Source of the DNA: an uncultured SAR86 cluster bacterium | Lineage (GTDB): Bacteria > Pseudomonadota > Gammaproteobacteria > Magnimaribacterales > D2472 | Reading direction: 5' to 3' | Length of the DNA stretch: 64,000 nucleotides | Assembly (NCBI GenBank): GCA_902605165.1 | Contig: CACLBJ010000005.1 | Location: 1-64,000 of the forward strand | In this document: in pieces, positions 1-64,000 of the stretch | How positions within the stretch are numbered: position 1 is the first letter of the stretch | Layout: the number at the start of each line of letters is the position of its first letter | Notes under the pieces: model-generated | Told to the model about the DNA's origin: nothing | What the model saw: the letters and a program-made list of their open reading frames with translations, nothing else | Database searches by the model: none | Program-made: the position numbers and the translations under genes

Positions 1-749
1 GAAATTTCAAAAAAAGTTAATGGCGGCTTATCAACATTATCAATACAAATTTCATAATATAGATCCATTCCAGTTTTCCTTTCTGCGACCTTTTTCATTT
101 TAAGATGCCCTTTATGAAGTGGATTGAATGATCCAGGAAATATTAATTCTGGTTTGTTTGCTGTATTGGAGATAAATCCGACTTTGTCATCAATTAGATC
201 AATCCAATCGTTTTTTCCTTGAACTTCAATAATTTCTATATCATCAGATACTTGAGGATAGGCGAAATCTAAAGCACAAGACTTTGAAATCAAATTTAAT
301 ATAAATGTCGATAATAAGTTTTCTTCTTCCTCACGAGATCTCTTATTTTTTTCAAGAACGCAGTTGATGACTACTGTTTGTTTTTGGTTTTGAAGGGCAA
401 TATGGAATCTATGATCACCAAGTTTATTGTAATTACTCTTCAAAGAGGCTGTGACAGCAATACCAAATAGATATTTCTTATCAATATTCGATATCTTTAA
501 CGCTTTTTTATATGCCAATGATGCCATATGAAGTGATGTTGCTTGAGAACAATAATGATCAGGTGTTTTGTTTAAATGAATGTCTAGAGACTCTCTTGAG
601 TAGGGCACATAAGATTCTAAGATAGATTGACTTGCACCAGGAACACCCATTAATGCCGAAATTGCATTAGTTCCTCCACCGCTGGATGAAATTACAAACT
701 TGTAAGGCGATTCATGAATCGCTTTAATGGATGAGTTATCAAAGATCAT
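1..749 (-). CDS. PncC/CinA-like domain fused to nucleotidylyltransferase, 3' end outside window
   Basis: Read from the reverse strand: an ATG at 747-749 opens a frame that stays open to base 1, giving about 249 residues before the window edge. The N-terminal half has the glycine/serine-rich start (SSSGGGTNAIS) and a VPGASQS...VPYSRE stretch like the CinA C-terminal / NMN amidohydrolase (PncC) family. Near residue 200 a new domain begins with PGSFNPLHKGHLKM, whose HxGH is the nucleotide-binding motif of the cytidylyl/NMN-adenylyl transferase superfamily. Such a fusion could act in pyridine-nucleotide salvage, but the substrate is inference. Its 5' end overlaps the longest possible reading of the divergent esterase, so that gene probably starts later. 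The C-terminus is not visible. Confidence 0.72.
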   Translation of the reverse strand, partial: MIFDNSSIKAIHESPYKFVISSSGGGTNAISALMGVPGASQSILESYVPYSRESLDIHLNKTPDHYCSQATSLHMASLAYKKALKISNIDKKYLFGIAVTASLKSNYNKLGDHRFHIALQNQKQTVVINCVLEKNKRSREEEENLLSTFILNLISKSCALDFAYPQVSDDIEIIEVQGKNDWIDLIDDKVGFISNTANKPELIFPGSFNPLHKGHLKMKKVAERKTGMDLYYEICIDNVDKPPLTFFEI

Positions 750-787
750 TGTCTGTAAATAATTATTATTTGCTTTATTATGCATAT

Positions 788-1675
788 ATGCGCATAAAAT
801 TGTATTTTTCTTTAGTTTGCTTATTTACTTCTTTTTCTTCTTTCACAGATAGCTTTAATAAGTTAACGTTTTCACTTTGGTCAAAACCAGATATTGAAAT
901 CTTTTATTCAATTCCTGCCGAAGTTAATGAAGATACTAAAGTCCTTTTTGTTATTCATGGCGCATCAAGGACAGCCGAATCATATTTTACAAAATGGTAT
1001 GAATATACGAATAATAAAAATATTATTCTGATTGCACCAAAGTTCGATAAATTAGCATTTCCATCTTACAACTCTCTTATTGTCGATAAAAAACTTGCTC
1101 AAGGAAAAGATTGTAAATATGAATATTCAGGTTACTGCTTAGAACCTCAAAATAATCCCAGTAATTCTTTGAGTGATTCTATTAGTTTAATATTTGACTA
1201 TTTTAGATCTAGATTCGATATTCAAGAGAACTCATATAGAATTTATGGTCACTCTGGAGGATCACAGTTTGTTCATAGGTATCTTTTATTTGGTCAGGAT
1301 GCAAGAGCTGAAAAAGCAGTTATGGCTAATGCCGGATGGTATACCTTTTTAAAAGATATTAATTATCCTTATGGTGTGAAAGATATGCCTATCTCTGAAG
1401 ATAGACTCAAATGGTTCTTATCCGTCAAAGGAGCGATTATGCTTGGTGACGAGGATACAGATCCTAACGATGGTTCACTGAGGAATGATAAAGGAGCAAA
1501 AGAGCAGGGCAATAATAGATTTCAAAGGGGCATTCGTTATTTTGAAAGAAATGTTCTCATTGCAGATTCTTTAGATATGCCATTTAGATGGAGGTTGCAA
1601 GTTGTCAAAAATGCAGCTCACGATAACTCAAAAATGATCCAAGCCGCAGCTCCATACTTGCTTGAAGACCTTTAA
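788..1675 (+). CDS. Secreted alpha/beta-hydrolase (esterase, LpqC/PHB-depolymerase-like)
   Basis: A 295-residue protein with a hydrophobic N-terminal signal peptide when started at ATG 788; an upstream ATG at 731 would add 19 residues, bury the signal and overlap the divergent gene, so 788 is preferred. The nucleophile elbow is G-H-S-G-G with Ser156. An acidic LGDEDTDP segment near residue 220 and NAAHDN near the C-terminus can supply Asp and His of the triad. The opening VLFVIHGASRTAESYF is the oxyanion-hole strand of periplasmic or secreted esterases of the COG3509 kind. The substrate is unknown; polyester, acyl-ester or feruloyl-type esters are all possible. Confidence 0.7.
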   Translation: MRIKLYFSLVCLFTSFSSFTDSFNKLTFSLWSKPDIEIFYSIPAEVNEDTKVLFVIHGASRTAESYFTKWYEYTNNKNIILIAPKFDKLAFPSYNSLIVDKKLAQGKDCKYEYSGYCLEPQNNPSNSLSDSISLIFDYFRSRFDIQENSYRIYGHSGGSQFVHRYLLFGQDARAEKAVMANAGWYTFLKDINYPYGVKDMPISEDRLKWFLSVKGAIMLGDEDTDPNDGSLRNDKGAKEQGNNRFQRGIRYFERNVLIADSLDMPFRWRLQVVKNAAHDNSKMIQAAAPYLLEDL

Positions 1676-1706
1676 ATACTTGACTTTCACACTAATGTGT
1701 CTATTA

Positions 1707-1743
1707 TGTGACATTAATGTTACAAATTGACATGTGAATGTCA
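1707..1743. promoter_or_regulatory. Two adjacent inverted repeats, operator-like
   Basis: Bases 1707-1724 form TGTGACAT-TA-ATGTTACA (one mismatch between 8-bp arms). Bases 1728-1743 form TGACAT-GTGA-ATGTCA (perfect 6-bp arms). More TGTG/CACA half-sites flank them (around 1686-1702 and 1750-1755). They lie between the esterase stop and a 26-codon open frame, on the upstream side of that frame. The arrangement looks like paired regulator binding sites; it does not fit the CRP spacing. The regulator is unknown. Confidence 0.4.
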
Positions 1744-1761
1744 CAAATGGGACACAAAATA

Positions 1762-1842
1762 ATGAGTAAAATTTTTAAAAAATTAGACGAATTAATGAAG
1801 GAAAGCTCTATAAGTAAAGTTTGTCTTAATTTTATAGATTAA
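1762..1842 (+). CDS. Possible 26-residue small protein or remnant of a truncated gene
   Basis: ATG at 1762 opens 26 codons ending at TAA 1840-1842. The peptide starts MSKIFKKLDELMKESS, a plausible amphipathic helix, and ends SKVCLNFID. It follows directly behind the paired inverted repeats and overlaps the end of the convergent metallophosphatase gene by 4 nt. No good Shine-Dalgarno sequence is visible (AAAATA precedes the ATG). It may be a short regulatory peptide, the N-terminal stump of a lost regulator gene, or chance. I do not recognise it. Confidence 0.25.
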   Translation: MSKIFKKLDELMKESSISKVCLNFID

Positions 1843-2795
1843 TAAGATAGCTTAACACTATTTATAGTCTCTCCCTCAATATCTAACAGTTCGACTAAAA
1901 CTGAGTTGTTGTCAACCTCGATAACTCCATAATTTTCTTTATAGTAAGTTTCATCTATTAAATATTCGTCACTTTCATCAAAAGAACTACCGGGCTTATT
2001 CATAGAGGAAGAGGTTATTTCATAAATTCCATCCATATTGTAGATACCGCCTCTATGTCTATCTCCTGAAACAAGCAATACATTATTTTTGTGATTATCA
2101 ATTAGGCTAAACAATCTTTTTTGCTCTAGAGGGAAGTTACTCCACTTCTCGTAAGGGTGATCTTTGGCAATTATTTGAATGGAGCTAAATACTATTAAGA
2201 AATCAAATTGATCTTTAAGTTCACTCTCTAACCAATTCCACTGAGAATTTCCAAGTATTGTTGCATCAGGATCTAGATTTTCAACATATTTTCCTTTTGG
2301 ACCACTTAATTTGGATCTAAAAAATCTTGTATCTAAAAATATTAGTTTAAAAACTTTTCCTTGTATTATTTTTTCTTCTGAAAAATAAATACCATCTCTA
2401 TTATGTCTTTCATCATCTAAGGGTATTTCCCAAAAATTTAGATATATCTCTTGTGATTGTCTCTTTAGAGGATATTCTGAGCCAGCATCATTCAAACCGT
2501 AATCATGATCATCCCATATAGGTAAAATTTCTAGGCTTTGCATCCACTCAGGAAAATTATTTTTCTGTTTTTTATACGCACCCACCATTTTTCTTAGAGA
2601 CCCACTTGGTAAATCACCATAGACGTTATCTCCCAAGAAAACAAAATAATCCAAGTCTTCTTTTTCAATTGCTTCCCAAATGGGTTGAGGATAATCCTGA
2701 TCAAGGCAAGAACCAAGACCAAATTTAGTAGTCTCTGCGCTTATAAAAGATAAACTTAAGCTAGATAAAAGATATAATTTGATAAAATTATTCAT
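1839..2795 (-). CDS. PhoD-like metallophosphatase/phosphodiesterase, exported
   Basis: A 318-residue protein of the PhoD/calcineurin-like metallophosphoesterase superfamily. Metal-ligand motifs are visible in order: GSC near the N-terminus, FLGDNVYGD, IWDDHDYG and SGDRHRGG towards the C-terminus. Started at the ATG at 2793-2795 it has a clean signal peptide (MNNFIKLYLLSSLSLSFISA); a longer frame upstream to 2882 would overlap the divergent lipoprotein gene and hide the signal. Likely periplasmic hydrolysis of phosphomono- or diesters, which would fit the phosphate-scavenging genes elsewhere in the window. No Pho box was seen in the very short (16 bp) divergent spacer, so regulation is unclear. 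Confidence 0.8.
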   Translation of the reverse strand: MNNFIKLYLLSSLSLSFISAETTKFGLGSCLDQDYPQPIWEAIEKEDLDYFVFLGDNVYGDLPSGSLRKMVGAYKKQKNNFPEWMQSLEILPIWDDHDYGLNDAGSEYPLKRQSQEIYLNFWEIPLDDERHNRDGIYFSEEKIIQGKVFKLIFLDTRFFRSKLSGPKGKYVENLDPDATILGNSQWNWLESELKDQFDFLIVFSSIQIIAKDHPYEKWSNFPLEQKRLFSLIDNHKNNVLLVSGDRHRGGIYNMDGIYEITSSSMNKPGSSFDESDEYLIDETYYKENYGVIEVDNNSVLVELLDIEGETINSVKLSY

Positions 2796-2811
2796 ATATT
2801 GATTATAGTTG

Positions 2812-3540
2812 ATGATGCCATATAAAAATTTTTTAATTACTTTATTTTTTCTTGCTTCATGCAGCAAAGAAGTCTCTAACACTCAACAAAATCTCTCTGA
2901 ATTAATGCAGCCAAATCAAAACTACTTTATCTCGCAATATGAATGTACTTTGAGTCATAACAATAACTTAAATGACCTTGAGCAATACATTCCTAAACTT
3001 TCTCAACTACTTAAAAATCATACCTTTAAGCATCAACTAGATTTTTATTTTTTAGATAGCCAAGACGATCAAATTAAAAATTTTATAATCAATGTAAAAA
3101 ATAAAGAATCTATTGACCAAGAGGATCTTAGCTTATTCATCAATTCTGAAAACAATATATTTCAGTGTCTTCAAAAGAATAATAATCTTGTTGCAACTAC
3201 ATTAATTTCCAAGATAGATCAGCAAGATGATATTTTCTACTTAGAAATTCTAGATTGTGAATTTGGTCCCGATTCAAACTTTGGAACGTTTAAGGTTGCT
3301 TCAGATTATTTTTATAACCTATTGAATGAGTATAGTATTTCTTATAAAGCCGATTTTCTTAACTCAGATTCTAGTTCAAGGAACTTCTACTGGCATAACT
3401 TTTTTAATTCCTCTAAAGATAGAGATAATTTTTATGCTAGCTGGATTGATAGCGATGATTCAATTGAAATTAAGGATCTTTTTTCTGAACAATCTGAGTG
3501 CTTCTCTTCAAATTCATACATTGGCTATAAAGTCTTTTAG
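2812..3540 (+). CDS. Putative lipoprotein, first of three related secreted proteins
   Basis: About 242 residues. The N-terminus MMPYKNFLITLFFLASC ends in a lipobox (L-A-S-C, Cys17), so it is probably an outer-membrane or periplasmic lipoprotein. The mature part looks like two similar halves. Each opens with a beta-strand and a Cys (QYECTLSHNNNLNDLEQYI; LDCEFGPDSNFGTFKVASDY), followed by a helix with a Tyr/Phe-rich stretch and a later aromatic strand; each half ends near another Cys (FQC, SEC). The same plan occurs in the two genes downstream. I do not recognise the family; a ferredoxin-like or dimeric alpha-beta-barrel fold is a guess. ATG 2812 or 2815 is possible; the longer frame uses TTG 2809. 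Confidence 0.6.
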   Translation: MMPYKNFLITLFFLASCSKEVSNTQQNLSELMQPNQNYFISQYECTLSHNNNLNDLEQYIPKLSQLLKNHTFKHQLDFYFLDSQDDQIKNFIINVKNKESIDQEDLSLFINSENNIFQCLQKNNNLVATTLISKIDQQDDIFYLEILDCEFGPDSNFGTFKVASDYFYNLLNEYSISYKADFLNSDSSSRNFYWHNFFNSSKDRDNFYASWIDSDDSIEIKDLFSEQSECFSSNSYIGYKVF

Positions 3541-3670
3541 TTTTTAGGTGTTTTTTTTAACTATATATTGATTTTTTCTTTTCTTCTTGAAACAATCTTA
3601 ATTGGAGATTTGAAACATCTAAGGGAGAGATATTTCTCGTCAAATAAAACTTTTTTTTCGGAGAACATAT

Positions 3671-4420
3671 ATGAAAATTTTATACATTATTCCTTTTATT
3701 TTTTCTATGAGTCTGCTTGCGCAGGATCAAGAATATAAATATGAACCAGTAAGCAACAAGGCTGAATACTATATTGGCTCATTCAATAAGGGAAAAAACT
3801 TAGATGATTTAGTTGACTGGTATGAAGACTTCGCGGACTGGGCAGAAGATCAAGGCGATACTTATGATTCAATGACAGTAGCAATCCTCACACCATATTT
3901 TAATAACGATTTATCAACACATGACACTATGTGGGTAAATACATGGCCTGGCCCAGTAGAACAATATGCAGGTTTGGATATGTGGATGAAAGAAGGTCAA
4001 GAACTATTAGAGGACTTGCCATCAACAAATTCAGCAGTAATAGATACCTGGCAATGGGTGATATCTGAACCGAGAGAAATGAAGGCAGGAAATATGATGG
4101 CTGCTGTATATTCAGAATGTTATCTTGATGAAGGTGTAAACATGAGAATGGTTTATGATTTATATAAAGATTTTGCAATTTATGCTCAAGAGAATGGAGA
4201 TACTGTAGGAAGGAAACTGATTGTTCCATCATCAAAAACAACTTCTGATGCAGACTTCCATAGATTGTTATACACATCAAGCGTTGCAGAAATGGGAACT
4301 AATGCTGCACTTTTTTGGGATAAGCTATCTGATTCGGATGCTGTTAAGGCTATGCAAGGATGGGAATGCAAAAATGCTGTCGAATATATGGGCATGGCTA
4401 TGAGAGCAGCGGAGCAATGA
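3671..4420 (+). CDS. Secreted duplicated-domain protein, second of three paralogs
   Basis: 249 residues with signal peptide (MKILYIIPFIFSMSLLAQ, cleavage near LAQ/DQ) and a good ribosome site (CGGAGA) 8-13 bases before the ATG. Repeat 1 begins YYIGSFNKGKNLDDLVDWYEDF; repeat 2 begins YSECYLDEGVNMRMVYDLYKDF. Both continue to an aromatic strand (MWVNTWPGP / LLYTSSVAEM) and a closing Cys (GWECKN in repeat 2). Repeat 1 lacks the opening Cys. The protein overlaps the next gene by ATGA, implying translational coupling. Function unknown; a small-ligand-binding or structural role outside the inner membrane is inferred only from export and fold-like pattern. Confidence 0.65.
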   Translation: MKILYIIPFIFSMSLLAQDQEYKYEPVSNKAEYYIGSFNKGKNLDDLVDWYEDFADWAEDQGDTYDSMTVAILTPYFNNDLSTHDTMWVNTWPGPVEQYAGLDMWMKEGQELLEDLPSTNSAVIDTWQWVISEPREMKAGNMMAAVYSECYLDEGVNMRMVYDLYKDFAIYAQENGDTVGRKLIVPSSKTTSDADFHRLLYTSSVAEMGTNAALFWDKLSDSDAVKAMQGWECKNAVEYMGMAMRAAEQ

Positions 4421-5196
4421 TGAAAAGAATATTTACATTATTAATTTTCTTTGGATCTATTTCGGTAGTTTCGGAAACGTCGGAGCAATATATTCATAGA
4501 TCAGAATTTTTCTTTTGCAATTATAATGAAGGTAAAAATTATAATGATTTGCTTGCTGAACAAGCTCCATATGAAGATTTTTTAAAAGAATATGATCTTC
4601 AATACAATAGAATTAATCTAACTCCTATTTGGGACAATGAGCAGGAGTATGACTATGTAATGTGGGGTAATTGGCCAACCGGTCAAGATCAGTATACAGA
4701 ATGGGGCGCTTACATGAATGATTATCCCGAATGGGCAGAAAAGAATGGTGTTCCATCTCAAGTTGCTGGTAAGTGTAAGTCAACCTCATCGATGAGATTT
4801 CATTCAGTACTTCGTCTCCGAATACCTATGGAGGAAAGAGACGAAAGAATATTTACTGATTGGAGAACATGTAAGTTAACGGATGATGCTGATATTTCTG
4901 AATTAAAAGCTCTTTATGCCAAACAAGAAAAGTTAGCAAAAGACTTTGGATTAAATGGATGGGGTGTAAGTTTCTTTACTCCTTACAGAGGTATTCAAGA
5001 TGATCCAGGTTGGGATTTAATCATGATGACACATTGGTATAACGCAGAAAGCAGGGTAAATATGATTAGTTCTTATAGAGACTACACAGATTTGCTTAGA
5101 GAATCGGGAATATATGAAGAGAGATCTAAGCATATTGATTCATGTTCAGGTGCAAATACATATCAAGGTCATATGGTTTACAACACTCATAAGTAA
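4417..5196 (+). CDS. Secreted duplicated-domain protein, third of three paralogs
   Basis: 259 residues from the ATG at 4417 (or 4420), which overlaps the preceding stop; a frame opening at 4360 lies within the upstream gene and is unlikely. Signal peptide MMKRIFTLLIFFGSISVVSE. Repeat 1: FFFCNYNEGKNYNDLLAEQ, then YDYVMWGNWPTGQ, closing with GKCKS. Repeat 2: DWRTCKLTDDADISELKALY, then DLIMMTHWYN, closing with DSCSG. The Cys pairs at the start and end of each repeat could form disulfides in the periplasm. Same architecture as the two upstream genes. A strong terminator follows directly, so 3671-5196 is probably one transcription unit. Confidence 0.65.
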   Translation: MMKRIFTLLIFFGSISVVSETSEQYIHRSEFFFCNYNEGKNYNDLLAEQAPYEDFLKEYDLQYNRINLTPIWDNEQEYDYVMWGNWPTGQDQYTEWGAYMNDYPEWAEKNGVPSQVAGKCKSTSSMRFHSVLRLRIPMEERDERIFTDWRTCKLTDDADISELKALYAKQEKLAKDFGLNGWGVSFFTPYRGIQDDPGWDLIMMTHWYNAESRVNMISSYRDYTDLLRESGIYEERSKHIDSCSGANTYQGHMVYNTHK

Positions 5197-5210
5197 TACC
5201 TGTAAAACCT

Positions 5211-5240
5211 AAAAAAGGGGCTTATGCCCCTTTTTTCTTT
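5211..5240 (+). terminator. Rho-independent terminator after the three-paralog genes
   Basis: AAAAAAGGGG-CTTATG-CCCCTTTTTT hairpin followed by more T. The A-tract/T-tract symmetry would let it work on either strand. Confidence 0.88.
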
Positions 5241-5246
5241 TATAAT
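5241..5246 (+). promoter_or_regulatory. -10 box of the tRNA-Gly promoter
   Basis: A perfect TATAAT lies 12 bases before the first base of the tRNA. No convincing -35 hexamer is visible, because that position falls in the preceding terminator hairpin. Confidence 0.5.
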
Positions 5247-5258
5247 ACAAACATCTTT

Positions 5259-5334
5259 GCGGGTGTGGTGTTAACGGCTAGCACAATAGCCTTCCAAGCT
5301 ATTGGTACGGGTTCGAATCCCGTCACCCGCTCCA
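5259..5334 (+). tRNA. tRNA-Gly (anticodon TCC)
   Basis: Acceptor arms GCGGGTG (5259-5265) and CACCCGC (5324-5330), discriminator T and encoded CCA (5332-5334). Anticodon stem ATAGC/GCTAT (5286-5290, 5298-5302) with loop CTTCCAA; anticodon TCC at 5293-5295. T-loop GGTTCGAATCC is present. It reads GGA/GGG codons. Single gene flanked by two terminators. Confidence 0.97.
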
Positions 5335-5341
5335 TCAAAAC

Positions 5342-5368
5342 AAAAGCGGACCAAGGCCCGCTTTTAGT
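5342..5368 (+). terminator. Terminator downstream of tRNA-Gly
   Basis: AAAAGCGG (5342-5349) pairs with CCGCTTTT (5358-5365) around an 8-base loop, starting 7 bases after the tRNA CCA end. Confidence 0.75.
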
Positions 5369-5443
5369 TGACCCCTGGGGAAAAAAAATTAAGAGGAATT
5401 GGTCAACACTTATATAGACATCCATTTTCTGGATTAGTTCAAT

Positions 5444-6178
5444 TTATGTAAAGAAAATTATAAATATTGTAGAGAAACCCATTCCAGTCCCAAATGGTAA
5501 AAGTTTATTTTCTTTGGAAGATATTAGGTAAATGATTAATGAAATAATTGACGCCCCAAGAACAATTGGTCCAATTAACTTATAGCCCAATACAGAGCAA
5601 ATAGCTGCTAGAAAAATAAAGTCACCATCACCAATACCATCTCTAGATTTAATAGTCTTAAAAATAAAATTAATTATCCATAAAGAGGTGTAACCCAAAC
5701 AAAGACCAATAAGCGATTCTAAAATTGAGATTTTAATATCTAAATATGCTAAGCCTAAACCCAAAAGTATTATCAAAATACTTATATTTGTTGATAGTAA
5801 TAGAAATTTATAATCTAGAAGAATTTGCATGATTATTAATATGCAAACTATGTATTTCAAAATACTAATCCAAGAGACTTCAAATGTAACAAAGAATACA
5901 ACTGAAAAAATACCCATCAAAATTTCATAAAACAAATAGGAGGACTTAATTGGAGATTTACAGTGCCAGCACTTTCCTTTTAAAAATATATAACTAAAGA
6001 TTGGTATGAGCATCAGAGGATTAAGAGTTTTTTTACATTGAGGGCAAAAGGAGGGTGGACTCACAATCGATATATTTGATGATTCCATTTGAAATGACTG
6101 CCTATTTATATAACTGAAAATAAAGCTCCCAAAAATAGACCCAATAAAGAAAAATATTAAGTAATCTATAAAAAACAA
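5444..6178 (-). CDS. gspO: Type IV prepilin peptidase (GspO/PilD)
   Basis: 244-residue polytopic membrane protease that would cleave and may N-methylate the pseudopilins GspG-GspK encoded at 18.8-21.6 kb. The N-terminal cytoplasmic domain has the Zn tetracysteine pair CPQC...CWHC; about seven hydrophobic segments follow. The catalytic aspartates are probably in LLDYKF and GIGDGDF. Variation from the family: the second motif has GDGDF rather than GDxK, and the usual FGPF/Y sequence is FGTG. The start is TTG at 6178; the first in-frame ATG is near residue 31 and would delete TM1. It is the last gene of a minus-strand operon, starting one base after the small membrane ORF. Confidence 0.85.
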   Translation of the reverse strand: MFFIDYLIFFFIGSIFGSFIFSYINRQSFQMESSNISIVSPPSFCPQCKKTLNPLMLIPIFSYIFLKGKCWHCKSPIKSSYLFYEILMGIFSVVFFVTFEVSWISILKYIVCILIIMQILLDYKFLLLSTNISILIILLGLGLAYLDIKISILESLIGLCLGYTSLWIINFIFKTIKSRDGIGDGDFIFLAAICSVLGYKLIGPIVLGASIISLIIYLISSKENKLLPFGTGMGFSTIFIIFFT

Positions 6179-6179
6179 T

Positions 6180-6269
6180 TTACTTTCTTTTTGTAAAGAA
6201 ATAACAAAAGACTAAAAAAAGTAATGTTGGAACTGCATATATTGAAATCACTATTAATTTATCAATCAT
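6180..6269 (-). CDS. 29-residue single-pass membrane peptide
   Basis: ATG at 6267-6269 overlaps the 3' end of ggt by 8 nt (ATGATTGA) and the frame ends with TAA one base before the gspO start. The peptide begins MIDKLIVISIYAVPTLLFLV and ends CYFFTKRK: one hydrophobic helix with a basic C-terminal tail, the profile expected of a small membrane protein. The exact nesting between two genes of one operon makes chance less likely, although no similarity is recognised. It could assist the prepilin peptidase, serve only for translational coupling, or be independent. Confidence 0.5.
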   Translation of the reverse strand: MIDKLIVISIYAVPTLLFLVFCYFFTKRK

Positions 6270-7953
6270 TTTTAACTCCCAAAGCAAGAGAATCCGGTCT
6301 TCTTAAATCAGAAACTCCAATAAATTCACCATCATCGATCATTATTGATTGTGTGCATGTAGCTGTATCAATGATATCAATCTTATAACCCAGATCCATT
6401 AATTCATTAATTTGGTTATAGGTTTCTTCTATATCTATATCATCAGGATACCACTGATGATGAACTCTCTTACTGTCTGTTGCTTCTTCTAAAGATTGCT
6501 CAAAATCAATAACGTTTAAAATAATTTGTAAAACAGCAGTAATAATCCTTGAACCACCAGGCGAACCAATCGCTAGAAACGGCTCATCATTATCAAAAAC
6601 TATTGTTGGCGTCATAGAGCTTAAAGGTCTTTTGGCAGGCTCTATTTCATTTGCAATACCTCCTAATAATCCAAATTGATTTGGAACACCCGGTTGTCCT
6701 GAAAAATCGTCCATTTCATTGTTCATTAAGATTCCAGTACCTTTAATCGTAACACCTGAACCAAAAGCTGAATTTATGGTGTAGGTATTAGATATAACAT
6801 TTCCAAACTTGTCAGCAATTGAGAAATGAGTCGTTTCATTCGATTCAGGATTTATATACATTCCTGGATTTATTTTTGATGAAGGTGAGACTCCTAACTC
6901 TTCAATTGAAGCAGAAATTATTTTTGCGTACTCCTTTGCTGTTATTTTAGAAATAGGTACTTCAAAAAAATCAGGATCTCCAAGATATTCTGATCTATCG
7001 GCATAGGCATATTTCATAGTTTCAGAAAGCAAAGATACATATTGATAGCTATTATGTTCATAAGAGCTTAGTTCAAAATTTTCTAAAATATTAAGCATTT
7101 GAACAAGATGTATACCGCCGGAGGAGGGAGGAGGCATGGTAACTATAGTTCTTCCTCTGTAAGTGCCTTTAATTGGATCTCTCCAAATTGATCTGTAATC
7201 TAAAAGATCTTGCTCTGTAATTAATCCACCATTTTCTTTCATATCAGCAGCGATTAAGAGAGCTGTTTCCCCAGAATAAAATCCATATAGGCCATCTTTT
7301 TGTATTCTTTTTAATGTCTTCGCCAAATCATTTTGGATTAATCTAGAATCTTTAAGATTTGGATAGTTTCTTAAAAAGATATTTCGAGTTTCATCATAAT
7401 ATGACATTTTTTCAGAATAATTATTTAGTGTCTGAGCCATATAATCTGACATAACAAAACCTCTTTCAGCCAAAATTATTGCTGGATGTATTAGGTCTGC
7501 CCAGGGCAAAGAGCCAAACCTTTGATGAACACTCCAAAAACCATGAACCGTTCCTGGAACACCAATTGCGTTATATCCAAATGTTGATTTGAGAATATCA
7601 AATTCACCATTTTCATCTAAATACATATCCCTAAAAGAGGCAGCAGGTGCTTTTTCACGATAATCAATAGCATAAGTGTCATTTGAATCTTCATCATAAA
7701 TGACCATAAATCCACCACCGCCTATATTTCCAGCTCTAGGAAGAACGACTGCTAATGCAAAACCAACTGCAATCGCGGCATCATAGGCATTACCACCTTG
7801 AGCTAATATATTTTCACCAATTTCAGTTGCTAAATAGTGCTGAGTTACAACTACTCCATCTGAAGAGATATCTGATTGAGCATAAGAAGCAATCGATTGT
7901 GATGGTATAGATATTAAGATAAGCGCAAGAAATAAGTTAAAAAAGATTCTCAT
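6262..7953 (-). CDS. ggt: Gamma-glutamyltransferase, periplasmic
   Basis: 563-residue precursor with signal peptide (ends near SIAS/YAQS). It hydrolyses or transfers the gamma-glutamyl group of glutathione and related peptides. The self-cleavage site is visible: the chain breaks before Thr374 in E-T374-T-H-F, giving large and small subunits; Thr374 then becomes the nucleophile. The oxyanion/substrate motif GSPGGSRI lies near residue 465 and the large-subunit motif PPPSSGGIHL near residue 275. Overlaps yqgE by one base (TGATG), so it is co-translated with it. In the sea this enzyme lets a cell use glutathione as sulfur, nitrogen and amino-acid source. Confidence 0.93.
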   Translation of the reverse strand: MRIFFNLFLALILISIPSQSIASYAQSDISSDGVVVTQHYLATEIGENILAQGGNAYDAAIAVGFALAVVLPRAGNIGGGGFMVIYDEDSNDTYAIDYREKAPAASFRDMYLDENGEFDILKSTFGYNAIGVPGTVHGFWSVHQRFGSLPWADLIHPAIILAERGFVMSDYMAQTLNNYSEKMSYYDETRNIFLRNYPNLKDSRLIQNDLAKTLKRIQKDGLYGFYSGETALLIAADMKENGGLITEQDLLDYRSIWRDPIKGTYRGRTIVTMPPPSSGGIHLVQMLNILENFELSSYEHNSYQYVSLLSETMKYAYADRSEYLGDPDFFEVPISKITAKEYAKIISASIEELGVSPSSKINPGMYINPESNETTHFSIADKFGNVISNTYTINSAFGSGVTIKGTGILMNNEMDDFSGQPGVPNQFGLLGGIANEIEPAKRPLSSMTPTIVFDNDEPFLAIGSPGGSRIITAVLQIILNVIDFEQSLEEATDSKRVHHQWYPDDIDIEETYNQINELMDLGYKIDIIDTATCTQSIMIDDGEFIGVSDLRRPDSLALGVKND

Positions 7954-8513
7954 CAGTGGACCTTTTTACTTTCGCCAGAGACACTCGATAGGTCATAACC
8001 TAAATCTTCAGAAACTGCCGAAATCAGATTATGCGGTGGCTCATCAAATATTAAATCAGTATTTGCATCAATGACATGCCAAGAATTATTCTTAATTTCA
8101 GATTCAAGTTGGCTTGCTGACCAGCCACAATACCCAAGAAAAAGTTTAAATTTATCAGGCCCATCATTTGTATTAACGCTATTAATTACCTCGGGAGCGC
8201 TGGTAAGAAAAAGCCTGTCAGTTAAAGGGCTAGTATTCGCATTCGAGATTGATCTATCGTTATGCAACATGAAAACTTTATCTAAATCTACCGGACCCCC
8301 TCTCATAAGTCTTTCAAAACTAGTTATTTGATTATTCGACTTGTTGCCTGTTGATGATAAGAATTTTGAGACTGTAAAATCAGTGGGTTGATTTACGATA
8401 AAACCAAAAGCACCATTACTATCGTGTTCGCACAAATAGATCAAAGTATTTGAAAAAAAGTCACCAGGCACTTTCTCTATAAAATATAGAAATTTATTTT
8501 TAAAGGATTTCAT
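7953..8513 (-). CDS. yqgE: YqgE/AlgH family protein (UPF0301)
   Basis: 186 residues with the family hallmarks: an N-terminal PGDFFSNTLIYLCEHD, GAFGFIVNQP, RGGPVDLDKVFMLH, and FLGYCGWSASQLESEI near residue 130, followed by the acidic W-H-V-I-D segment. Cytosolic protein of uncertain function; AlgH was named as a regulator in Pseudomonas. Usually beside ruvX (yqgF) in gammaproteobacteria; here instead it sits between an acyl-CoA ligase and ggt, joined by one-base overlaps on both sides. Confidence 0.92.
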   Translation of the reverse strand: MKSFKNKFLYFIEKVPGDFFSNTLIYLCEHDSNGAFGFIVNQPTDFTVSKFLSSTGNKSNNQITSFERLMRGGPVDLDKVFMLHNDRSISNANTSPLTDRLFLTSAPEVINSVNTNDGPDKFKLFLGYCGWSASQLESEIKNNSWHVIDANTDLIFDEPPHNLISAVSEDLGYDLSSVSGESKKVH

Positions 8514-10141
8514 TAAGATAGCTTATCTACAGCTTCTGCTTTTGCCCATTTATAGTTTGCTTTTCCATTTGGAGCTCTTTTTACTTCATCAACAAACAAG
8601 ATATTTTTGGGAGCTTTATACCCGGAAATCTTAGTTTTTGTAAAATCAGTTAAATCCTGCTTTGAAATATCAGAATTCTTGTTCAACGAAACAACAGCAA
8701 CCACTCTCTGACCAAATTTTGCATCATCTAAACCAACAACTAGACAGTCGTAAACACTTTCACTTAATTTAATAGCTTCTTCAACTTCTTCAGGATAGAC
8801 TTTTTCACCGGCAGTGTTAATGCAATTGCTTCCTCTGCCCAGAAGATTAATACTTCCATCTTCATTGATTGTTGCATAATCACCCGGGAAGCTGTACCGA
8901 ACACCATTGAATTCCTTGAAAGTTTCAGCTGATTTAACAGGGTCTTTATAATATCCTTCGGGAACTAATCCACTTGTTCCAATTTTACCCATAACTCCAG
9001 AACCTGGTTCAACTTCTTCACCATCATCAGAAATTATGACCGTCCCTGGATTTAGTCTAAATTTAGCAGTTTCTGTTGGCATTGCTCTAGATGTTATTGA
9101 TGCGCCCATACCGCCTTCTGTAGAACCCATAGTATCCATTAACATCATGTCATGATGTTCAAGAAGCGCTTTCTTGACTTCACTGCTCCACATTACTCCA
9201 GATGAAATTATTAACATTACAGAGGAAATATCATATGGTTTACCGGCTTCTTTAGCTTTATTGAGGGACTCTAACATTGGCTTAGCAAAAGCATCACCAA
9301 CAATTACAATACTAGAAATCTTAGATCTTTCTACCTCTTCCCATAACTTATCAGCATCAAAACTTAAATTAGGAACAGATACTACACACCCACCAGTTAA
9401 CATTGGTAGGAAAGCTCCCAACCACATACCAGTTCCATGCATTAAAGGACAAGCAACTAGAGATTTTGGAAGCATATTTGCTTCTTTGATTTGCGCAACG
9501 TATTGGGGCAATTGATCAATGTCATCAGGCATCTCGAAACCCATTGCTTTAAGGGTCTTCAACATACTTGTTACGAAACCACCTTGCTTATACATAACAC
9601 CTTTAGGCATTCCAGTTGTACCACCTGTATACAACATATAAATTTCTTCTTCCGATCTGTCTTGAGGTGGAAGTGGGTCAAACTCTTTAATTATTTCATT
9701 AAAGAACACAGCATTATCATTCAAAGCTTCAGTTCCATCATCAATTTGAACGTAAGCTTTCACGTTAGGAAGCTTATCTTTAATTAAATCAATTTGTGAT
9801 GAGTAACAGCCATGAAAAAAAACTGCTTCAGCATCTGAGTTATCTAAAAGATAAACAAGCTCATCTTCTTTATACCTATAGTTAACATTGATGGGACAAC
9901 CACCCATTTTGAAAACACCAAATTGAGCAATAAGAAACTCATTGCAATTATGTAAATATATTCCTACTTTTGAATCTTGTTTAAGTCCTTTCTCTTGAAG
10001 GAAATTAGCAATCTTTGACGCCTGTGATTCATATTCTGACCAAGAGACAACTTGTGAATCATTAATGAGTGCTGGAGAGTCACCAACAAGGTTTGCATTT
10101 GACTCCCAAATCTTTGCAAAATGTAATTTTCCAGAACTCAT
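8513..10141 (-). CDS. AMP-forming acyl-CoA synthetase
   Basis: 542-residue adenylate-forming enzyme activating a carboxylic acid to its CoA thioester. A3 motif YTGGTTGMPKG near residue 170 binds ATP phosphates; DTMGSTEGG is the A5 motif; FPGDYATINEDG and LLGRGSNCINTAGEKVYPEEVEEA carry the A7/A8 hinge; the C-terminal lysine is in PNGKANYKWA. The AINDSQVVSW and MPDDIDQLPQ features resemble FadD3/steroid-side-chain or medium-chain ligases, but the substrate cannot be read from sequence. First gene of a minus-strand operon (ligase-yqgE-ggt-small ORF-gspO), divergent from another ligase. Confidence 0.88.
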   Translation of the reverse strand: MSSGKLHFAKIWESNANLVGDSPALINDSQVVSWSEYESQASKIANFLQEKGLKQDSKVGIYLHNCNEFLIAQFGVFKMGGCPINVNYRYKEDELVYLLDNSDAEAVFFHGCYSSQIDLIKDKLPNVKAYVQIDDGTEALNDNAVFFNEIIKEFDPLPPQDRSEEEIYMLYTGGTTGMPKGVMYKQGGFVTSMLKTLKAMGFEMPDDIDQLPQYVAQIKEANMLPKSLVACPLMHGTGMWLGAFLPMLTGGCVVSVPNLSFDADKLWEEVERSKISSIVIVGDAFAKPMLESLNKAKEAGKPYDISSVMLIISSGVMWSSEVKKALLEHHDMMLMDTMGSTEGGMGASITSRAMPTETAKFRLNPGTVIISDDGEEVEPGSGVMGKIGTSGLVPEGYYKDPVKSAETFKEFNGVRYSFPGDYATINEDGSINLLGRGSNCINTAGEKVYPEEVEEAIKLSESVYDCLVVGLDDAKFGQRVVAVVSLNKNSDISKQDLTDFTKTKISGYKAPKNILFVDEVKRAPNGKANYKWAKAEAVDKLS

Positions 10142-10219
10142 AACTTTTACTATTAAAACATAATATTATTTTCCACAAAAGCATAGTAGAATTTAAGATC
10201 ATCTAGGGGGGGATATTTT

Positions 10220-11896
10220 ATGACAGATGCATACTCAGAGGCAGTAAAAAAGTACACAGAGCCTGGTCAAATTTTTGAGTTCAAAGAAGTTACTAATGAC
10301 AAGGGCATAACTTACCGAGAATTTTGTAATCCAGCAATACCAGAAAATTTAAGAAAGTTTTTTGATTTTGGATTACTGCATCCTGACAAAGATTGGCTTG
10401 TCTATGAAGATGAGCGGTATGAATACAAAGAAATATATGATAAATCAGCAAAGCTTGCCAATGCATTAGTTGCTGCTGGGATACAAAAAGGAGACAGAGT
10501 TGCAGTTTGTATGGTCAATTCTCCTGAATACATTATAGCTATGATGGGTATTATTGGAATTGGAGCTGTAGCAGTCCCTTTAAACTCTTGGTGGGTTCCA
10601 AAAGAAGTAACATATGGTCTACAAAATAGTGAGGCAAAGCTACTAATTGCAGATGATAAAAGACTGGCAGGTCTAGATGATCTTGATTTAATAAAAGTTT
10701 CAGTCAGATCAGAGTCTAATGACCATCAAGACTTCTATGATTTTTTTAAGGATCAAAGTGATTCATGGCCAGAAGTTGATATTTCTGGTGAAGACAATGC
10801 AACTATATTTTATACATCAGGGTCTACCGGCAATCCTAAGGGTGTTTTATTAACTCATAAAAGTATGATTTCAGGTTTCTTTTCATGGCTATGTATTTCT
10901 CAGATAAGAGTTGAGTTATATGGTGATGGATTGGATGTTAATAGTGGCAAGCAACTATCAATTCTTCATTGTGTTCCCTTATTTCATGTAACCGGGAGTC
11001 ATGTTGGTTTCTTTATGTCGATTCCGGTTGGTAGAAAGATTGTTATGATGAAAAAATGGGATGCAAAAGAAGCACTTGAGCTTCTTGAAAAAGAAAAAAT
11101 AACAAATATCACAGGTGTACCGACGCAAACTTGGGAGCTTCTAAATCATCCTGATAGAGACAAATATGATCTAAGTAACCTTGAAGATTTATCAGGAGGA
11201 GGTGCTGCAAGACCTCCAGAGCATGTGAAACAACTTGATGAAGCTTTTAAGGCAAGACCCTCCATCGGATATGGATTAACAGAAACCAATGCAATCGGAA
11301 CTATAGGTGGCGGTGATGAATATCTTCAAAATCCTGCTAGCTGCGGCAGAGTTGTACCTCCATTAACCGATATAGATATTATTGACTCTAATTGGAACTC
11401 ATTACCTGAAGGAGAAGTTGGAGAAATTGTTATCAAAAGCCCAGCAAACATGGCTGGCTATTGGAAAAATGAGGAAGCAACAAATGAAGTTCTCAATGAT
11501 AAGGGATGGTTTAAGTCTGGTGATTTAGGATATTTTGATGGTCCATTTCTGCACATAGTTGATAGAGTCAAGGATCTAGTTATCAGAGGCGGAGAAAATA
11601 TTTCATGTATTGAGGTAGAAGCAGCAATATATGAGCATGAATCTGTATCGGAGGTTTGTGTTTTTGGGATACCTGAAGAGCGACTCGGTGAAAAACTCTG
11701 TGCTGCAATTCATCTAAAAGACTCTAAAAACTTAAATGAAGATGAGCTAAATTCTTTCTTAGCTGAGAGGTTGGCAAAATTTAAGATCCCTGCATTTGTA
11801 GTTTTTGAAGACAACCCATTACCGCGAGTAGGCTCTGGTAAATTTTCAAAAACGCAATTACGTGAAATGTTTGTGAATTATGAAAAAGAGCTTTAA
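10220..11896 (+). CDS. AMP-forming acyl-CoA synthetase, class I
   Basis: 558 residues. Motifs: IFYTSGSTGNPKG (A3, near residue 200), YGLTETNAIGT (A5), FKSGDLGYFD (A7), DRVKDLVIRGGENISCIEVE (A8) and PRVGSGKFSK with the catalytic lysine (A10). An unusual N-terminal extension of about 40 residues precedes the first conserved block. A strong GGGGGG ribosome site lies about 9 bases before the ATG. Divergent from the ligase at 8513-10141 with a 78-base spacer that must hold both promoters. Probably fatty- or aromatic-acid activation; it is not obviously a duplicate of its neighbour. Confidence 0.88.
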   Translation: MTDAYSEAVKKYTEPGQIFEFKEVTNDKGITYREFCNPAIPENLRKFFDFGLLHPDKDWLVYEDERYEYKEIYDKSAKLANALVAAGIQKGDRVAVCMVNSPEYIIAMMGIIGIGAVAVPLNSWWVPKEVTYGLQNSEAKLLIADDKRLAGLDDLDLIKVSVRSESNDHQDFYDFFKDQSDSWPEVDISGEDNATIFYTSGSTGNPKGVLLTHKSMISGFFSWLCISQIRVELYGDGLDVNSGKQLSILHCVPLFHVTGSHVGFFMSIPVGRKIVMMKKWDAKEALELLEKEKITNITGVPTQTWELLNHPDRDKYDLSNLEDLSGGGAARPPEHVKQLDEAFKARPSIGYGLTETNAIGTIGGGDEYLQNPASCGRVVPPLTDIDIIDSNWNSLPEGEVGEIVIKSPANMAGYWKNEEATNEVLNDKGWFKSGDLGYFDGPFLHIVDRVKDLVIRGGENISCIEVEAAIYEHESVSEVCVFGIPEERLGEKLCAAIHLKDSKNLNEDELNSFLAERLAKFKIPAFVVFEDNPLPRVGSGKFSKTQLREMFVNYEKEL

Positions 11897-11934
11897 ATTT
11901 TTTCTTTATAATGTATAAATACTAAATAGTAATC

Positions 11935-12630
11935 ATGTCGCATCATATTTTAGTAGTAGAAGACGAACCAGATATAAACAAAACCGTTTCTTATAATTTA
12001 GCTAATGAAGGTTTTCACCCCGTAAGTGCTCTCAATCTTCAAGAAGCTGATGATCAACTTTCATCAAATAACATATCTCTAATAATTCTTGATTTAATGC
12101 TTCCTGATGGTTCGGGATTAGACTTTTGTAAAACCATCAAGTCATCAAATATGTATAAAAATATTCCTGTAATAATTGTTACAGCAAAGGGAGATGAGGT
12201 TGATAAAGTGGTTGGTTTTGAGCTTGGCGCTGATGATTATGTCACAAAACCTTTTAGCGTAAGAGAGCTTATGTTGCGGATCAAAGCCATATTAAAAAGA
12301 AATGTGAAGGAAGGAACCTCAAAGTCCAGTTCAGTCATTGCTTTTGATGGCTTGAATATTAATGACGACTCTCATGAGGTTTTTATTAATGGTGTTGAGA
12401 TAAATTTAACTGCCTTGGAATTTAAACTTCTAAAGCATCTAGTTGATAGAAGAGGTAGGGTTCAAACACGTGACCAGCTTTTAGAAGAAGTTTGGGGATA
12501 CTCATCTCATGTTACTACCAGAACCGTTGATACTCACGTTAAAAGATTAAGAGAAAAGCTTAAAGAAATGGGTAAACATATCCAAACAATTAGAGGTGTT
12601 GGATATAGGTTTTCTAGGTCTTCTGAATAG
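11935..12630 (+). CDS. phoB: Phosphate-regulon response regulator PhoB
   Basis: 231-residue OmpR/PhoB-type regulator. Receiver domain: acidic pocket Glu9-Asp10, phospho-acceptor Asp53 in ILDLMLPDGSG, Thr in VTAKG and Lys in YVTKPFS. The C-terminal winged helix includes LTALEFKLLKHL and the recognition region TTRTVDTHVKRLREKL. Lies 6 bases before the kinase gene, the phoB-phoR order. A Pho-box-like repeat in front of the PiT permease gene at 23.2 kb supports assignment to phosphate control; the length and order also fit PhoP-type regulators, which remains the alternative. Confidence 0.85.
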   Translation: MSHHILVVEDEPDINKTVSYNLANEGFHPVSALNLQEADDQLSSNNISLIILDLMLPDGSGLDFCKTIKSSNMYKNIPVIIVTAKGDEVDKVVGFELGADDYVTKPFSVRELMLRIKAILKRNVKEGTSKSSSVIAFDGLNINDDSHEVFINGVEINLTALEFKLLKHLVDRRGRVQTRDQLLEEVWGYSSHVTTRTVDTHVKRLREKLKEMGKHIQTIRGVGYRFSRSSE

Positions 12631-12636
12631 AAGCTA

Positions 12637-13845
12637 ATGTTTTCTTTTCTCAGAATCTTCACTGTTTTCTTAGTTTCATTTGTATCGTTCTTTTTAATTC
12701 TGAACAACTTTGTTGGAGCTTACAGTTCTAATTTTGAAATAAGCATCACAATTATTTTATTTTCATTATTTTCATCACTCGTTGTTTGGAGGATTAATCG
12801 CAAAAGAATTAAATTGATTGCAAAACAAACAGATTCTTTTGGAAGTGTTTTAGATAACTTGGGAGAGGGTGTTCTGCTAGCTAGCACATCTGGTGATATT
12901 GCATATGCAAATGAAAGCATGCAAAGGATACTTGAGCTTAAAACTCTTAAAAATAAAAATATTAATGATTTAAAAATAAATGCGTTAAAGAATATGTTCA
13001 AAAATGCTTTAAAAGATGGCTTATTCCAATATGAATTTCAGATGCAAGGTAAAAGTTCAAATCCTAAATGGTTGCTTGGATCTATAAATAGATCAAAAAC
13101 AGCAAATGAAATCATTCTTGTTATTAATGATGTTACTGAATTAAGGGCAAATGCTTCTATGAGAAGAGACTTTATTTCGAATTTATCGCACGAATTAAGA
13201 ACTCCCGTTAGTGTTATTTCTGCAAATGCTGAAACTTTGGTGGGAGGGGCTATTGATAATAAGAAGGATGCAAAAACCTTCTCTAAAGCTATCCTTCATA
13301 ACGCAGAGAGGATCTCAGGTTTGGTAAGTGATTTAATAGACTTATCAAGGATAGATTATGGCGAGATTCATTTAGATCTTAGTGAATTAAATGTGTGTGA
13401 TGTTGTGAAAATTGTTAAAGATTCACAATACAGTTCTGCCAAAAGAAAAGGAATAAATATCAATTTCATAGAGAAACAACTACCCAATGTTCTAGCTGAC
13501 AGAGCTGCTGTTGAAAGAATCATCACGAATCTTTTAGATAATGCTATTAAATATACTAAAGCTAATGATGAAGGTGAGGTTGAGATTGAAGTAAAGAAAG
13601 AGAAGAAGTTCATTAAAGTTTTAGTTAAAGATCTTGGCATAGGGATACATAGTTCTGATCAAGAGCTAGTTTTTAAGCGATTCTATCGAACACCAGATGC
13701 AAGGGCTAGCCAAAAAACTGGAAGCGGTCTTGGGCTTGCAATTGTAAAAAATCTCACGATAAGCCTTGGTGGTCAAGTTGGTGTCATGAAAAATATGCAT
13801 AAAGGCAGCACCTTTTGGTTTACACTCCCCATTTACAATTCCTAA
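12637..13845 (+). CDS. phoR: Phosphate-regulon sensor histidine kinase PhoR
   Basis: 402 residues. Two membrane helices at the N-terminus (about 5-50) with almost no periplasmic loop, then a PAS domain (LDNLGEGVLLASTSGDI), then HisKA with phospho-acceptor His185 in NLSHELRTPVSV, then the ATPase core: N box NLLDNAIKYT, G1 DLGIGI, F box FKRFYR, G2 GSGLGLAIVK. The absent sensory periplasmic domain plus PAS is typical of PhoR, which senses through the Pst/PhoU system rather than directly. No pst or phoU genes occur within this window. Confidence 0.87.
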   Translation: MFSFLRIFTVFLVSFVSFFLILNNFVGAYSSNFEISITIILFSLFSSLVVWRINRKRIKLIAKQTDSFGSVLDNLGEGVLLASTSGDIAYANESMQRILELKTLKNKNINDLKINALKNMFKNALKDGLFQYEFQMQGKSSNPKWLLGSINRSKTANEIILVINDVTELRANASMRRDFISNLSHELRTPVSVISANAETLVGGAIDNKKDAKTFSKAILHNAERISGLVSDLIDLSRIDYGEIHLDLSELNVCDVVKIVKDSQYSSAKRKGININFIEKQLPNVLADRAAVERIITNLLDNAIKYTKANDEGEVEIEVKKEKKFIKVLVKDLGIGIHSSDQELVFKRFYRTPDARASQKTGSGLGLAIVKNLTISLGGQVGVMKNMHKGSTFWFTLPIYNS

Positions 13846-13909
13846 CTTAAGCTAGTTGTTTAAAGTATATTCCTTTTAAATAAGCTAAAATACTCAGTTC
13901 GTTTTTAAT

Positions 13910-14293
13910 ATGAGTAAAGTAAATCTAAAATATGTGTTCTACTTTTTAGTGATATCACTATCAACATATCTTCTTGTAAACACTTTAATTTTGAATAGTT
14001 CTAATAAAATAGAGGACTTTTCTGTAATTCGACCTATTAATGTTCAAAATAGTTCTATACAAGGCGATATCTCTAATACACCTCCTGCAAGCTTTAACTA
14101 TGAGTTATCCGCTGTAAGACTGGGTGACGAAAATACATCAGTGATTGTTAAAAAAGGTGGCAAAGAATACGTAGTTCAGATTAATGAGTTATTAGAAAAT
14201 AAATATAAATTAATAAAAGTAGATAAAAGTGTAATAATTTTTGAATTTCAAGGTAAAAAATTTACAATAAATAATAGGTTTAGTAATGAATAA
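13910..14293 (+). CDS. gspC: Type II secretion protein GspC, minimal form
   Basis: 127 residues: short cytoplasmic start, one membrane helix (about 8-28), a spacer, then a small periplasmic domain (YELSAVRLGDENTSVIVKKG... VIIFEFQGKKFTI) with the alternating-strand pattern of the GspC homology region that contacts the secretin N0 domain. There is no PDZ or coiled-coil domain after it, whereas classic GspC proteins run to 270-300 residues. Position as first gene before gspD, with an 8-nt overlap, supports the call. A TAAAAT at 13886-13891 may be a -10 for the operon. Confidence 0.75.
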   Translation: MSKVNLKYVFYFLVISLSTYLLVNTLILNSSNKIEDFSVIRPINVQNSSIQGDISNTPPASFNYELSAVRLGDENTSVIVKKGGKEYVVQINELLENKYKLIKVDKSVIIFEFQGKKFTINNRFSNE

Positions 14294-16133
14294 CTTTTTT
14301 AAAAAATCTTTATTAGTGACGACATTATGCGCATTTTTCATTGTGCATGCGCAAGAAACTTTTATTCTTAATTATGAAGATGTCGATATTAAAAAAGTAA
14401 CTCAAGATATAGCTAATTTTTCAAAGAAAACTATTATTCTTGATCCAAGAGTAAAAGGGAAAGTCACAATCTTTTCCAACTCATTACTATCCTCTGATGA
14501 AGTTTGGGATGTTTATTTACGGACAATACAAGTTAATGGCTTTAGCGCCCTCAATGATGAAAATTTTGTTAGGATTGTTCCTGAAAATGAAGCTACGAGA
14601 GATCAAAACTCTGGAGAATCCGGTGGAGAATTTATTACAAGAGTTATCGAGCTTAAAAATAGATCTTCAGTAGAGCTTTTACCACTTATTAAACCAATCG
14701 CAGGCAGACAAGCGAATGTTTCAAGTATTGCATCAATTAACTCTTTGATTATCGTTGATAGAAAAAGCAATGTTGAAAGAATAACGGAAGTAGTTAAATC
14801 ATTAGATGAAGATAATACTGCAAGTGTTACTATTGTTGACTTAAAGAATTTATCATCAGTTGAAGCAGTTAGAATCCTTGAGAAGTTAAAATCTCAAAAT
14901 AATCCTACAATAAATAACTTTGTTGCCATTTCTTTTAGTGCATCAAACTCTGTAATAGTATCTGCCAACTCAATAACTACAAACATAATTAAAGAAACAC
15001 TGCAGCAATTAGATGCTGACGCAATTAGTGAAGGCTCAGTTGCTGTTATATACCTTAAATATGCAAATGCTGAGGAGGTTGCTGGAATAGTAAGCTCCAT
15101 AGCTTCAAGATTTATTTCTTCAGAATCAGAAAAGCCAATCGTTACATATCATGCACCAACAAATTCAGTTGTTGTGTCCAGTGATGAATCTAATATAGCA
15201 ACCATAAAAAATCTTATATCTAAGCTTGATATTAGAAGGGCTCAAGTATTAGTAGAAGCTATAGTAGTTGAGCTTTCAGAAACAGCAGCAAGAAGTTTAG
15301 GTGTAGAAACTATTTTTGCCGGTGCAGAGGATGGAGAAATACCTATTGGGATTACTAGATTCCAAAATGGAACAGGACCTGATCTGCTAGGCTTAACAGG
15401 GTCTGCGATTGAATCTGGGGATAATGCTAACTTTTCAAATATTGCAGCTAATTCGCTTTTAAACTCTCAGGGCATAATTGCAGGTATTGGAAGAATATCA
15501 GAGGATGATGACAGTATGATAGCGATAATTAATGCTATAGATGCAGATAAGAATTCTAATATTTTAACTACCACATCACTGCTAGCAATGGATAATGAGG
15601 AAGCTTCTACAGTTATTGGTCAAGAAATTCCCATTACAACAGGTGAAAGTTTAGGTTCAAATAATACAAATCCTTTCAGGACAACCTCAAGAGAGGAGGT
15701 TGGTATAAAACTTTCAATAAAGCCACAAATTAATGAAGGAAATTCAGTTATTTTAGAGATAAAACAGGAGGTTTCTGGTGTTGCTGGTCCTCTGACTGGG
15801 ACTACTGATTTAATTACAAACAAAAGAACAATAGAAACAACTGTTTTAGTAGACAACAATCAAATTATTGTATTGGGTGGATTAGTTGATGAAGATATAC
15901 AGGAAGATATTCAGAGAGTACCTGTCCTTGGCTCAATTCCAATTCTTGGCAAACTATTTCAATCATCTAGTGAGTCAAAAGTTAAAAAGAATTTAATGGT
16001 TTTTTTAAGACCTAAGATTTTAGTTGACTCGGAATCGGTTTCTCAGATTTCGACTGAAAAGTATAATTTTATTAAAGCAGAACAGTTACTCAAGCAACAA
16101 TCTAAGCTAATAGACCTCACAGAAGATAAATAG
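14286..16133 (+). CDS. gspD: Type II secretion outer-membrane secretin GspD
   Basis: 615-residue secretin precursor with signal peptide (ends VHAQ/ETF). Order of domains: N0 (LNYEDVDIKKVTQDIANFSKKTII), N1-N3 repeats (ELKNRSSVELLPLIKPI; VDLKNLSSVEAVRILEKL; IYLKYANAEEVAGIVSSI), then the C-terminal barrel with TTTSLLAMDNEEASTVIGQEIP and the signature VLVDNNQIIVLGGLVDED...PVLGSIPILGKLF. It forms the multimeric outer-membrane gate for folded exoproteins. The S-domain for pilotin binding is short, and no pilotin gene is seen nearby. Followed directly (0 nt) by gspE. Confidence 0.96.
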   Translation: MNNFFKKSLLVTTLCAFFIVHAQETFILNYEDVDIKKVTQDIANFSKKTIILDPRVKGKVTIFSNSLLSSDEVWDVYLRTIQVNGFSALNDENFVRIVPENEATRDQNSGESGGEFITRVIELKNRSSVELLPLIKPIAGRQANVSSIASINSLIIVDRKSNVERITEVVKSLDEDNTASVTIVDLKNLSSVEAVRILEKLKSQNNPTINNFVAISFSASNSVIVSANSITTNIIKETLQQLDADAISEGSVAVIYLKYANAEEVAGIVSSIASRFISSESEKPIVTYHAPTNSVVVSSDESNIATIKNLISKLDIRRAQVLVEAIVVELSETAARSLGVETIFAGAEDGEIPIGITRFQNGTGPDLLGLTGSAIESGDNANFSNIAANSLLNSQGIIAGIGRISEDDDSMIAIINAIDADKNSNILTTTSLLAMDNEEASTVIGQEIPITTGESLGSNNTNPFRTTSREEVGIKLSIKPQINEGNSVILEIKQEVSGVAGPLTGTTDLITNKRTIETTVLVDNNQIIVLGGLVDEDIQEDIQRVPVLGSIPILGKLFQSSSESKVKKNLMVFLRPKILVDSESVSQISTEKYNFIKAEQLLKQQSKLIDLTEDK

Positions 16134-17639
16134 ATGTCTGATATACCTAATGATGCTATGGCTGAAACATCAAGTATTCTTCCTTACGACTTCGTAAAAC
16201 AGAATAATATCTTTGGAATAGATAATAATGGCGAAATTAAGATTTATTCAACTTCAGAGCTAAGTTTTGATATTCATCAGGAGCTATTAAGGTATATAGG
16301 TAAATCATTTGAAGTAGAAATTTGTAATAGTGAGGAGTTAAATAACCTTATAACAGCAAACTTTTCTGTAATTTCTCAAAACTCAGAACTTTCAGAAGAA
16401 CTTAAAGATAATTTTGATCTTAAAACTTTTGCAGGAACAATTTCAGCTACAGAAGATCTGTTAAGTGGGAGCAACGATGCACCTATCATTAAGCTTATAA
16501 ATGGTATTTTAAGTCAGGCAATAAAGTTAAGAGCATCAGATATCCACTTTGAGCCTTATGAGGACTCTTTATCAGTGAGATACAGAATAGATGGAATACT
16601 TCAAGAAGTTATATCCCAAGATCCTAGACTCACACCATTAATAATTGCCAGACTAAAAGTAATTTCCAAACTTGATATATCTGAAAGGAGATTGCCGCAG
16701 GATGGAAGAGTTTCGTTATCTCTTGGAGATAAAAATGTTGATGTTCGTGTTTCAACTCTACCATCTACATATGGAGAAAGAATTGTATTAAGACTCTTAG
16801 ATAAACAATCAGCACAAATTAATATTAATGATCTTGGTTTACCACAAATAATACTTTCAACTTATAAGAAGTCTTTAAGTGAATCCGAAGGTATTATCTT
16901 AGTTACCGGACCAACTGGCTCAGGAAAAACTACTACTCTTTATGCTGGCCTTAGAGATCTAAGTGATTCATCTCAAAATATTCTCACTGTTGAGGATCCA
17001 ATAGAATATACCTTAAAAGGCATTGGCCAAACGCAGGTTAATCAAAAAACTGGATACTCTTTCGCTACGGGATTGCGTGCAATGCTTAGGCAAGATCCTG
17101 ATGTTGTGATGGTAGGAGAAATAAGAGACACAGAAACAGCGCAAATTGCCATACAGGCCAGTTTAACGGGCCACCTTGTACTATCAACTGTTCATACAAA
17201 TAGTGCTGTTGGTGCTATTACTAGACTCAGAGACATGGGAATAGAATCATTTTTGATATCTTCTAGTTTAAAAACAGTAATTTCTCAAAGACTTGTAAGA
17301 AGGCTATGTGATAGTTGCAAAGTTAAAACAACTATAAACAAAGATATAGCTGATTTATTTGGTTTAAAGCACAATCTTGAAGTTTATGATCATGTAGGAT
17401 GTGATGATTGTAATGGAACAGGATACAAAGGAAGGATTGCTGTTGCTGAGTGCGTAAATGTTGATAAAACCATAAAAGACATGATTCATAACGAAAAGTC
17501 AGAGAATGAGATTAATGAGTATGTGTTTAAAAACACTCCCTCAATAAATTCTTCGTGCTCGAATCTTCTTATTGAAGGTATAACATCTTGCGATGAACTA
17601 ATTAGATCTAACAATATAAAAGAAGATGCCTTCGTATAG
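16134..17639 (+). CDS. gspE: Type II secretion assembly ATPase GspE
   Basis: 501-residue cytoplasmic ATPase powering pseudopilus assembly. An N1E-like region (about 1-100) binds GspL. The C-terminal ATPase core has Walker A GPTGSGKTTT near residue 260, an Asp box VGEIRDTETAQIA, a His box (VLSTVHTN) and the arginine-rich ASDIHFEPYEDSLSVRYRIDG. A Zn tetracysteine is present: LCDSCK...GCDDCNGTGYKGR, as in GspE/PilB. Overlaps gspF by 14 nt. Confidence 0.96.
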   Translation: MSDIPNDAMAETSSILPYDFVKQNNIFGIDNNGEIKIYSTSELSFDIHQELLRYIGKSFEVEICNSEELNNLITANFSVISQNSELSEELKDNFDLKTFAGTISATEDLLSGSNDAPIIKLINGILSQAIKLRASDIHFEPYEDSLSVRYRIDGILQEVISQDPRLTPLIIARLKVISKLDISERRLPQDGRVSLSLGDKNVDVRVSTLPSTYGERIVLRLLDKQSAQININDLGLPQIILSTYKKSLSESEGIILVTGPTGSGKTTTLYAGLRDLSDSSQNILTVEDPIEYTLKGIGQTQVNQKTGYSFATGLRAMLRQDPDVVMVGEIRDTETAQIAIQASLTGHLVLSTVHTNSAVGAITRLRDMGIESFLISSSLKTVISQRLVRRLCDSCKVKTTINKDIADLFGLKHNLEVYDHVGCDDCNGTGYKGRIAVAECVNVDKTIKDMIHNEKSENEINEYVFKNTPSINSSCSNLLIEGITSCDELIRSNNIKEDAFV

Positions 17640-18819
17640 CTATAAGGCTTTTGACTCTGAAGGTTCAATTCAATCAGGATATATAAATGCCGATAGTGAA
17701 AGATCGGCAAGAAAAGAAATAAAAAGTCTTAATTTAATACCCCATAAACTTAAAAAAATAAAATCTCAAACTGCCAAAAGATATAAGATCAAAAATAAAG
17801 ATTTGGTTCTTGCTACCAGACAGATTGGCACACTCCTTGAGGCAGCTGCTCAAATTGATGAGGCTTTAAAGATGACTGCTGAACAAGTCAAAAATAAAGA
17901 TTTAAAGAATATATTATTTAATTTAAGAGATGAAATAATTCAGGGCAAAAGGCTAGGGGATGCAATGGAGGCTTACCCTCAGGTTTTTGACAATACATAT
18001 ACATCATTAATTAAAGCTGGTGATACTTCAGGAAGACTTATTGAGATGTTTAAATCTTTATCCGATTATCTTGAGGAAAGTTTATCTATTAATCAGAAGG
18101 TTCGGACTGCTTTAACATATCCATTCATTCTTTTTTCTTTTTCAATAATAGTAGTAATTTCGTTACTAACTTTTGTTATGCCGCAGGTTGTAAATCAATT
18201 CGTTAAATCAGGCGTTGATCTGCCATTGTTAACATCAGTATTAATGAATATATCTTCTAATATGATTTATATAATCCCATCTATCATACTGATATTAGGA
18301 GTTTCTTTTTTTTATTATAAGAAGTTACTAACTACTGAAAAGGCAGTAAATATTCATAGAATCTTTCTTAAAATTCCAATTTTTGGAGGATTCTTATTAA
18401 AATCTGAGACTGAGAGATTCAGTAGTACTATGTACTTATTGATGTCATCAGGGATAGTTCTAGATGATGCACTTCAAGAAACATCTCAAGTTTTGAACAA
18501 TGCTTATCTAAAAGATCGCCTTAATAAAATAATAAAGTCAGTAAAAGAAGGTTCTGATTTTTCTCGTGCTCTAACGCGCGAGCAAATATTCCCAGATATC
18601 TTTAACCAACTTATTTCCAGTGGTTACAGATCTGGCAATCTTGCACCTATGTTCAAAAAAGCTTCTGATTTTATGAAATCTGAGATTGAAACAACACGAT
18701 CAACTGTTCTATCTCTCATAGAGCCATTAATCATTATTATTATGGGTGGATTTATTCTTTTAATCGTTATGGCTATACTTATTCCTATAATGCAAATGAA
18801 CACACTAATATTAAATTAA
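17626..18819 (+). CDS. gspF: Type II secretion inner-membrane platform protein GspF
   Basis: 397 residues. Begins MPSYSYKAFDSEGSIQSGYI, the conserved GspF/PilC opening. Two homologous T2SSF domains (LVLATRQIGTLLEAAAQIDEAL and FSSTMYLLMSSGIVLDDAL) each precede membrane helices; three TM segments lie near residues 165-190, 215-235 and 365-390. The motif TYPFILFSFSIIV starts TM1. It is the inner-membrane rotor-like platform under the pseudopilus. Confidence 0.95.
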   Translation: MPSYSYKAFDSEGSIQSGYINADSERSARKEIKSLNLIPHKLKKIKSQTAKRYKIKNKDLVLATRQIGTLLEAAAQIDEALKMTAEQVKNKDLKNILFNLRDEIIQGKRLGDAMEAYPQVFDNTYTSLIKAGDTSGRLIEMFKSLSDYLEESLSINQKVRTALTYPFILFSFSIIVVISLLTFVMPQVVNQFVKSGVDLPLLTSVLMNISSNMIYIIPSIILILGVSFFYYKKLLTTEKAVNIHRIFLKIPIFGGFLLKSETERFSSTMYLLMSSGIVLDDALQETSQVLNNAYLKDRLNKIIKSVKEGSDFSRALTREQIFPDIFNQLISSGYRSGNLAPMFKKASDFMKSEIETTRSTVLSLIEPLIIIIMGGFILLIVMAILIPIMQMNTLILN

Positions 18820-18821
18820 TT

Positions 18822-19241
18822 ATGAAAAAAGGATTTACTCTAATTGAGCTCATGGCAGTAATTGTGATACTTGGCATATTAGCAACAGTCGTTGCAGTTA
18901 ATGTATCTCCTTTTCTCCAAAGAGCGAACTTAGAAAAAGTAAGAGCAGATATTTCACAAATTGAGAAAGCGCTAGAACTATATAAATTTAATGAACTGAC
19001 TTATCCCACAACAGATCAAGGAATACAGTCATTAGTTGCTCCTCCGTCAGATCTTAAACGACCATCACTCTATCCTGAAGGAGGATACATAAAGTCTTTT
19101 CCTCAAGATCCATGGGGTAGAGAATATCTTTATCTGTATCCTGGCTTAAAAAACTCATCCTATGATGTCTACACTTTAGGTGCTGATGGAGTGGAAGGAG
19201 GTACAGGTGAAAATGCAGACCTCGGTAATTGGCTTAAATAA
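18822..19241 (+). CDS. gspG: Type II secretion major pseudopilin GspG
   Basis: 139 residues. Prepilin signal MKKG/FTLIELMAVIVILGI with Glu at +5, the recognition site for GspO. The C-terminal domain carries the GspG consensus: LYKFNELTYPTTDQGIQSLV, GGYIKSFPQDPWGREYLY and a calcium-loop-like DVYTLGADGVEGG. It is the main subunit of the periplasmic pseudopilus. Confidence 0.97.
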   Translation: MKKGFTLIELMAVIVILGILATVVAVNVSPFLQRANLEKVRADISQIEKALELYKFNELTYPTTDQGIQSLVAPPSDLKRPSLYPEGGYIKSFPQDPWGREYLYLYPGLKNSSYDVYTLGADGVEGGTGENADLGNWLK

Positions 19242-19713
19242 AAAACCAGGATTTACATTAATAGAATTACTTATTGTAATTGTAATTATTGGAATAATGT
19301 CATCAATACTTCTTTTAAATACCAATATTGTTAATATTAGTAGCTCGCCTAGGACTTTAGAGGAAAGCTTTTCGGAAATTTCCCAAGAAAGCATAATTCG
19401 CGGAAAAGTTTTAGGATGGTATGCAAATACAAATGAACAGGCTATTTATGTAATAGCTAATGAAGAAACTGAAATAATCTCAAAACCCATATATAGCTAT
19501 ACCTGGAATGAATTTACTGAATTTGAAAAAGAAATAGAGACAAGCGATGGTCTTAAATTCAAGTTATCTAATGATGATTTAGATTTACCTTATATCTTAT
19601 TCTATCCATCTGGCGAAACAACAGGGGCAAAATTCACTTTTTATAACAATAATCAGAAATATAATTTTGTTCTTACTCATGGAGGAGAATTCTTAAGAAT
19701 TGATGAATTTTAA
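19213..19713 (+). CDS. gspH: Type II secretion minor pseudopilin GspH
   Basis: About 166 residues from the ATG at 19213, inside the 3' end of gspG (29-nt overlap). The prepilin site is KKPG/FTLIELLIVIVIIGIM, so the leader is longer than in GspG. An earlier ATG at 19180 would give a leader of 24 residues and is less likely. The remainder (ETEIISKPIYSYTWNEF, ending LTHGGEFLRIDEF) fits the beta-rich GspH domain. A minor tip or shaft subunit. Confidence 0.82.
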   Translation: MQTSVIGLNKKPGFTLIELLIVIVIIGIMSSILLLNTNIVNISSSPRTLEESFSEISQESIIRGKVLGWYANTNEQAIYVIANEETEIISKPIYSYTWNEFTEFEKEIETSDGLKFKLSNDDLDLPYILFYPSGETTGAKFTFYNNNQKYNFVLTHGGEFLRIDEF

Positions 19714-20065
19714 GAGAGGCTTTAGCTTAATAGAGGTTTCCGTTTCGCTTTTAATACTAAGCGTCGCTGTAATGTCGGTTTATCAAACATTAAGTTCAAC
19801 AACCTTATCAATCTTCTCTTTAGAAAATAGAGTAATTGCTAGAGAGATAGCAAATAACAGGATTTCTTTAATTAACACTCTAGAAAAACCATTTAATCAA
19901 AAAAATAGAAGCGGCTCCTTGATGTTTTATGGAGATGAGTGGGAGTGGAAAGAAACATTTAATGAAGCTCCAATGAAATCTTATATTGAATATCAAATAG
20001 AAATAACCAAAAAAGATAACACCCAAGTTATATATGAAACAAAGGGTTTTTTAAAAAAGAATTAA
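19703..20065 (+). CDS. gspI: Type II secretion minor pseudopilin GspI
   Basis: 120 residues from ATG 19703 (a TTG three bases earlier could add one residue). Prepilin site MNFKRG/FSLIEVSVSLLIL with Glu +5. Downstream ANNRISLINTLEKP recalls the A-x-N-x-x-x-x-L of GspI. Overlaps gspH by 11 nt. Forms the tip complex with GspJ and GspK. Confidence 0.88.
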   Translation: MNFKRGFSLIEVSVSLLILSVAVMSVYQTLSSTTLSIFSLENRVIAREIANNRISLINTLEKPFNQKNRSGSLMFYGDEWEWKETFNEAPMKSYIEYQIEITKKDNTQVIYETKGFLKKN

Positions 20066-20653
20066 ATGAAAAAAGGTTTCACACTTATAGAAGTATTAAT
20101 ATCTTTAGTTATTCTTTCAATAATTGCGATTGTTTCTACAAACTTTCTTCAATCATCAATTGATTTAAGGAATCAAAGCAAATCAAAAGTAGACGATATA
20201 AAAGTATTTAACTTAGGAGTGAGCACGATAAGAAGAGATCTTATGTCAGCAGTGAATTTACCTATGCGAGATAACTTCGGGAATCAGCTACCTAATTTTA
20301 TAGGTAGCAATACAGACAAAAAAATTACTTTCCTAGGTTTTATTAATAGAATTGATAGTTCGAGATCGTCTATCTCAAGAATTGAATATTTATTCGATGA
20401 TACAAAATTTATCAGAAGAGTTTACTTTACAGCAGATCCTTATGACTACGATGATCATATAGATTCAGTTATTTTCGACAATATTGAAGATATCGAAATA
20501 TCCTTTTTATCCGACAACAGATGGTTCACAGAGTGGCCTGCTGGACAAACTGCAGCATATAAAATTCCAAAACTTGTGAAAATTGAGATAAATGATAAGG
20601 ACAGAGATTTTGAAATAATTATTAATCCGAATATAGAGTATGTATACAGATAA
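20066..20653 (+). CDS. gspJ: Type II secretion minor pseudopilin GspJ
   Basis: 195 residues. Prepilin site MKKG/FTLIEVLISLVILSI. It then shows the GspJ pattern of an N-terminal helix followed by RRDLMSAVNLPMRDNFG and a late strand DNIEDIEISFLSDNRWFTEWP, which resembles the GspJ motif around a conserved W. Directly abuts gspI (0 nt) and overlaps gspK by 14 nt. Confidence 0.9.
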   Translation: MKKGFTLIEVLISLVILSIIAIVSTNFLQSSIDLRNQSKSKVDDIKVFNLGVSTIRRDLMSAVNLPMRDNFGNQLPNFIGSNTDKKITFLGFINRIDSSRSSISRIEYLFDDTKFIRRVYFTADPYDYDDHIDSVIFDNIEDIEISFLSDNRWFTEWPAGQTAAYKIPKLVKIEINDKDRDFEIIINPNIEYVYR

Positions 20654-21602
20654 TAAAAGAGGAGTAGTGTTAATCTCAGTGCTACTGATTGTTCTCATTC
20701 TTTCTGGAATAAGTGTATCTCTCGGTGAGATATTTTTTAAATCTATCAAAAGGTCAACATATATTGAATTTCAATCAACATCGATCCAGCTTCAAAGAAA
20801 TATGGAAAGTCTTGGCATAGATCTAATCGATCAAAATTTAAGATATAACAAAGGATACCTTACAAAAAATGATCAACTACTGAAGGATGAAATATTTTTT
20901 GAAAGTAATGGATTCCTTATTCGCTCTAGACTAGTAGATACATCAAATTGTTTTAACTTAAATTCATTATTAATTTCTGCCGAAAATAACAAGCTTCCTA
21001 ATGATAGATCTATCTCTGTCTTGAGTAATATATTGTTATTTCTAAATTATGAAGACAGACAAATTGATTCATTAATTGACCAGATAATTGATTGGGTTGA
21101 TTATGATGATCAGCCAAGATCAAACGGATATGAAGATTATTTTTATACAGGACCCATAAATGAACCAAGACAATATACATCCAAAAGAACTCTTTATGAT
21201 TTCTCAGAATTAAATAACTTACCAGCTTCAAGAGAGTTTAATTTAAATGATCTGAAGAAATACATATGTGTTATTCCATATTCCCAAAAAACAAATATAA
21301 ATGTAAATACACTTGAGTTAGAAGACGCTCTTGTTCTTGCTTCTTATTTAGGTATTTCAATAGATGATGCAGAATATTTGATCATGAATAACCCTATTGA
21401 TGGATTCAAAACCATTGAAGAATTCAAAGATGCATTTACAAACTACTTGCCTGATAAAAGCATGAATAATTTTTCAACTAACACAGAAAGTTTTTATTTA
21501 ATGTCTGATACGATTTATGAAAATTATACATTCAAAAGCAAATCTTTAATTACAATAGAGAAGGGAAGAGCTACTATTACAACAAGAACATATAATAACT
21601 AG
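20640..21602 (+). CDS. gspK: Type II secretion minor pseudopilin GspK
   Basis: 320 residues. Prepilin site DNKRG/VVLISVLLIVLILSG; there is no Glu at +5 (Ser instead), which is usual for GspK. Contains CFNLNSLL near residue 99 and IDQIIDWVDYDDQPRSNGYED, the conserved GspK region that caps the pseudopilus tip, and the later INVNTLELEDALVLASYLG resembling the helix-hairpin-helix-like SAM part. Ends one base before gspL starts. Confidence 0.92.
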   Translation: MYTDNKRGVVLISVLLIVLILSGISVSLGEIFFKSIKRSTYIEFQSTSIQLQRNMESLGIDLIDQNLRYNKGYLTKNDQLLKDEIFFESNGFLIRSRLVDTSNCFNLNSLLISAENNKLPNDRSISVLSNILLFLNYEDRQIDSLIDQIIDWVDYDDQPRSNGYEDYFYTGPINEPRQYTSKRTLYDFSELNNLPASREFNLNDLKKYICVIPYSQKTNINVNTLELEDALVLASYLGISIDDAEYLIMNNPIDGFKTIEEFKDAFTNYLPDKSMNNFSTNTESFYLMSDTIYENYTFKSKSLITIEKGRATITTRTYNN

Positions 21603-22709
21603 ATGAAGCAATATATTATTTCAACAAATTTTTCTTCAGATAAGCTTAATTTAGTTTGCTTTGAAGGTAATAAAAAGATTCAGGAAGAAGAAATATCTTT
21701 AATTGATTTAAAAAATAATATTGATCCTGCTTCAATAATTTATCTTCTTTTAGATAGCTCAAAGATTTCAACATTCAACTTTGAAAAAGAAGAAGGCGAA
21801 ACAAAAGATAAATATGAAGCAAGGTTCTTTGCAGATAAAGAAGATATTCTTGTAAATGATATTTCTAACCAGGAATTTTTCTCTTTCTCAGAAAATAACA
21901 ATGATTTAGTTTTTCTCATTGATAAGGAATATTATGAAGATATTCAGAATGAGCTAAGTAAACTTAATAATAAAATCTTTTTAATTCCAGAATATTTCTT
22001 GCTCGGTGAAACAGATACAGGTGTTTCAGTAAATACCAAACATAAATCATTAATTAAGCTTTCAGACGGTAGAGGATTCTCCATACCAAAAGAACACTCT
22101 AATTCTTTTTTAGAGTCTATAGCTATTGATGACCTTGAAGAAAAATCAGGAGATTTAGAGGAGTTGCAAGAACAATTTCTTGCATCAAATGACTCTAGTA
22201 TTAATTTCTTTAAATTTAGGCCGACTATTGCAAATGTTTTAAACAAATTGATGATAACTAAAAGAGATGTTATAGCTCTGTCTGCAATATTTTTAATAAT
22301 GGTTAGTTTTCCTTTTATCCAAAAAAATATCCTTCAAAGTCAAATAGATAATTATAAAAAGGAGACTCTTATAATTTTTAAAACGCTCAATCCAAGCTTT
22401 AATAGAGTGATTAACGCTCGTGCACAGATTGATCAACTTCTTGCAAATCAACAAACGCAATCTATTGAAAGATATAATTTTGATAATTCGTACTTCAAGT
22501 ATATTGATAGATTCAATTTAGATTATGTTAAATCTACTCAGATTGTAATTGAAACCCAACAACTTGTTATTGAAATTGATGATATGCCTGCTTCTCAGTT
22601 TAATCTGGCGAAAAGTTTATTTACCAACTTTGGTGTGGTTCTTATTAATGAGGAAATTAACGAGAATGGTAATAAGGTCTCAGGGAAACTTACATTCAGG
22701 TATTCATAA
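21603..22709 (+). CDS. gspL: Type II secretion protein GspL
   Basis: 368 residues. N-terminal cytoplasmic part (about 1-215) with acidic, actin-like-fold character, a single membrane helix near residues 219-238 (VIALSAIFLIMVSFPFI), and a C-terminal periplasmic ferredoxin-like part. GspL links GspE to the membrane via GspM. Sequence identity to the family is weak by eye; the call rests on this topology and the place between gspK and gspM. One base overlaps gspM. Confidence 0.8.
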   Translation: MKQYIISTNFSSDKLNLVCFEGNKKIQEEEISLIDLKNNIDPASIIYLLLDSSKISTFNFEKEEGETKDKYEARFFADKEDILVNDISNQEFFSFSENNNDLVFLIDKEYYEDIQNELSKLNNKIFLIPEYFLLGETDTGVSVNTKHKSLIKLSDGRGFSIPKEHSNSFLESIAIDDLEEKSGDLEELQEQFLASNDSSINFFKFRPTIANVLNKLMITKRDVIALSAIFLIMVSFPFIQKNILQSQIDNYKKETLIIFKTLNPSFNRVINARAQIDQLLANQQTQSIERYNFDNSYFKYIDRFNLDYVKSTQIVIETQQLVIEIDDMPASQFNLAKSLFTNFGVVLINEEINENGNKVSGKLTFRYS

Positions 22710-23164
22710 TGGATTTTTATAGAAACTTAAACGAAAGAGAGAAAAAGCTAGTACTTTTGTCTCTTGGACTTTTAGGCATCCTTTTAATTTCTTTTTTAAT
22801 TAATTCTGTATCTTCAGATTTAAGGAATGTTAAAAGAATCCATAAAAGTACTGAAAGTGATTATCTCTATGTGCTTGAGAAAGCAAATATTATTTCTGCA
22901 AATATTGAAAGTCAGAACATCAAACTTTCTGGTGTGAGTATTTATGAACACATTTCCAATAATGAGAAGCTAAAACTACTCAATCAAGAAAACATTGAGT
23001 TGAGAAATATTAATGGTAGGGAAAATCTTACCTTTACAATTTCTAGATTAGATTTGCTAGCCGATGTTGTTAACGAGCTTTCTCTTTTTTTTAATAAAAA
23101 TCCTTCTGATATAAAGATTCAAAAATCTAAACTTGATGGATATATCGTTGAAATTAATTTTTAG
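22709..23164 (+). CDS. gspM: Type II secretion protein GspM
   Basis: 151 residues: short cytoplasmic N-terminus with LNEREKKLVLLSLGLLGILL (the GspM opening: N-E-R-E-K then a membrane helix at about 14-34), then a periplasmic coil and a small ferredoxin-like domain. Last gene of the T2SS operon; no gspN follows. The 3' end at 23164 is followed by the Pho-type promoter of the permease gene. Confidence 0.8.
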   Translation: MDFYRNLNEREKKLVLLSLGLLGILLISFLINSVSSDLRNVKRIHKSTESDYLYVLEKANIISANIESQNIKLSGVSIYEHISNNEKLKLLNQENIELRNINGRENLTFTISRLDLLADVVNELSLFFNKNPSDIKIQKSKLDGYIVEINF

Positions 23165-23226
23165 ATTATTCTTATAAACAATCTTGTTACCAAACCTACT
23201 TTTTAATTAACAAAAAAGATTTATAT

Positions 23227-23244
23227 TTGTAACTTATCTGTTAC
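23227..23244 (+). promoter_or_regulatory. Pho-box-like direct repeat upstream of the PiT gene
   Basis: TTGTAAC (23227-23233) and CTGTTAC (23238-23244) are two 7-base direct repeats separated by 4 A/T-rich bases (TTAT), the spacing of the PhoB-binding Pho box. A further related heptamer, ATGTCAT, occurs at 23262-23268. The first base is 61 bases before the permease start. PhoB binding is inferred. Confidence 0.65.
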
Positions 23245-23287
23245 AAAAGATTGTTTAAATAATGTCATAAATTATATGGACTAAATT

Positions 23288-24535
23288 ATGGAAACTCTTT
23301 TTCTTGATCCTACCCTAATACTTCTAATTGCTGCTTTTGCAGGCTTCTTTATGGCTTTTGGAATTGGAGCCAATGATGTTGCAAATGCAATGGGGACTTC
23401 AGTTGGTAGCAAGGCAATAACATTTAAACAAGCAATATTAATTGCTGCTGTCTTTGAATTTCTTGGCGCTTATCTTGCTGGAGGTGAAGTTACTTCAACT
23501 ATTAGAAAAGGCATAGTTGATCCAGATCTATATGTAGGTCAAGAAAATATATTTATTATTGGAATGATGTCAGCATTACTGGCAGCTGCAACTTGGTTAC
23601 TAATTGCAAGTTCAAAAGGTTGGCCTGTTTCAACTACACACTCAATTGTTGGATCTATTGTTGGCTTTGTGATCGTTTCTGCTGGGTTTTACGCAGTATC
23701 ATGGGGAAAAGTTGGAACTATTGCTGCCAGCTGGGTTACTTCCCCAGTATTTGCAGGAACATTTTCATTCTTTATTTATCTTAGTGCAAAAAAGTTTATC
23801 TTGGATAGGAGAGACCCATCCCAGGCAGCAGTCTCATTAATTCCCATATATAGCTTTTTTGTTGCGATCATAATTGCTTTAGTAACAGCAAGAAAAGGAT
23901 TAAAGCATGTTGGCCTTCCTCTATCTGATAGTGAGGTGTTGCTAGTTACAGTTATATTTGGTGTTGTGGTTTCAATAATCACAGCCATTCTTCTCCGACT
24001 CAATAGTGAAAAAATAAGAGAATATGGAGTTGAGTCTGCATTTGCTATTTTAATGATTGTTACAGCTTCAGCTATGGCCTTTGCCCATGGATCAAATGAT
24101 GTTGCAAATGCAATTGGTCCAATGTCAGCAATTATAAGCGTTACTTCCGAAGGAGCTATTGGTGCTAAATCAGCGGTTAGTCCCTATGTTCTTCTTATCG
24201 GTGGTGCAGGTATAGTTTTTGGATTAGCGATGCTTGGTGGCCGAGTTATCAAAACTGTTGGTACAAAGATAACAACACTAACTCCTAGTTTAGGGTTTTC
24301 TGCTGAAATGGCCGCAGCATCGACAGTTGTTGCCGCAACGTACATTGGTTTTCCAATCTCGACTACTCATACACTTGTTGGAGCGGTCATAGGAGTTGGT
24401 TTAGCAAAAGGTGTATCGCATCTGGATTATTCATCCATTGGAAGAATAATCCTTTCATGGCTTGTCACCATTCCAGTGGGAGCAGCTTTAACAGCATTCT
24501 TCTTCTTTACAATTAGATTTATATTTGGAGTTTAA
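23288..24535 (+). CDS. pit: PiT-family inorganic phosphate permease
   Basis: 415 residues, about ten membrane helices. Two PiT signatures, GANDVANAMG near residue 27 and HGSNDVANAIGP near residue 266, mark the duplicated halves and the phosphate-binding site. Na+- or H+-coupled phosphate import across the inner membrane; also can carry metal phosphates. It lies downstream of a Pho-box-like repeat. This differs from E. coli PitA, which is not in the Pho regulon; Pho-controlled low-affinity PiT genes are known in some marine bacteria. Four bases before the porin gene. Confidence 0.94.
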   Translation: METLFLDPTLILLIAAFAGFFMAFGIGANDVANAMGTSVGSKAITFKQAILIAAVFEFLGAYLAGGEVTSTIRKGIVDPDLYVGQENIFIIGMMSALLAAATWLLIASSKGWPVSTTHSIVGSIVGFVIVSAGFYAVSWGKVGTIAASWVTSPVFAGTFSFFIYLSAKKFILDRRDPSQAAVSLIPIYSFFVAIIIALVTARKGLKHVGLPLSDSEVLLVTVIFGVVVSIITAILLRLNSEKIREYGVESAFAILMIVTASAMAFAHGSNDVANAIGPMSAIISVTSEGAIGAKSAVSPYVLLIGGAGIVFGLAMLGGRVIKTVGTKITTLTPSLGFSAEMAAASTVVAATYIGFPISTTHTLVGAVIGVGLAKGVSHLDYSSIGRIILSWLVTIPVGAALTAFFFFTIRFIFGV

Positions 24536-24539
24536 AATA

Positions 24540-25442
24540 ATGAGGGCCAAAAAGCTGTTTGCTTTATCCGCATTAATTTTCTTTACTTCAAATATTACAG
24601 CCAGTGTTTCATTTTATGGCAAATTAAATTTTAGTTATGAGAACGAAGATTCTGCAGAAGAATCAAATACTGATTTTGTAAATAATGCATCAAGAATTGG
24701 TATTAAAGGTAATTTTAAATTAAATGACAAATACTCATTAATTTTCCAGGCAGAGAATGAAATTGATCCCACCGATGGCAAAGCTGACGGCGAGAAGGTT
24801 TTTAAAGAGAGAAATACGTTCGTTGGTATCAAAGGTGATTTTGGTAAACTTTACGCAGGAATCTATGATTCTGCCTTAAAGTTAGGACAATTAAAAGTAG
24901 ACCTATTTAACGACACAAGAGCAGATATAAAATATATTTTACAAGGCGAAAATAGGATGAATAGCTTTGTAGGATATGAAAGTCCTGAATTAATTGAGGG
25001 CATGAAAGTAAGCTTAAACTCTATCAGCCAATCATCAGGCGACTTTTATTCTTACTCAATTACATATAAAACAGAGAATATTAATTCAGCATTATCCGTA
25101 GATAAAGATGCTAAGGGTTTTGATAGCATAAGACTTGCTTTAATGTTTGCTGTTTATAACTTTGATATTGGATTATTGCTGCAAAACTCTAAAAAGATAT
25201 CAACAAATAAAAAAGATGAAGGTCATATCTTTAGCATTAACAGAAAGCTATCTGATAAAAGTTCTATATATTTTCAAAATGCTAAATCTGATATGAAAAT
25301 AGATGATGGAGAGCAAAGATCATTTGGTTATACCTATAAGATTAATGACAAGACCAAGATTTTTATACACCAGTCTTCAAGAGAGTCTTCCAACAAAGGA
25401 AAGGTCGATTATATTTCTGTTGGAACAGAATATAAATTTTAA
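24540..25442 (+). CDS. Outer-membrane porin (Gram-negative porin type)
   Basis: 300 residues from the ATG at 24540; a frame from 24525 would overlap pit. Signal peptide ends NITAS/VSFYGKLN, followed by alternating beta-strands and a terminal aromatic (TEYKF), which is the BAM-recognition signature. The features VNNASRIGIKGNF, FVGIKGDFGKLYAGIYD are typical of general porins of the OmpC/porin_4 family. Transcribed with pit, 4 bases apart, so it may serve to bring phosphate or small phosphoesters through the outer membrane. It has no visible lysine-rich phosphate-specific loop of OprP type. Confidence 0.88.
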   Translation: MRAKKLFALSALIFFTSNITASVSFYGKLNFSYENEDSAEESNTDFVNNASRIGIKGNFKLNDKYSLIFQAENEIDPTDGKADGEKVFKERNTFVGIKGDFGKLYAGIYDSALKLGQLKVDLFNDTRADIKYILQGENRMNSFVGYESPELIEGMKVSLNSISQSSGDFYSYSITYKTENINSALSVDKDAKGFDSIRLALMFAVYNFDIGLLLQNSKKISTNKKDEGHIFSINRKLSDKSSIYFQNAKSDMKIDDGEQRSFGYTYKINDKTKIFIHQSSRESSNKGKVDYISVGTEYKF

Positions 25443-25486
25443 TTCCTTTTAATTTACTTTTTGTAACATTTGTTCATAATTGTTGT

Positions 25487-26083
25487 ATGGAAAATTTGGC
25501 TAAACAAGCAAGAAGTAGAAAGCGAATTGAAAAAATTTTTGAAACAGCAGAAAATCTTTTAGAGCAAAGAGGTTTAGATTCAATAACAATTGCAAATATT
25601 GCCAAATATTCAGATCTTAAAAGGACATCAACCTATAAATTTTTTCCAACACCTGATGCTTTAAAAGAATTCATGATAAATAGATACTTAAATAATTGTG
25701 AAAAGATTTTTAAAGAAAAGACAGAATCAATAAATACTGATCAAACATCTGTAGTTGTAATGAGAGCTATTGAGATCATTTATAATTTCTTTATAGATTG
25801 TAAACCTGCTCAAATACTCATTCTTTCAAACACTATATCTCCTTCATTACCCTCAGAATCAATTCATGGATTATCGTCGGAAATGAAAACCTATGTTGAA
25901 TCAAATATAAAATTACCTGAAATGTTTGATAAAGATGGGGTATTCAGGGTTATGTTACAAATAATAATTTCTGTTTTCTCTTTAAATGTTAAAGAAAATA
26001 ATTCTCTTAATGAGATTGGGAAGATTGAGGCTCACAGGGCCGCACATGCTTATTTATTAAACTGGATAAACCAATCATCATAA
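25487..26083 (+). CDS. TetR-family transcriptional regulator
   Basis: 198 residues. N-terminal HTH: RIEKIFETAENLLEQRGLDSITIANIAKYSDLKRTSTYKFFPTPDAL, a standard TetR_N domain with the recognition helix around RTSTYKFF. C-terminal ligand domain unrecognised. The upstream spacer contains a TTGTAAC heptamer at 25461-25467, similar to one half of the Pho box upstream of pit, followed by less matching sequence. It lies 8 bases before the phytase gene and probably regulates it or itself. Confidence 0.9.
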   Translation: MENLAKQARSRKRIEKIFETAENLLEQRGLDSITIANIAKYSDLKRTSTYKFFPTPDALKEFMINRYLNNCEKIFKEKTESINTDQTSVVVMRAIEIIYNFFIDCKPAQILILSNTISPSLPSESIHGLSSEMKTYVESNIKLPEMFDKDGVFRVMLQIIISVFSLNVKENNSLNEIGKIEAHRAAHAYLLNWINQSS

Positions 26084-26091
26084 TAAAAATT

Positions 26092-27228
26092 ATGCATAAG
26101 TATTTATTATATTTTTTTTGTTTTCTTTCAATACAATATACCTACTCAGACATTTTTGAGGTTTATCCAATTTATGAAACTCCTCCAATAGATACAAGGG
26201 GTGATGCTGCTGATGATCCTGCTTTTTGGCTTAATAAAGAATTTCCTGCTTTATCTATAGTATTTGGTACTGATAAGAGAGCGGGTATTTATGCATATAA
26301 CTTAAGGGGAGATAAAATTACGTTCTCTCCAGTAGGCCAAATAAACAATATAGATACAAGGACGTTAAATCTCGACTTTAAAAATAATAATATTAAAACA
26401 AAAAAAGATTATTCATTCTTGGTAGGTACTAATAGATCCTTAAATACTGTAGATTTATGGATATTCATCGATGAGGAAATAAATGATTCCATGATGCCAG
26501 AACTTTCAAATACTAAAAATAATTTTCAAATTCCAGTAAAGCCAAATTTCAGAGTTAAATCTGAATCAAATATATATGGAACATGTGCCGGAGTACATCC
26601 AAAATATGGATTTGTAGTATTTGTAACTGAAGATAGGGGTCCCAATGTTGAGGTTTATTATTTAGATGGAAATGGATTAAATTTGTTAAAAACCTTCAGT
26701 AACGGAGGAGAATCTGAAGGATGTGTATTTGACGATGAAAATTCAACGCTCTTTATTTCAGAGGAAAATGTAAGAGGAAATTTAAAAGCATATAAATTCG
26801 ATAAAAACTTTGATTTTGTAGGTAAACCATTTTTAATTGATTCTAGAAGAGGTCAAATATTTGGCGATCCTGAAGGAGTGTCTATTTACAAGACAGACAA
26901 GAATGATGGTTATATTATTCTTTCATCACAAGGCGATGGCAAGTTTAATATTTATAACAGACAAGCCCCATATGGTTTTATTAGTAGTTTCAAGATTATT
27001 GGAAATGGAAGTATTGATGGTGTTTCAGACACAGATGGAATCGAGACGCTTAATTACAATTTAAAATGCAAAGATAATAAAAACCAGTTAGATTTTTGTG
27101 ATGATTTTCCATTAGGAGTCATGATTGTCCAAGATGGATACAACTACACTGGCAAAAATGAAGTAAATCAAAACTTTAAATTAGTTTCATTTGAACAAAT
27201 TTTGGATAATTTAGATGTCACTAGATAA
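26092..27228 (+). CDS. Beta-propeller 3-phytase, exported
   Basis: 378 residues with signal peptide (MHKYLLYFFCFLSIQYTYS). Matches the beta-propeller phytase plan: the DAADDPAFWL near the N-terminus, FGTDKRAGIYAYNLRG, YGTCAGVHPKYGFVVFVTEDRG, SEGCVFDDENSTLFISEENVRG, FGDPEGVSIYKTDKNDGYIILSSQGDGKFNIYNR and FPLGVMIVQDG. These acidic and glycine-rich segments bind the calcium ions that hold phytate. It releases phosphate from phytate or similar polyphosphoesters in the periplasm or outside the cell. Overlaps the DedA gene by 14 nt. Confidence 0.92.
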   Translation: MHKYLLYFFCFLSIQYTYSDIFEVYPIYETPPIDTRGDAADDPAFWLNKEFPALSIVFGTDKRAGIYAYNLRGDKITFSPVGQINNIDTRTLNLDFKNNNIKTKKDYSFLVGTNRSLNTVDLWIFIDEEINDSMMPELSNTKNNFQIPVKPNFRVKSESNIYGTCAGVHPKYGFVVFVTEDRGPNVEVYYLDGNGLNLLKTFSNGGESEGCVFDDENSTLFISEENVRGNLKAYKFDKNFDFVGKPFLIDSRRGQIFGDPEGVSIYKTDKNDGYIILSSQGDGKFNIYNRQAPYGFISSFKIIGNGSIDGVSDTDGIETLNYNLKCKDNKNQLDFCDDFPLGVMIVQDGYNYTGKNEVNQNFKLVSFEQILDNLDVTR

Positions 27229-27718
27229 TGTTTTAGATTTTATTGCAAATAATCTCCAATATTCGTATTTATTAATCTTATTATTTGCTTTTGCTGAATC
27301 ACTTGTTGTTGTGGGTAGCATTCTCTCAAGTGCAATTCTTTTTTCAATTTGCGTATTTCTTTATAACAACAATCTTCTTGATTTATATAGCATAGTCCCT
27401 TTAGCTATGATTGGCGCGCATGCCGGCGATGTTATTAGTTTTGTGTTAGGTAAAAGATTTGGTCCATTTGTACTTGAGACAAAGTTTTTCAAAAAAAGAG
27501 AGAGTATTATTGAGAGAGGAAATAATTTTATTGATAGATTTGGTCAACTTACAGTTGTATTAGGTAGATTTATTCCTGCCATGAGGGCTATTGTTCCATT
27601 TTTAATAGGGATGACTGGTATGGAATTTATGAAATTCTATAGAGCATCTATTTTAGCTATTTCGGTATGGGGTTTTGGCCTTATAATACTCACTACAGGA
27701 TTAAGCTCAATTTTATAA
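27215..27718 (+). CDS. DedA-family inner-membrane protein
   Basis: 167 residues, four to five hydrophobic stretches. The DedA signature region is clear: GAHAGDVISFVLGKRFGPF, FGQLTVVLGRFIPAMRAIVPFLIGMTGM. Members take part in membrane lipid (undecaprenyl-phosphate or other) flipping and pH tolerance. The N-terminus is shorter than typical DedA (about 200). Overlapping and co-transcribed with phytase; the 63-residue protein downstream begins 7 bases later. Confidence 0.9.
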   Translation: MSLDNVLDFIANNLQYSYLLILLFAFAESLVVVGSILSSAILFSICVFLYNNNLLDLYSIVPLAMIGAHAGDVISFVLGKRFGPFVLETKFFKKRESIIERGNNFIDRFGQLTVVLGRFIPAMRAIVPFLIGMTGMEFMKFYRASILAISVWGFGLIILTTGLSSIL

Positions 27719-27725
27719 ATTTATT

Positions 27726-27917
27726 ATGATTCAAATATTAATACTTACCGCATCACTCTTAGCTATAACATTTTTTATAATTAATTTAGTAAAAGCTAAA
27801 AGAAATGGAAGGCTAACGGCGTTCTTAAGAGATCTTTTAGTAATTTTTCTAGGTCTCGTTATGACCGCAGGAATTTTTTATATTGCTATTAGGGTTCTGC
27901 CAAGAGTCTTCATGTAA
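27726..27917 (+). CDS. 63-residue two-helix membrane protein, unknown
   Basis: Helix 1 (about 2-21, MIQILILTASLLAITFFI) and helix 2 (about 37-58) separated by a basic loop (KAKRNGRLTAFLR). It resembles a twin-transmembrane small protein such as those of the DUF2970/twin TM family, but not enough to name it. Compactly packed, 2 bases before the HIT gene, which supports its reality. Confidence 0.6.
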   Translation: MIQILILTASLLAITFFIINLVKAKRNGRLTAFLRDLLVIFLGLVMTAGIFYIAIRVLPRVFM

Positions 27918-27919
27918 GT

Positions 27920-28255
27920 ATGACCATCTTTAAAAAAATTATCGATAAAGAAATACCGACAGATATTTTATATGAGGATGATTTTTGCATAGCTTTTAAT
28001 GATATTAATCCCCAAGCTCCTATTCATATTTTAATAATCCCCAAAAAAGAAATTCCTCAACTATCTTTATCAGATGAGAATGATAGTGAATTGTTGGGAA
28101 AGCTTCTTATTGCTGCCAATAAAATAGCGGAAGATCATGATACAAAAGATGCTTTTAGGATTGTTATCAATAATGGTGCGAAAGCTGGACAGTCAGTCTT
28201 TCATCTTCACTTACATCTTTTGGCTGGAAGACCACTCTCGTGGCCACCGGGGTAA
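27920..28255 (+). CDS. HIT-family nucleotide-binding protein (HinT-like)
   Basis: 111 residues. Catalytic histidine triad VFHLHLHLLAGR (H-x-H-x-H) near residues 96-100, preceded by INNGAKAGQSV and an N-terminal FKKIIDKEIPTDILYEDD, the usual HinT opening, with DINPQAPIHILIIPKK. Hydrolyses AMP-lysine or other adenylated compounds (purine nucleoside phosphoramidase). Ends with LSWPPG as typical HinT. Confidence 0.94.
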   Translation: MTIFKKIIDKEIPTDILYEDDFCIAFNDINPQAPIHILIIPKKEIPQLSLSDENDSELLGKLLIAANKIAEDHDTKDAFRIVINNGAKAGQSVFHLHLHLLAGRPLSWPPG

Positions 28256-28363
28256 TTACATATATATACTATAGAAATATGAGCCAACACCAAGGAGTAA
28301 GACTAACAGTGCTATGCCAACTAGAAAGAATGTTGCGAATTTCGTTGTTTCGTTATCGTTCAT
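28256..28363 (-). CDS. 35-residue single-pass membrane peptide
   Basis: Reverse-strand ATG at 28361-28363 runs 35 codons to TAA at 28256-28258, filling almost exactly the gap between the HIT gene stop (28255) and the UMF1 start (28380). It begins MNDNETTKFATFFL and continues with one hydrophobic helix (VGIALLVLLLGVGSYFYSIYM). No Shine-Dalgarno sequence is visible. The amino-acid pattern looks genuine, and a hydrophilic N-terminus plus one TM is typical of small respiratory or stress membrane peptides. Family unknown. Confidence 0.5.
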   Translation of the reverse strand: MNDNETTKFATFFLVGIALLVLLLGVGSYFYSIYM

Positions 28364-28379
28364 ATTTAATTAAAGAAAT

Positions 28380-29621
28380 ATGAAGAATTTTAACAAAGAA
28401 ATCAAGTCTTGGATATTTTATGATTTTGGTAACTCTGCCTATGCAACAACAGTTATAGCTGCATTTTTTCCATTATTTTATGCAAGCTATTGGTCCAATG
28501 GCCTTGAGTCACTTCAAGCAACACAATATCTTGCATTTGCGTTAACAATAATAAATTTAGTTATTCTTATTTCTGCTCCCATTATCGGTGCAATTACTGA
28601 CTATAAAAGACTAACAAAAATTCTATTCGTAATTTTTACTTTATTATCAATTATAGCTGTTGCTTCTTTTTACTTTATTCCAATGGGTAAATGGCTTATG
28701 GCACTTATCCTTTATGGTATTTCATTCTTTTCCTTTGCTTCGGCGATTGTTCTCTATGACAAAATGCTAGTTTATATTGCTTCAGAAGATCAACTAACAA
28801 AAGTATCAAGTTATGGTTACTCACTTGGTTACCTTGGAGGAGGGTTATTATTTGCTTTAAATGCCTTCATGGTTCTCCAACCTGAAACATTTGGTTTAAG
28901 CAATGAGGCTGAGGCAGTTAGATGGGCATTTATAACTGTATCAGTTTGGTGGTTTATTTTTATGCTTCCGCTAGTAATTAATTATAAAGAGCGTGAGGTT
29001 GAAAAAACTGGCAATCTTAAAGAAGTTTTTAGTGGATTTGTAAGCACCTTTAGAGACATACAAAAAAATAAGAATGTTTTGTTATTTTTATTTGCTTTCT
29101 TCTTATATATCGATGGAGTTCATACCATCATGTCACTTGCAGCAATTTTTGCTGAAAATATAGGCATTGATCAATCATCGATTATTGTTGCACTAATTTT
29201 GGTTCAATTTGTAGCATTTCCATCAACTCTTTTTTGGTCTTACATTGGAAACAAGTTCAATGATAAAGTTGTTCTATATGCGACTATTTTTATTTATATA
29301 TGTGTTGTTATTTACTCAACAGCACTTTCTAATGCTACTGAGTTTTATGTTATGGCCGCTTTAATAGGGTCGGTTCAGGGTGGGATTCAGGCAGCTTCTA
29401 GAAGCTTTTTCTCAAAAATAATTCCTACAAATAAGTCTGGAGAATTTTTTGGTTTTTATAATACTTTTGGTAGGGCCGGATCAGTAATGGGGCCAGCCTT
29501 AGTTGGGATATTTATTGGAATATTCAATAATTTTCAAATAGCACTTGTCCCAATTATTGTTTTATTTATTGCTGGTGGCTTCGTATTAAGATTTGTTAAA
29601 TATCCAAATGAAATTATTTAG
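28380..29621 (+). CDS. MFS transporter, UMF1 (Atg22-like) family
   Basis: 413 residues, about twelve membrane helices. The opening EIKSWIFYDFGNSAYATTVIAAFFPLFYA is characteristic of the UMF1 family, with the second half starting FLFAFFLYIDGVHTIM. Related to the yeast vacuolar amino-acid effluxer Atg22; bacterial substrates are not established. A further small membrane gene starts inside its last codons. Confidence 0.9.
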   Translation: MKNFNKEIKSWIFYDFGNSAYATTVIAAFFPLFYASYWSNGLESLQATQYLAFALTIINLVILISAPIIGAITDYKRLTKILFVIFTLLSIIAVASFYFIPMGKWLMALILYGISFFSFASAIVLYDKMLVYIASEDQLTKVSSYGYSLGYLGGGLLFALNAFMVLQPETFGLSNEAEAVRWAFITVSVWWFIFMLPLVINYKEREVEKTGNLKEVFSGFVSTFRDIQKNKNVLLFLFAFFLYIDGVHTIMSLAAIFAENIGIDQSSIIVALILVQFVAFPSTLFWSYIGNKFNDKVVLYATIFIYICVVIYSTALSNATEFYVMAALIGSVQGGIQAASRSFFSKIIPTNKSGEFFGFYNTFGRAGSVMGPALVGIFIGIFNNFQIALVPIIVLFIAGGFVLRFVKYPNEII

Positions 29622-29796
29622 TAAAAATTCAATAATCTTTTATTCATTAATGGGCCTAGTCAGTCTATTTATAGCAAGATTTATAAGATCGCTTATCGAT
29701 TATAGTATTGGAGTAGAAATACTAATTTGTTCAATTATTATTCTTCCAATGTATTACTTTGCAAGAAAGGCTCTTGTTAAGTATTTGTTGAAGTAA
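29608..29796 (+). CDS. 62-residue small membrane protein, unknown
   Basis: The ATG at 29608 lies in the last codons of the UMF1 gene (14-nt overlap). Two hydrophobic segments (NSIIFYSLMGLVSLFIA and GVEILICSIIILPMYYFA) with basic ends (KALVKYLLK). It overlaps the convergent phosphodiesterase gene by 20 nt. I do not recognise it; the composition is protein-like, and coupling to the transporter is possible. Confidence 0.5.
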   Translation: MKLFSKNSIIFYSLMGLVSLFIARFIRSLIDYSIGVEILICSIIILPMYYFARKALVKYLLK

Positions 29797-30520
29797 GAAG
29801 ATCAATCAAAGCTTTAGGCTTATCGGTTATTATTCCATCTACTTTCAAGTCAATTAGATAGTTCATTTCTTCTATACTATTAATGGTCCAAACAGAAATC
29901 TTGATATTTTCATGTTTGCAAAAATCAACGAATCTTTTTGTAACAATTTTAATTCCATATCTATATATTGGTATTTGAAGGCAATCACCACTAATTTTAC
30001 TTCTATATAGTCCAAAGCTTTTAAGAAGAAGCTTTAGTACTTCATGAGGGCCCATTGAATATGTTATGCCACTAAGTTTTGATTTAATGTTTTGCAGTCT
30101 TCTACTAGAAAAACTTGCAACACATAAATTCTTTTTAATATGTGGAAACTTATTAATTATCTCAATTGCAGGATCGACTACTTCATCAGTCTTAAAATCA
30201 ATTTGAAACCTAGTATTAGGGAATTGTTTTAACGTTTCCTCAAGTGTTGGTATTTTGTAATCACCAAAAATATTTAATTCATCTATTTCAGAAGACAAAA
30301 GCTCATTAAAATTCTTATGTATACCTAGGATTCTTTTTAAGTCATCATCATGAAAGATGTATGGAACTCCATCAGAACTTAGCTGAATATCGGTTTCAAT
30401 GATATCTGAGCCAATTTCTAGAGCGTATTTGAATGATTCAATGGTATTTTCAGGAGCTTCAAGAGAGCCGCCTCGATGAGCCATTACAGCCAAACCATCA
30501 TAATTTAGGTAATCTTTCAT
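29777..30520 (-). CDS. Glycerophosphodiester phosphodiesterase (GDPD)
   Basis: About 247 residues from the ATG at 30520 (a GTG at 30538 is the alternative, with 6 more residues). Catalytic layout: VMAHRGGSLEAPENTIESF with the HR motif, then DIIETDIQLSSDG and PYIFHDDDLKRI (second His). Ends with the GDPD tail VDGIITDKPKALIDLL. It converts glycerophosphodiesters to glycerol-3-phosphate and an alcohol; no signal peptide, so cytosolic (UgpQ-like). Shares a short divergent promoter region with the acyltransferase gene. Confidence 0.9.
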   Translation of the reverse strand: MKDYLNYDGLAVMAHRGGSLEAPENTIESFKYALEIGSDIIETDIQLSSDGVPYIFHDDDLKRILGIHKNFNELLSSEIDELNIFGDYKIPTLEETLKQFPNTRFQIDFKTDEVVDPAIEIINKFPHIKKNLCVASFSSRRLQNIKSKLSGITYSMGPHEVLKLLLKSFGLYRSKISGDCLQIPIYRYGIKIVTKRFVDFCKHENIKISVWTINSIEEMNYLIDLKVDGIITDKPKALIDLLTSTNT

Positions 30521-30559
30521 ATATTTTGTAAAATACACTTAAAAAAATCATTATACAGC

Positions 30560-31642
30560 TTGGATAAATTTGAAGAAATAAGACCTTATTATGATCATGA
30601 AGTTGAATCTAAACTTCGTGAACTTGCATCTAATAAGAAAGTTATAAATGCCTTTTTGCATTCTAGAGGCCATCACAATAGTTTTTTTAATTCCTTTTTA
30701 GGATTATTTCTATCTTTTTATCTCAACAGACGACTAAAAAAAATTAAATCAATCCATCAATATCAAAATATGTATGAAAAGATTATGGAAAAGATCATAA
30801 AAGATACATCAAGTGGTTTTACTTATAATGGGCTAGAAAACCTTCAAGAAAATACTTCATATCTATTTATTTCAAATCATAGAGACATTACTTTAGACCC
30901 TGCGTTTTTAAACCTTGCTCTTCACAAAAATGATTTTTCTACCGTAAACATAGCTGTTGGAAGCAATCTTATGGATCAAAAGTGGGCTGCAGATCTCATG
31001 CGCCTCAATAAGAGTTTTATAATACCAAGATCTGGATCATCTAAGAGAGAAATTTATCAATCGCTCAATCTAGTTTCAGAATTCATATTCAATAAAGTAA
31101 AAGTTGAAAATGAATCTATCTGGATTGCTCAACGTGAGGGAAGGGCAAAAGATGGTAAAGATGTAACAGATCCAGCAATTTTAAAAATGATCCATCTTAC
31201 CAAAAGAAAAGATTTATCTATTTCTGATTTCTTTAATCAAATGAAGGTTATTCCAGTATCTATTTCATATGAGTTTGACCCAAATGATTTGAATAAAGCT
31301 AAAGAGATTTATGAGACCGAGGTAAATGGCTTTTATGAAAAAAAAGAAAATGAAGACCTTGAAAGTATATCTAGGGGAATATCAGGCTTTAAAGGATCGG
31401 TAGTATTGAATATTGGAAATGTAATGAACTTCGAATCAGACTCTTATGAGATAGTTGCTGAGCAAATAACTAATGAAATATCTAATCAGTTTCATAATCA
31501 TCCTACTAATAAAGATGCTTTATCTATTTTGAATAAAGATCTTAAACTTGAAGACAATGAATACTTCTCAGAAAGGCTAAAAGACGAGCAAAATGAGGTA
31601 AAAAGCATTCTATTAAACCAGTATGCTAATTCTGCTAGTTAA
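30560..31642 (+). CDS. 1-acyl-glycerol-3-phosphate acyltransferase-like protein
   Basis: 360 residues from a TTG at 30560; no early ATG exists (next Met about residue 64). Acyltransferase box 1 is LFISNHRDITLDPAFL (NHxxxxD type), box 3-like IWIAQREGRAKDG, and a P-V-S-I-S-Y strand (VIPVSISYEFDPND). These fit PlsC/LPLAT acyltransferases. The C-terminal part after residue 255 is mostly helical and unknown. It may be a variant PlsC acting in phospholipid synthesis or a sterol/lipid acyltransferase; specificity cannot be told. Confidence 0.8.
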   Translation: MDKFEEIRPYYDHEVESKLRELASNKKVINAFLHSRGHHNSFFNSFLGLFLSFYLNRRLKKIKSIHQYQNMYEKIMEKIIKDTSSGFTYNGLENLQENTSYLFISNHRDITLDPAFLNLALHKNDFSTVNIAVGSNLMDQKWAADLMRLNKSFIIPRSGSSKREIYQSLNLVSEFIFNKVKVENESIWIAQREGRAKDGKDVTDPAILKMIHLTKRKDLSISDFFNQMKVIPVSISYEFDPNDLNKAKEIYETEVNGFYEKKENEDLESISRGISGFKGSVVLNIGNVMNFESDSYEIVAEQITNEISNQFHNHPTNKDALSILNKDLKLEDNEYFSERLKDEQNEVKSILLNQYANSAS

Positions 31643-31720
31643 TGGCGCGCCTGGAAGGATTCGAACCTCCGACCTCTTGGTTCGTAGCCAAGCACTCTAA
31701 TCCAACTGAGCTACAGGCGC
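31643..31720 (-). tRNA. tRNA-Arg (anticodon ACG)
   Basis: Reverse-strand acceptor GCGCCTG pairs with CAGGCGC next to the CCA at 31643-31645, discriminator G. D-loop AGCTCAGTTGGATTAGAG; anticodon loop CTACGAA with ACG (plus-strand CGT at 31683-31685); T-loop GGTTCGAATCC. The A of ACG is expected to be edited to inosine by TadA to read CGU/CGC/CGA. The 3' end lies right after the acyltransferase stop. Confidence 0.97.
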
Positions 31721-31745
31721 ATACTAGAATTATAAAATAAAAGGA

Positions 31746-31919
31746 TTAAGAAATCTTACGTGCTTTTTCTTTAAGCATAGCAGGAATGCCATCGATGATT
31801 GGATAAGCTAATTTAGATTCTTCACAGATGAGTTCATTGTTTTCTTCATCATAAATTAGTTTTCCTTTAGAAACAGGACAGACCAAAATATTGAGTAGAT
31901 TTTTATTTAATTTAGCCAT
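31746..31919 (-). CDS. ycaR: YcaR/Trm112-family zinc-ribbon-like protein (UPF0434)
   Basis: 57 residues on the reverse strand, ATG at 31917-31919: begins MAKLNKNLLNILVCPVSKG, then LIYDEENNELICEESKLAYP and IIDGIPAMLKE. These are the YcaR/Trm112 consensus (ILVCPVSKGxL...LAYPIIDGIPxML). Only two of the four possible Cys remain, as in many bacterial members. Function: small partner protein. In many gammaproteobacteria it sits beside lpxK and kdsB; here it is alone, next to tRNA-Arg. Confidence 0.93.
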   Translation of the reverse strand: MAKLNKNLLNILVCPVSKGKLIYDEENNELICEESKLAYPIIDGIPAMLKEKARKIS

Positions 31920-31957
31920 TTTAAAAGATTAACTATAAGTATAGTATTCTAATCCAA

Positions 31958-33295
31958 ATGGTTATTTCAGAAAACACTAAAAAGATTATATATTCATCTT
32001 TAGTCTTTCCATTTCCTGTTACTGGAATTCCTATCCTTGTCTACATCCTTCCATTTTATGCATCTAATTATAATCTTGGTCTTGCCCTCGTAGGGTTAAT
32101 CTTTTTTGCAGGAAGGATTATAGATGTATTCACTGATCCTATTATGGGCGCATTGGTTGATAGATATCCATCTAGATTTGGAAAGCACAAGCATTGGATT
32201 TTCTTATCGTTACCTGTGTTATGTCTTAGTGTATATTTTCTTTTTTTTCCTCAAGATGAATTCATTAGTGGTTGGTACTTATTTATTGCTTTATTTACTC
32301 TTTATAGTGGATTTACCCTTGCTAACATAGCTCAGCTCTCATGGGCATCATTTATAGCTCCAGAATATGATGAAAGAACGAAATTATTAACATTAAGAGA
32401 AATCATTGCGATAATCGCAACGTTAATTGTAATTTCAATACCTGCTGTAATTGAGATTTATGAAGGATCATTTCTTTTAAAGATCAATGCAATTGGAATA
32501 TTTGCTCTGATTGGTATTCCTTTAACAATTTTTCTTGGTCTATTTTTCTTAGATGATAAGAGGACTTCTTCAAATTATGATAATCCACTAAAATCTTTTA
32601 AGAGATTCTTTAAGAATAAAACTTTAAATAGACTTGTTTTGGCAAGTGTTCTTCTTGCATTTGCCCAGAGTTTAACGGGTGGGTTATTTGTGATTTTTAT
32701 GGACTCTATACTTGAGCTCGGTGATTATGCATCAAGGGCAATATTTGTAAACTTCACGTTTGCAGTTATCGGAATATTTTTTTGGAGACATATTGGTCTT
32801 AAATATACAAAGCATTATGCTGCATCATTATGTCTACTATATGCAGGCATTCTTTTTCTACTTCAGTTTTTTGTTGTTTTATTCATTGCTGATGCAAGCG
32901 AGACAGTAAAGGCAGGAGTATTATTTTTTGTTCTGGCAGTTTATGGAATATCATTTTCTGGAGCAGCGCCACTAATTATTTCTATGATAGCTGATGTCTC
33001 AGATGCTGAGCAGGCAGAATCTGACATTAATAAATCTGGAGCTATGTTTGCATACTACACAACAATTACCAAAGTAGGTTATACCCTTGCTGTAGCTTTT
33101 CCTTATATATTTCTTGAGAGTGTAATAGGTTTTGATATTACATTAGGTGCAGATAACACAGAATTTACTAAAAATATTCTGTTATATATGTATCACTTTA
33201 TTCCAGTGATATGCTATTTTCTTGCTAGTTATCTTCTATCTAAACACAATATTTCAAGAGAAGCTCATTCTGCAATAAAAGAAAATATTAGTTAA
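31958..33295 (+). CDS. MFS sugar/cation symporter, GPH (MelB-like) family
   Basis: 445 residues, about twelve helices. The GPH signature GRIIDVFTDPIMGALVDRYPSRFGKHKHWI near residue 50 identifies the glycoside-pentoside-hexuronide cation symporter family. A second-half motif SDAEQAESDINKSGAMFAYYTT is a counterpart of the MelB cytoplasmic loop. Substrate unknown; oligosaccharides from laminarin breakdown would fit the GH16 gene 20 kb away, but there is no linkage evidence. Confidence 0.87.
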   Translation: MVISENTKKIIYSSLVFPFPVTGIPILVYILPFYASNYNLGLALVGLIFFAGRIIDVFTDPIMGALVDRYPSRFGKHKHWIFLSLPVLCLSVYFLFFPQDEFISGWYLFIALFTLYSGFTLANIAQLSWASFIAPEYDERTKLLTLREIIAIIATLIVISIPAVIEIYEGSFLLKINAIGIFALIGIPLTIFLGLFFLDDKRTSSNYDNPLKSFKRFFKNKTLNRLVLASVLLAFAQSLTGGLFVIFMDSILELGDYASRAIFVNFTFAVIGIFFWRHIGLKYTKHYAASLCLLYAGILFLLQFFVVLFIADASETVKAGVLFFVLAVYGISFSGAAPLIISMIADVSDAEQAESDINKSGAMFAYYTTITKVGYTLAVAFPYIFLESVIGFDITLGADNTEFTKNILLYMYHFIPVICYFLASYLLSKHNISREAHSAIKENIS

Positions 33296-33329
33296 AACAT
33301 ATATATTAGTTATAATTAATATAGATTTT

Positions 33330-34076
33330 ATGAATAAAACAAACTTAAGTGTTAACTTGAATAAAGTTGCTCTACTTAGAAATGCAAGAGGATCTGACTA
33401 TCCTTCGTTGGTTAAATTTGCTAAATCTTGTATGGAACATGATATTTGTGGTCTCACACTTCATCCTAGGTCTGACGAGAGGCATGCATTGTCATCCGAT
33501 GTCATAGACTTAGCTAATTTGTGTAAAGAAAACAATCTTGAATTTAATATTGAGGGTAACCCATTTAACACTGAAAAAGATTCTTTTAGGGGTTATGAAA
33601 ACTTAGTTAGAGATATCAAACCCTATCAGGCAACACTTGTTCCAGATGAAGATCATCAAATAACTTCAGATCATGGTTGGATTAGGGGAGGTCACGATAA
33701 GGATTTAAAATCAATTATTAAAAGACTCTGTGAAGATTGTTCATACGTGAGTATGTTCATTGATGCCAACGTTGAATCTGTAGACTACGCCTTGGAAATG
33801 GGTGCAAATGCTGTAGAGATTTATACAGGACCATATGCGCAACTAAATAAAGATGAAAGAGTTTCATGTATTGAAGAAATGTATGAGATTTTTAAGTATA
33901 TAAAATCCAATAATTTAAAACTTAATGCGGGTCATGATCTCAACTTAGAAAATCTTTCTGATTTAATTGATCTTAATATTATTGATGAAGTTTCAATTGG
34001 TCACGCTATAATAACTGAATCGCTTATCCATGGATTGGATAATGTACTTTCAGAATATATTAAAATAATTAGATGA
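33330..34076 (+). CDS. pdxJ: Pyridoxine 5'-phosphate synthase
   Basis: 248-residue TIM barrel joining 1-deoxyxylulose-5-phosphate and 3-amino-2-oxopropyl phosphate to pyridoxine phosphate. Conserved elements: NLNKVALLRNARGSDYPS, GLTLHPRSDERHAL, FNIEGNPF, VPDEDHQITSDHGW and EIYTGPYAQ, IGHAIITESLIHGL at the C-terminus. Overlaps grxD by 4 nt (ATGA). Confidence 0.96.
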   Translation: MNKTNLSVNLNKVALLRNARGSDYPSLVKFAKSCMEHDICGLTLHPRSDERHALSSDVIDLANLCKENNLEFNIEGNPFNTEKDSFRGYENLVRDIKPYQATLVPDEDHQITSDHGWIRGGHDKDLKSIIKRLCEDCSYVSMFIDANVESVDYALEMGANAVEIYTGPYAQLNKDERVSCIEEMYEIFKYIKSNNLKLNAGHDLNLENLSDLIDLNIIDEVSIGHAIITESLIHGLDNVLSEYIKIIR

Positions 34077-34387
34077 GTCTAGAAGAAAAACTAAAACAAC
34101 AAATTAAAGAAAACCCTGTGCTTATTTACATGAAGGGTACACCATATGAGCCAAGATGCGGATTTTCATCAAAAACGGTGCAAGCGTTAATTGATTGTGG
34201 GGCTCAATTTTCTTTTGTTGATATTTTAGAAAATCAAGAAGTTAGAGCAACGCTGCCTTCTGTTACCGATTGGCCAACCTTTCCTCAAGTTTTTATTTCT
34301 GGTGAGTTAATTGGAGGCTGTGACATAGTTACCCAAATGCATGAATCAGGTGATCTTCAAAAACTCGTTGATGAAGCAGTAGGCTAA
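34073..34387 (+). CDS. grxD: Monothiol glutaredoxin (Grx4/GrxD)
   Basis: 104 residues. CGFS active site in GTPYEPRCGFSSKTVQAL, and TPTFPQ-like WPTFPQVFISGELIGGCDI, which forms the glutathione site. Carries and delivers [2Fe-2S] clusters in a glutathione-bridged dimer with BolA-type partners. The sequence -EPRCGFS has one additional residue relative to the usual P-x-C-G-F-S. Translationally coupled to pdxJ. Confidence 0.95.
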   Translation: MSLEEKLKQQIKENPVLIYMKGTPYEPRCGFSSKTVQALIDCGAQFSFVDILENQEVRATLPSVTDWPTFPQVFISGELIGGCDIVTQMHESGDLQKLVDEAVG

Positions 34388-34959
34388 TTTATATTATTTA
34401 AGATTTTACAAAAAACCTTTGCTGTTATTTCCGAATCGTATGAAGCTGAATGTGCCAATTCATTTTCATATTCAAAGCCTAGCTCTTTAGCAATTCTTGC
34501 AAGCACAGTCTGACCAGTAAAAATCCCACCTATAGAAACTGTATCAAAGACTGAGAAGGGGTGGAAAGGGGATCTTTTAATATTATTTCTCTTAATAGAC
34601 TCATTTAAAAAAGACAAATCGAAGTGAGCATTATGTCCAACTAGAATAGCTCTACTACATTCATATTTATTCTTATGTTTATTAATGATGCTAAAAAGAT
34701 CTTTTAAAGCTTCTTTTTCATCAACAGCATTTCGTAATGGATGACTGAGATCAATGCCGGTAAATTCGAGCGATTCTTCAGAAACATTTAAACCTTCAAA
34801 CGGTAGTATGTGATGCCTATGAGTTGAGCCAACACGAAATTCTTTGTCATAATCTATAAGAGTAATTGCGATTTCCAATAGGGCATCATTAACTGGATCA
34901 AAACCACCAGTTTCCATATCTACAACTACCGGAAGGAACTTTCTAAACTTTTCTTTCAA
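34384..34959 (-). CDS. rnt: Ribonuclease T, DEDDh exoribonuclease
   Basis: 191 residues, DnaQ-like fold. Exo I D-x-E: VVVDMETGGFDP; Exo II: AILVGHNAHFDLSFL; Exo III: LAHSASYDSEITAKVF with His four residues before Asp. It trims the 3' ends of tRNA and other stable RNAs. The family signature FDTVSIGGIFTGQTVLA is also seen. Convergent with grxD, with a 4-nt overlap at the ends. Ends overlap 4 nt with the flavoprotein upstream. Confidence 0.93.
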   Translation of the reverse strand: MKEKFRKFLPVVVDMETGGFDPVNDALLEIAITLIDYDKEFRVGSTHRHHILPFEGLNVSEESLEFTGIDLSHPLRNAVDEKEALKDLFSIINKHKNKYECSRAILVGHNAHFDLSFLNESIKRNNIKRSPFHPFSVFDTVSIGGIFTGQTVLARIAKELGFEYENELAHSASYDSEITAKVFCKILNNIN

Positions 34960-35981
34960 TCAATTACGCCAAGTTTTTTTTGAAGTTTTTTATTTGAGGT
35001 TGTATATCCAAAGGGAACTCTTTCACCAGGATTAATTCTTTTAAAAGCTTCCTGAACAGCAAGTGTTGTTTCATGGAATCCGCATAAAATAAGGTCAAGC
35101 TTTCCTTCATAATGATTTATATCACCTACCGCAAAAATACCTTTTTTGGAGGTTTCAAAAGTAGTGGTATTGACTGATATTTTTTTATCCTTTAAATCAA
35201 TTTCCCAATCCAGTATTGGGCCTAGTTTTTTATTTAAACCAAATAGGAATAAGAGTTCATCAGCATTATGCTCTGATATTTCTAATGTTTCAAAGTTCTT
35301 AAGTTTTACACCTGTTACTTTTTTATCTCCAACTATTTCATTGATTAAATGAGGTGTGAAAAGGCTTACTTTTCCACTTTTAACAAGATCTCTCATTTCT
35401 TGTTCAGTTTTAAATGCGCCTCTAAATTGATCTCTTCTATGAACCAAATTGACGTGAGAAGCAATTTTACTTAATTCAACTGTCCAATCTAGAGCAGAGT
35501 CTCCGCCGCCAAAGATAAATACTTCTTTGCCTTTATATTGATCCATATTTCTTACAGCATAAGTTACTCCCTTATTAATAAATAAATCAGGATTCTCAAT
35601 ATTTGGTGGTCTTCTTGGTTCAAAAGAACCTGCACCTGCTGCAATGAATATATTTTTAGTTCTAAATTTATTACCCTCATTGGTTTCTAAAATCCAAAAA
35701 TCATCGTCCTTTGAAATTGTTTGAACTCTTTGAGATAAATTTAAGTCATAATCAAAAGGCTCTATTTGTTTTAACAGTGCATCAACATGCTCTTGTGCAG
35801 TCTGAAATGGTACTCCTGGAATATCATAAATAGGTTTTTCAGGATAAAGTTCGGCACATTGCCCACCTGGCTTATCCAAGTTATCTATCAATGTGCAATT
35901 TAATCCTAATAGACCGGCTTCAAAAACTGTAAAAAGTCCTACAGGTCCGGCTCCAACTATTAAAATATCTGTTTCTTTCAT
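34956..35981 (-). CDS. Ferredoxin/flavodoxin-NADP reductase, thioredoxin-reductase-like
   Basis: 341 residues. FAD-binding ILIVGAGPVGLFTVFEA at the N-terminus and NADPH-binding VFIFGGGDSALDWTVEL in the middle. It keeps the FAD-cap QCAELYPEKPIYDIPG, but has no CxxC redox pair of thioredoxin reductase. This is the FNR2 type (YumC-like), ending with LDLILCGFHETTLAVQEAF. Likely supplies electrons to ferredoxin in biosynthesis or Fe-S assembly. Abuts metG by one base. Confidence 0.87.
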   Translation of the reverse strand: MKETDILIVGAGPVGLFTVFEAGLLGLNCTLIDNLDKPGGQCAELYPEKPIYDIPGVPFQTAQEHVDALLKQIEPFDYDLNLSQRVQTISKDDDFWILETNEGNKFRTKNIFIAAGAGSFEPRRPPNIENPDLFINKGVTYAVRNMDQYKGKEVFIFGGGDSALDWTVELSKIASHVNLVHRRDQFRGAFKTEQEMRDLVKSGKVSLFTPHLINEIVGDKKVTGVKLKNFETLEISEHNADELLFLFGLNKKLGPILDWEIDLKDKKISVNTTTFETSKKGIFAVGDINHYEGKLDLILCGFHETTLAVQEAFKRINPGERVPFGYTTSNKKLQKKLGVID

Positions 35982-37930
35982 TATTTAACTAACTGACCTG
36001 GTTTAGCACCTTCATCTGGTGAAATTAAATAAATTGATCCCTCATCATCACTCGATGCTAAGACCATTCCTTCAGAGACTCCAAACTTCATTTTCCTAGG
36101 CTCAAGATTTGCAACCAGTACAACATGCCTATCATTAAGATTCTCAGGATCATAAGCGCTTTTAATTCCAGCAAAAACAGTTCTTTCACCAAGATCACCA
36201 ACATCAAGATGTAATTTAATAAGCTTATCAGCTTCTTCTATCTCTTCAGCTTTAACAATTTTGGCTACGCGAAGTTCGACCTTTGCAAAATCTTTAATAT
36301 TAATTAAATTTGAATCTTCCATTTCAATTTCCTCATTTATTTTAGCTTTTTCTAATCTTTTTAATAGGGGCTTATATGGATTAATTTTGATATCTACAAG
36401 ATAATCCCTAATATTTTTTAGATCATTCTTAGAACTCTCATTAAACATTTCTAGAGCTTTTGATGTAATTGTTGGCAGAACAGGACTTAGCAATATTGAA
36501 ATCACTCTAAAACAGTTGATTGCTGTTGTGGATACCTCAACTGCCTTTTCATTATTGCTTTTCCAAGGTTCATTTTCATTAATATACTTATTAACTTCAT
36601 CTGCCATCTTCATAATAATTTTTACAGCTTTAGAAAGATTTAAATTCTCATAATGTTCAATTATTTCTTCAGTTTTAGATAGGTTTTTTTGAATAAAATC
36701 TTCATCCAAGATTGTAGAGAGATTGTTATCATTCTTTTCAATAAATTTTGAAACTCTGCTAGCAATATTTAGATACTTACCGACAATATCTGAGTTAATC
36801 TTTTGAATAAATTCATCTTCATTAAAATCTAGGTCATCAATCGTATTGTTAAATTTATCAGCAAAATAATATCTTAATAATTCACCATCATATTTTTCAG
36901 TAAAATCATCTGCATTTATAAAGGTGCCATTTGACTTTGACATCTTCTCACCATCTATAGTTAAAAAACCATGAACATTAATTGATTCAGGCAGGCGTAT
37001 ATTTGATGACTTTAATAGCGCTGGCCAGAAAAGGGCATGAAAATAAGCGATATCTTTCCCGATAAAATGATGAATCTCGTAATCAGATGTCTGATCCCAT
37101 AAGTCTTGCATATTCATATTATTTTTTTCTGCCCAGTTTTTTGCAGAAGCTAAATACCCAATTGGAGCATCAAGCCATACATAAAAATATTTATCTTCTT
37201 CTCCAGGTATTTCAAATCCAAAGTATGGTTTGTCTCTTGATATATCCCAGGGTTTTAATCCATCCTCGATCCATTCATTTAGTTTATTTTTTATAGGATC
37301 TTGAAGAGTTAAGTCTTTAAGATAATCCTCAAGAAAATCTTTCATTTGAGGAAGATCAAAAAAAACATGTTCGGTTCTTTTCTTTATTAACTCAGAATTC
37401 GATAAAGATGAGAATGGATTAATTAGATCATCAGGAGAATATGTAGTTCCACATACAGAGCAGCCGTCTCCATACTGATCTTCGGCTCCACATTTTGGAC
37501 ATTGACCTTTTATAAATCTATCTGATAAGAATAAACCTTTCTCAGAATCATAAAATTGCTCAATTTCTTTTTTGAAGATTAGATTTGCTTCTTTGCATTT
37601 TTTATAGATATCTTCAGCATATTCCTTATTCTCATCAGAATGAGTTGTATAAAAATTATCAAAATTTATGTTAAATCTTGAATAACTTTTTATATGCTCC
37701 TCTCTGGTTTTTTTAATGAGTTCTTCGGGTTCTACTTCAAGCTCTTTAGCTTTTAGCATGACTGGTGTTCCATGCGTATCATCTGCACAAAAATAAAGAC
37801 ATTCATTGCCATTAATCTTTTGATATCTTACCCAAATATCCGTAATTACAGATTCCAGAACATGCCCAATGTGTATCGAACCATTAGCATAGGGAAGAGC
37901 GCTTGTTACTAGAATCTTACGTGATTTCAT
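35981..37930 (-). CDS. metG: Methionyl-tRNA synthetase
   Basis: 649 residues, class I. HIGH is PYANGSIHIGH; KMSKS is GEKMSKSNGT near residue 330. Zn-binding knuckle: CPKCGAEDQYGDGCSVC around 143-160. The C-terminal EMAP/Trbp111-like tRNA-binding domain begins DFAKVELRVAKIVKAEE and allows dimerisation. Divergent from mrp with a 39-base spacer. Confidence 0.97.
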   Translation of the reverse strand: MKSRKILVTSALPYANGSIHIGHVLESVITDIWVRYQKINGNECLYFCADDTHGTPVMLKAKELEVEPEELIKKTREEHIKSYSRFNINFDNFYTTHSDENKEYAEDIYKKCKEANLIFKKEIEQFYDSEKGLFLSDRFIKGQCPKCGAEDQYGDGCSVCGTTYSPDDLINPFSSLSNSELIKKRTEHVFFDLPQMKDFLEDYLKDLTLQDPIKNKLNEWIEDGLKPWDISRDKPYFGFEIPGEEDKYFYVWLDAPIGYLASAKNWAEKNNMNMQDLWDQTSDYEIHHFIGKDIAYFHALFWPALLKSSNIRLPESINVHGFLTIDGEKMSKSNGTFINADDFTEKYDGELLRYYFADKFNNTIDDLDFNEDEFIQKINSDIVGKYLNIASRVSKFIEKNDNNLSTILDEDFIQKNLSKTEEIIEHYENLNLSKAVKIIMKMADEVNKYINENEPWKSNNEKAVEVSTTAINCFRVISILLSPVLPTITSKALEMFNESSKNDLKNIRDYLVDIKINPYKPLLKRLEKAKINEEIEMEDSNLINIKDFAKVELRVAKIVKAEEIEEADKLIKLHLDVGDLGERTVFAGIKSAYDPENLNDRHVVLVANLEPRKMKFGVSEGMVLASSDDEGSIYLISPDEGAKPGQLVK

Positions 37931-37969
37931 TTTGTGATAAGTTTTAATATATTATAAGTTAATTAGATA

Positions 37970-38665
37970 ATGACAATAAGAAAAACTATTGCAATTGCTT
38001 CAGCAAAAGGCGGTGTTGGTAAATCAACTATCTGCTCTTATTTAGCTTCAGTACTCTCAAATAGCTACAAAGTTGGTGTATTAGATGCAGACATTTATGG
38101 TCCTAATCAAGATATATTATTCGATATTAATGATAAAAATATCGAAGTAGATAAAAAAAATACTGAGAGACCATATATACCAAAAAATATTGATGATATT
38201 TCAATAAACTCTTTAGGGTTTCTGCTTGATAAAAGTGCAGCTATTTGGAGAGGGCCAATGTTGAGCTCTGCTATAAATCAGATTTATGAAAAAACTAATT
38301 GGGGTGACTTAGACTATTTACTAATTGATATGCCTCCTGGAACAGGAGATGCCTATTTAACTGTATGTCAAAAAATCGTTCCTGATTTTGTAATTTTGGT
38401 TTCCACTATATCTAAATTATCAATCACAGATTTAAAAAGAACTATAGATGTTTTTGAAAGCCTAAACACAAAAATCTTAGGAATAGTCTTAAATAATATT
38501 CATCAAAGTGATGGTTTTCAGGACTTTAACTTAGAAACTGAAAATGTCATTCTCGATAGAATTGAATTCAATAAAAAATTTATTGATTTATCATATCCAT
38601 TCGATGATTTACAATTAGATTCATTATTTTTGAATACAGTAAGAGCAATTAAAGAATATGATTAG
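37970..38665 (+). CDS. mrp: Mrp/NBP35-type P-loop ATPase, short form
   Basis: 231 residues. Deviant Walker A IASAKGGVGKSTICSYLAS near the N-terminus, DADIYGPNQDILF, SLGFLLDKSAAIWRGPMLSSAI and the Mrp signature LLIDMPPGTGDAYLTV. It thus belongs to the Fe-S cluster carrier group. It starts at the P-loop, so the N-terminal DUF59 domain of E. coli Mrp is absent, and no CxxC cluster-binding pair follows; only two cysteines exist, in the STIC and LTVC positions. Overlaps mlaA by 8 nt. A function in Fe-S assembly by another mode, or a different client, is open. Confidence 0.82.
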   Translation: MTIRKTIAIASAKGGVGKSTICSYLASVLSNSYKVGVLDADIYGPNQDILFDINDKNIEVDKKNTERPYIPKNIDDISINSLGFLLDKSAAIWRGPMLSSAINQIYEKTNWGDLDYLLIDMPPGTGDAYLTVCQKIVPDFVILVSTISKLSITDLKRTIDVFESLNTKILGIVLNNIHQSDGFQDFNLETENVILDRIEFNKKFIDLSYPFDDLQLDSLFLNTVRAIKEYD

Positions 38666-39356
38666 ATTTTTATTTGTTTTATTGTTTTCGCTTCCTGTCT
38701 TTAGTGAAGAAATCAGTGATCCATTTGAGGATTTAAATAGAGATATTTTTATCTTTAATGAAAAATTAGATGAAAAACTCTTGAAACCAGCTGCCATTGC
38801 ATATCGAAAAGTCACACCTCAATTCGCAAGATCAGGAGTCACAAATTTTTTTAATAATCTTGAGGAAATTGATACAACGATTAACCAAGTACTGCAGGGT
38901 GAAATTAAGTATGCATTCAATGACGCTGGAAGATTTGTTATTAACACTACCATTGGATTATTTGGCTTAATTGATGTTGCATCAAAAATGGGTCTTGAAA
39001 GACACGAGGAAGATTTTGGTCAAACGCTTGGCGTTTGGGGTTTTGATTCGGGTCCCTATATTATGATTCCATTCCTAGGTCCAAGTAATCCAAGAGATTT
39101 ACTAAGCAGACCAATTTCAAGCTTCCTTTCAGGAACATTTGCTATGGAAGATGATGATGTAAAGATAACTTTGGTAGGTATTGACGCTCTAGAAACAAGA
39201 GAGCGTCTTCTTGATGCTGAGACGCTAATTATCGGGGATAAGTATATTTTTGTTAAAGATGCCTATGTTCAATCAAGGGAATATGAAATTAACAATGGCT
39301 CTACTGAGGATGATGAATTTTTAGATGATATGGAAGATATATTTGGAGATAACTAA
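38658..39356 (+). CDS. mlaA: MlaA/VacJ-family outer-membrane lipid-transport protein
   Basis: 232 residues. Conserved opening DPFEDLNRDIFIFNEKLDEKLLKPAA, later GRFVINTTIGLFGLIDVASKMGL, DFGQTLGVWGFDSGPYIMIPFLGPSNPRDL. It removes misplaced phospholipid from the outer membrane as part of the Mla path. Exported by signal peptide MIRFLFVLLFSLPVFS, but there is no lipobox cysteine, in contrast with classical VacJ. It is in a bicistronic unit with mrp; no other mla genes are within the window. Confidence 0.9.
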   Translation: MIRFLFVLLFSLPVFSEEISDPFEDLNRDIFIFNEKLDEKLLKPAAIAYRKVTPQFARSGVTNFFNNLEEIDTTINQVLQGEIKYAFNDAGRFVINTTIGLFGLIDVASKMGLERHEEDFGQTLGVWGFDSGPYIMIPFLGPSNPRDLLSRPISSFLSGTFAMEDDDVKITLVGIDALETRERLLDAETLIIGDKYIFVKDAYVQSREYEINNGSTEDDEFLDDMEDIFGDN

Positions 39357-40312
39357 ACCATTGATAGCAACTCATCTTTATTTTCAATCAGACTTGATGA
39401 GTTCATTATCTTTGCTACTTTTACCCTAAATCTTTTAGCATCTTTTTCACCCTTTTTAAGACCAAATACATGTTTCAACATAACTTTAGGGTCATAACCT
39501 TTTCTAGCCATAAGGTGAACATAATCTAAATATTCAGTAAGAAGATCTTTTCTACTTATCTCAATCTTTGTATCTAAGAAAACCTCAGAATCTATATGAC
39601 TGAGCATAAAAGGATCATCATATGCAGCTCTTCCTAACATTACTCCGTCAACATAATTAAGATGATTTTTTGTCTCACCGATAGTTTTGATACCACCATT
39701 AATAATAATTTCTAACTCTGGAAAATCTTTTTTTAAAGAATAAACTTTTTGATAATTAAGAGGTGGGATATTTCTATTCTGTCTGGGGCTTAAACCTTTT
39801 AAAATTCCTTTTCTTGCATGGACTATAAAAGTCTTAACACCAGAATCCTTAACAATATTAATAAATGATTTCAAAAACTCATAATCATCATTATCATCAA
39901 CACCAGTCCTGCATTTAACGGTAACAGGAATATCAACCGATTTTCTCATTTGTCTTGCGCATTCTGCAACTAGGTCAGGTTCAAGCATCAGGCATACTCC
40001 AAAATTACCTTTTTGTACTCTTTCAGATGGACATCCTATGTTCAGATTAATTTCATCATATCCCTTTTTTTCGGCTTTTACTGAGCATTGAGATAGCTCT
40101 TGAGGTGAAGAACCACCAAACTGAACAGCCACAGGATGTTCTTCTTTATTAAAATCTAACTGATAATCACAATTTCCATGAATAAGAGCTCCTGTAGAAA
40201 TCATTTCTGTATATAGGACTGCTTTTTTAGATATTAGTCTTAAAAAGAATCTTTCGTGCATATCTGTGTACCTCATCATAGGAGCTACGCAGAACCTTCG
40301 ATCTAATGACAT
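39353..40312 (-). CDS. dusA: tRNA-dihydrouridine synthase A
   Basis: 319-residue FMN TIM barrel. Opens RRFCVAPMMRYTDMHERFFLRL; the Dus signature is EINLNIGCPSERVQKGNFGVCLM with catalytic Cys in the last part (DusA form), then VKCRTGVDD, IVHARKG and IINGGI...DGVMLGRAAYDDP. Makes D20/D20a in tRNA. Convergent with mlaA, with 4-nt overlap; directly abuts nhaB (0 nt). Confidence 0.95.
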   Translation of the reverse strand: MSLDRRFCVAPMMRYTDMHERFFLRLISKKAVLYTEMISTGALIHGNCDYQLDFNKEEHPVAVQFGGSSPQELSQCSVKAEKKGYDEINLNIGCPSERVQKGNFGVCLMLEPDLVAECARQMRKSVDIPVTVKCRTGVDDNDDYEFLKSFINIVKDSGVKTFIVHARKGILKGLSPRQNRNIPPLNYQKVYSLKKDFPELEIIINGGIKTIGETKNHLNYVDGVMLGRAAYDDPFMLSHIDSEVFLDTKIEISRKDLLTEYLDYVHLMARKGYDPKVMLKHVFGLKKGEKDAKRFRVKVAKIMNSSSLIENKDELLSMV

Positions 40313-41842
40313 TTAAATGAATAAATAAACTGAAATGAGGGCTACTATCGTAAGAACGATTGTATATGGCAATGCCATTAAAACCATTCTGAAATAAGAT
40401 AAATTAATTAATGGAGCAAGAGAAGAGGTAAGCAAGAAGAGAAATGCTGCCTGACCATTTGGAGTAGCAATACTTGGTATATTCGTTCCTGTATTAATAG
40501 CTATTGTAAGATTATTAAAATGTTCTAAAGAAATCTCCCCAGCGTCTAGAAGATTCTTAACTTCATTAATATAAATTGTAGCAACAAAAACATTGTCACT
40601 AATTGCTGATAGAGCACCATTTGCTAAGAAAAAGATTATGGTTTGAGAACTTTCATTGAAAACATTTGGATCAACAATATACTCAATAACAGGTGTAAAT
40701 AAATGTTGTTCATGTATGACACTTACTATTGCAAAAAATACACATAGTAAAGCTGTAAAGGGTAAAGCCTCTTTAAATGCATCCCCTAGATAGTGCTCAT
40801 GTGTAATTCCTTTAAATGATGTTAGTAAAATGATTACGCCCAATCCAATGATTCCTACTTCAGCTATATGAAATGCAAGGGCAAAAATTAATAAAACTAA
40901 AACAAATAACTCTACTGCAAGCTCAGCTTTTTTCTTATCATCATTTTTACTAGTTTCATTTTCATATAATGCATATTCTGCAAATATAGTTCTAATGTTC
41001 TCTGGCAACTCTGATCCAAAACCTGCTAATTTAAATCGCTCTAAGCAAAAACAAGTTAGTAATCCTGCAATAAATACAGGCATTGTAACTGGTGCCATAT
41101 ATAAGAAGAACTCAATAAAATCCCAGCCAGCAATTTTTGCAATTAATAGATTCTGAGGCTCACCTACGATAGTACATACGCCTCCAAGAGCAGTACCAAC
41201 AGCACCATGCATAATTAATTGTCTTAAGAAGCCTTTAAAGTCATCAAGTTCTTCAACTTTAAGAGAATTAATAGAAGTATCATTGTAAATATCATGATTA
41301 GTATCGCCAAAATATTTATCTGAAATTATTAAATGATAAATTCTATAAAATCCAACGGTAACTCCAATTAAAACAGCGGTTACGGTTAGAGCATCAAGAA
41401 AAGCTGACAAAAAAGCGGCAGTAAAACAGTAGAGCAATGAAAGCCAAACCTTTGATTTAACGTTTAATAGTAATTTAGTAAATATCGTAAGCATTAGATT
41501 CTTCATAAAGAAAATCCCAGCTACCATAAATACAAGCAGTAGAATTACTTCAATATTTGCCTCTATTTCGTGCATCATTGAATATGGATTTGAAAGATCC
41601 ATCACTAAAGCCTCAATTGCAAGAAGGCCACCTGGTTGCAGAGGGTAGCATTTTAGCGCAAGCGCTAAAGTAAAAATAAACTGTAATAAAATGACCCAGC
41701 CAAGTATGAATCCACCATTTAAACCAAGTGAATTAAAGACCACGAGTAATATTGGATTAAGTAAAAGAAAACTAAGAATTGCTTGTTTATACCATCTAGG
41801 TGAATCACCTAAAAACATACTATACATTAAGGATATATTCAT
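40313..41842 (-). CDS. nhaB: Na+/H+ antiporter NhaB
   Basis: 509 residues, about twelve helices. It matches NhaB along its length: [22 protein letters not shown] at the start, [72 protein letters not shown] and [18 protein letters not shown]. Sodium extrusion at the expense of the proton gradient, as expected in a marine bacterium. Divergent from nudC with a 14-base spacer. Confidence 0.96.
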
Positions 41843-41856
41843 TATGATTACTACTT

Positions 41857-42672
41857 ATGTCCGGATCTCGTTTTAAAAATTTTTCTGAATCAAACAACAA
41901 TAAGTATATTTTTATATCAGAAAATAAGATTTTATACGATAAAACAGAGAAATCTTATAAATTTGATGCAAATTATCTTATTTTAGATGGTGACATTGAT
42001 GCAGCGAGAATAGGTATTTATAGCGATGATAACGAATATGTATATGCAATTAACCTTAAAGACATTAGTTTAGTAAATAAACCTGAGGATTCAGAATTAA
42101 TAGAAATACGAGCTTTAGCAAACTTTCATCCTGAAAATGATGGAATTATTTTTACAGCTAAGCAATTGGTGCATTGGATTGATGAAACAAAATACTGTTC
42201 TAGATGTTCTGGAAAATTATCCTTCCAAGAAAAAGAGGGTGCTTTTATAAGACCCTGTAATCAAGAATTCATTTATCCAAAGATTTCACCTTGCATAATA
42301 ACCTTAGTTACAAGAGGAGATGAGGTTTTGCTGGCAAGGAATAAATTTTTTCCTGAAAATTGGTATAGCACCCTTGCTGGCTTTATTGAAGCTGGAGAGA
42401 CAGCTGAAGATGCACTTAAAAGAGAGGTTATGGAGGAAGTAAATATAGTTGTTAAGAATATAAAATATTTTGGAAGTCAGCCATGGCCATTTCCAAGTCA
42501 ATTAATGCTTGGATATTTATGTGAATATGAATCAGGTGAGATAATAATAGAAGAAGCAGAACTAGAAGATGCCAAATGGTTTAAAGTGGATGATCTTCCA
42601 AATATACCTCCTAAATTATCAATATCGGGACAACTTATATCTAGTTATCTCGAGGATCGTTCAAAGCTCTAG
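41857..42672 (+). CDS. nudC: NADH pyrophosphatase / NAD-capped RNA hydrolase
   Basis: 271 residues. Zn site CSRCSGKLSFQEKEGAFIRPC in the middle (three Cys visible; the fourth ligand is a question), Nudix box GFIEAGETAEDALKREVMEEVN, and the NudC-specific SQPWPFPSQLM tail. Hydrolyses NAD(H) and removes NAD caps from RNA. Overlaps the 3' end of the rne gene by 32 nt in a convergent arrangement. Confidence 0.94.
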   Translation: MSGSRFKNFSESNNNKYIFISENKILYDKTEKSYKFDANYLILDGDIDAARIGIYSDDNEYVYAINLKDISLVNKPEDSELIEIRALANFHPENDGIIFTAKQLVHWIDETKYCSRCSGKLSFQEKEGAFIRPCNQEFIYPKISPCIITLVTRGDEVLLARNKFFPENWYSTLAGFIEAGETAEDALKREVMEEVNIVVKNIKYFGSQPWPFPSQLMLGYLCEYESGEIIIEEAELEDAKWFKVDDLPNIPPKLSISGQLISSYLEDRSKL

Positions 42673-44671
42673 TTGGCGGTTCAGGCTTCTTTTTTGACTC
42701 CTTAACAATATCTTGTCTGCCAGTTATTTTTTTCGAAGTATCTTTTTTTATCGCAGGCTTCCTTGAAGGAGCTTTTTTTCGAGTATTATTTGGTCCAGCA
42801 TCAGATTTTGGTTTCCTGTGCATAGGTTTTGAAGGCTTTCTTGTATTCTTGGATTCAGAAGGCTTTCTTGTATTTTTCGATTCAGAAGGCTTTCTTTCAT
42901 TTTTGGATGTAGGAGGTTTTTTTGCATTCTTGGATGTTGGAGGCTTTCTATTAGGTCTCGATTTAGAAGCATTAGAATTTTTTTTCTTATAATTTCCTTT
43001 TTGAGTACGTCTCTTTTGCGGAGTTTTTTTCTTTGTTGACTTTTTTGGTTGCGGTGAAGCAGTTAAACTTTTAATCCAGCTTACAATGCCTCCACCAGAT
43101 TTGTGATTTTTCTTATGGTCAGTAGCATCTACCAATGGATTTAGTTTTGATCCAGATTTATTATCTCTCCAATCAGTATCAGGTTTAGGACTATCAGGAG
43201 TTAATTCATATGAAGATTTTTGCTTTACTTCTGAATCTTTAATTCTTACTACCTTGTAATATGGTCTTGATTTATATGGGTCAGCAATAATTAAGATTTT
43301 TACACCTGTAGAATCTTCTATACTCAGAATGTCTCTTCTTTTTTCATTTAGCAAGTAACTAGCAACATCAGCAGGAACATAAACCTGTATCTCTGCAGTG
43401 TTATCTTTAGCAACATCTTCACCGACAATTCTTAGTATAGATTGCCCTAATGATCTAGGCCCTCTAACTAAAACATGCTCTATGTCATATGTTTCATTTA
43501 ATGAAGGTTTAAGTCTTTGCCTTGAGACTTCGAGTAATCCAAATCTAGAAATACTTGCCATTTGGATTCTTGCTCTATCAGAAGAAACAGCTCTTCTAAA
43601 AGCATTTTCAACTTTTTTCTGTGATTCTTCGTTTAGCATATCAATAAAATCTATAACTATTAATCCACCAACATCTCTTAATCTTAACTGTCTAGCAATT
43701 TCTTTAGCAGATTCTAAGTTTGTTTTAAGAGCTGTCTCTTCAATATCTTTACCTTTAGTTGATCGAGCTGAATTAATATCAATAGTGGTCATAGCTTCAG
43801 TAGGGTCTATAACAATGGATCCTCCTGATGGGAGAGAAATTTCTCTTTGAAAAGCTAGCTCTATTTGTGATTCTATTTGATACCTATTGAATAGAGGGAT
43901 TTCTTCATCATATAGTTTTACCTTATCTTTTTGGTCAGGAATAACTAATTCAGCAAAATTTTTAGCTTCCTCAAATACAGATTTATCATCAACTAGGATT
44001 TCTTCAATATCATCTCGAAAAATATCTCTAAAGACTCGAACTATTAGCTTATCGTCTTTGTAAATTAATTGGGGTGAATCAGCAGAAGCTTGAGTTGCAT
44101 TGATATCATCCCATAAAGAAATCAAATAGCTTAGGTCATTTTGCAGTTCTTCAAATGATCTATCTATCCCAGCAGTTCGAATGATCACACTCATACCTTC
44201 AGGTATATCAAGTTTTGAGATTTGATTTTTTAGATCTTCTCTTTCGTCGCCCGTTATTCTTCTTGAGATACCACCTGATTTATCAGAATTAGCAATTAAA
44301 ACCATAAACCGGCCAGCTATGGATATCTGAGTTGATAAAGTTGCACCTTTAGTACCTCTTTCCTCTTTATTTATTTGAACAAGTATCTCCTGACCTTCTT
44401 TAAGAGTACATTCTGACTTACCCTGTGAATTTTTTTTGTAAAATTTTCTTGACAGCTCTCTTAATGGTAAAAAACCATGTCTGGCTGAACCAAAATCTAC
44501 AAAAGCAGCATTTAAGCTTTGCTCAATCCTAGAAACTGTTGCCTTGAAGATACTACCTTTATAAAGAACTCTATCAGTAACTTCTGTATCTAAATCAAAT
44601 AATTTTGCACCATCGACAAGTGCAACACGCAATTCGTCGTTATAAGAACTATTTATTAATATTCTTTTCAT
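42641..44671 (-). CDS. rne: Ribonuclease E/G, with short repeat-rich tail
   Basis: 676 residues from the ATG at 44671; a longer frame (to 44707) lies in the leader. N-terminal: MKRILINSSYNDELRVALVD, S1 domain (GSIFKATVSRIEQSLNAAFVDFG, GFLPLREL), RNase H-like and 5' sensor regions, catalytic site with the two Asp: MTTIDINSARSTKG and LIVIDFIDM. The zinc-link CPxC of E. coli RNase E is not present: HVLVRGPRSLGQSILR replaces the C-P-R-C-S-G segment. The C-terminal 170 residues are basic, low-complexity, with nine-residue repeats. An RNase E core with minimal degradosome-like RNA-binding tail. Confidence 0.94.
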   Translation of the reverse strand: MKRILINSSYNDELRVALVDGAKLFDLDTEVTDRVLYKGSIFKATVSRIEQSLNAAFVDFGSARHGFLPLRELSRKFYKKNSQGKSECTLKEGQEILVQINKEERGTKGATLSTQISIAGRFMVLIANSDKSGGISRRITGDEREDLKNQISKLDIPEGMSVIIRTAGIDRSFEELQNDLSYLISLWDDINATQASADSPQLIYKDDKLIVRVFRDIFRDDIEEILVDDKSVFEEAKNFAELVIPDQKDKVKLYDEEIPLFNRYQIESQIELAFQREISLPSGGSIVIDPTEAMTTIDINSARSTKGKDIEETALKTNLESAKEIARQLRLRDVGGLIVIDFIDMLNEESQKKVENAFRRAVSSDRARIQMASISRFGLLEVSRQRLKPSLNETYDIEHVLVRGPRSLGQSILRIVGEDVAKDNTAEIQVYVPADVASYLLNEKRRDILSIEDSTGVKILIIADPYKSRPYYKVVRIKDSEVKQKSSYELTPDSPKPDTDWRDNKSGSKLNPLVDATDHKKNHKSGGGIVSWIKSLTASPQPKKSTKKKTPQKRRTQKGNYKKKNSNASKSRPNRKPPTSKNAKKPPTSKNERKPSESKNTRKPSESKNTRKPSKPMHRKPKSDAGPNNTRKKAPSRKPAIKKDTSKKITGRQDIVKESKKKPEPPTRALNDPRDN
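42831..42951 (-). repeat. 27-bp tandem repeats in the RNase E tail
   Basis: Four and a half 27-bp units coding for nine residues each of the type SKNxRKPSE/T (for example ESKNTRKPS). The reverse complement units start at 42831, 42858, 42885, 42912 and 42939, with increasing sequence divergence. Such runs are prone to copy-number change. Confidence 0.85.
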
Positions 44672-44820
44672 ACTAACTCCTTTAGTTAAGGAGATAGTTA
44701 ATACCATTTAGGTTGTTATTAGAAAGTCTTACTCTTATTGCTTTCTAAACAGCTCGGGATGGAGAGCTGAAAGTAAAATTAGTATTTTTCTATCTCTGTT
44801 ATGTCGAACTATTCAACATA
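44672..44820 (-). promoter_or_regulatory. Structured leader of rne
   Basis: The region upstream of rne holds several possible hairpins: AGAAAG/CTTTCT (44721-44746), CAGCTC/GAGCTG with an 8-base loop (44750-44768), and TATGTCGAA-CTA-TTCAACATA (44800-44820, one mismatch, tRNA-like tight hairpin or operator). rne messages of other gammaproteobacteria have a structured 5' leader that RNase E cuts to regulate itself. Some of the repeat near 44800 may instead belong to a divergent operator shared with rluC. Confidence 0.5.
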
Positions 44821-44857
44821 AACTATAATTATTGTGTTTATCGTATATATATAATTT

Positions 44858-45772
44858 ATGTCTGTCAAAAATATAACCATAGATCATGATAATGAAGGAA
44901 GAAGGGTAGATAACTTTCTTTTTTCTAACTTTAAAAATATACCTAAATCAAAAATATATAAGGTTATTAGAAAAGGCGAAGTTAGAGTTAATTCAAAAAG
45001 AGTTAAACCGCATACAAAACTATCAGCAAATGATTTGATAAGAATACCACCAAATCTGGTTAATCAAGATAAGGTTATAGATATAAATACAAGCAAATAC
45101 GCTTATTTAAAAGACAGAGTGATATATGATGATGAAGATTTTCTTATCTACAATAAACCGTCTAATTATAGTGTTCATAGTGGAACAAAGAATGATCATG
45201 GTCTTATTGATATATTGCGAGCAGTTTTAAAGAATAATTCATTAAATCTTTGCCATAGACTGGATAAGGGAACATCTGGATGTTTAGTAATAGCTAAAAA
45301 CCAAAAATTTCTTGGTTTTTTCAATAAGCAACTTAAAAGAAGAGAAGTGAAAAAGATTTACCATGCCATAGTAAAAGACTATATTTCTTCAGAAATGCTC
45401 TTAGACGACATAATCGATACAAGAACTAAAGGATCATTTAAGAAAGTATCCTTCAACAAAGAAGGCAAAGAGGCGAAATCAATCTTAAAACCAATAAAAA
45501 GACTTGATAGTAGTTCATTGATAGAAATTAAAATTCTTACAGGAAGAACGCATCAAATAAGAGCACAATGTGAAAATATTAAAAATAACGTAGCTAATGA
45601 CAATAAATATGGATGCAAGGACTTTAATGCTCGTTTAAAGCAGTCAGGTGTTAAAAGATTAGGGCTTCATTCATCTGAAATATCTTTTTTAGATCTTGAG
45701 AATAAAAGAAATACTTTTGTTGCAGATTATGATGACGAGTTTAAAAAAATGTTAAGTTATTTGAACACTTAA
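44858..45772 (+). CDS. rluC: 23S rRNA pseudouridine synthase RluC/RluD family
   Basis: 304 residues. N-terminal S4 domain ([34 protein letters not shown]), then the RluA-type catalytic block [15 protein letters not shown] with the catalytic Asp in HRLD, and [16 protein letters not shown]. The location beside rne, head-to-head, is the rluC context in gammaproteobacteria. It modifies U955, U2504 and U2580 in E. coli numbering. Confidence 0.93.
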
Positions 45773-45821
45773 TTACTATTCATTTAAGAATATATTTGTT
45801 AGGATACGCTTTTTTATAATT

Positions 45822-46025
45822 ATGGCTGTACAAAAGAGTAAAAAAACACGTTCAAGAATTGGCATGAGAAGATCTCATGACAAACTAAAGAACCTAACAT
45901 TGTCCACTGATCAAGTATCTGGTGAAAAACATTTGAGACATCAAATGACAAAGGATGGCTTTTATAAGGGAAGACTTGTAAAGGACTTAAGAAAACCAGT
46001 AAAAGAAGATCAAGAACAAGAGTAA
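45822..46025 (+). CDS. rpmF: 50S ribosomal protein L32
   Basis: 67 residues, highly basic. [22 protein letters not shown] is the L32 start; the usual CxxC zinc pair is absent, as in many gammaproteobacterial L32 of the C-minus type. The C-terminal acid tail (KEDQEQE) is unusual. Upstream the spacer has a short promoter-like AT stretch. fabD starts 3 bases after the stop. Confidence 0.92.
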
Positions 46026-46028
46026 GGA

Positions 46029-46946
46029 ATGAGCTCTATAGCTTGTGTATTCCCTGGTCAGGGTTCACAACATCCTGAAATGCTAAAAACCGATCTGGTA
46101 GATCAATCTTTTATCGATGAAAAGATTGAAATCGTTTCTCAAATACTCCAATCCGATGTTAGTAGTATTTTAGAGAATGAGTCACAACTAAACTTAACTT
46201 CTTTTACTCAACCACTTCTAGTTTTATCTTCTGCCATTTTTTCAGAAGCATATAAGAATTTATCTTTATCAGACCCCGCAGTAATAGCTGGTCACTCGCT
46301 TGGAGAATACTCAGCTTTGATGTTTGCAGAATCAATAACTTTTGAAGACGCCATAGGCATGACTCACCTCAGAGGTAAACTAATGCAACATTCTGAAGAG
46401 GGTAAAATGATGGCTATACTTGGCCTTGATTCTAAAACTATCGATGAAGCTTGCTCAAAGATTAATGAATCCCATAAAAGTGCTTACGTAGCTTCTGCAA
46501 ATTATAATTCTGTGAAACAGACTGTAATTGCTGGAAATATTGAAGGTATAGAGATAGCCAGAGATTTTCTACCAGAGATTGGGGCAAAAAGATGCATAGA
46601 ATTAAATGTGAGCATTGCTTCTCACACTAGGTTGATGACTGATGCAGCTAACGAATTTAATGAATCACTTCAAAAAATTAATTTTTCCGCACCAAGGTAT
46701 CCAATAATCCAAAATTATTCTGGTGAGATTGAAACAGATATATCTACAATAAAACAAAATCTCTTTAATCAGTTAACTAAGCCTGTACTTTGGACTAAAA
46801 CAATGGATAAAATTTCTCAGTCTGCATCATGTCTAATAGAAGTTGGTCCAAAAAATATTTTATGTGGTTTATCGAAGGGTTATGATTTATCAAGTATTCT
46901 TTATATAGCAGATCAAAATTTTAAAGGTAAGGTGCAAAATATATGA
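46029..46946 (+). CDS. fabD: Malonyl-CoA:ACP transacylase
   Basis: 305 residues. CVFPGQGSQHPEM at the N-terminus, the active Ser in AGHSLGEYSALMFA, QHSEEGKMMAI, and IELNVSIASHTRLM with the catalytic His. Loads malonate onto ACP for chain extension. It begins 3 bases after rpmF, where other gammaproteobacteria have plsX and fabH in between. Confidence 0.95.
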   Translation: MSSIACVFPGQGSQHPEMLKTDLVDQSFIDEKIEIVSQILQSDVSSILENESQLNLTSFTQPLLVLSSAIFSEAYKNLSLSDPAVIAGHSLGEYSALMFAESITFEDAIGMTHLRGKLMQHSEEGKMMAILGLDSKTIDEACSKINESHKSAYVASANYNSVKQTVIAGNIEGIEIARDFLPEIGAKRCIELNVSIASHTRLMTDAANEFNESLQKINFSAPRYPIIQNYSGEIETDISTIKQNLFNQLTKPVLWTKTMDKISQSASCLIEVGPKNILCGLSKGYDLSSILYIADQNFKGKVQNI

Positions 46947-47662
46947 ATAAGATTGTTCTAGTTACAGGCGCTTCAAGAGGAATCGGTCTTGAAGTAGCTA
47001 AACTTTTTTCAAAGGAAGGATATAAAGTAATTGGAACATCTCGAGGAGATTTTAACCTTGGTGACCTTATAGGGGACAGTAGTGCAATGTCTGTTCAGTT
47101 AGACTTAATGTCAAAAGAGAGCATAAACGATTTATTTGAAGTCCTAAAATCAAAAGATATTCTTCCATCAGTATTGATTAATAATGCAGGAATTACCAAA
47201 GATCAATTATTTCTAAGAATGAAAGATAAAGATTGGGACGAAGTTATAGAAACAAACTTAAATGGCTTATTTAGAGTTACTAAGGCTTTTATCAAACCCA
47301 TGGTAAAAAATAAATTTGGAAGAGTTATCAATATTTCATCAGTAGCTGGCCTTATGGGTAATTCTGGTCAAGTAAATTACTCTTCATCAAAGTCAGCTAT
47401 GGTTGGTTTTTCAAGATCTTTGGCTAAAGAGCTAGGATCCAGAAATATTACTTCAAACGTTGTTGCTCCTGGATTTATTGAGACTGATATGACAACATTT
47501 TTAAATGATGATGACAAAATTGAGGTTAGTAAGAATATACCAATGAAAAGATTTGGAACTGTTGAGGATGTAGCTAAATGTATAGTGTTCCTTGCTTCTG
47601 ATAATGCTAATTACATAACTGGCCAAATTATTTCTGTAGATGGAGGCTTATTTATGTATTAG
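46943..47662 (+). CDS. fabG: 3-oxoacyl-ACP reductase
   Basis: 239-residue SDR. NADP site VLVTGASRGIGLEVA; NNAGITKD; catalytic Ser-Tyr-Lys in NISSVAGLMGNSGQVNYSSSKSAM; and the FabG C-terminal ITGQIISVDGGLFMY. It reduces beta-ketoacyl-ACP. Overlaps fabD by 4 nt. Confidence 0.96.
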   Translation: MNKIVLVTGASRGIGLEVAKLFSKEGYKVIGTSRGDFNLGDLIGDSSAMSVQLDLMSKESINDLFEVLKSKDILPSVLINNAGITKDQLFLRMKDKDWDEVIETNLNGLFRVTKAFIKPMVKNKFGRVINISSVAGLMGNSGQVNYSSSKSAMVGFSRSLAKELGSRNITSNVVAPGFIETDMTTFLNDDDKIEVSKNIPMKRFGTVEDVAKCIVFLASDNANYITGQIISVDGGLFMY

Positions 47663-47691
47663 TTGGTATTTTTTAACTTGCACGTTAAAAT
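47663..47691 (+). promoter_or_regulatory. acpP promoter with an inverted repeat
   Basis: TTGGTA (47663-47668) and TAAAAT (47686-47691) are separated by 17 bases. Between and over the -10 lies TTTTAAC-TTGCAC-GTTAAAA (47671-47690), a perfect inverted repeat with 7-bp arms, located so that a bound regulator would block the promoter. The distance to the acpP ATG at 47719 is 27 bases. A fatty-acid-synthesis regulator is the obvious candidate; the site matches no motif I can name. Confidence 0.6.
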
Positions 47692-47718
47692 AACCAGACT
47701 TTCAATTGAGGTACTATT

Positions 47719-47958
47719 ATGGAAAGAAGTGAAATTGAAAAAACTGTTACTGGAATTGTTTGCGAACAACTTGGTGTCTCTGAGTCAGAAGTAAACACTG
47801 ATTCATCATTTGTTGATGATTTAGGTGCTGATTCTCTTGATACTGTTGAACTAGTAATGGCTTTGGAAGAAAAATTTGATCTTGAAATTGCTGACGAAGA
47901 TGCTGAAAAAATCTCAACAGTTCAAGAAGCTGTAGATTACATAGTCGAACACTCATAA
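47719..47958 (+). CDS. acpP: Acyl carrier protein
   Basis: 79 residues, acidic, four-helix. The phosphopantetheine attachment Ser is in [20 protein letters not shown] (DSL motif). Carries acyl chains through fatty-acid, lipid A and phospholipid synthesis. Preceded by its own promoter; 8 bases before fabF. Confidence 0.98.
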
Positions 47959-47966
47959 CATCTTAG

Positions 47967-49190
47967 ATGCAACTTCCTCGAAGAGTTGTAGTTACTGGTA
48001 TGGGATTAATTTCTCCTTTAGGTAACTCTGTCAAAGAATCATGGTCTAACTGTATCAACGGATGTTCAGGAATTTCTGACAATATTGTAGATCTTGAAGA
48101 TATGCCAATTAAGGTTGGTGGAAGAATTCGAGATTTTGATCCAACTCAGTATATAGATTCCAAAGATATAAGACGTTTAGATACATTTGTTCAATATGGT
48201 GTATCTGCTGGTATTCAAGCAATAGAAGATGCTGGTTTAGATAATAATGTTAATAAAGATAGAGTTGGCTTAAACATAGGATCAGGAATTGGGGGCTTGG
48301 ATAGCATAGAAAAAAATAAAGATATTCTTAATAAAAAATCATTCAAGAGAGTATCACCATTTTTTGTCCCTGGATCAATAATCAATATGACACCTGGATA
48401 CTTAAGTATTATAAAGGGGTATACAGGTCCAAATTTATCTATTGTGACTGCATGCGCATCAAGTAATCACGCCATTGGAACTAGTGCAAGATTGATAGCA
48501 TACGGAGATGCAGATGTTATGGTTACTGGAGGTTCTGAAATGGCAACTACACCGTTGGGAGTTTCTGGTTTTCTTGCATCAAGAGCTTTAAGTAAATCTG
48601 ACGATCCGATGACTGCAAGCAGGCCCTGGGACAAAGATCGTGATGGTTTTGTTTTGTCAGATGGAGCCGCAATCCTAGTATTGGAAGAATATGAGCATGC
48701 TAAAAATCGCTCAGCAAATATATACGCAGAAGTTATAGGATTTGGTATGAGTTCTGATGCATATCATATGACTGCTCCATCAGAAGACGGAAGTGGTGCC
48801 TCATTGTCAATTTCTCGAGCAATATCAGATGCAGGTATTTCAGTAAATAATATTGATTATATAAATGCTCATGCAACATCTACACCTCTTGGTGATCTTG
48901 CTGAATGCAATGCAGTTAAATCTATTTTTGATTCACCACCGCCAATAAGCTCTACCAAATCCATGACAGGTCATACCTTGGGTGCGGCTGGAGCCGTAGA
49001 ATCAATATTTTCAATTTTGTCTATTGTTAATAATGTTTCTCCACCCACAATTAATTTAAATAATCCTGACGAAGGTTGTGATTTAGACTTTATACCAAAA
49101 GATGCTAGAGATATGAAAATAGATGTTTCGTTAAATAATTCATTTGGTTTTGGTGGAACTAATTCAACTCTTATATTTAAGTCTATCTAA
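47967..49190 (+). CDS. fabF: 3-oxoacyl-ACP synthase II
   Basis: 407 residues. Begins RRVVVTGMGLISPLGNSVKESW. Active site Cys in SIVTACASSNHAIG; His in INAHATSTPLGD and SMTGHTLGAAGA; FGFGGTNSTLIF at the end. Condenses malonyl-ACP with acyl-ACP. Since fabH is missing from the usual place, the initiating condensation must come from elsewhere. Confidence 0.97.
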   Translation: MQLPRRVVVTGMGLISPLGNSVKESWSNCINGCSGISDNIVDLEDMPIKVGGRIRDFDPTQYIDSKDIRRLDTFVQYGVSAGIQAIEDAGLDNNVNKDRVGLNIGSGIGGLDSIEKNKDILNKKSFKRVSPFFVPGSIINMTPGYLSIIKGYTGPNLSIVTACASSNHAIGTSARLIAYGDADVMVTGGSEMATTPLGVSGFLASRALSKSDDPMTASRPWDKDRDGFVLSDGAAILVLEEYEHAKNRSANIYAEVIGFGMSSDAYHMTAPSEDGSGASLSISRAISDAGISVNNIDYINAHATSTPLGDLAECNAVKSIFDSPPPISSTKSMTGHTLGAAGAVESIFSILSIVNNVSPPTINLNNPDEGCDLDFIPKDARDMKIDVSLNNSFGFGGTNSTLIFKSI

Positions 49191-50150
49191 TTGATAAAAT
49201 ATTTACCAAGACTAATCGTTATTCTTCTCTTAGCATCATTTACTCTCTATGGCTCATTAAAAAGCTTTTATAACAATAAAATAAAAATTGAGACATTCAC
49301 ATATGAAGTAAAACCTAACACTTCAATATTAGATTTATATGATGGAATATATGAGTCTAATAATTTATTTGAAAAATCACTATTTTTACTCGGAATTTAT
49401 CTTTTTGATTTTAGGACTATACAAGCTGGAGAATATTTAATAGATGATAATCTTTTTAAAGTACTTACTAAGATGAAGTTAGGAGAAACCATTACTTACA
49501 AATTTGTGATTAGTGATGGGACGAACAAGTTTGATTTAAGTTTATATATAGATAGCTTAAAACTTAATAATGATTGTGAAGATTTTTCATGTATTGACCT
49601 AGTTAATGATTCAATTGAAGGACTTCTTTTGCCCGACACATATTTTTTTAAAAGTAATACAAATTTATCCTTACTATTAAATAAATCATCGTCTGAACTA
49701 AAAACTTATGTAGACATGATTTGGAGAGATAAACCAATTGATAATCCTCTAAAGTCTAAATATGAGGGAATAATCCTTGCATCTATTATTGAAAAAGAAT
49801 CATCAAGCATTGATGAAAAAATGAAAATTGGAGGTGTATTTTTGAATAGACTTAAAATAAAAATGAGACTTCAGGCTGACCCAACAATAATTTATGGATT
49901 AATGCCAGATTTTAATGGAGATATTACAAAACAAGACTTAAGGGATAAGAATAACTTATATAATACTTATGTAATAGAAAGTCTTCCACCAACACCTATC
50001 TCAATGCCAACAAGATCATCACTTGATGCTGCAATAACGAATTCTCCAAATGAATATTTATTTTTTGTAGCAGATGGAAAAGGAAAACATATTTTTAGCA
50101 AAACTTACAATGAGCATTTAGAATATGTAAATCTTTATCAAAAAAAATGA
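49191..50150 (+). CDS. mltG: Endolytic murein transglycosylase MltG (YceG)
   Basis: 319 residues starting at TTG directly after the fabF stop. One N-terminal membrane helix (LPRLIVILLLASFTLYG), then a LysM-like region and the YceG catalytic domain: LASIIEKESSS (catalytic Glu) and RLQADPTIIYGL, ending LPPTPISMPTRSSLDAAI. It cleaves nascent glycan strands and ends their growth. Overlaps tmk by 4 nt. Confidence 0.93.
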   Translation: MIKYLPRLIVILLLASFTLYGSLKSFYNNKIKIETFTYEVKPNTSILDLYDGIYESNNLFEKSLFLLGIYLFDFRTIQAGEYLIDDNLFKVLTKMKLGETITYKFVISDGTNKFDLSLYIDSLKLNNDCEDFSCIDLVNDSIEGLLLPDTYFFKSNTNLSLLLNKSSSELKTYVDMIWRDKPIDNPLKSKYEGIILASIIEKESSSIDEKMKIGGVFLNRLKIKMRLQADPTIIYGLMPDFNGDITKQDLRDKNNLYNTYVIESLPPTPISMPTRSSLDAAITNSPNEYLFFVADGKGKHIFSKTYNEHLEYVNLYQKK

Positions 50151-50737
50151 AAATTATTAGCTTTGAAGGTATTGAAGGAGTAGGGAAGTCTACACAAATA
50201 GATTTACTTCATGATCACCTGTTAGATTCAGGAAAAAGTGTTAAAAAGTTCCGTGAACCAGGATCTACCATTCCGAGCGAGAAAATAAGAAATATTTTAC
50301 TGGATGCCGATCTGACTTTAACAAGTCAAACCGAGTTGTTGTTGATGTATGCCAGTAGATCGGAGTTGGTAGCTAATGAGATTTTATCAAATGAACATGA
50401 TTTTATTTTATTAGACAGATATTTTGATGCTTCAATGGCATATCAAGGGTATGGAAGAAATCTTGATAAAGATTTCATTAATTTATTAAGAGTTTTTATT
50501 AACGCTCCTGATCCTGATTTAACAATTCTGTTAGACATTGATCCAATCAAAGGATTTGAGAGAAAATCAGGAGATTCTATGGATAGAATTGAGTCATCTG
50601 GTTTGAAATTCTTTAATGATGTAAGGAATGGATATTTAGAATTAGCAGATAAATATCCAAGAATAAAGTGTATAGATGCAGAAAAAGATACCAATTCCAT
50701 TAGTTTGGAAATTATAAATCTAGTTAAAAACTTATAA
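50147..50737 (+). CDS. tmk: Thymidylate kinase
   Basis: 196 residues. P-loop SFEGIEGVGKSTQ, KKFREPGSTIPSEKIRNIL with the substrate Arg, the LLDRYFDASMAYQGYGR motif (DRY and lid), and LDIDPIKGFERK. dTMP to dTDP. One base before holB. Confidence 0.96.
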   Translation: MKIISFEGIEGVGKSTQIDLLHDHLLDSGKSVKKFREPGSTIPSEKIRNILLDADLTLTSQTELLLMYASRSELVANEILSNEHDFILLDRYFDASMAYQGYGRNLDKDFINLLRVFINAPDPDLTILLDIDPIKGFERKSGDSMDRIESSGLKFFNDVRNGYLELADKYPRIKCIDAEKDTNSISLEIINLVKNL

Positions 50738-50738
50738 G

Positions 50739-51650
50739 ATGAAAAATTACCCATGGATTGACGAAAAAATCTCCTCAATTGATTTAAGTAATCTGTCTCA
50801 TGCAATGATTATTGAAGGACAAGAGGGAGTTGGTAAAAACCAAATATGTCAGTATTTAATTAATGGCTTGTTAAGCGAAAAAAATAGCCAGAACTTAATT
50901 AAAAATAATTCACATCCAGATTTATTTTGCATTAATAGTGAAACACTAATTTCATATTTTCAAAGGGTGGATAAAGATAAACTAAGAAATAAAACAAAAA
51001 AAATTCCAGTAGGTTTTATCAGAGAGGCTATTGACTTCATAATGTTAAAGCCTGGTTTAAGTAAAAATAAGATTCTATTTATTGATGGTGCAGAAAATCT
51101 AACAATCAGTTCTCAAAATGCTCTCTTAAAGACTTTAGAAGAGCCCCCTCAAAATACTTACATAATTATTCAATCAAATAGATTCAAGTGCCTGAATCAA
51201 ACAATTTATAGTAGATGTCAACTTATACATTTCAACAATCTTTTACAGGACGAGCTTTATAGTTGGGCAGAAGATATTCTTCAAAACAAAAATGATAAAT
51301 CTGTAATACCGGCTTACATGACTCCTAAAAAAGTATCTCAACTTATTGAAGATGGCTCATTTGAAGATCTGAAAGTATTAAGTATTCACCTTAATAGTCT
51401 ATTTAATAAAGGAGTAGATGGAAAAGTAATAAGCGATATTATTGATCTAAATATAGATTTTAATGAAAAACTAAATTACATAATAGATTTTGCTTTATCA
51501 ATATCAAAAGAAGGTACCTCAGATATACATCCTGTAAGACTATCTGATTTCATACAGGAGCTTTCAAATTTTAGAGAAAACTTATTTGAGATAAATTCTT
51601 TAAATCAAAAATATACACTTAATCATTTACTCTTAAAAATACCTTGCTAG
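50739..51650 (+). CDS. holB: DNA polymerase III delta' subunit
   Basis: 303 residues. AAA+ fold with weak Walker A GQEGVGKNQICQYL (Lys then Asn rather than Ser/Thr), the NSHPDL motif, KILFIDGAENLTISSQNALLKTLEEPPQNTYIII (Walker B and SRC region), YSRCQLIHF (SRC). Clamp-loader subunit. The zinc-binding Cys cluster found in E. coli HolB is absent. Gene order tmk-holB is conserved. Confidence 0.92.
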   Translation: MKNYPWIDEKISSIDLSNLSHAMIIEGQEGVGKNQICQYLINGLLSEKNSQNLIKNNSHPDLFCINSETLISYFQRVDKDKLRNKTKKIPVGFIREAIDFIMLKPGLSKNKILFIDGAENLTISSQNALLKTLEEPPQNTYIIIQSNRFKCLNQTIYSRCQLIHFNNLLQDELYSWAEDILQNKNDKSVIPAYMTPKKVSQLIEDGSFEDLKVLSIHLNSLFNKGVDGKVISDIIDLNIDFNEKLNYIIDFALSISKEGTSDIHPVRLSDFIQELSNFRENLFEINSLNQKYTLNHLLLKIPC

Positions 51651-51653
51651 ATT

Positions 51654-51878
51654 ATGAAATTCTTAATTTTTACTAAATATAGATGTTCATATTGTGATCG
51701 AGCTAAAGTTTTAATTGAGCAAAAGGGCTATGAGTATGAATCAATTAATATTGAGGAAGATAATAATATAGACCTTCTTCTTGAAAAGAATAAGTATGCA
51801 AGAACAATGCCACAAATTTTTATTAATGATAAGCTTATTGGCGGTTATACAGATTTGGTCAAATATTTTGAGGAATAG
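51654..51878 (+). CDS. grxC: Dithiol glutaredoxin (GrxC-like)
   Basis: 74 residues. Thioredoxin-like start FLIFTKYRCSYCDRAKVLIEQKGY with CSYC active site and TMPQIFINDKLIGGYTDL (cis-Pro TMP). Uses glutathione to reduce ribonucleotide reductase or mixed disulfides. Sits 3 bases behind holB. Confidence 0.93.
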   Translation: MKFLIFTKYRCSYCDRAKVLIEQKGYEYESINIEEDNNIDLLLEKNKYARTMPQIFINDKLIGGYTDLVKYFEE

Positions 51879-51880
51879 AT

Positions 51881-53539
51881 ATGGTTCAATTTAATGATTT
51901 TTTAATTACTCTAGATGGATATCTGAGTGGTTCATGGTGGTTTCCAATATTATTAGTGGGAACTGGTATATTTTTTACCATTTATCTTGGTTTTCCTCAA
52001 TTCAAATTTTTTGGAAAAGCTTTAAATTTAGTTTCTGGAAAAAATCATAAACAAGATACAGATGGAGAGACATCTGGTTTTGAAGCTCTTACTACAGCTA
52101 TGTCAGGTGCGGTTGGAACGGGAAATATTGGTGGAGTTGCATTGGCTATATGGACAGGCGGTCCTGCGGCAATATTTTGGATGTGGATAACAGCAATATT
52201 TGGAATGACTACTAAGTTTGTTGAAGTGACAATGGGTCATAAATATAGAACCAAACTTGCTGATGGTTCTATTTCAGGCGGACCAATGTATTACATAGAG
52301 CACGCATTAAATATGAAGTGGGCTGGAATTCTTTTTGCATTTCTTATGATGATCACTGCAATCGGCTCTGGAAATATGCCACAGATTAATAATATTGCTC
52401 TTGTGATGAGTACTGAATTCTCAGTACCAAAAATTTTTACTGGTCTGTTCTTAGGAGCTTTGCTTTGGATAATTATTATTGGTGGTATACAAAGAATAGC
52501 TTCGGTGGCGAGTAAGATTATTCCAATTATGGGTTTAATATATCTTGGCGGAGCTTTAGTAATCCTCATAGAAAATTATCAAAATATTATTCCGTCATTT
52601 AATGTAATATTTGCTCAAGTATTTACTGGATCAGCTGCAGTAGGTGGATTCTTAGGAGCAAGTTTTGCTATGAGTTTAAAATATGGTGTAGCAAGGGGCT
52701 TATACTCAAACGAAGCTGGTCAAGGCTCATCACCTATTGCTCACGCTTCTTCAAAAAACACATCAATAGATCAGGGGATTGTCTCAATTTTAGAGCCTTT
52801 CATAGATACTATCGTTGTTTGTAGTGTTACTGCTCTAGTGATTTTATCTAGTGGTGTTTGGACAGAAAAATTTGATACTACTTTTTCTAAAACGGATATG
52901 GTAATTCTTGAAGGTACTTATAGTGATGAAGAAAATACTGATGGAACATACATATATCCTGATCACATGGCTAACTTAACAAATTATGTGCAATCATTAG
53001 ATTCAGATGTGAATGAATTTTCAGGAATTCTAGATGTCAAAGATGGTAAATTGGTAGCCTCACAAGTAACAATATTGCATTCAAGATCTATTGCAGAAAA
53101 TATTATCATTAAAGATGATAACGATCTTTATTCAGGTAAATTAAATGTTTCAAAAGGTAAAATTAATGAAGCCGTTATAGTTGAGGGTAAATCCCTGGTG
53201 AGTTCAGCTGAACTGACTGCTAAAGCTTTTTCTCAAGGCACCTTTGGTGATTATGGTGGTAAATTGGTAGCAATTTCTTTACTTTTGTTTGCTTTTTCTA
53301 CAGCAATAACCTGGTGTTACTATGGAGATAGGTCAACAGCTTATATTTTTGGTGAAAAAGCGGTTTTTTGGTATAGAAATTTTTATGTTTTATGCTTCAT
53401 ATTAGCTGCAGTAATAGATACAACGATTGTTTGGAATATTGCATATGTCAGTGTGGCATTAGTCTCTATACCCAACTTAATTGCTTTATTTTTCTTAAGA
53501 AAAGAGGTAAAAAAGCTCTCTGACGAATACTCAGTTTAA
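51881..53539 (+). CDS. Sodium:alanine/glycine symporter (AGCS family)
   Basis: 552 residues, larger than the usual 450-480. AGCS motifs: GFEALTTAMSGAVGTGNIGGVALAIWTGGPAAIFWMW, TKFVEVTMGHKYR, GGPMYYIEHALNMKW, SNEAGQGSSPIAHASSK. Extra residues from about 330 to 440 (starting WTEKFDTTFSKTDM, polar, beta-rich) lie between two membrane helices in a probable extracytoplasmic loop; the following C-terminal TMs (FSTAITWCYYGDRSTAYIFG) are normal. Na+-coupled uptake of alanine or glycine. Confidence 0.92.
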   Translation: MVQFNDFLITLDGYLSGSWWFPILLVGTGIFFTIYLGFPQFKFFGKALNLVSGKNHKQDTDGETSGFEALTTAMSGAVGTGNIGGVALAIWTGGPAAIFWMWITAIFGMTTKFVEVTMGHKYRTKLADGSISGGPMYYIEHALNMKWAGILFAFLMMITAIGSGNMPQINNIALVMSTEFSVPKIFTGLFLGALLWIIIIGGIQRIASVASKIIPIMGLIYLGGALVILIENYQNIIPSFNVIFAQVFTGSAAVGGFLGASFAMSLKYGVARGLYSNEAGQGSSPIAHASSKNTSIDQGIVSILEPFIDTIVVCSVTALVILSSGVWTEKFDTTFSKTDMVILEGTYSDEENTDGTYIYPDHMANLTNYVQSLDSDVNEFSGILDVKDGKLVASQVTILHSRSIAENIIIKDDNDLYSGKLNVSKGKINEAVIVEGKSLVSSAELTAKAFSQGTFGDYGGKLVAISLLLFAFSTAITWCYYGDRSTAYIFGEKAVFWYRNFYVLCFILAAVIDTTIVWNIAYVSVALVSIPNLIALFFLRKEVKKLSDEYSV

Positions 53540-53544
53540 ATTTC

Positions 53545-54456
53545 ATGAAATTTAAATATCTTTTTTTGATATTTTTTATAAATTCTTGTGGAGGTGGAGG
53601 TTCATCATCAATACTAATTCCTGATATAGAACCTCCAGGAAATTCCTATCAAGCAATCACATGCCAAAACTATGATGGTCCAATCGATAAAATTATTTGG
53701 ATTGATGATTTTTTAGAGCTTTCATATTTGGATAATTGGTCACCTATGACAGGTAATGGAGCTGAATATGGCATTCCTGGTTGGGGAAATAATGAAAGAC
53801 AGTTTTACACTGATGATATAAAAAATTCTAATATTGTAAATGGTTGTTTAAGAATTACTCCTTTAAACGAATCAAAAGAAGGATTTAACTATACATCGGC
53901 AAAACTAATAACTGAAAATAAAGTAGATTTTACTCATCCTGGAAAAATTACAGTTAGATTCAGATCTCCTGAAGGTGTTGGAATGTGGCCTGCTATCTGG
54001 ATGATGCCATCTGAATCTATTTATGGTGGATGGCCAGCAAGTGGAGAAATTGATCTTGTAGAAATTCGTGGAGATAATATGCAAGAAATACTATCTACTG
54101 TTCATTACGGTTCTGATCCAGCAAATCATAAATACCAAGGTGGTACTTATCTATTAACTCAATCTAATAATTTAAATGAAGTATTTCATGAACTCTCTTT
54201 TATATGGCAAGAGAATTCAATGAAATTTATCCTTGATAATCAATATACGGTATTTGAGATAACCTCCAACCAAATAGGCTTTGATGAAAATTATCCGTTT
54301 AATGAAGTTTTTTATTTGATAATCAATGTAGCAATTGGTGGAAATTTCGTTGGAAATTATGTGAACAATAATGATCTTTGCTATGCGGCTAATGCTGCAA
54401 ATTGCCCTGACAATAAGAGGCTTCTTATAGATTGGGTCAAATACGAAACGCTTTAA
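53545..54456 (+). CDS. GH16 beta-glucanase (laminarinase-like), lipoprotein
   Basis: 303 residues. Lipobox in LIFFINSCGGGGSS (Cys15) followed by a Gly/Ser linker. GH16 catalytic sequence E168-I-D170-L-V-E173 (ExDxxE, beta-bulge form of laminarinases) in WPASGEIDLVEIRGD, with the aromatic WPAIWMMPSESIYGG just before it. Hydrolyses beta-1,3- or 1,3/1,4-glucan such as algal laminarin. Surface-anchored; likely exported through T2SS or surface lipoprotein routes (inference). Confidence 0.93.
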   Translation: MKFKYLFLIFFINSCGGGGSSSILIPDIEPPGNSYQAITCQNYDGPIDKIIWIDDFLELSYLDNWSPMTGNGAEYGIPGWGNNERQFYTDDIKNSNIVNGCLRITPLNESKEGFNYTSAKLITENKVDFTHPGKITVRFRSPEGVGMWPAIWMMPSESIYGGWPASGEIDLVEIRGDNMQEILSTVHYGSDPANHKYQGGTYLLTQSNNLNEVFHELSFIWQENSMKFILDNQYTVFEITSNQIGFDENYPFNEVFYLIINVAIGGNFVGNYVNNNDLCYAANAANCPDNKRLLIDWVKYETL

Positions 54457-54496
54457 AATTGAACGTTTTAATTTTCTTAAAAGTCGCTTAAAATAG

Positions 54497-57400
54497 ATGT
54501 TCTTTATGTACCGCCATTTATATATATCTTTATCTTTATTATTTGTTATTGCTAGTTGTGGTGGCGGTGGCGGAGGAGGCGGAAGTACTCCTGAACCTCC
54601 AGTTCCAGGGGCAAGTATTACATTATCAATTTCCGATGATCAGATATATTTAGGTAATACGGTAACTTTAACCTGGTCAACAACTAATGCATCTTCTTGT
54701 ACAGCTTCAGGATCATGGTCTGGCTCAAAAGCATTATCTGGTTCTGAAACTATTACGCCAGATTCAGAAGGTCAAAAAAGCTATACTTTAACTTGCTCTA
54801 ATTCAGCAGGCACCTCAACATCGAAATCAGTATCAACCAATGTAATTGGAAATTCTCAAGGTGTCGTTGTTGGTGCTAATTATATTTCCACATCTACAGT
54901 TATTTTAGATATCAATTCAAACTATCAATCTGACGATGGTGAGCCATCTGTTACAACAGATTCTAATGGTGCTTTCGAGCTTCCTAATGACCCACAAGAT
55001 ATTATTTCTTTTGGTGGTACTGACAATGCATCTGGAGTTAATTTAACGAACTTAACACTATCGCATAAAGCATCATCAAGTACTTCGAGAGTTATTACAG
55101 CTCTAACATCATTGGACTATGCAAATACTGGAAGTACTGACATCAATACACTATTGAATTTAGAATCAAGCATTGATATTTACTCTGAAAATCCAGTTAC
55201 AGGAGTTAGTTCGAGTTCAGCTGCAAATAAATACTATGAAGCAAATGCTCAAATTTTTGTATTAGCATACTCATTGCAAGCTTTTGTTAATGAAGCAAAT
55301 ACTTCTTCAGTCAATTCAAAAACTTTCTTTGAAAGTTTATATACAGTAATTCAACAAAATTTTGATGCAGGAGTTACAAACTTATCAGAGCATATTGAAA
55401 CAAATACCTTTATTGATGCATATATTGACAATGTTCTAAGTGCCAACAATATTTCATTAAGCTCTACAGCATCAGATGATATTTCAACTTCTATGTCGAG
55501 TGACCTTAAATCTATTGTTAAATCTGTGGTAGAAAAGATATCTGTACGAAATGATTCATCAGTCACTTCTGCAATTATTAATTATGCAACTGGCACCTTT
55601 TTAAATGATGTCATCGCATTAGCGAATGGAACAGCTGATGTAGCTCGAATAGCTGCTTATTCATCAAGTTTAAATTCGCTTATTGCCTCAGATCAAAATA
55701 TTGATGAATCAAGTCTTGATCAGGTCTTATCATTAACTGATGATTCAGTGACAACTGATGAAGATAATAACCTAGAGTTTTCTCCTTTAGATAATGATTC
55801 TATTGACGCTGGTAGCAATTATTATGGTTTATCAGTATCTATTTCTGCTCCATTAAATGGGTCTGCATCTTTAGACGAGAGCAATAGCATTACATATATA
55901 CCTAATGAAAACTATTTTGGGACTGACTCGCTAACATATACAGTGAATGTTGATGGTACATCTGCTTCAGCAAATATTACTATCGATGTTGTTAGCGTTA
56001 ATGATCCACCAACTTTTAAAGATTTTGTTTCTACATCATCAATTGATGAAAATACATTAAATGTTTTATCAGTTACTGTTGAAGATGTTGAAGATGATGT
56101 CATTGGATATTCTTTGTCAGGTAATGATGCAGAAAAACTTTCTATTTCGACATCTGGTGCAATTACTTTTAAAACCAATCCAGATTTCGAAACTCCAGTA
56201 GATGCAAACTCAGATAACTCATATGAAATAACTATCGAAGCATCAGATGGAACTGACACTGTAAGTGATAATCTTGTAATAACAATTTTAGATATAGAAA
56301 ATGAGGGTAACCCTATAATTGAAGGATTATCATCACAATCTATCAATGAAAATGATTCAATAGGCATTTCATTTACAGTAACCGATCCACAAAATGACAC
56401 AATTACATTCTCGCTTAGTGGTGTAGATAAAGATTTATTTGCACTAACTTTTGATGGATTAAATGCTTCCTTAACATCATCTAGTAAGGATTATGAATTA
56501 CCAGAAGATTCGGATGCAAATAATGTTTATCTGGTAAGTGTTAATTTTAGTGATGATTTAAATACGACATCTCAAGAGGTAGAAGTATCGATAAGTAATA
56601 TCAATGATAACGACCCAGTAATTTCATCAAGTGGATCATTTACAGTTCCTGAAAATCAACAAGCAGTTGCAACACTTACTGCAACAGATGCTGATAATGA
56701 TGATCTTACTTTCTCAATAAGTGGAGGTGATTCTACCGAGCTTGAAATTACAGATTCGGGAGTTTTAACCCTAAAAAATAATGCTAATTTTGAAGTTAAA
56801 AATAACTATTCTTTTTCAGCCTCTGTAACAGATGGACTTTATGGTGCATCAACTTCAATTACAGTTAATATTTCAGATGTTAATGAAGTTCCCGTATTTG
56901 GTGCAATAGCTGGAGAAATAAGCGTCAATGAAAATATAAATACTTCTCTAACTACAATAACAGCATCAGATGAAGATGGTGATACTCTAGCGTACACACT
57001 TACAGGCGACGACTCATCATTATTAAGTATAGATTCGAATGGCATTGTTTCTTTTAAAGCTTCACCAGATTTTGAAGTTCCATCTGATTCAAATGAAGAT
57101 AATATTTATTCTTTTGCAGTTGTTGCCAATGATGGATCTTTGTCTGCAACCTCACCAAATGTTCTCGTTAGCATAAACAATCTTAATGATAATGCGCCTA
57201 CGTTTGTTGATCTTTCTACAAGTGTAGAGGTAACTAATGGTCAAACGAATGTATTTGATATTACAACAACTGATCTAGATGGTGATGATGTAACTTTATC
57301 AAAAGCTGGATCAGATAGTTCAGCCTTTACAATCTCCGATTCTGGTAGCCTGTCTTTCAGCTCAGCTCCAGATTTTGCAAATCCAACTGATAGTGACGGC

Positions 57401-60400
57401 GACAATGTTTACAAACTAAACATCGTTGCATCTGATGGATCATTTACGACTAGTAGTGATGAAATAAGTATTACTGTTTTAGAGGTAAATAATCCTCCTG
57501 TGATAAATGATTTACAGACTTCATACTCTCACTCAGAAAATACAATAGAAATGGCAACCTTCTCAGTTTCAGATCCTGAGAATAATACTCTTACAGTTGG
57601 AGTATCTGGAGATGATTCAACAGGGTTTATAGTTGAAGACAACAGTATTCTTAAATATGTTGGAGGTGTTAACTACGAAAATCCTACTGATTCAGATACC
57701 AATAATGTTTACAACATTCAAGTTTTTGCTGATGATGGTTTTAATAGGACAACTCAAGATGTAGAAATAACTGTATCTGATGTGCCTGAGGCACCCGAAT
57801 TTGTTGGCTTAACACCACAAGTTTCTGTTGATGAAAACCTAAGAATAGTAACGGCTCTAAATGTAGTTGATCCAGAAGGTGGCCCAGTAACATTTGGTAT
57901 AAATGGTGGTGATGATTCAGCTTTATTCAGAATTTTTAGTATAGATAGTTCAAATGGAAATTTAGCTTTTAACGCATTTGAAGGTGTTGATTTCGAAACA
58001 CCTGAGGATGCAAATGGTGATAATGTATATGAGGTTCAGCTTATTGCCGCAGAAGATTCTGTAGGAGGTCTTGAAACTACATTTGATCTATCTATTTCAA
58101 TTAATGACATAAAAGATACATACACAATTAATGGAACTCTTTACTCTAACAGATATACCGAAGTTGATGGCGATGTCCAAAATACAATGAAATATACTGT
58201 AAGAGATAATAACTCACTATCAAATGCTCAGATTCTTCAGAATCCTACAGACGTAATTGGACATATTGGTGACAATACAGTTGATATTGTTATTGTAGAA
58301 AATGGGTTTTGTTTTGATAACGATGATGATGGAGCTTGTGACACTCAAACACTTGAGAATTTTGATACAGAGGATTGGTATAAAGTAACTGCTGCTCCAA
58401 ATCTAAGTGTTACATTGCAAAATGAAGGTCTTATTTATGAAGATCTGCCAGACAATCCAGGTTCCTTTTATTGTTGTGAATATGATAGTATGGATTTAGA
58501 TTTACTTCTTTATAATGAAGACGGTTCCCTAGCAAATTACTCATATACAGACTCTTCAACATCAACTAGAAAAATTATTGCATTACCAGATTCAGGTACT
58601 TTTTATGCAGTAGTTAAAGCCAACTCAGGTCATGCAAAGTATGTCTTAACTTTTGGATCTAATGTTGAAGGAGCCTCTGCTGCATATTTCAATCCAAATG
58701 ATAATTTTGCAAAAGATAGATTTATTTCATATATTCCTTTTGGACCTGAATTTGTTGCAAATGGTAATGAAACTTATCCTATTGATATCTACCCAGATTC
58801 AGATATAGAAACAAAATTTATTCAATCAGATCAAGATGAAAGAAAAGGTCTAAGAAGATTTAATCTTTCAGTTGAAACCGAATTCAAAAGAATATTTGGA
58901 GAAAGTCATTTAGATGGTATTCAAGACAATCCAGAACAAGTTGAATATTTAAAACATTGGAAAGTATTACAACATTATAAAGAACTGTATCCAAGACTTA
59001 ATCTAGAGTTTGATCTAAAAGCTAAGCTAACAAACTTTACAAAAGATCCTAGGTGGAATCTTCAGTGGAATCTTCAGCAAATTGGTCTTGAAACAGCATT
59101 AACTGCGATAGGTCAGGAAACCAAGGATGTAGCTGTAGCAGTTCTTGATGGAGGCGGTCCTTTAGCTGATACAACAGCTGATACAACTTCCGCTTTCCTA
59201 CCAGGAGGTTTTGACTTTGTTGACTTTGATAGTGATCCAACAGATCCGCAATCATCAAGTGGTTCACATGGTATCCATGTAGGATCAACAATTGCAGCTC
59301 TAAATGATGGTAATAATATAAATGGATTTGGAATAGGGGTTGTTTCGATGCGTGTTATGGGCACAAGTGGAACTGGATTTACCAGTGATATTATTCAAGG
59401 AATGCTTTTTGCTGGAGGTTTGCCAAATTCAACTGGAACAGTGTATACCGGAACCACGCCGATCAAGGCCATGAATTTAAGTCTTGGTAGCACAGGTGGC
59501 GGTTGTTCAAACTCTTATCAAGGTGTATTTAATGATCTATATGATAGAAATATATCTGTAGTTGCATCATCTGGTAACGAAGCACAAGAAGCTCCTGGAG
59601 TTTATGGATATCCTGCTTCATGTGAAAATGTTATTTCAGTTGCAGCAACTGCTGCTACAGGGCTAAGAGCATATTATTCTACATATAATGATGCAGTTGA
59701 TATAGCAGCTCCAGGTGGCGATGTTGGTGCTGATGTAAATGCTGATGGTTTTAGCGATGGTGTTCTAGCATTTGATTCAGATGAGGATTTAGCATTTTAT
59801 CAAGGAACATCTATGGCATCTCCTCATGTAGCAGGAGCAATTGGAATACTATATGCACTAGTTCCAGAGTTATTAGCATCTCAGGTTGATGCATTAATCA
59901 TAGATGGTCATTTAGTTGATGATATTGGACCAGAAGGTAAAGATGATGACTATGGTTATGGTCTCCTGAATATTAATAAGGCTGTTGCAAGAATTATTGA
60001 CGAAGAAGGTTTAGACTTTACTTACGGTTCAATTGATCCAGGATCAGCAAATCTTGGTCTCGAGTTTAATTCTTATGATATTAATGTCACAAAGGTTGGA
60101 GACGGAGAACTTTCAGTATCAAGCATTACAAATGATTTACCTTCTGCAGTAACAATTTCAGAGATTGGCGTTGATGAAAATGGTTTTGGAACATACAGGC
60201 TTACATTTGATAGATCATCACTTCCAGATGGTCTTTATAGAACGAATACAAGAGTCACTTTCTCAAATGAAAATATACAGTCATCAGTTGCCACTTTCCA
60301 AGTTGGCCCAGAAAGAGATAGACCATATGTTGAATTTGTATCTACATATTTATACCAAGTTGATGAGGTCGGAGGAACTATTTCGCTTGTATTTGGTAAT

Positions 60401-60694
60401 GATGGTGAGATGGTGGATGGCGAAGTTGCGTTCACTGCAGAAAATCTTCCAGATGGACAATACTATTTTAGCTACTTTAGCTTTATTGATAATTTTATAA
60501 GAGACGTTGGGGAGTTTGAGGCACGATATCCTGATGCAGGAAGCGGTCTACAATATATGAATTTATCAGGATCAGATTTAAGTACATCAGTTACTCTAGG
60601 AGTTAATAAATCTGCTTCTTTTAATTCCACAAACACTAACACAAAGAAATTTAGAGTTTACAAAGTAAATCCACCAATTAAAAAAGATAATTAA
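54497..60694 (+). CDS. Giant subtilase (S8) lipoprotein with cadherin-like repeats
   Basis: 2065 residues. Lipobox VIASCGGGG at the N-terminus (start ATG 54497 or the fourth codon, 54506), then an Ig-like domain (ITLSISDDQIYLGNTVTLTW) and a linker region. From about residue 414 to 1204 one Ig/VCBS-type repeat is followed by seven cadherin-like repeats of about 100 residues (IDEN/VDEN opening, FETPxDxNxDNxYE core). A PPC-like Asp/Cys-rich domain spans about 1265-1390. The S8 catalytic domain has Asp1551 (AVLDGG), His1591 (GSHGIH), oxyanion Asn1694 (SGNEAQ) and Ser1772 (GTSMASPHV). A C-terminal beta domain of about 240 residues ends the protein. Confidence 0.93.
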   Translation: MFFMYRHLYISLSLLFVIASCGGGGGGGGSTPEPPVPGASITLSISDDQIYLGNTVTLTWSTTNASSCTASGSWSGSKALSGSETITPDSEGQKSYTLTCSNSAGTSTSKSVSTNVIGNSQGVVVGANYISTSTVILDINSNYQSDDGEPSVTTDSNGAFELPNDPQDIISFGGTDNASGVNLTNLTLSHKASSSTSRVITALTSLDYANTGSTDINTLLNLESSIDIYSENPVTGVSSSSAANKYYEANAQIFVLAYSLQAFVNEANTSSVNSKTFFESLYTVIQQNFDAGVTNLSEHIETNTFIDAYIDNVLSANNISLSSTASDDISTSMSSDLKSIVKSVVEKISVRNDSSVTSAIINYATGTFLNDVIALANGTADVARIAAYSSSLNSLIASDQNIDESSLDQVLSLTDDSVTTDEDNNLEFSPLDNDSIDAGSNYYGLSVSISAPLNGSASLDESNSITYIPNENYFGTDSLTYTVNVDGTSASANITIDVVSVNDPPTFKDFVSTSSIDENTLNVLSVTVEDVEDDVIGYSLSGNDAEKLSISTSGAITFKTNPDFETPVDANSDNSYEITIEASDGTDTVSDNLVITILDIENEGNPIIEGLSSQSINENDSIGISFTVTDPQNDTITFSLSGVDKDLFALTFDGLNASLTSSSKDYELPEDSDANNVYLVSVNFSDDLNTTSQEVEVSISNINDNDPVISSSGSFTVPENQQAVATLTATDADNDDLTFSISGGDSTELEITDSGVLTLKNNANFEVKNNYSFSASVTDGLYGASTSITVNISDVNEVPVFGAIAGEISVNENINTSLTTITASDEDGDTLAYTLTGDDSSLLSIDSNGIVSFKASPDFEVPSDSNEDNIYSFAVVANDGSLSATSPNVLVSINNLNDNAPTFVDLSTSVEVTNGQTNVFDITTTDLDGDDVTLSKAGSDSSAFTISDSGSLSFSSAPDFANPTDSDGDNVYKLNIVASDGSFTTSSDEISITVLEVNNPPVINDLQTSYSHSENTIEMATFSVSDPENNTLTVGVSGDDSTGFIVEDNSILKYVGGVNYENPTDSDTNNVYNIQVFADDGFNRTTQDVEITVSDVPEAPEFVGLTPQVSVDENLRIVTALNVVDPEGGPVTFGINGGDDSALFRIFSIDSSNGNLAFNAFEGVDFETPEDANGDNVYEVQLIAAEDSVGGLETTFDLSISINDIKDTYTINGTLYSNRYTEVDGDVQNTMKYTVRDNNSLSNAQILQNPTDVIGHIGDNTVDIVIVENGFCFDNDDDGACDTQTLENFDTEDWYKVTAAPNLSVTLQNEGLIYEDLPDNPGSFYCCEYDSMDLDLLLYNEDGSLANYSYTDSSTSTRKIIALPDSGTFYAVVKANSGHAKYVLTFGSNVEGASAAYFNPNDNFAKDRFISYIPFGPEFVANGNETYPIDIYPDSDIETKFIQSDQDERKGLRRFNLSVETEFKRIFGESHLDGIQDNPEQVEYLKHWKVLQHYKELYPRLNLEFDLKAKLTNFTKDPRWNLQWNLQQIGLETALTAIGQETKDVAVAVLDGGGPLADTTADTTSAFLPGGFDFVDFDSDPTDPQSSSGSHGIHVGSTIAALNDGNNINGFGIGVVSMRVMGTSGTGFTSDIIQGMLFAGGLPNSTGTVYTGTTPIKAMNLSLGSTGGGCSNSYQGVFNDLYDRNISVVASSGNEAQEAPGVYGYPASCENVISVAATAATGLRAYYSTYNDAVDIAAPGGDVGADVNADGFSDGVLAFDSDEDLAFYQGTSMASPHVAGAIGILYALVPELLASQVDALIIDGHLVDDIGPEGKDDDYGYGLLNINKAVARIIDEEGLDFTYGSIDPGSANLGLEFNSYDINVTKVGDGELSVSSITNDLPSAVTISEIGVDENGFGTYRLTFDRSSLPDGLYRTNTRVTFSNENIQSSVATFQVGPERDRPYVEFVSTYLYQVDEVGGTISLVFGNDGEMVDGEVAFTAENLPDGQYYFSYFSFIDNFIRDVGEFEARYPDAGSGLQYMNLSGSDLSTSVTLGVNKSASFNSTNTNTKKFRVYKVNPPIKKDN

Positions 60695-60696
60695 TA

Positions 60697-62793
60697 CTAA
60701 TTATCTAAAATATTTAAAATAAAGGAATAATCAAGAGCAGTTTCGTTTAAAGATTCTAATCTTCCACTCTTTCCTCCATGTCCGCCAACTAAATTGATAC
60801 TTAAAAAAACCGGTTTACCTGAGGTTGAATGTTCTCGTAATTTAGGAACATATTTTGCAGGTTCATAATATTGAACTTGGGAATCATATAAGCTAGTAGT
60901 AACTAAAACAGCAGGATAGTTTTGTTTTCGAATATTGTCATAGGGAGAATATGTTTTCATATAAAAATATTCATCTTTATTTCTTGGATCTCCCCACTCA
61001 TCATATTCAAATGTTGTTAAGGGTATAGACTCATCTGACATAGTAGTAAGAACATCAACAAATGGAACAGCACTGACGATCCCCGAATAAAGTTCAGGTT
61101 CATAATTGATAATAGCGCCCATCAGCAAGCCACCCGCACTTCCTCCCATAGCAAATATTTTATCTTTATGTCCTATATTATTCTCCGTAAGAAATTTAGT
61201 GGAATCTATAAAATCAAAAAATGTATTATTTTTATTAAGCATTCGACCATCTTCATACCAATATCTTCCCATATCAGCTCCGCCTCTTATTTGAGCAATA
61301 GCAAAAATAAAACCTCGATTTAGAAGTGGTGTTATAGAAGATCTAAAATATGAGTCCATATTGATACCATATGAGCCATAACCATAAATAAGCATAGGAG
61401 CATTTTCTAGATCTATACCTTTCTTATAGACAATTGAAACTGGAATCTCAGTTTCATCTCTAGCAGTTGTCTTAATTCTTTTTACTTCATAGTCTGTATC
61501 TAAAAAGTTATTTACTTGTTGTTTCCAAACAATAACATTTTCATTTTTATAAAGATTATATTTATATATCTGTGATGAAGTTTTCAATGATGAATATGAG
61601 TATCTAAAAAATGGTGAATCAAAATCGTTGTTGTATGCTAAATATACAAAATACAATTCATCTTTCATCTTTATTTGATCTAGTTGACCAGATTTTATGT
61701 CCAATATCTCAATAATGGGTATACCGTCAAATCTTGTTTGTATTACTATATGTTCTCTAAAGGTAAGCATATCCTCAATGTAATGCGTATCTCTTACATC
61801 AATTACGCTCTCCCACTTGTTAATATTTCCAAAATCCGATCCCTTGAATCTCATAATTTTAAAATTCTTTGAATCACCATGATTGGAAAGAGCATAAAAA
61901 TAATCACCCCCGTCCTCTACAGAATAAAGATGATTTTCTGATCTCTTTAACACTAACTGAATTGGTTTTAAGGGATCTGACTTATCCATTAACCAAACCT
62001 CACTTGAATTAGTTTTGTCTATATAGATATAGATATATTTTTTTGTCCTTGACTCAGATAAGCGAATATTAAATTCATTATCATCTTCTTTATAAATTAA
62101 TATATCTTCAGATTGATCAGTTCCGAGTTTATGGATAAAGATTTGATTCTGAATTAATGTTTCCTCATCCTTTTTTGCATAAATGATATATTGGGAATCA
62201 TTTGACCAAATAGCGCTTGGAGAAACTTTTACTATTTCATCTGATAATAATTCATTAGTTTTTAAGTCTTTAATGCGTAAAGTATATTCTCGTCTTCCAT
62301 TCAAATCTTCACCATAAAGAAGAAGATCTTCACTTGGTGAAACATTCAAGCCTGCTGCACTAAAAAATTCTTGACCCTCAGCTTCTTTGTTTATATCTAG
62401 TATGATTTCTTCACTTGAATTATTTCTATAATATGTCCGATATTGCTGATTCGCTTTAATTCTACTGTAGTAAAAATAGTTTCCATCCTTAACTCTGAGT
62501 GTTTCCTCTTCAGTAGGGATCATAGCTTTAAGTTCATTATAGATTTCAGACTGGTAATCAACTTTTGAATCAGCCCATTTCTTAAAATATTCGTTTTCAG
62601 ATTCAAGATAGGATATAAGCTCTGGATCAGATCTTGTATCATCTCGCATCCAATAATAATTATCTATTCTTTTATCACCATGTGCTTCTAGCTCATATGG
62701 AACCTTTTTTGGATTTGGAGGATTACTGGTACTCATTTTATTACACCCATTTAAAATTAAGATTGAGAGACACAAACCTAAATATTTATTCAT
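60697..62793 (-). CDS. S9A prolyl oligopeptidase / oligopeptidase B-like, lipoprotein
   Basis: 698 residues from the ATG at 62793 (a longer frame to 62814 precedes the signal). Lipobox LILNGC (Cys17). N-terminal beta-propeller (PYELEAHGDKRIDNYYWMRDD, WIWSND-like), C-terminal alpha/beta hydrolase with Ser552 in AMGGSAGGLLMGAI, and FAIAQIRGGADMGRYWYEDGR before it. Oligopeptidase B-like proteins (PtrB) cleave after basic residues in short peptides; a lipid-anchored form would process peptides released by the neighbouring subtilase. Convergent with the subtilase with a 2-base gap. Confidence 0.92.
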   Translation of the reverse strand: MNKYLGLCLSILILNGCNKMSTSNPPNPKKVPYELEAHGDKRIDNYYWMRDDTRSDPELISYLESENEYFKKWADSKVDYQSEIYNELKAMIPTEEETLRVKDGNYFYYSRIKANQQYRTYYRNNSSEEIILDINKEAEGQEFFSAAGLNVSPSEDLLLYGEDLNGRREYTLRIKDLKTNELLSDEIVKVSPSAIWSNDSQYIIYAKKDEETLIQNQIFIHKLGTDQSEDILIYKEDDNEFNIRLSESRTKKYIYIYIDKTNSSEVWLMDKSDPLKPIQLVLKRSENHLYSVEDGGDYFYALSNHGDSKNFKIMRFKGSDFGNINKWESVIDVRDTHYIEDMLTFREHIVIQTRFDGIPIIEILDIKSGQLDQIKMKDELYFVYLAYNNDFDSPFFRYSYSSLKTSSQIYKYNLYKNENVIVWKQQVNNFLDTDYEVKRIKTTARDETEIPVSIVYKKGIDLENAPMLIYGYGSYGINMDSYFRSSITPLLNRGFIFAIAQIRGGADMGRYWYEDGRMLNKNNTFFDFIDSTKFLTENNIGHKDKIFAMGGSAGGLLMGAIINYEPELYSGIVSAVPFVDVLTTMSDESIPLTTFEYDEWGDPRNKDEYFYMKTYSPYDNIRKQNYPAVLVTTSLYDSQVQYYEPAKYVPKLREHSTSGKPVFLSINLVGGHGGKSGRLESLNETALDYSFILNILDN

Positions 62794-62915
62794 ATTTACA
62801 AGCAATATTATCACGCATAATTAGCTGATGATTATTTATGTTTAATCTAAACAAATATGTAATTATTTTTCTTATTTTTAAAAAAGAAGTTAAAATCAGA
62901 TAAATACATTTAAAA

Positions 62916-63521
62916 ATGAAAAATAAAGTAGAAATCACCAATTCCGCAGAAATTTACTTGAAAAAACTTATTGATGGTAAAGATGAGGATAACCTTGGCA
63001 TAAGAATCTTCATAGATAGACCTGGAACACCAAAGGCGGAAACGTGCTTAGCTTTTTGCAATATAGATGAGGTTTCAAAAGATGATGAAGTAATGCACCT
63101 TGAATTAATAGATGTTTATATTGATGCAAAAAGTATAGATTTTCTTAAAGATGCAATTGTAAATTTTGATGAAGATAATTTTGATGGTCAGCTTACCATT
63201 AAAGCACCCAATGCAAAAATGCCTAATATTGGAGAAAATAGCACGATTGAAGATAAAATAAATTTTATTTTATACAATGAAATCAATCCAATGCTAGCTT
63301 CACATGGTGGTGAAGTTTCTCTTATTGAATTTACTGAGGATTCAGATGTGATTCTCCAATTCGGTGGCGGCTGTCAGGGGTGTGGAATGATAGATGTAAC
63401 ACTGAAAGATGGCATTGAAACAACTTTAATAGAACAAATTCCAGAGATAAGAGCTGTAAAGGATATTACCGATCATTCAATTGATGAGAACGCTTATTAT
63501 CCTCAAGAGCAAGAGTCCTAA
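62916..63521 (+). CDS. nfuA: Fe-S biogenesis protein NfuA
   Basis: 201 residues. N-terminal degenerate A-type domain (VEITNSAEIYLKKLIDGK, RPGTPKAETCLAFC) and C-terminal Nfu domain with GGGCQGCGMIDVTLKDGIE, where C-x-x-C binds a [4Fe-4S] cluster in the dimer. Supplies clusters to aconitase and other proteins under oxidative stress. Overlaps the convergent CsiV-like gene by 4 nt. Confidence 0.95.
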   Translation: MKNKVEITNSAEIYLKKLIDGKDEDNLGIRIFIDRPGTPKAETCLAFCNIDEVSKDDEVMHLELIDVYIDAKSIDFLKDAIVNFDEDNFDGQLTIKAPNAKMPNIGENSTIEDKINFILYNEINPMLASHGGEVSLIEFTEDSDVILQFGGGCQGCGMIDVTLKDGIETTLIEQIPEIRAVKDITDHSIDENAYYPQEQES

Positions 63522-64000
63522 GTTTTATCAACTTTAATGATAAGGCCCATATTTGGATGGTCAAAATAATTTATTTCAGAATTCTTTACTCTTCTATCTT
63601 CATCAATAAATCTAGTGATATTTTCATCAAAATTTAATTTACCAAGAAATGCCTTGAGATTTAAATGAAGATACCTAGACTCATAAATATTCAAATATAA
63701 ACTTAAATTGTTTTCCTGGTCATAGTGGTAGGTGTATTCATCTTGATCTTCTAATGGTTGATACCAAGAAAGTGAATTTAATATTTCGATATTTTCTCTC
63801 CATCTCAATCTACCTATAAGGAAATTAAGATTTTCCATATCTGAATATTCATATAATTCATAATATTTCTTAATTTCTTTTTCATTAATAAGGTTATTAT
63901 CATTTTGGATTGTTTCAATTTCTATATCCAAAAGATCTGACGATATGAGGGCATTATCAATAAATTTTTCTGGTATTAGTATTATTTCGTTTTCTGTTAA
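63518..64000 (-). CDS. CsiV-family (peptidoglycan-binding) protein, 5' end outside window
   Basis: The reverse-strand frame remains open to base 64000, so the gene continues beyond the window; 160 residues are visible. A TTG at 63931 is not the start, since 23 further codons (starting LTENEIILIPEKF) continue in frame. The pattern LRWRENIEILNSLSWYQPL followed by RRVKNSEINYFDHPNMGLII at the C-terminus resembles CsiV, a periplasmic peptidoglycan-binding protein of gammaproteobacteria, where the end reads as R-R-x-R-S-x-E-x-x-Y-x-D-H-P. The N-terminus and signal are not visible. Confidence 0.65.
   Translation of the reverse strand, partial: LTENEIILIPEKFIDNALISSDLLDIEIETIQNDNNLINEKEIKKYYELYEYSDMENLNFLIGRLRWRENIEILNSLSWYQPLEDQDEYTYHYDQENNLSLYLNIYESRYLHLNLKAFLGKLNFDENITRFIDEDRRVKNSEINYFDHPNMGLIIKVDKT

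Follow-up and report, generated by a model that had tools for sequence, protein, structure and literature searches.

Three adjacent genes (ORF1, ORF2, and ORF3) in the genome of an uncultured SAR86 bacterium encode exported proteins of one family, each predicted to carry two fused ferredoxin-like domains of the dimeric alpha-beta barrel (DABB) type. SAR86 bacteria are among the most abundant uncultured bacteria of the surface ocean, and their streamlined genomes measure about 1 Mb. It is probable that the three are tandem-DABB proteins locked by disulfides and that each handles a small molecule, whether in the periplasm, outside the cell or, for ORF1, on the outer membrane. The fold itself is already known. 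What appears to be new is the sequence family, its export, its conserved Cys pairs, its expansion throughout the order, and the exchange of its alleles; no description of the family or of any of these features was found in the open-access papers searched.

Organization of the locus

The window, that is, the whole stretch of 64,000 nucleotides analysed here, is contig C5 of a genome of about 1.0 Mb. The initial annotation had reported three neighbouring exported ORFs, one lipoprotein and two proteins with plain signal peptides, and all three are found on the plus strand between a divergent PhoD-like phosphatase gene and a tRNA-Gly gene. ORF1 (2815–3540) encodes a predicted exported lipoprotein of 241 aa. 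Its lipobox, LFFLASC16-S, was read from the sequence, and the Ser at position +2 suggests delivery to the outer membrane. ORF2 (3671–4420) and ORF3 (4420–5196) encode proteins of 249 and 258 aa, respectively, each with a putative plain signal peptide. Export starts of either kind, signal peptide or lipobox, recur in the sequences of other family members.

ORF2 and ORF3 are coupled, as had been claimed, by an ATGA overlap of stop and start codon (4417–4420); the overlap lies within ATGATGA, and ORF3 may start at 4417 or at 4420. The terminator noted after ORF3 is represented by a terminator-like hairpin of 11 pairs followed by a T-run (5211–5236, plus strand), 15 bases past the ORF3 stop, although sites that combine a hairpin with a T-run are no more numerous across the region than in shuffled sequence. 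Next comes tRNA-Gly(tcc) (5259–5334, plus strand). On the other side, the PhoD-like gene (1839–2798, minus strand; PF09423, E 1.2e-19) is a conserved neighbour and adjoins the ORF1 homologue in most ORF1 loci. The start codons of the PhoD-like gene and ORF1 (2798 and 2815) point apart across a gap of only about 16 bases; thus each promoter lies inside the other gene, or one of the starts is misplaced.

One family with an internal duplication

The relationship between ORF2 and ORF3 is evident both from pairwise comparison (blastp E 6e-8 over 113 aa) and from alignment of the ORF2 group with ORF3 (hhalign E 2.1e-18, 239 columns). ORF1 gave no match to ORF2 or ORF3 in pairwise blastp; a profile of 55 ORF2/ORF3-type proteins, containing no ORF1 homologue, found ORF1 in its own genome at E 1e-6. 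The internal duplication proposed for each protein is well supported. Profiles of half 1 and half 2 of the ORF2/ORF3 group match at E 1.4e-23, with a score of 120 against a shuffled maximum of 17, and each of the five half pairs tested outscored all 60 column-shuffled controls (60/60). In profile comparison, half 2 of ORF1 matches other halves at E 2.7e-8 and 7.8e-11. Half 1 of ORF1 is the most diverged; its best match, at E 3e-6, is to the half 2 profile of the other proteins, and the structural model carries much of the weight in assigning its fold. The half motifs quoted in the initial annotation all fall at the beta1-alpha1 junction of their halves, as judged from the models of ORF1 and ORF2 and from alignment for ORF3.

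The three genes are not the product of a recent local triplication, since the tree places ORF1, ORF2, and ORF3 in three old subfamilies. The suggestion that the family is undescribed holds at the level of sequence, as no match was found among PDB sequences and no family match above cut-off in Pfam, NCBIfam, or PHROGs, but not at the level of fold, which is the known DABB. The assignment of fold and family is close to certain.

Predicted fold and structural relatives

AlphaFold2 models of ORF1 and ORF2 were built from family alignments and reached a pLDDT of 85.8 and a pTM of 0.79 for ORF1 and a pLDDT of 93.3 and a pTM of 0.87 for ORF2. In each model, DSSP finds two beta-alpha-beta-beta-alpha-beta (ferredoxin-like) units. 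Whole-chain TM-scores of the models to tandem DABB structures are about 0.5–0.73, which suggests that the two units may pack sheet to sheet as a barrel; the predicted fold is a DABB in tandem. Proteins of this fold mostly form the barrel as dimers. The shared fold put forward in the initial annotation is thus seen as the same two-repeat topology in ORF1 and ORF2, both of which match PDB entry 2PGC, and is predicted for ORF3 from its alignment with ORF2. The Foldseek matches lie at 6–13% identity and a TM-score of about 0.5–0.7, a range that fixes the fold and not the function.

2PGC is the first match of the ORF1 model, followed by tandem putative monooxygenases, and it has the best listed TM-score for the ORF2 model (TMt up to 0.73). 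It is a tandem DABB protein from a marine metagenome (JCVI_PEP_1096685590403), assigned to a novel marine sequence cluster and solved by structural genomics in 2007 (PMC2557142). Like ORF1 and ORF2, it has two ferredoxin-like domains, in a chain of about 205 residues, but it shares only 8–11% identity with them in structural alignment. An hmmsearch of PDB sequences with two family profiles (E<=10) returned neither 2PGC nor any other sequence match to the family.

The strongest Foldseek E-values of ORF2 (down to 6e-8) are to coproheme decarboxylases and chlorite dismutases, which have tandem ferredoxin-like domains as well. These matches raise the idea of an exported heme enzyme or carrier of the chlorite dismutase/DyP (CDE) type. 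However, among the 113 two-domain family members, His fails to reach 45% conservation in any column, so that the proximal heme His of the CDE superfamily is missing, and there is no match to CDE models in Pfam; the family has Cys pairs instead. A heme protein is therefore very improbable, and a heme enzyme was rejected on the lack of a conserved His. A periplasmic, exported monooxygenase of the cofactor-free ABM-like kind is improbable too, to a lesser degree. ORF1 does match, in Foldseek, the ABM-type tandem proteins 3f44 and 3mcs, whose tandem DABB chains of about 215 residues resemble ORF1, together with PenE and an anthrone oxidase-like protein. Yet the family gives no match to PF03992, to other ABM models, or to NCBIfam monooxygenase models, and it differs from 3f44 and 3mcs, with which it has no sequence match, in being exported and in carrying Cys pairs. 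In ABM enzymes, the catalytic residues vary.

DUF1330 and DUF1428, which are single DABB domains of the same fold class, touch the family in two ways. Weak similarity to DUF1428 (E 0.017, below the curated cut-off) is seen in one member, and a DUF1330 gene lies close to some others of the family; unlike them, this neighbour has no export signal that we could see.

Conserved Cys pairs

The best-conserved columns among the 113 two-domain members are Cys, Pro, Gly, Trp, and Asp, all of which may be purely structural. The Cys pair of half 2 is invariant (113/113); in ORF2 it corresponds to C150 and C233, which are also invariant in the 55 ORF2/ORF3-type proteins (55/55). In half 1, 76 members have both Cys and 37 have neither, while none has a single one, and the same both-or-neither pattern is seen throughout the 55 ORF2/ORF3-type proteins. 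On the tree, this pattern requires two changes, that is, two coupled losses, and the covariation thus rests on two independent events. ORF1 (C44–C118 and C148–C229) and ORF3 (C34–C119 and C147–C240) have both pairs, the four Cys of ORF1 being invariant within its group, whereas ORF2 has lost the half 1 pair and kept that of half 2.

In the models, one Cys of a half sits close to where the first strand ends and the other where the last strand begins. The initial annotation was thus right about a first-strand Cys, but the second one precedes the last strand rather than closing the half, and a Cys pattern in every half does not extend to half 1 of ORF2. Pairing and model positions together support one disulfide per half. 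From the conserved pairs and the models, we consider these disulfides very likely.

Distribution across genomes

The family is present in 144 of 151 genomes of the host's order, with 1–9 matches each. At E<=0.001, 87 of the 107 genomes in the host's family contain a match to the ORF1 profile; most of these matches are orthologues, and some are paralogue hits. Outside the order, the distribution is patchy. A class-wide sample of about 365 other genomes gave two matches, one of them fragmentary and discarded, as it does not reach beyond the signal-peptide end of a 316-aa protein that looks unrelated (G545, locus L137). One other gammaproteobacterial order has the family in 31 of 147 genomes, where exported proteins with a single domain and a length of about 130 aa also occur, and a phylum-wide sample of 398 genomes contained one single-domain protein. 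These single-domain relatives point to a likely origin of the family by fusion or duplication. A phage origin was considered and dropped, as tblastn found no match in 50,697 phage records.

The genome studied here also encodes a single-domain exported relative of about 144 aa (G000:C2:176767–177003, loci L147 and L173; E 3.7e-5). The largest array seen consists of five consecutive family genes in G028 (L169:3941–7784).

Gene neighbourhood

ORF1 lies in a conserved block with genes for an esterase, a photolyase-related protein, PhoD, prepilin peptidase, and GGT. The cellular roles in this block are mixed, and function could not be read from it. In the other gammaproteobacterial order, a conserved gene, labelled class-V aminotransferase-like from its sequence alone, immediately precedes the family gene in seven genomes (L229, L239, L185, L225, L228, L230, and L240). 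Neighbouring genes vary from one subfamily to the next and again beyond the order, and context therefore names no substrate.

Membership in the Pho regulon, with PhoD next door and PhoB/PhoR-like genes in the window, was rejected: there is no Pho box nearby, and matches in the window are below chance. The PhoB/PhoR-like two-component pair itself (11935–13845) varies between sister species, the kinase being 66–67% identical in G002 and G009 as against 93% in G007. About 9 kb from the locus is a type II secretion operon (14286–22706), with GspD/E/F/G/K at 14286–21602 and a GspL-like gene following; ORF2 and ORF3, which carry putative signal peptides and conserved paired Cys, are possibly secreted by this system. 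Farther away, a protein of 2065 aa with subtilase, cadherin, and Ig-like domains (54497–60694) is 60–88% identical among sister species.

Exchange of ORF2–ORF3 alleles

Six sister species were compared (G000, G001, G002, G007, G008, and G009). Nucleotide identity falls from about 85–99% in the flanks to 55–76% over most of a cassette that comprises ORF2 and ORF3 (3600–5258) and has tRNA-Gly(tcc) near its right edge. Flank identity among sisters is about 92–94%; for single flanking proteins it is mostly 80–99%, against 54–62% for ORF2 and 71–86% for ORF3. Between G002 and G009, nucleotide identities are 94–100% throughout almost the entire flanks and 55–76% across most of ORF2–ORF3, with dS values of 1.7–2.1 in ORF2/ORF3 as against 0.03–0.14 in ORF1, PhoD, and GGT. 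Faster protein evolution does not account for the divergence of ORF2, as dS rises along with dN; the raised dS instead indicates that the ORF2 alleles were imported. The ORF2 tree rejects the six sisters as one clade (AU test, delta lnL 86, p 7.4e-6), placing ORF2 of the more distant G005 with G001/G009, whereas the tree of GGT, a gene 2 kb away, recovers them as one group with a support of 100. The histories of ORF2 and ORF3 also disagree: in G002, ORF2 is of the G007/G008 type, and ORF3 is nearest to that of G000. Among 51–56 window genes, with a median identity of 90–94% in the comparison with G001, G002, and G007, ORF2 ranks lowest in identity to G001 and G002 and third lowest to G007; this ranking misses ORF2 of G009, which straddles two stretches and is 62% identical in the locus comparison. 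The tRNA gene is a possible conserved anchor for recombination.

Exchange is seen elsewhere as well. Another family member, at C2:185 kb, is 65–79% identical among sisters and has a second tandem copy in some of them, with gain and loss. A second exchanged block in the window, at about 22.7–27.2 kb (23288–27228), carries genes for a phosphate permease, a porin, a TetR-type regulator, and a phytase; it is 98–100% identical to G001 and has 41–63% identity or no full-length match to G002, G007, and G009. Between the esterase and PhoD genes, a stretch common to G002 and G009 (1601–2100) differs from the other sisters and is another local replacement or insertion.

Two of the three genes are swapped repeatedly between related species, which hints at a function that faces the cell's surroundings. 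The proteins could be exposed interaction proteins, secreted or surface-held scaffolds whose variable faces meet phages, grazers, competitors, or prey macromolecules, a reading that we regard as the main though unlikely alternative. We give the same weight to its proposed dynamics, in which frequency-dependent selection would maintain the diversity of alleles and homologous recombination near tRNA-Gly would swap them. The low rank of ORF2, its imported alleles, the conflict between the ORF2 and GGT trees, and the variable member at the second locus all fit such a role. However, dN/dS is 0.04–0.31 where computable, indicating purifying selection, and a crude whole-gene test shows no sign of positive selection; low dN/dS speaks neither for nor against recognition. 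Moreover, the closest species show no exchange of ORF1, and other window parts, such as the phosphate genes, are exchanged too, so that exchange is not special to surface proteins. It is rather improbable that SAR86 has an order-wide, multi-copy recognition or antagonism system that acts at the surface or outside the cell, is directed at phages, grazers, or competitors, and has its alleles kept diverse and traded between species by recombination. Such a system would be built on a fold whose other known roles are those of enzymes and ligand-binding proteins.

Proposed mechanism

We favour the handling of a small molecule by exported tandem-DABB proteins, which would proceed as follows. Two fused ferredoxin-like domains would allow one chain to form the barrel alone. 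One disulfide would staple each half, tying the far end of the first strand to the beginning of the last; in ORF2, only half 2 would be stapled. ORF1 would be tethered to the membrane as a lipoprotein, and ORF2 and ORF3 would be released to the periplasm, or to the outside via the type II secretion system. Without heme, the DABB pockets would bind a small, probably hydrophobic, molecule or convert it; paralogues and exchanged alleles may differ in ligand or partner. Binding or conversion of small molecules is the usual activity of DABB relatives (the ABM, IsdG, and Cld families). Taken by itself, a like function for the proteins studied here is suggested by analogy and stays tentative, a little short of an even chance.

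Significance

The family can be defined by two DABB domains, one Cys pair in each, and an export signal, and this definition is directly testable with the fold, the single-domain relatives, and the subfamily list at hand. Nearly every SAR86 genome sampled keeps 1–9 copies despite streamlining, and the exchange of ORF2–ORF3 alleles points to a role under ecological selection.
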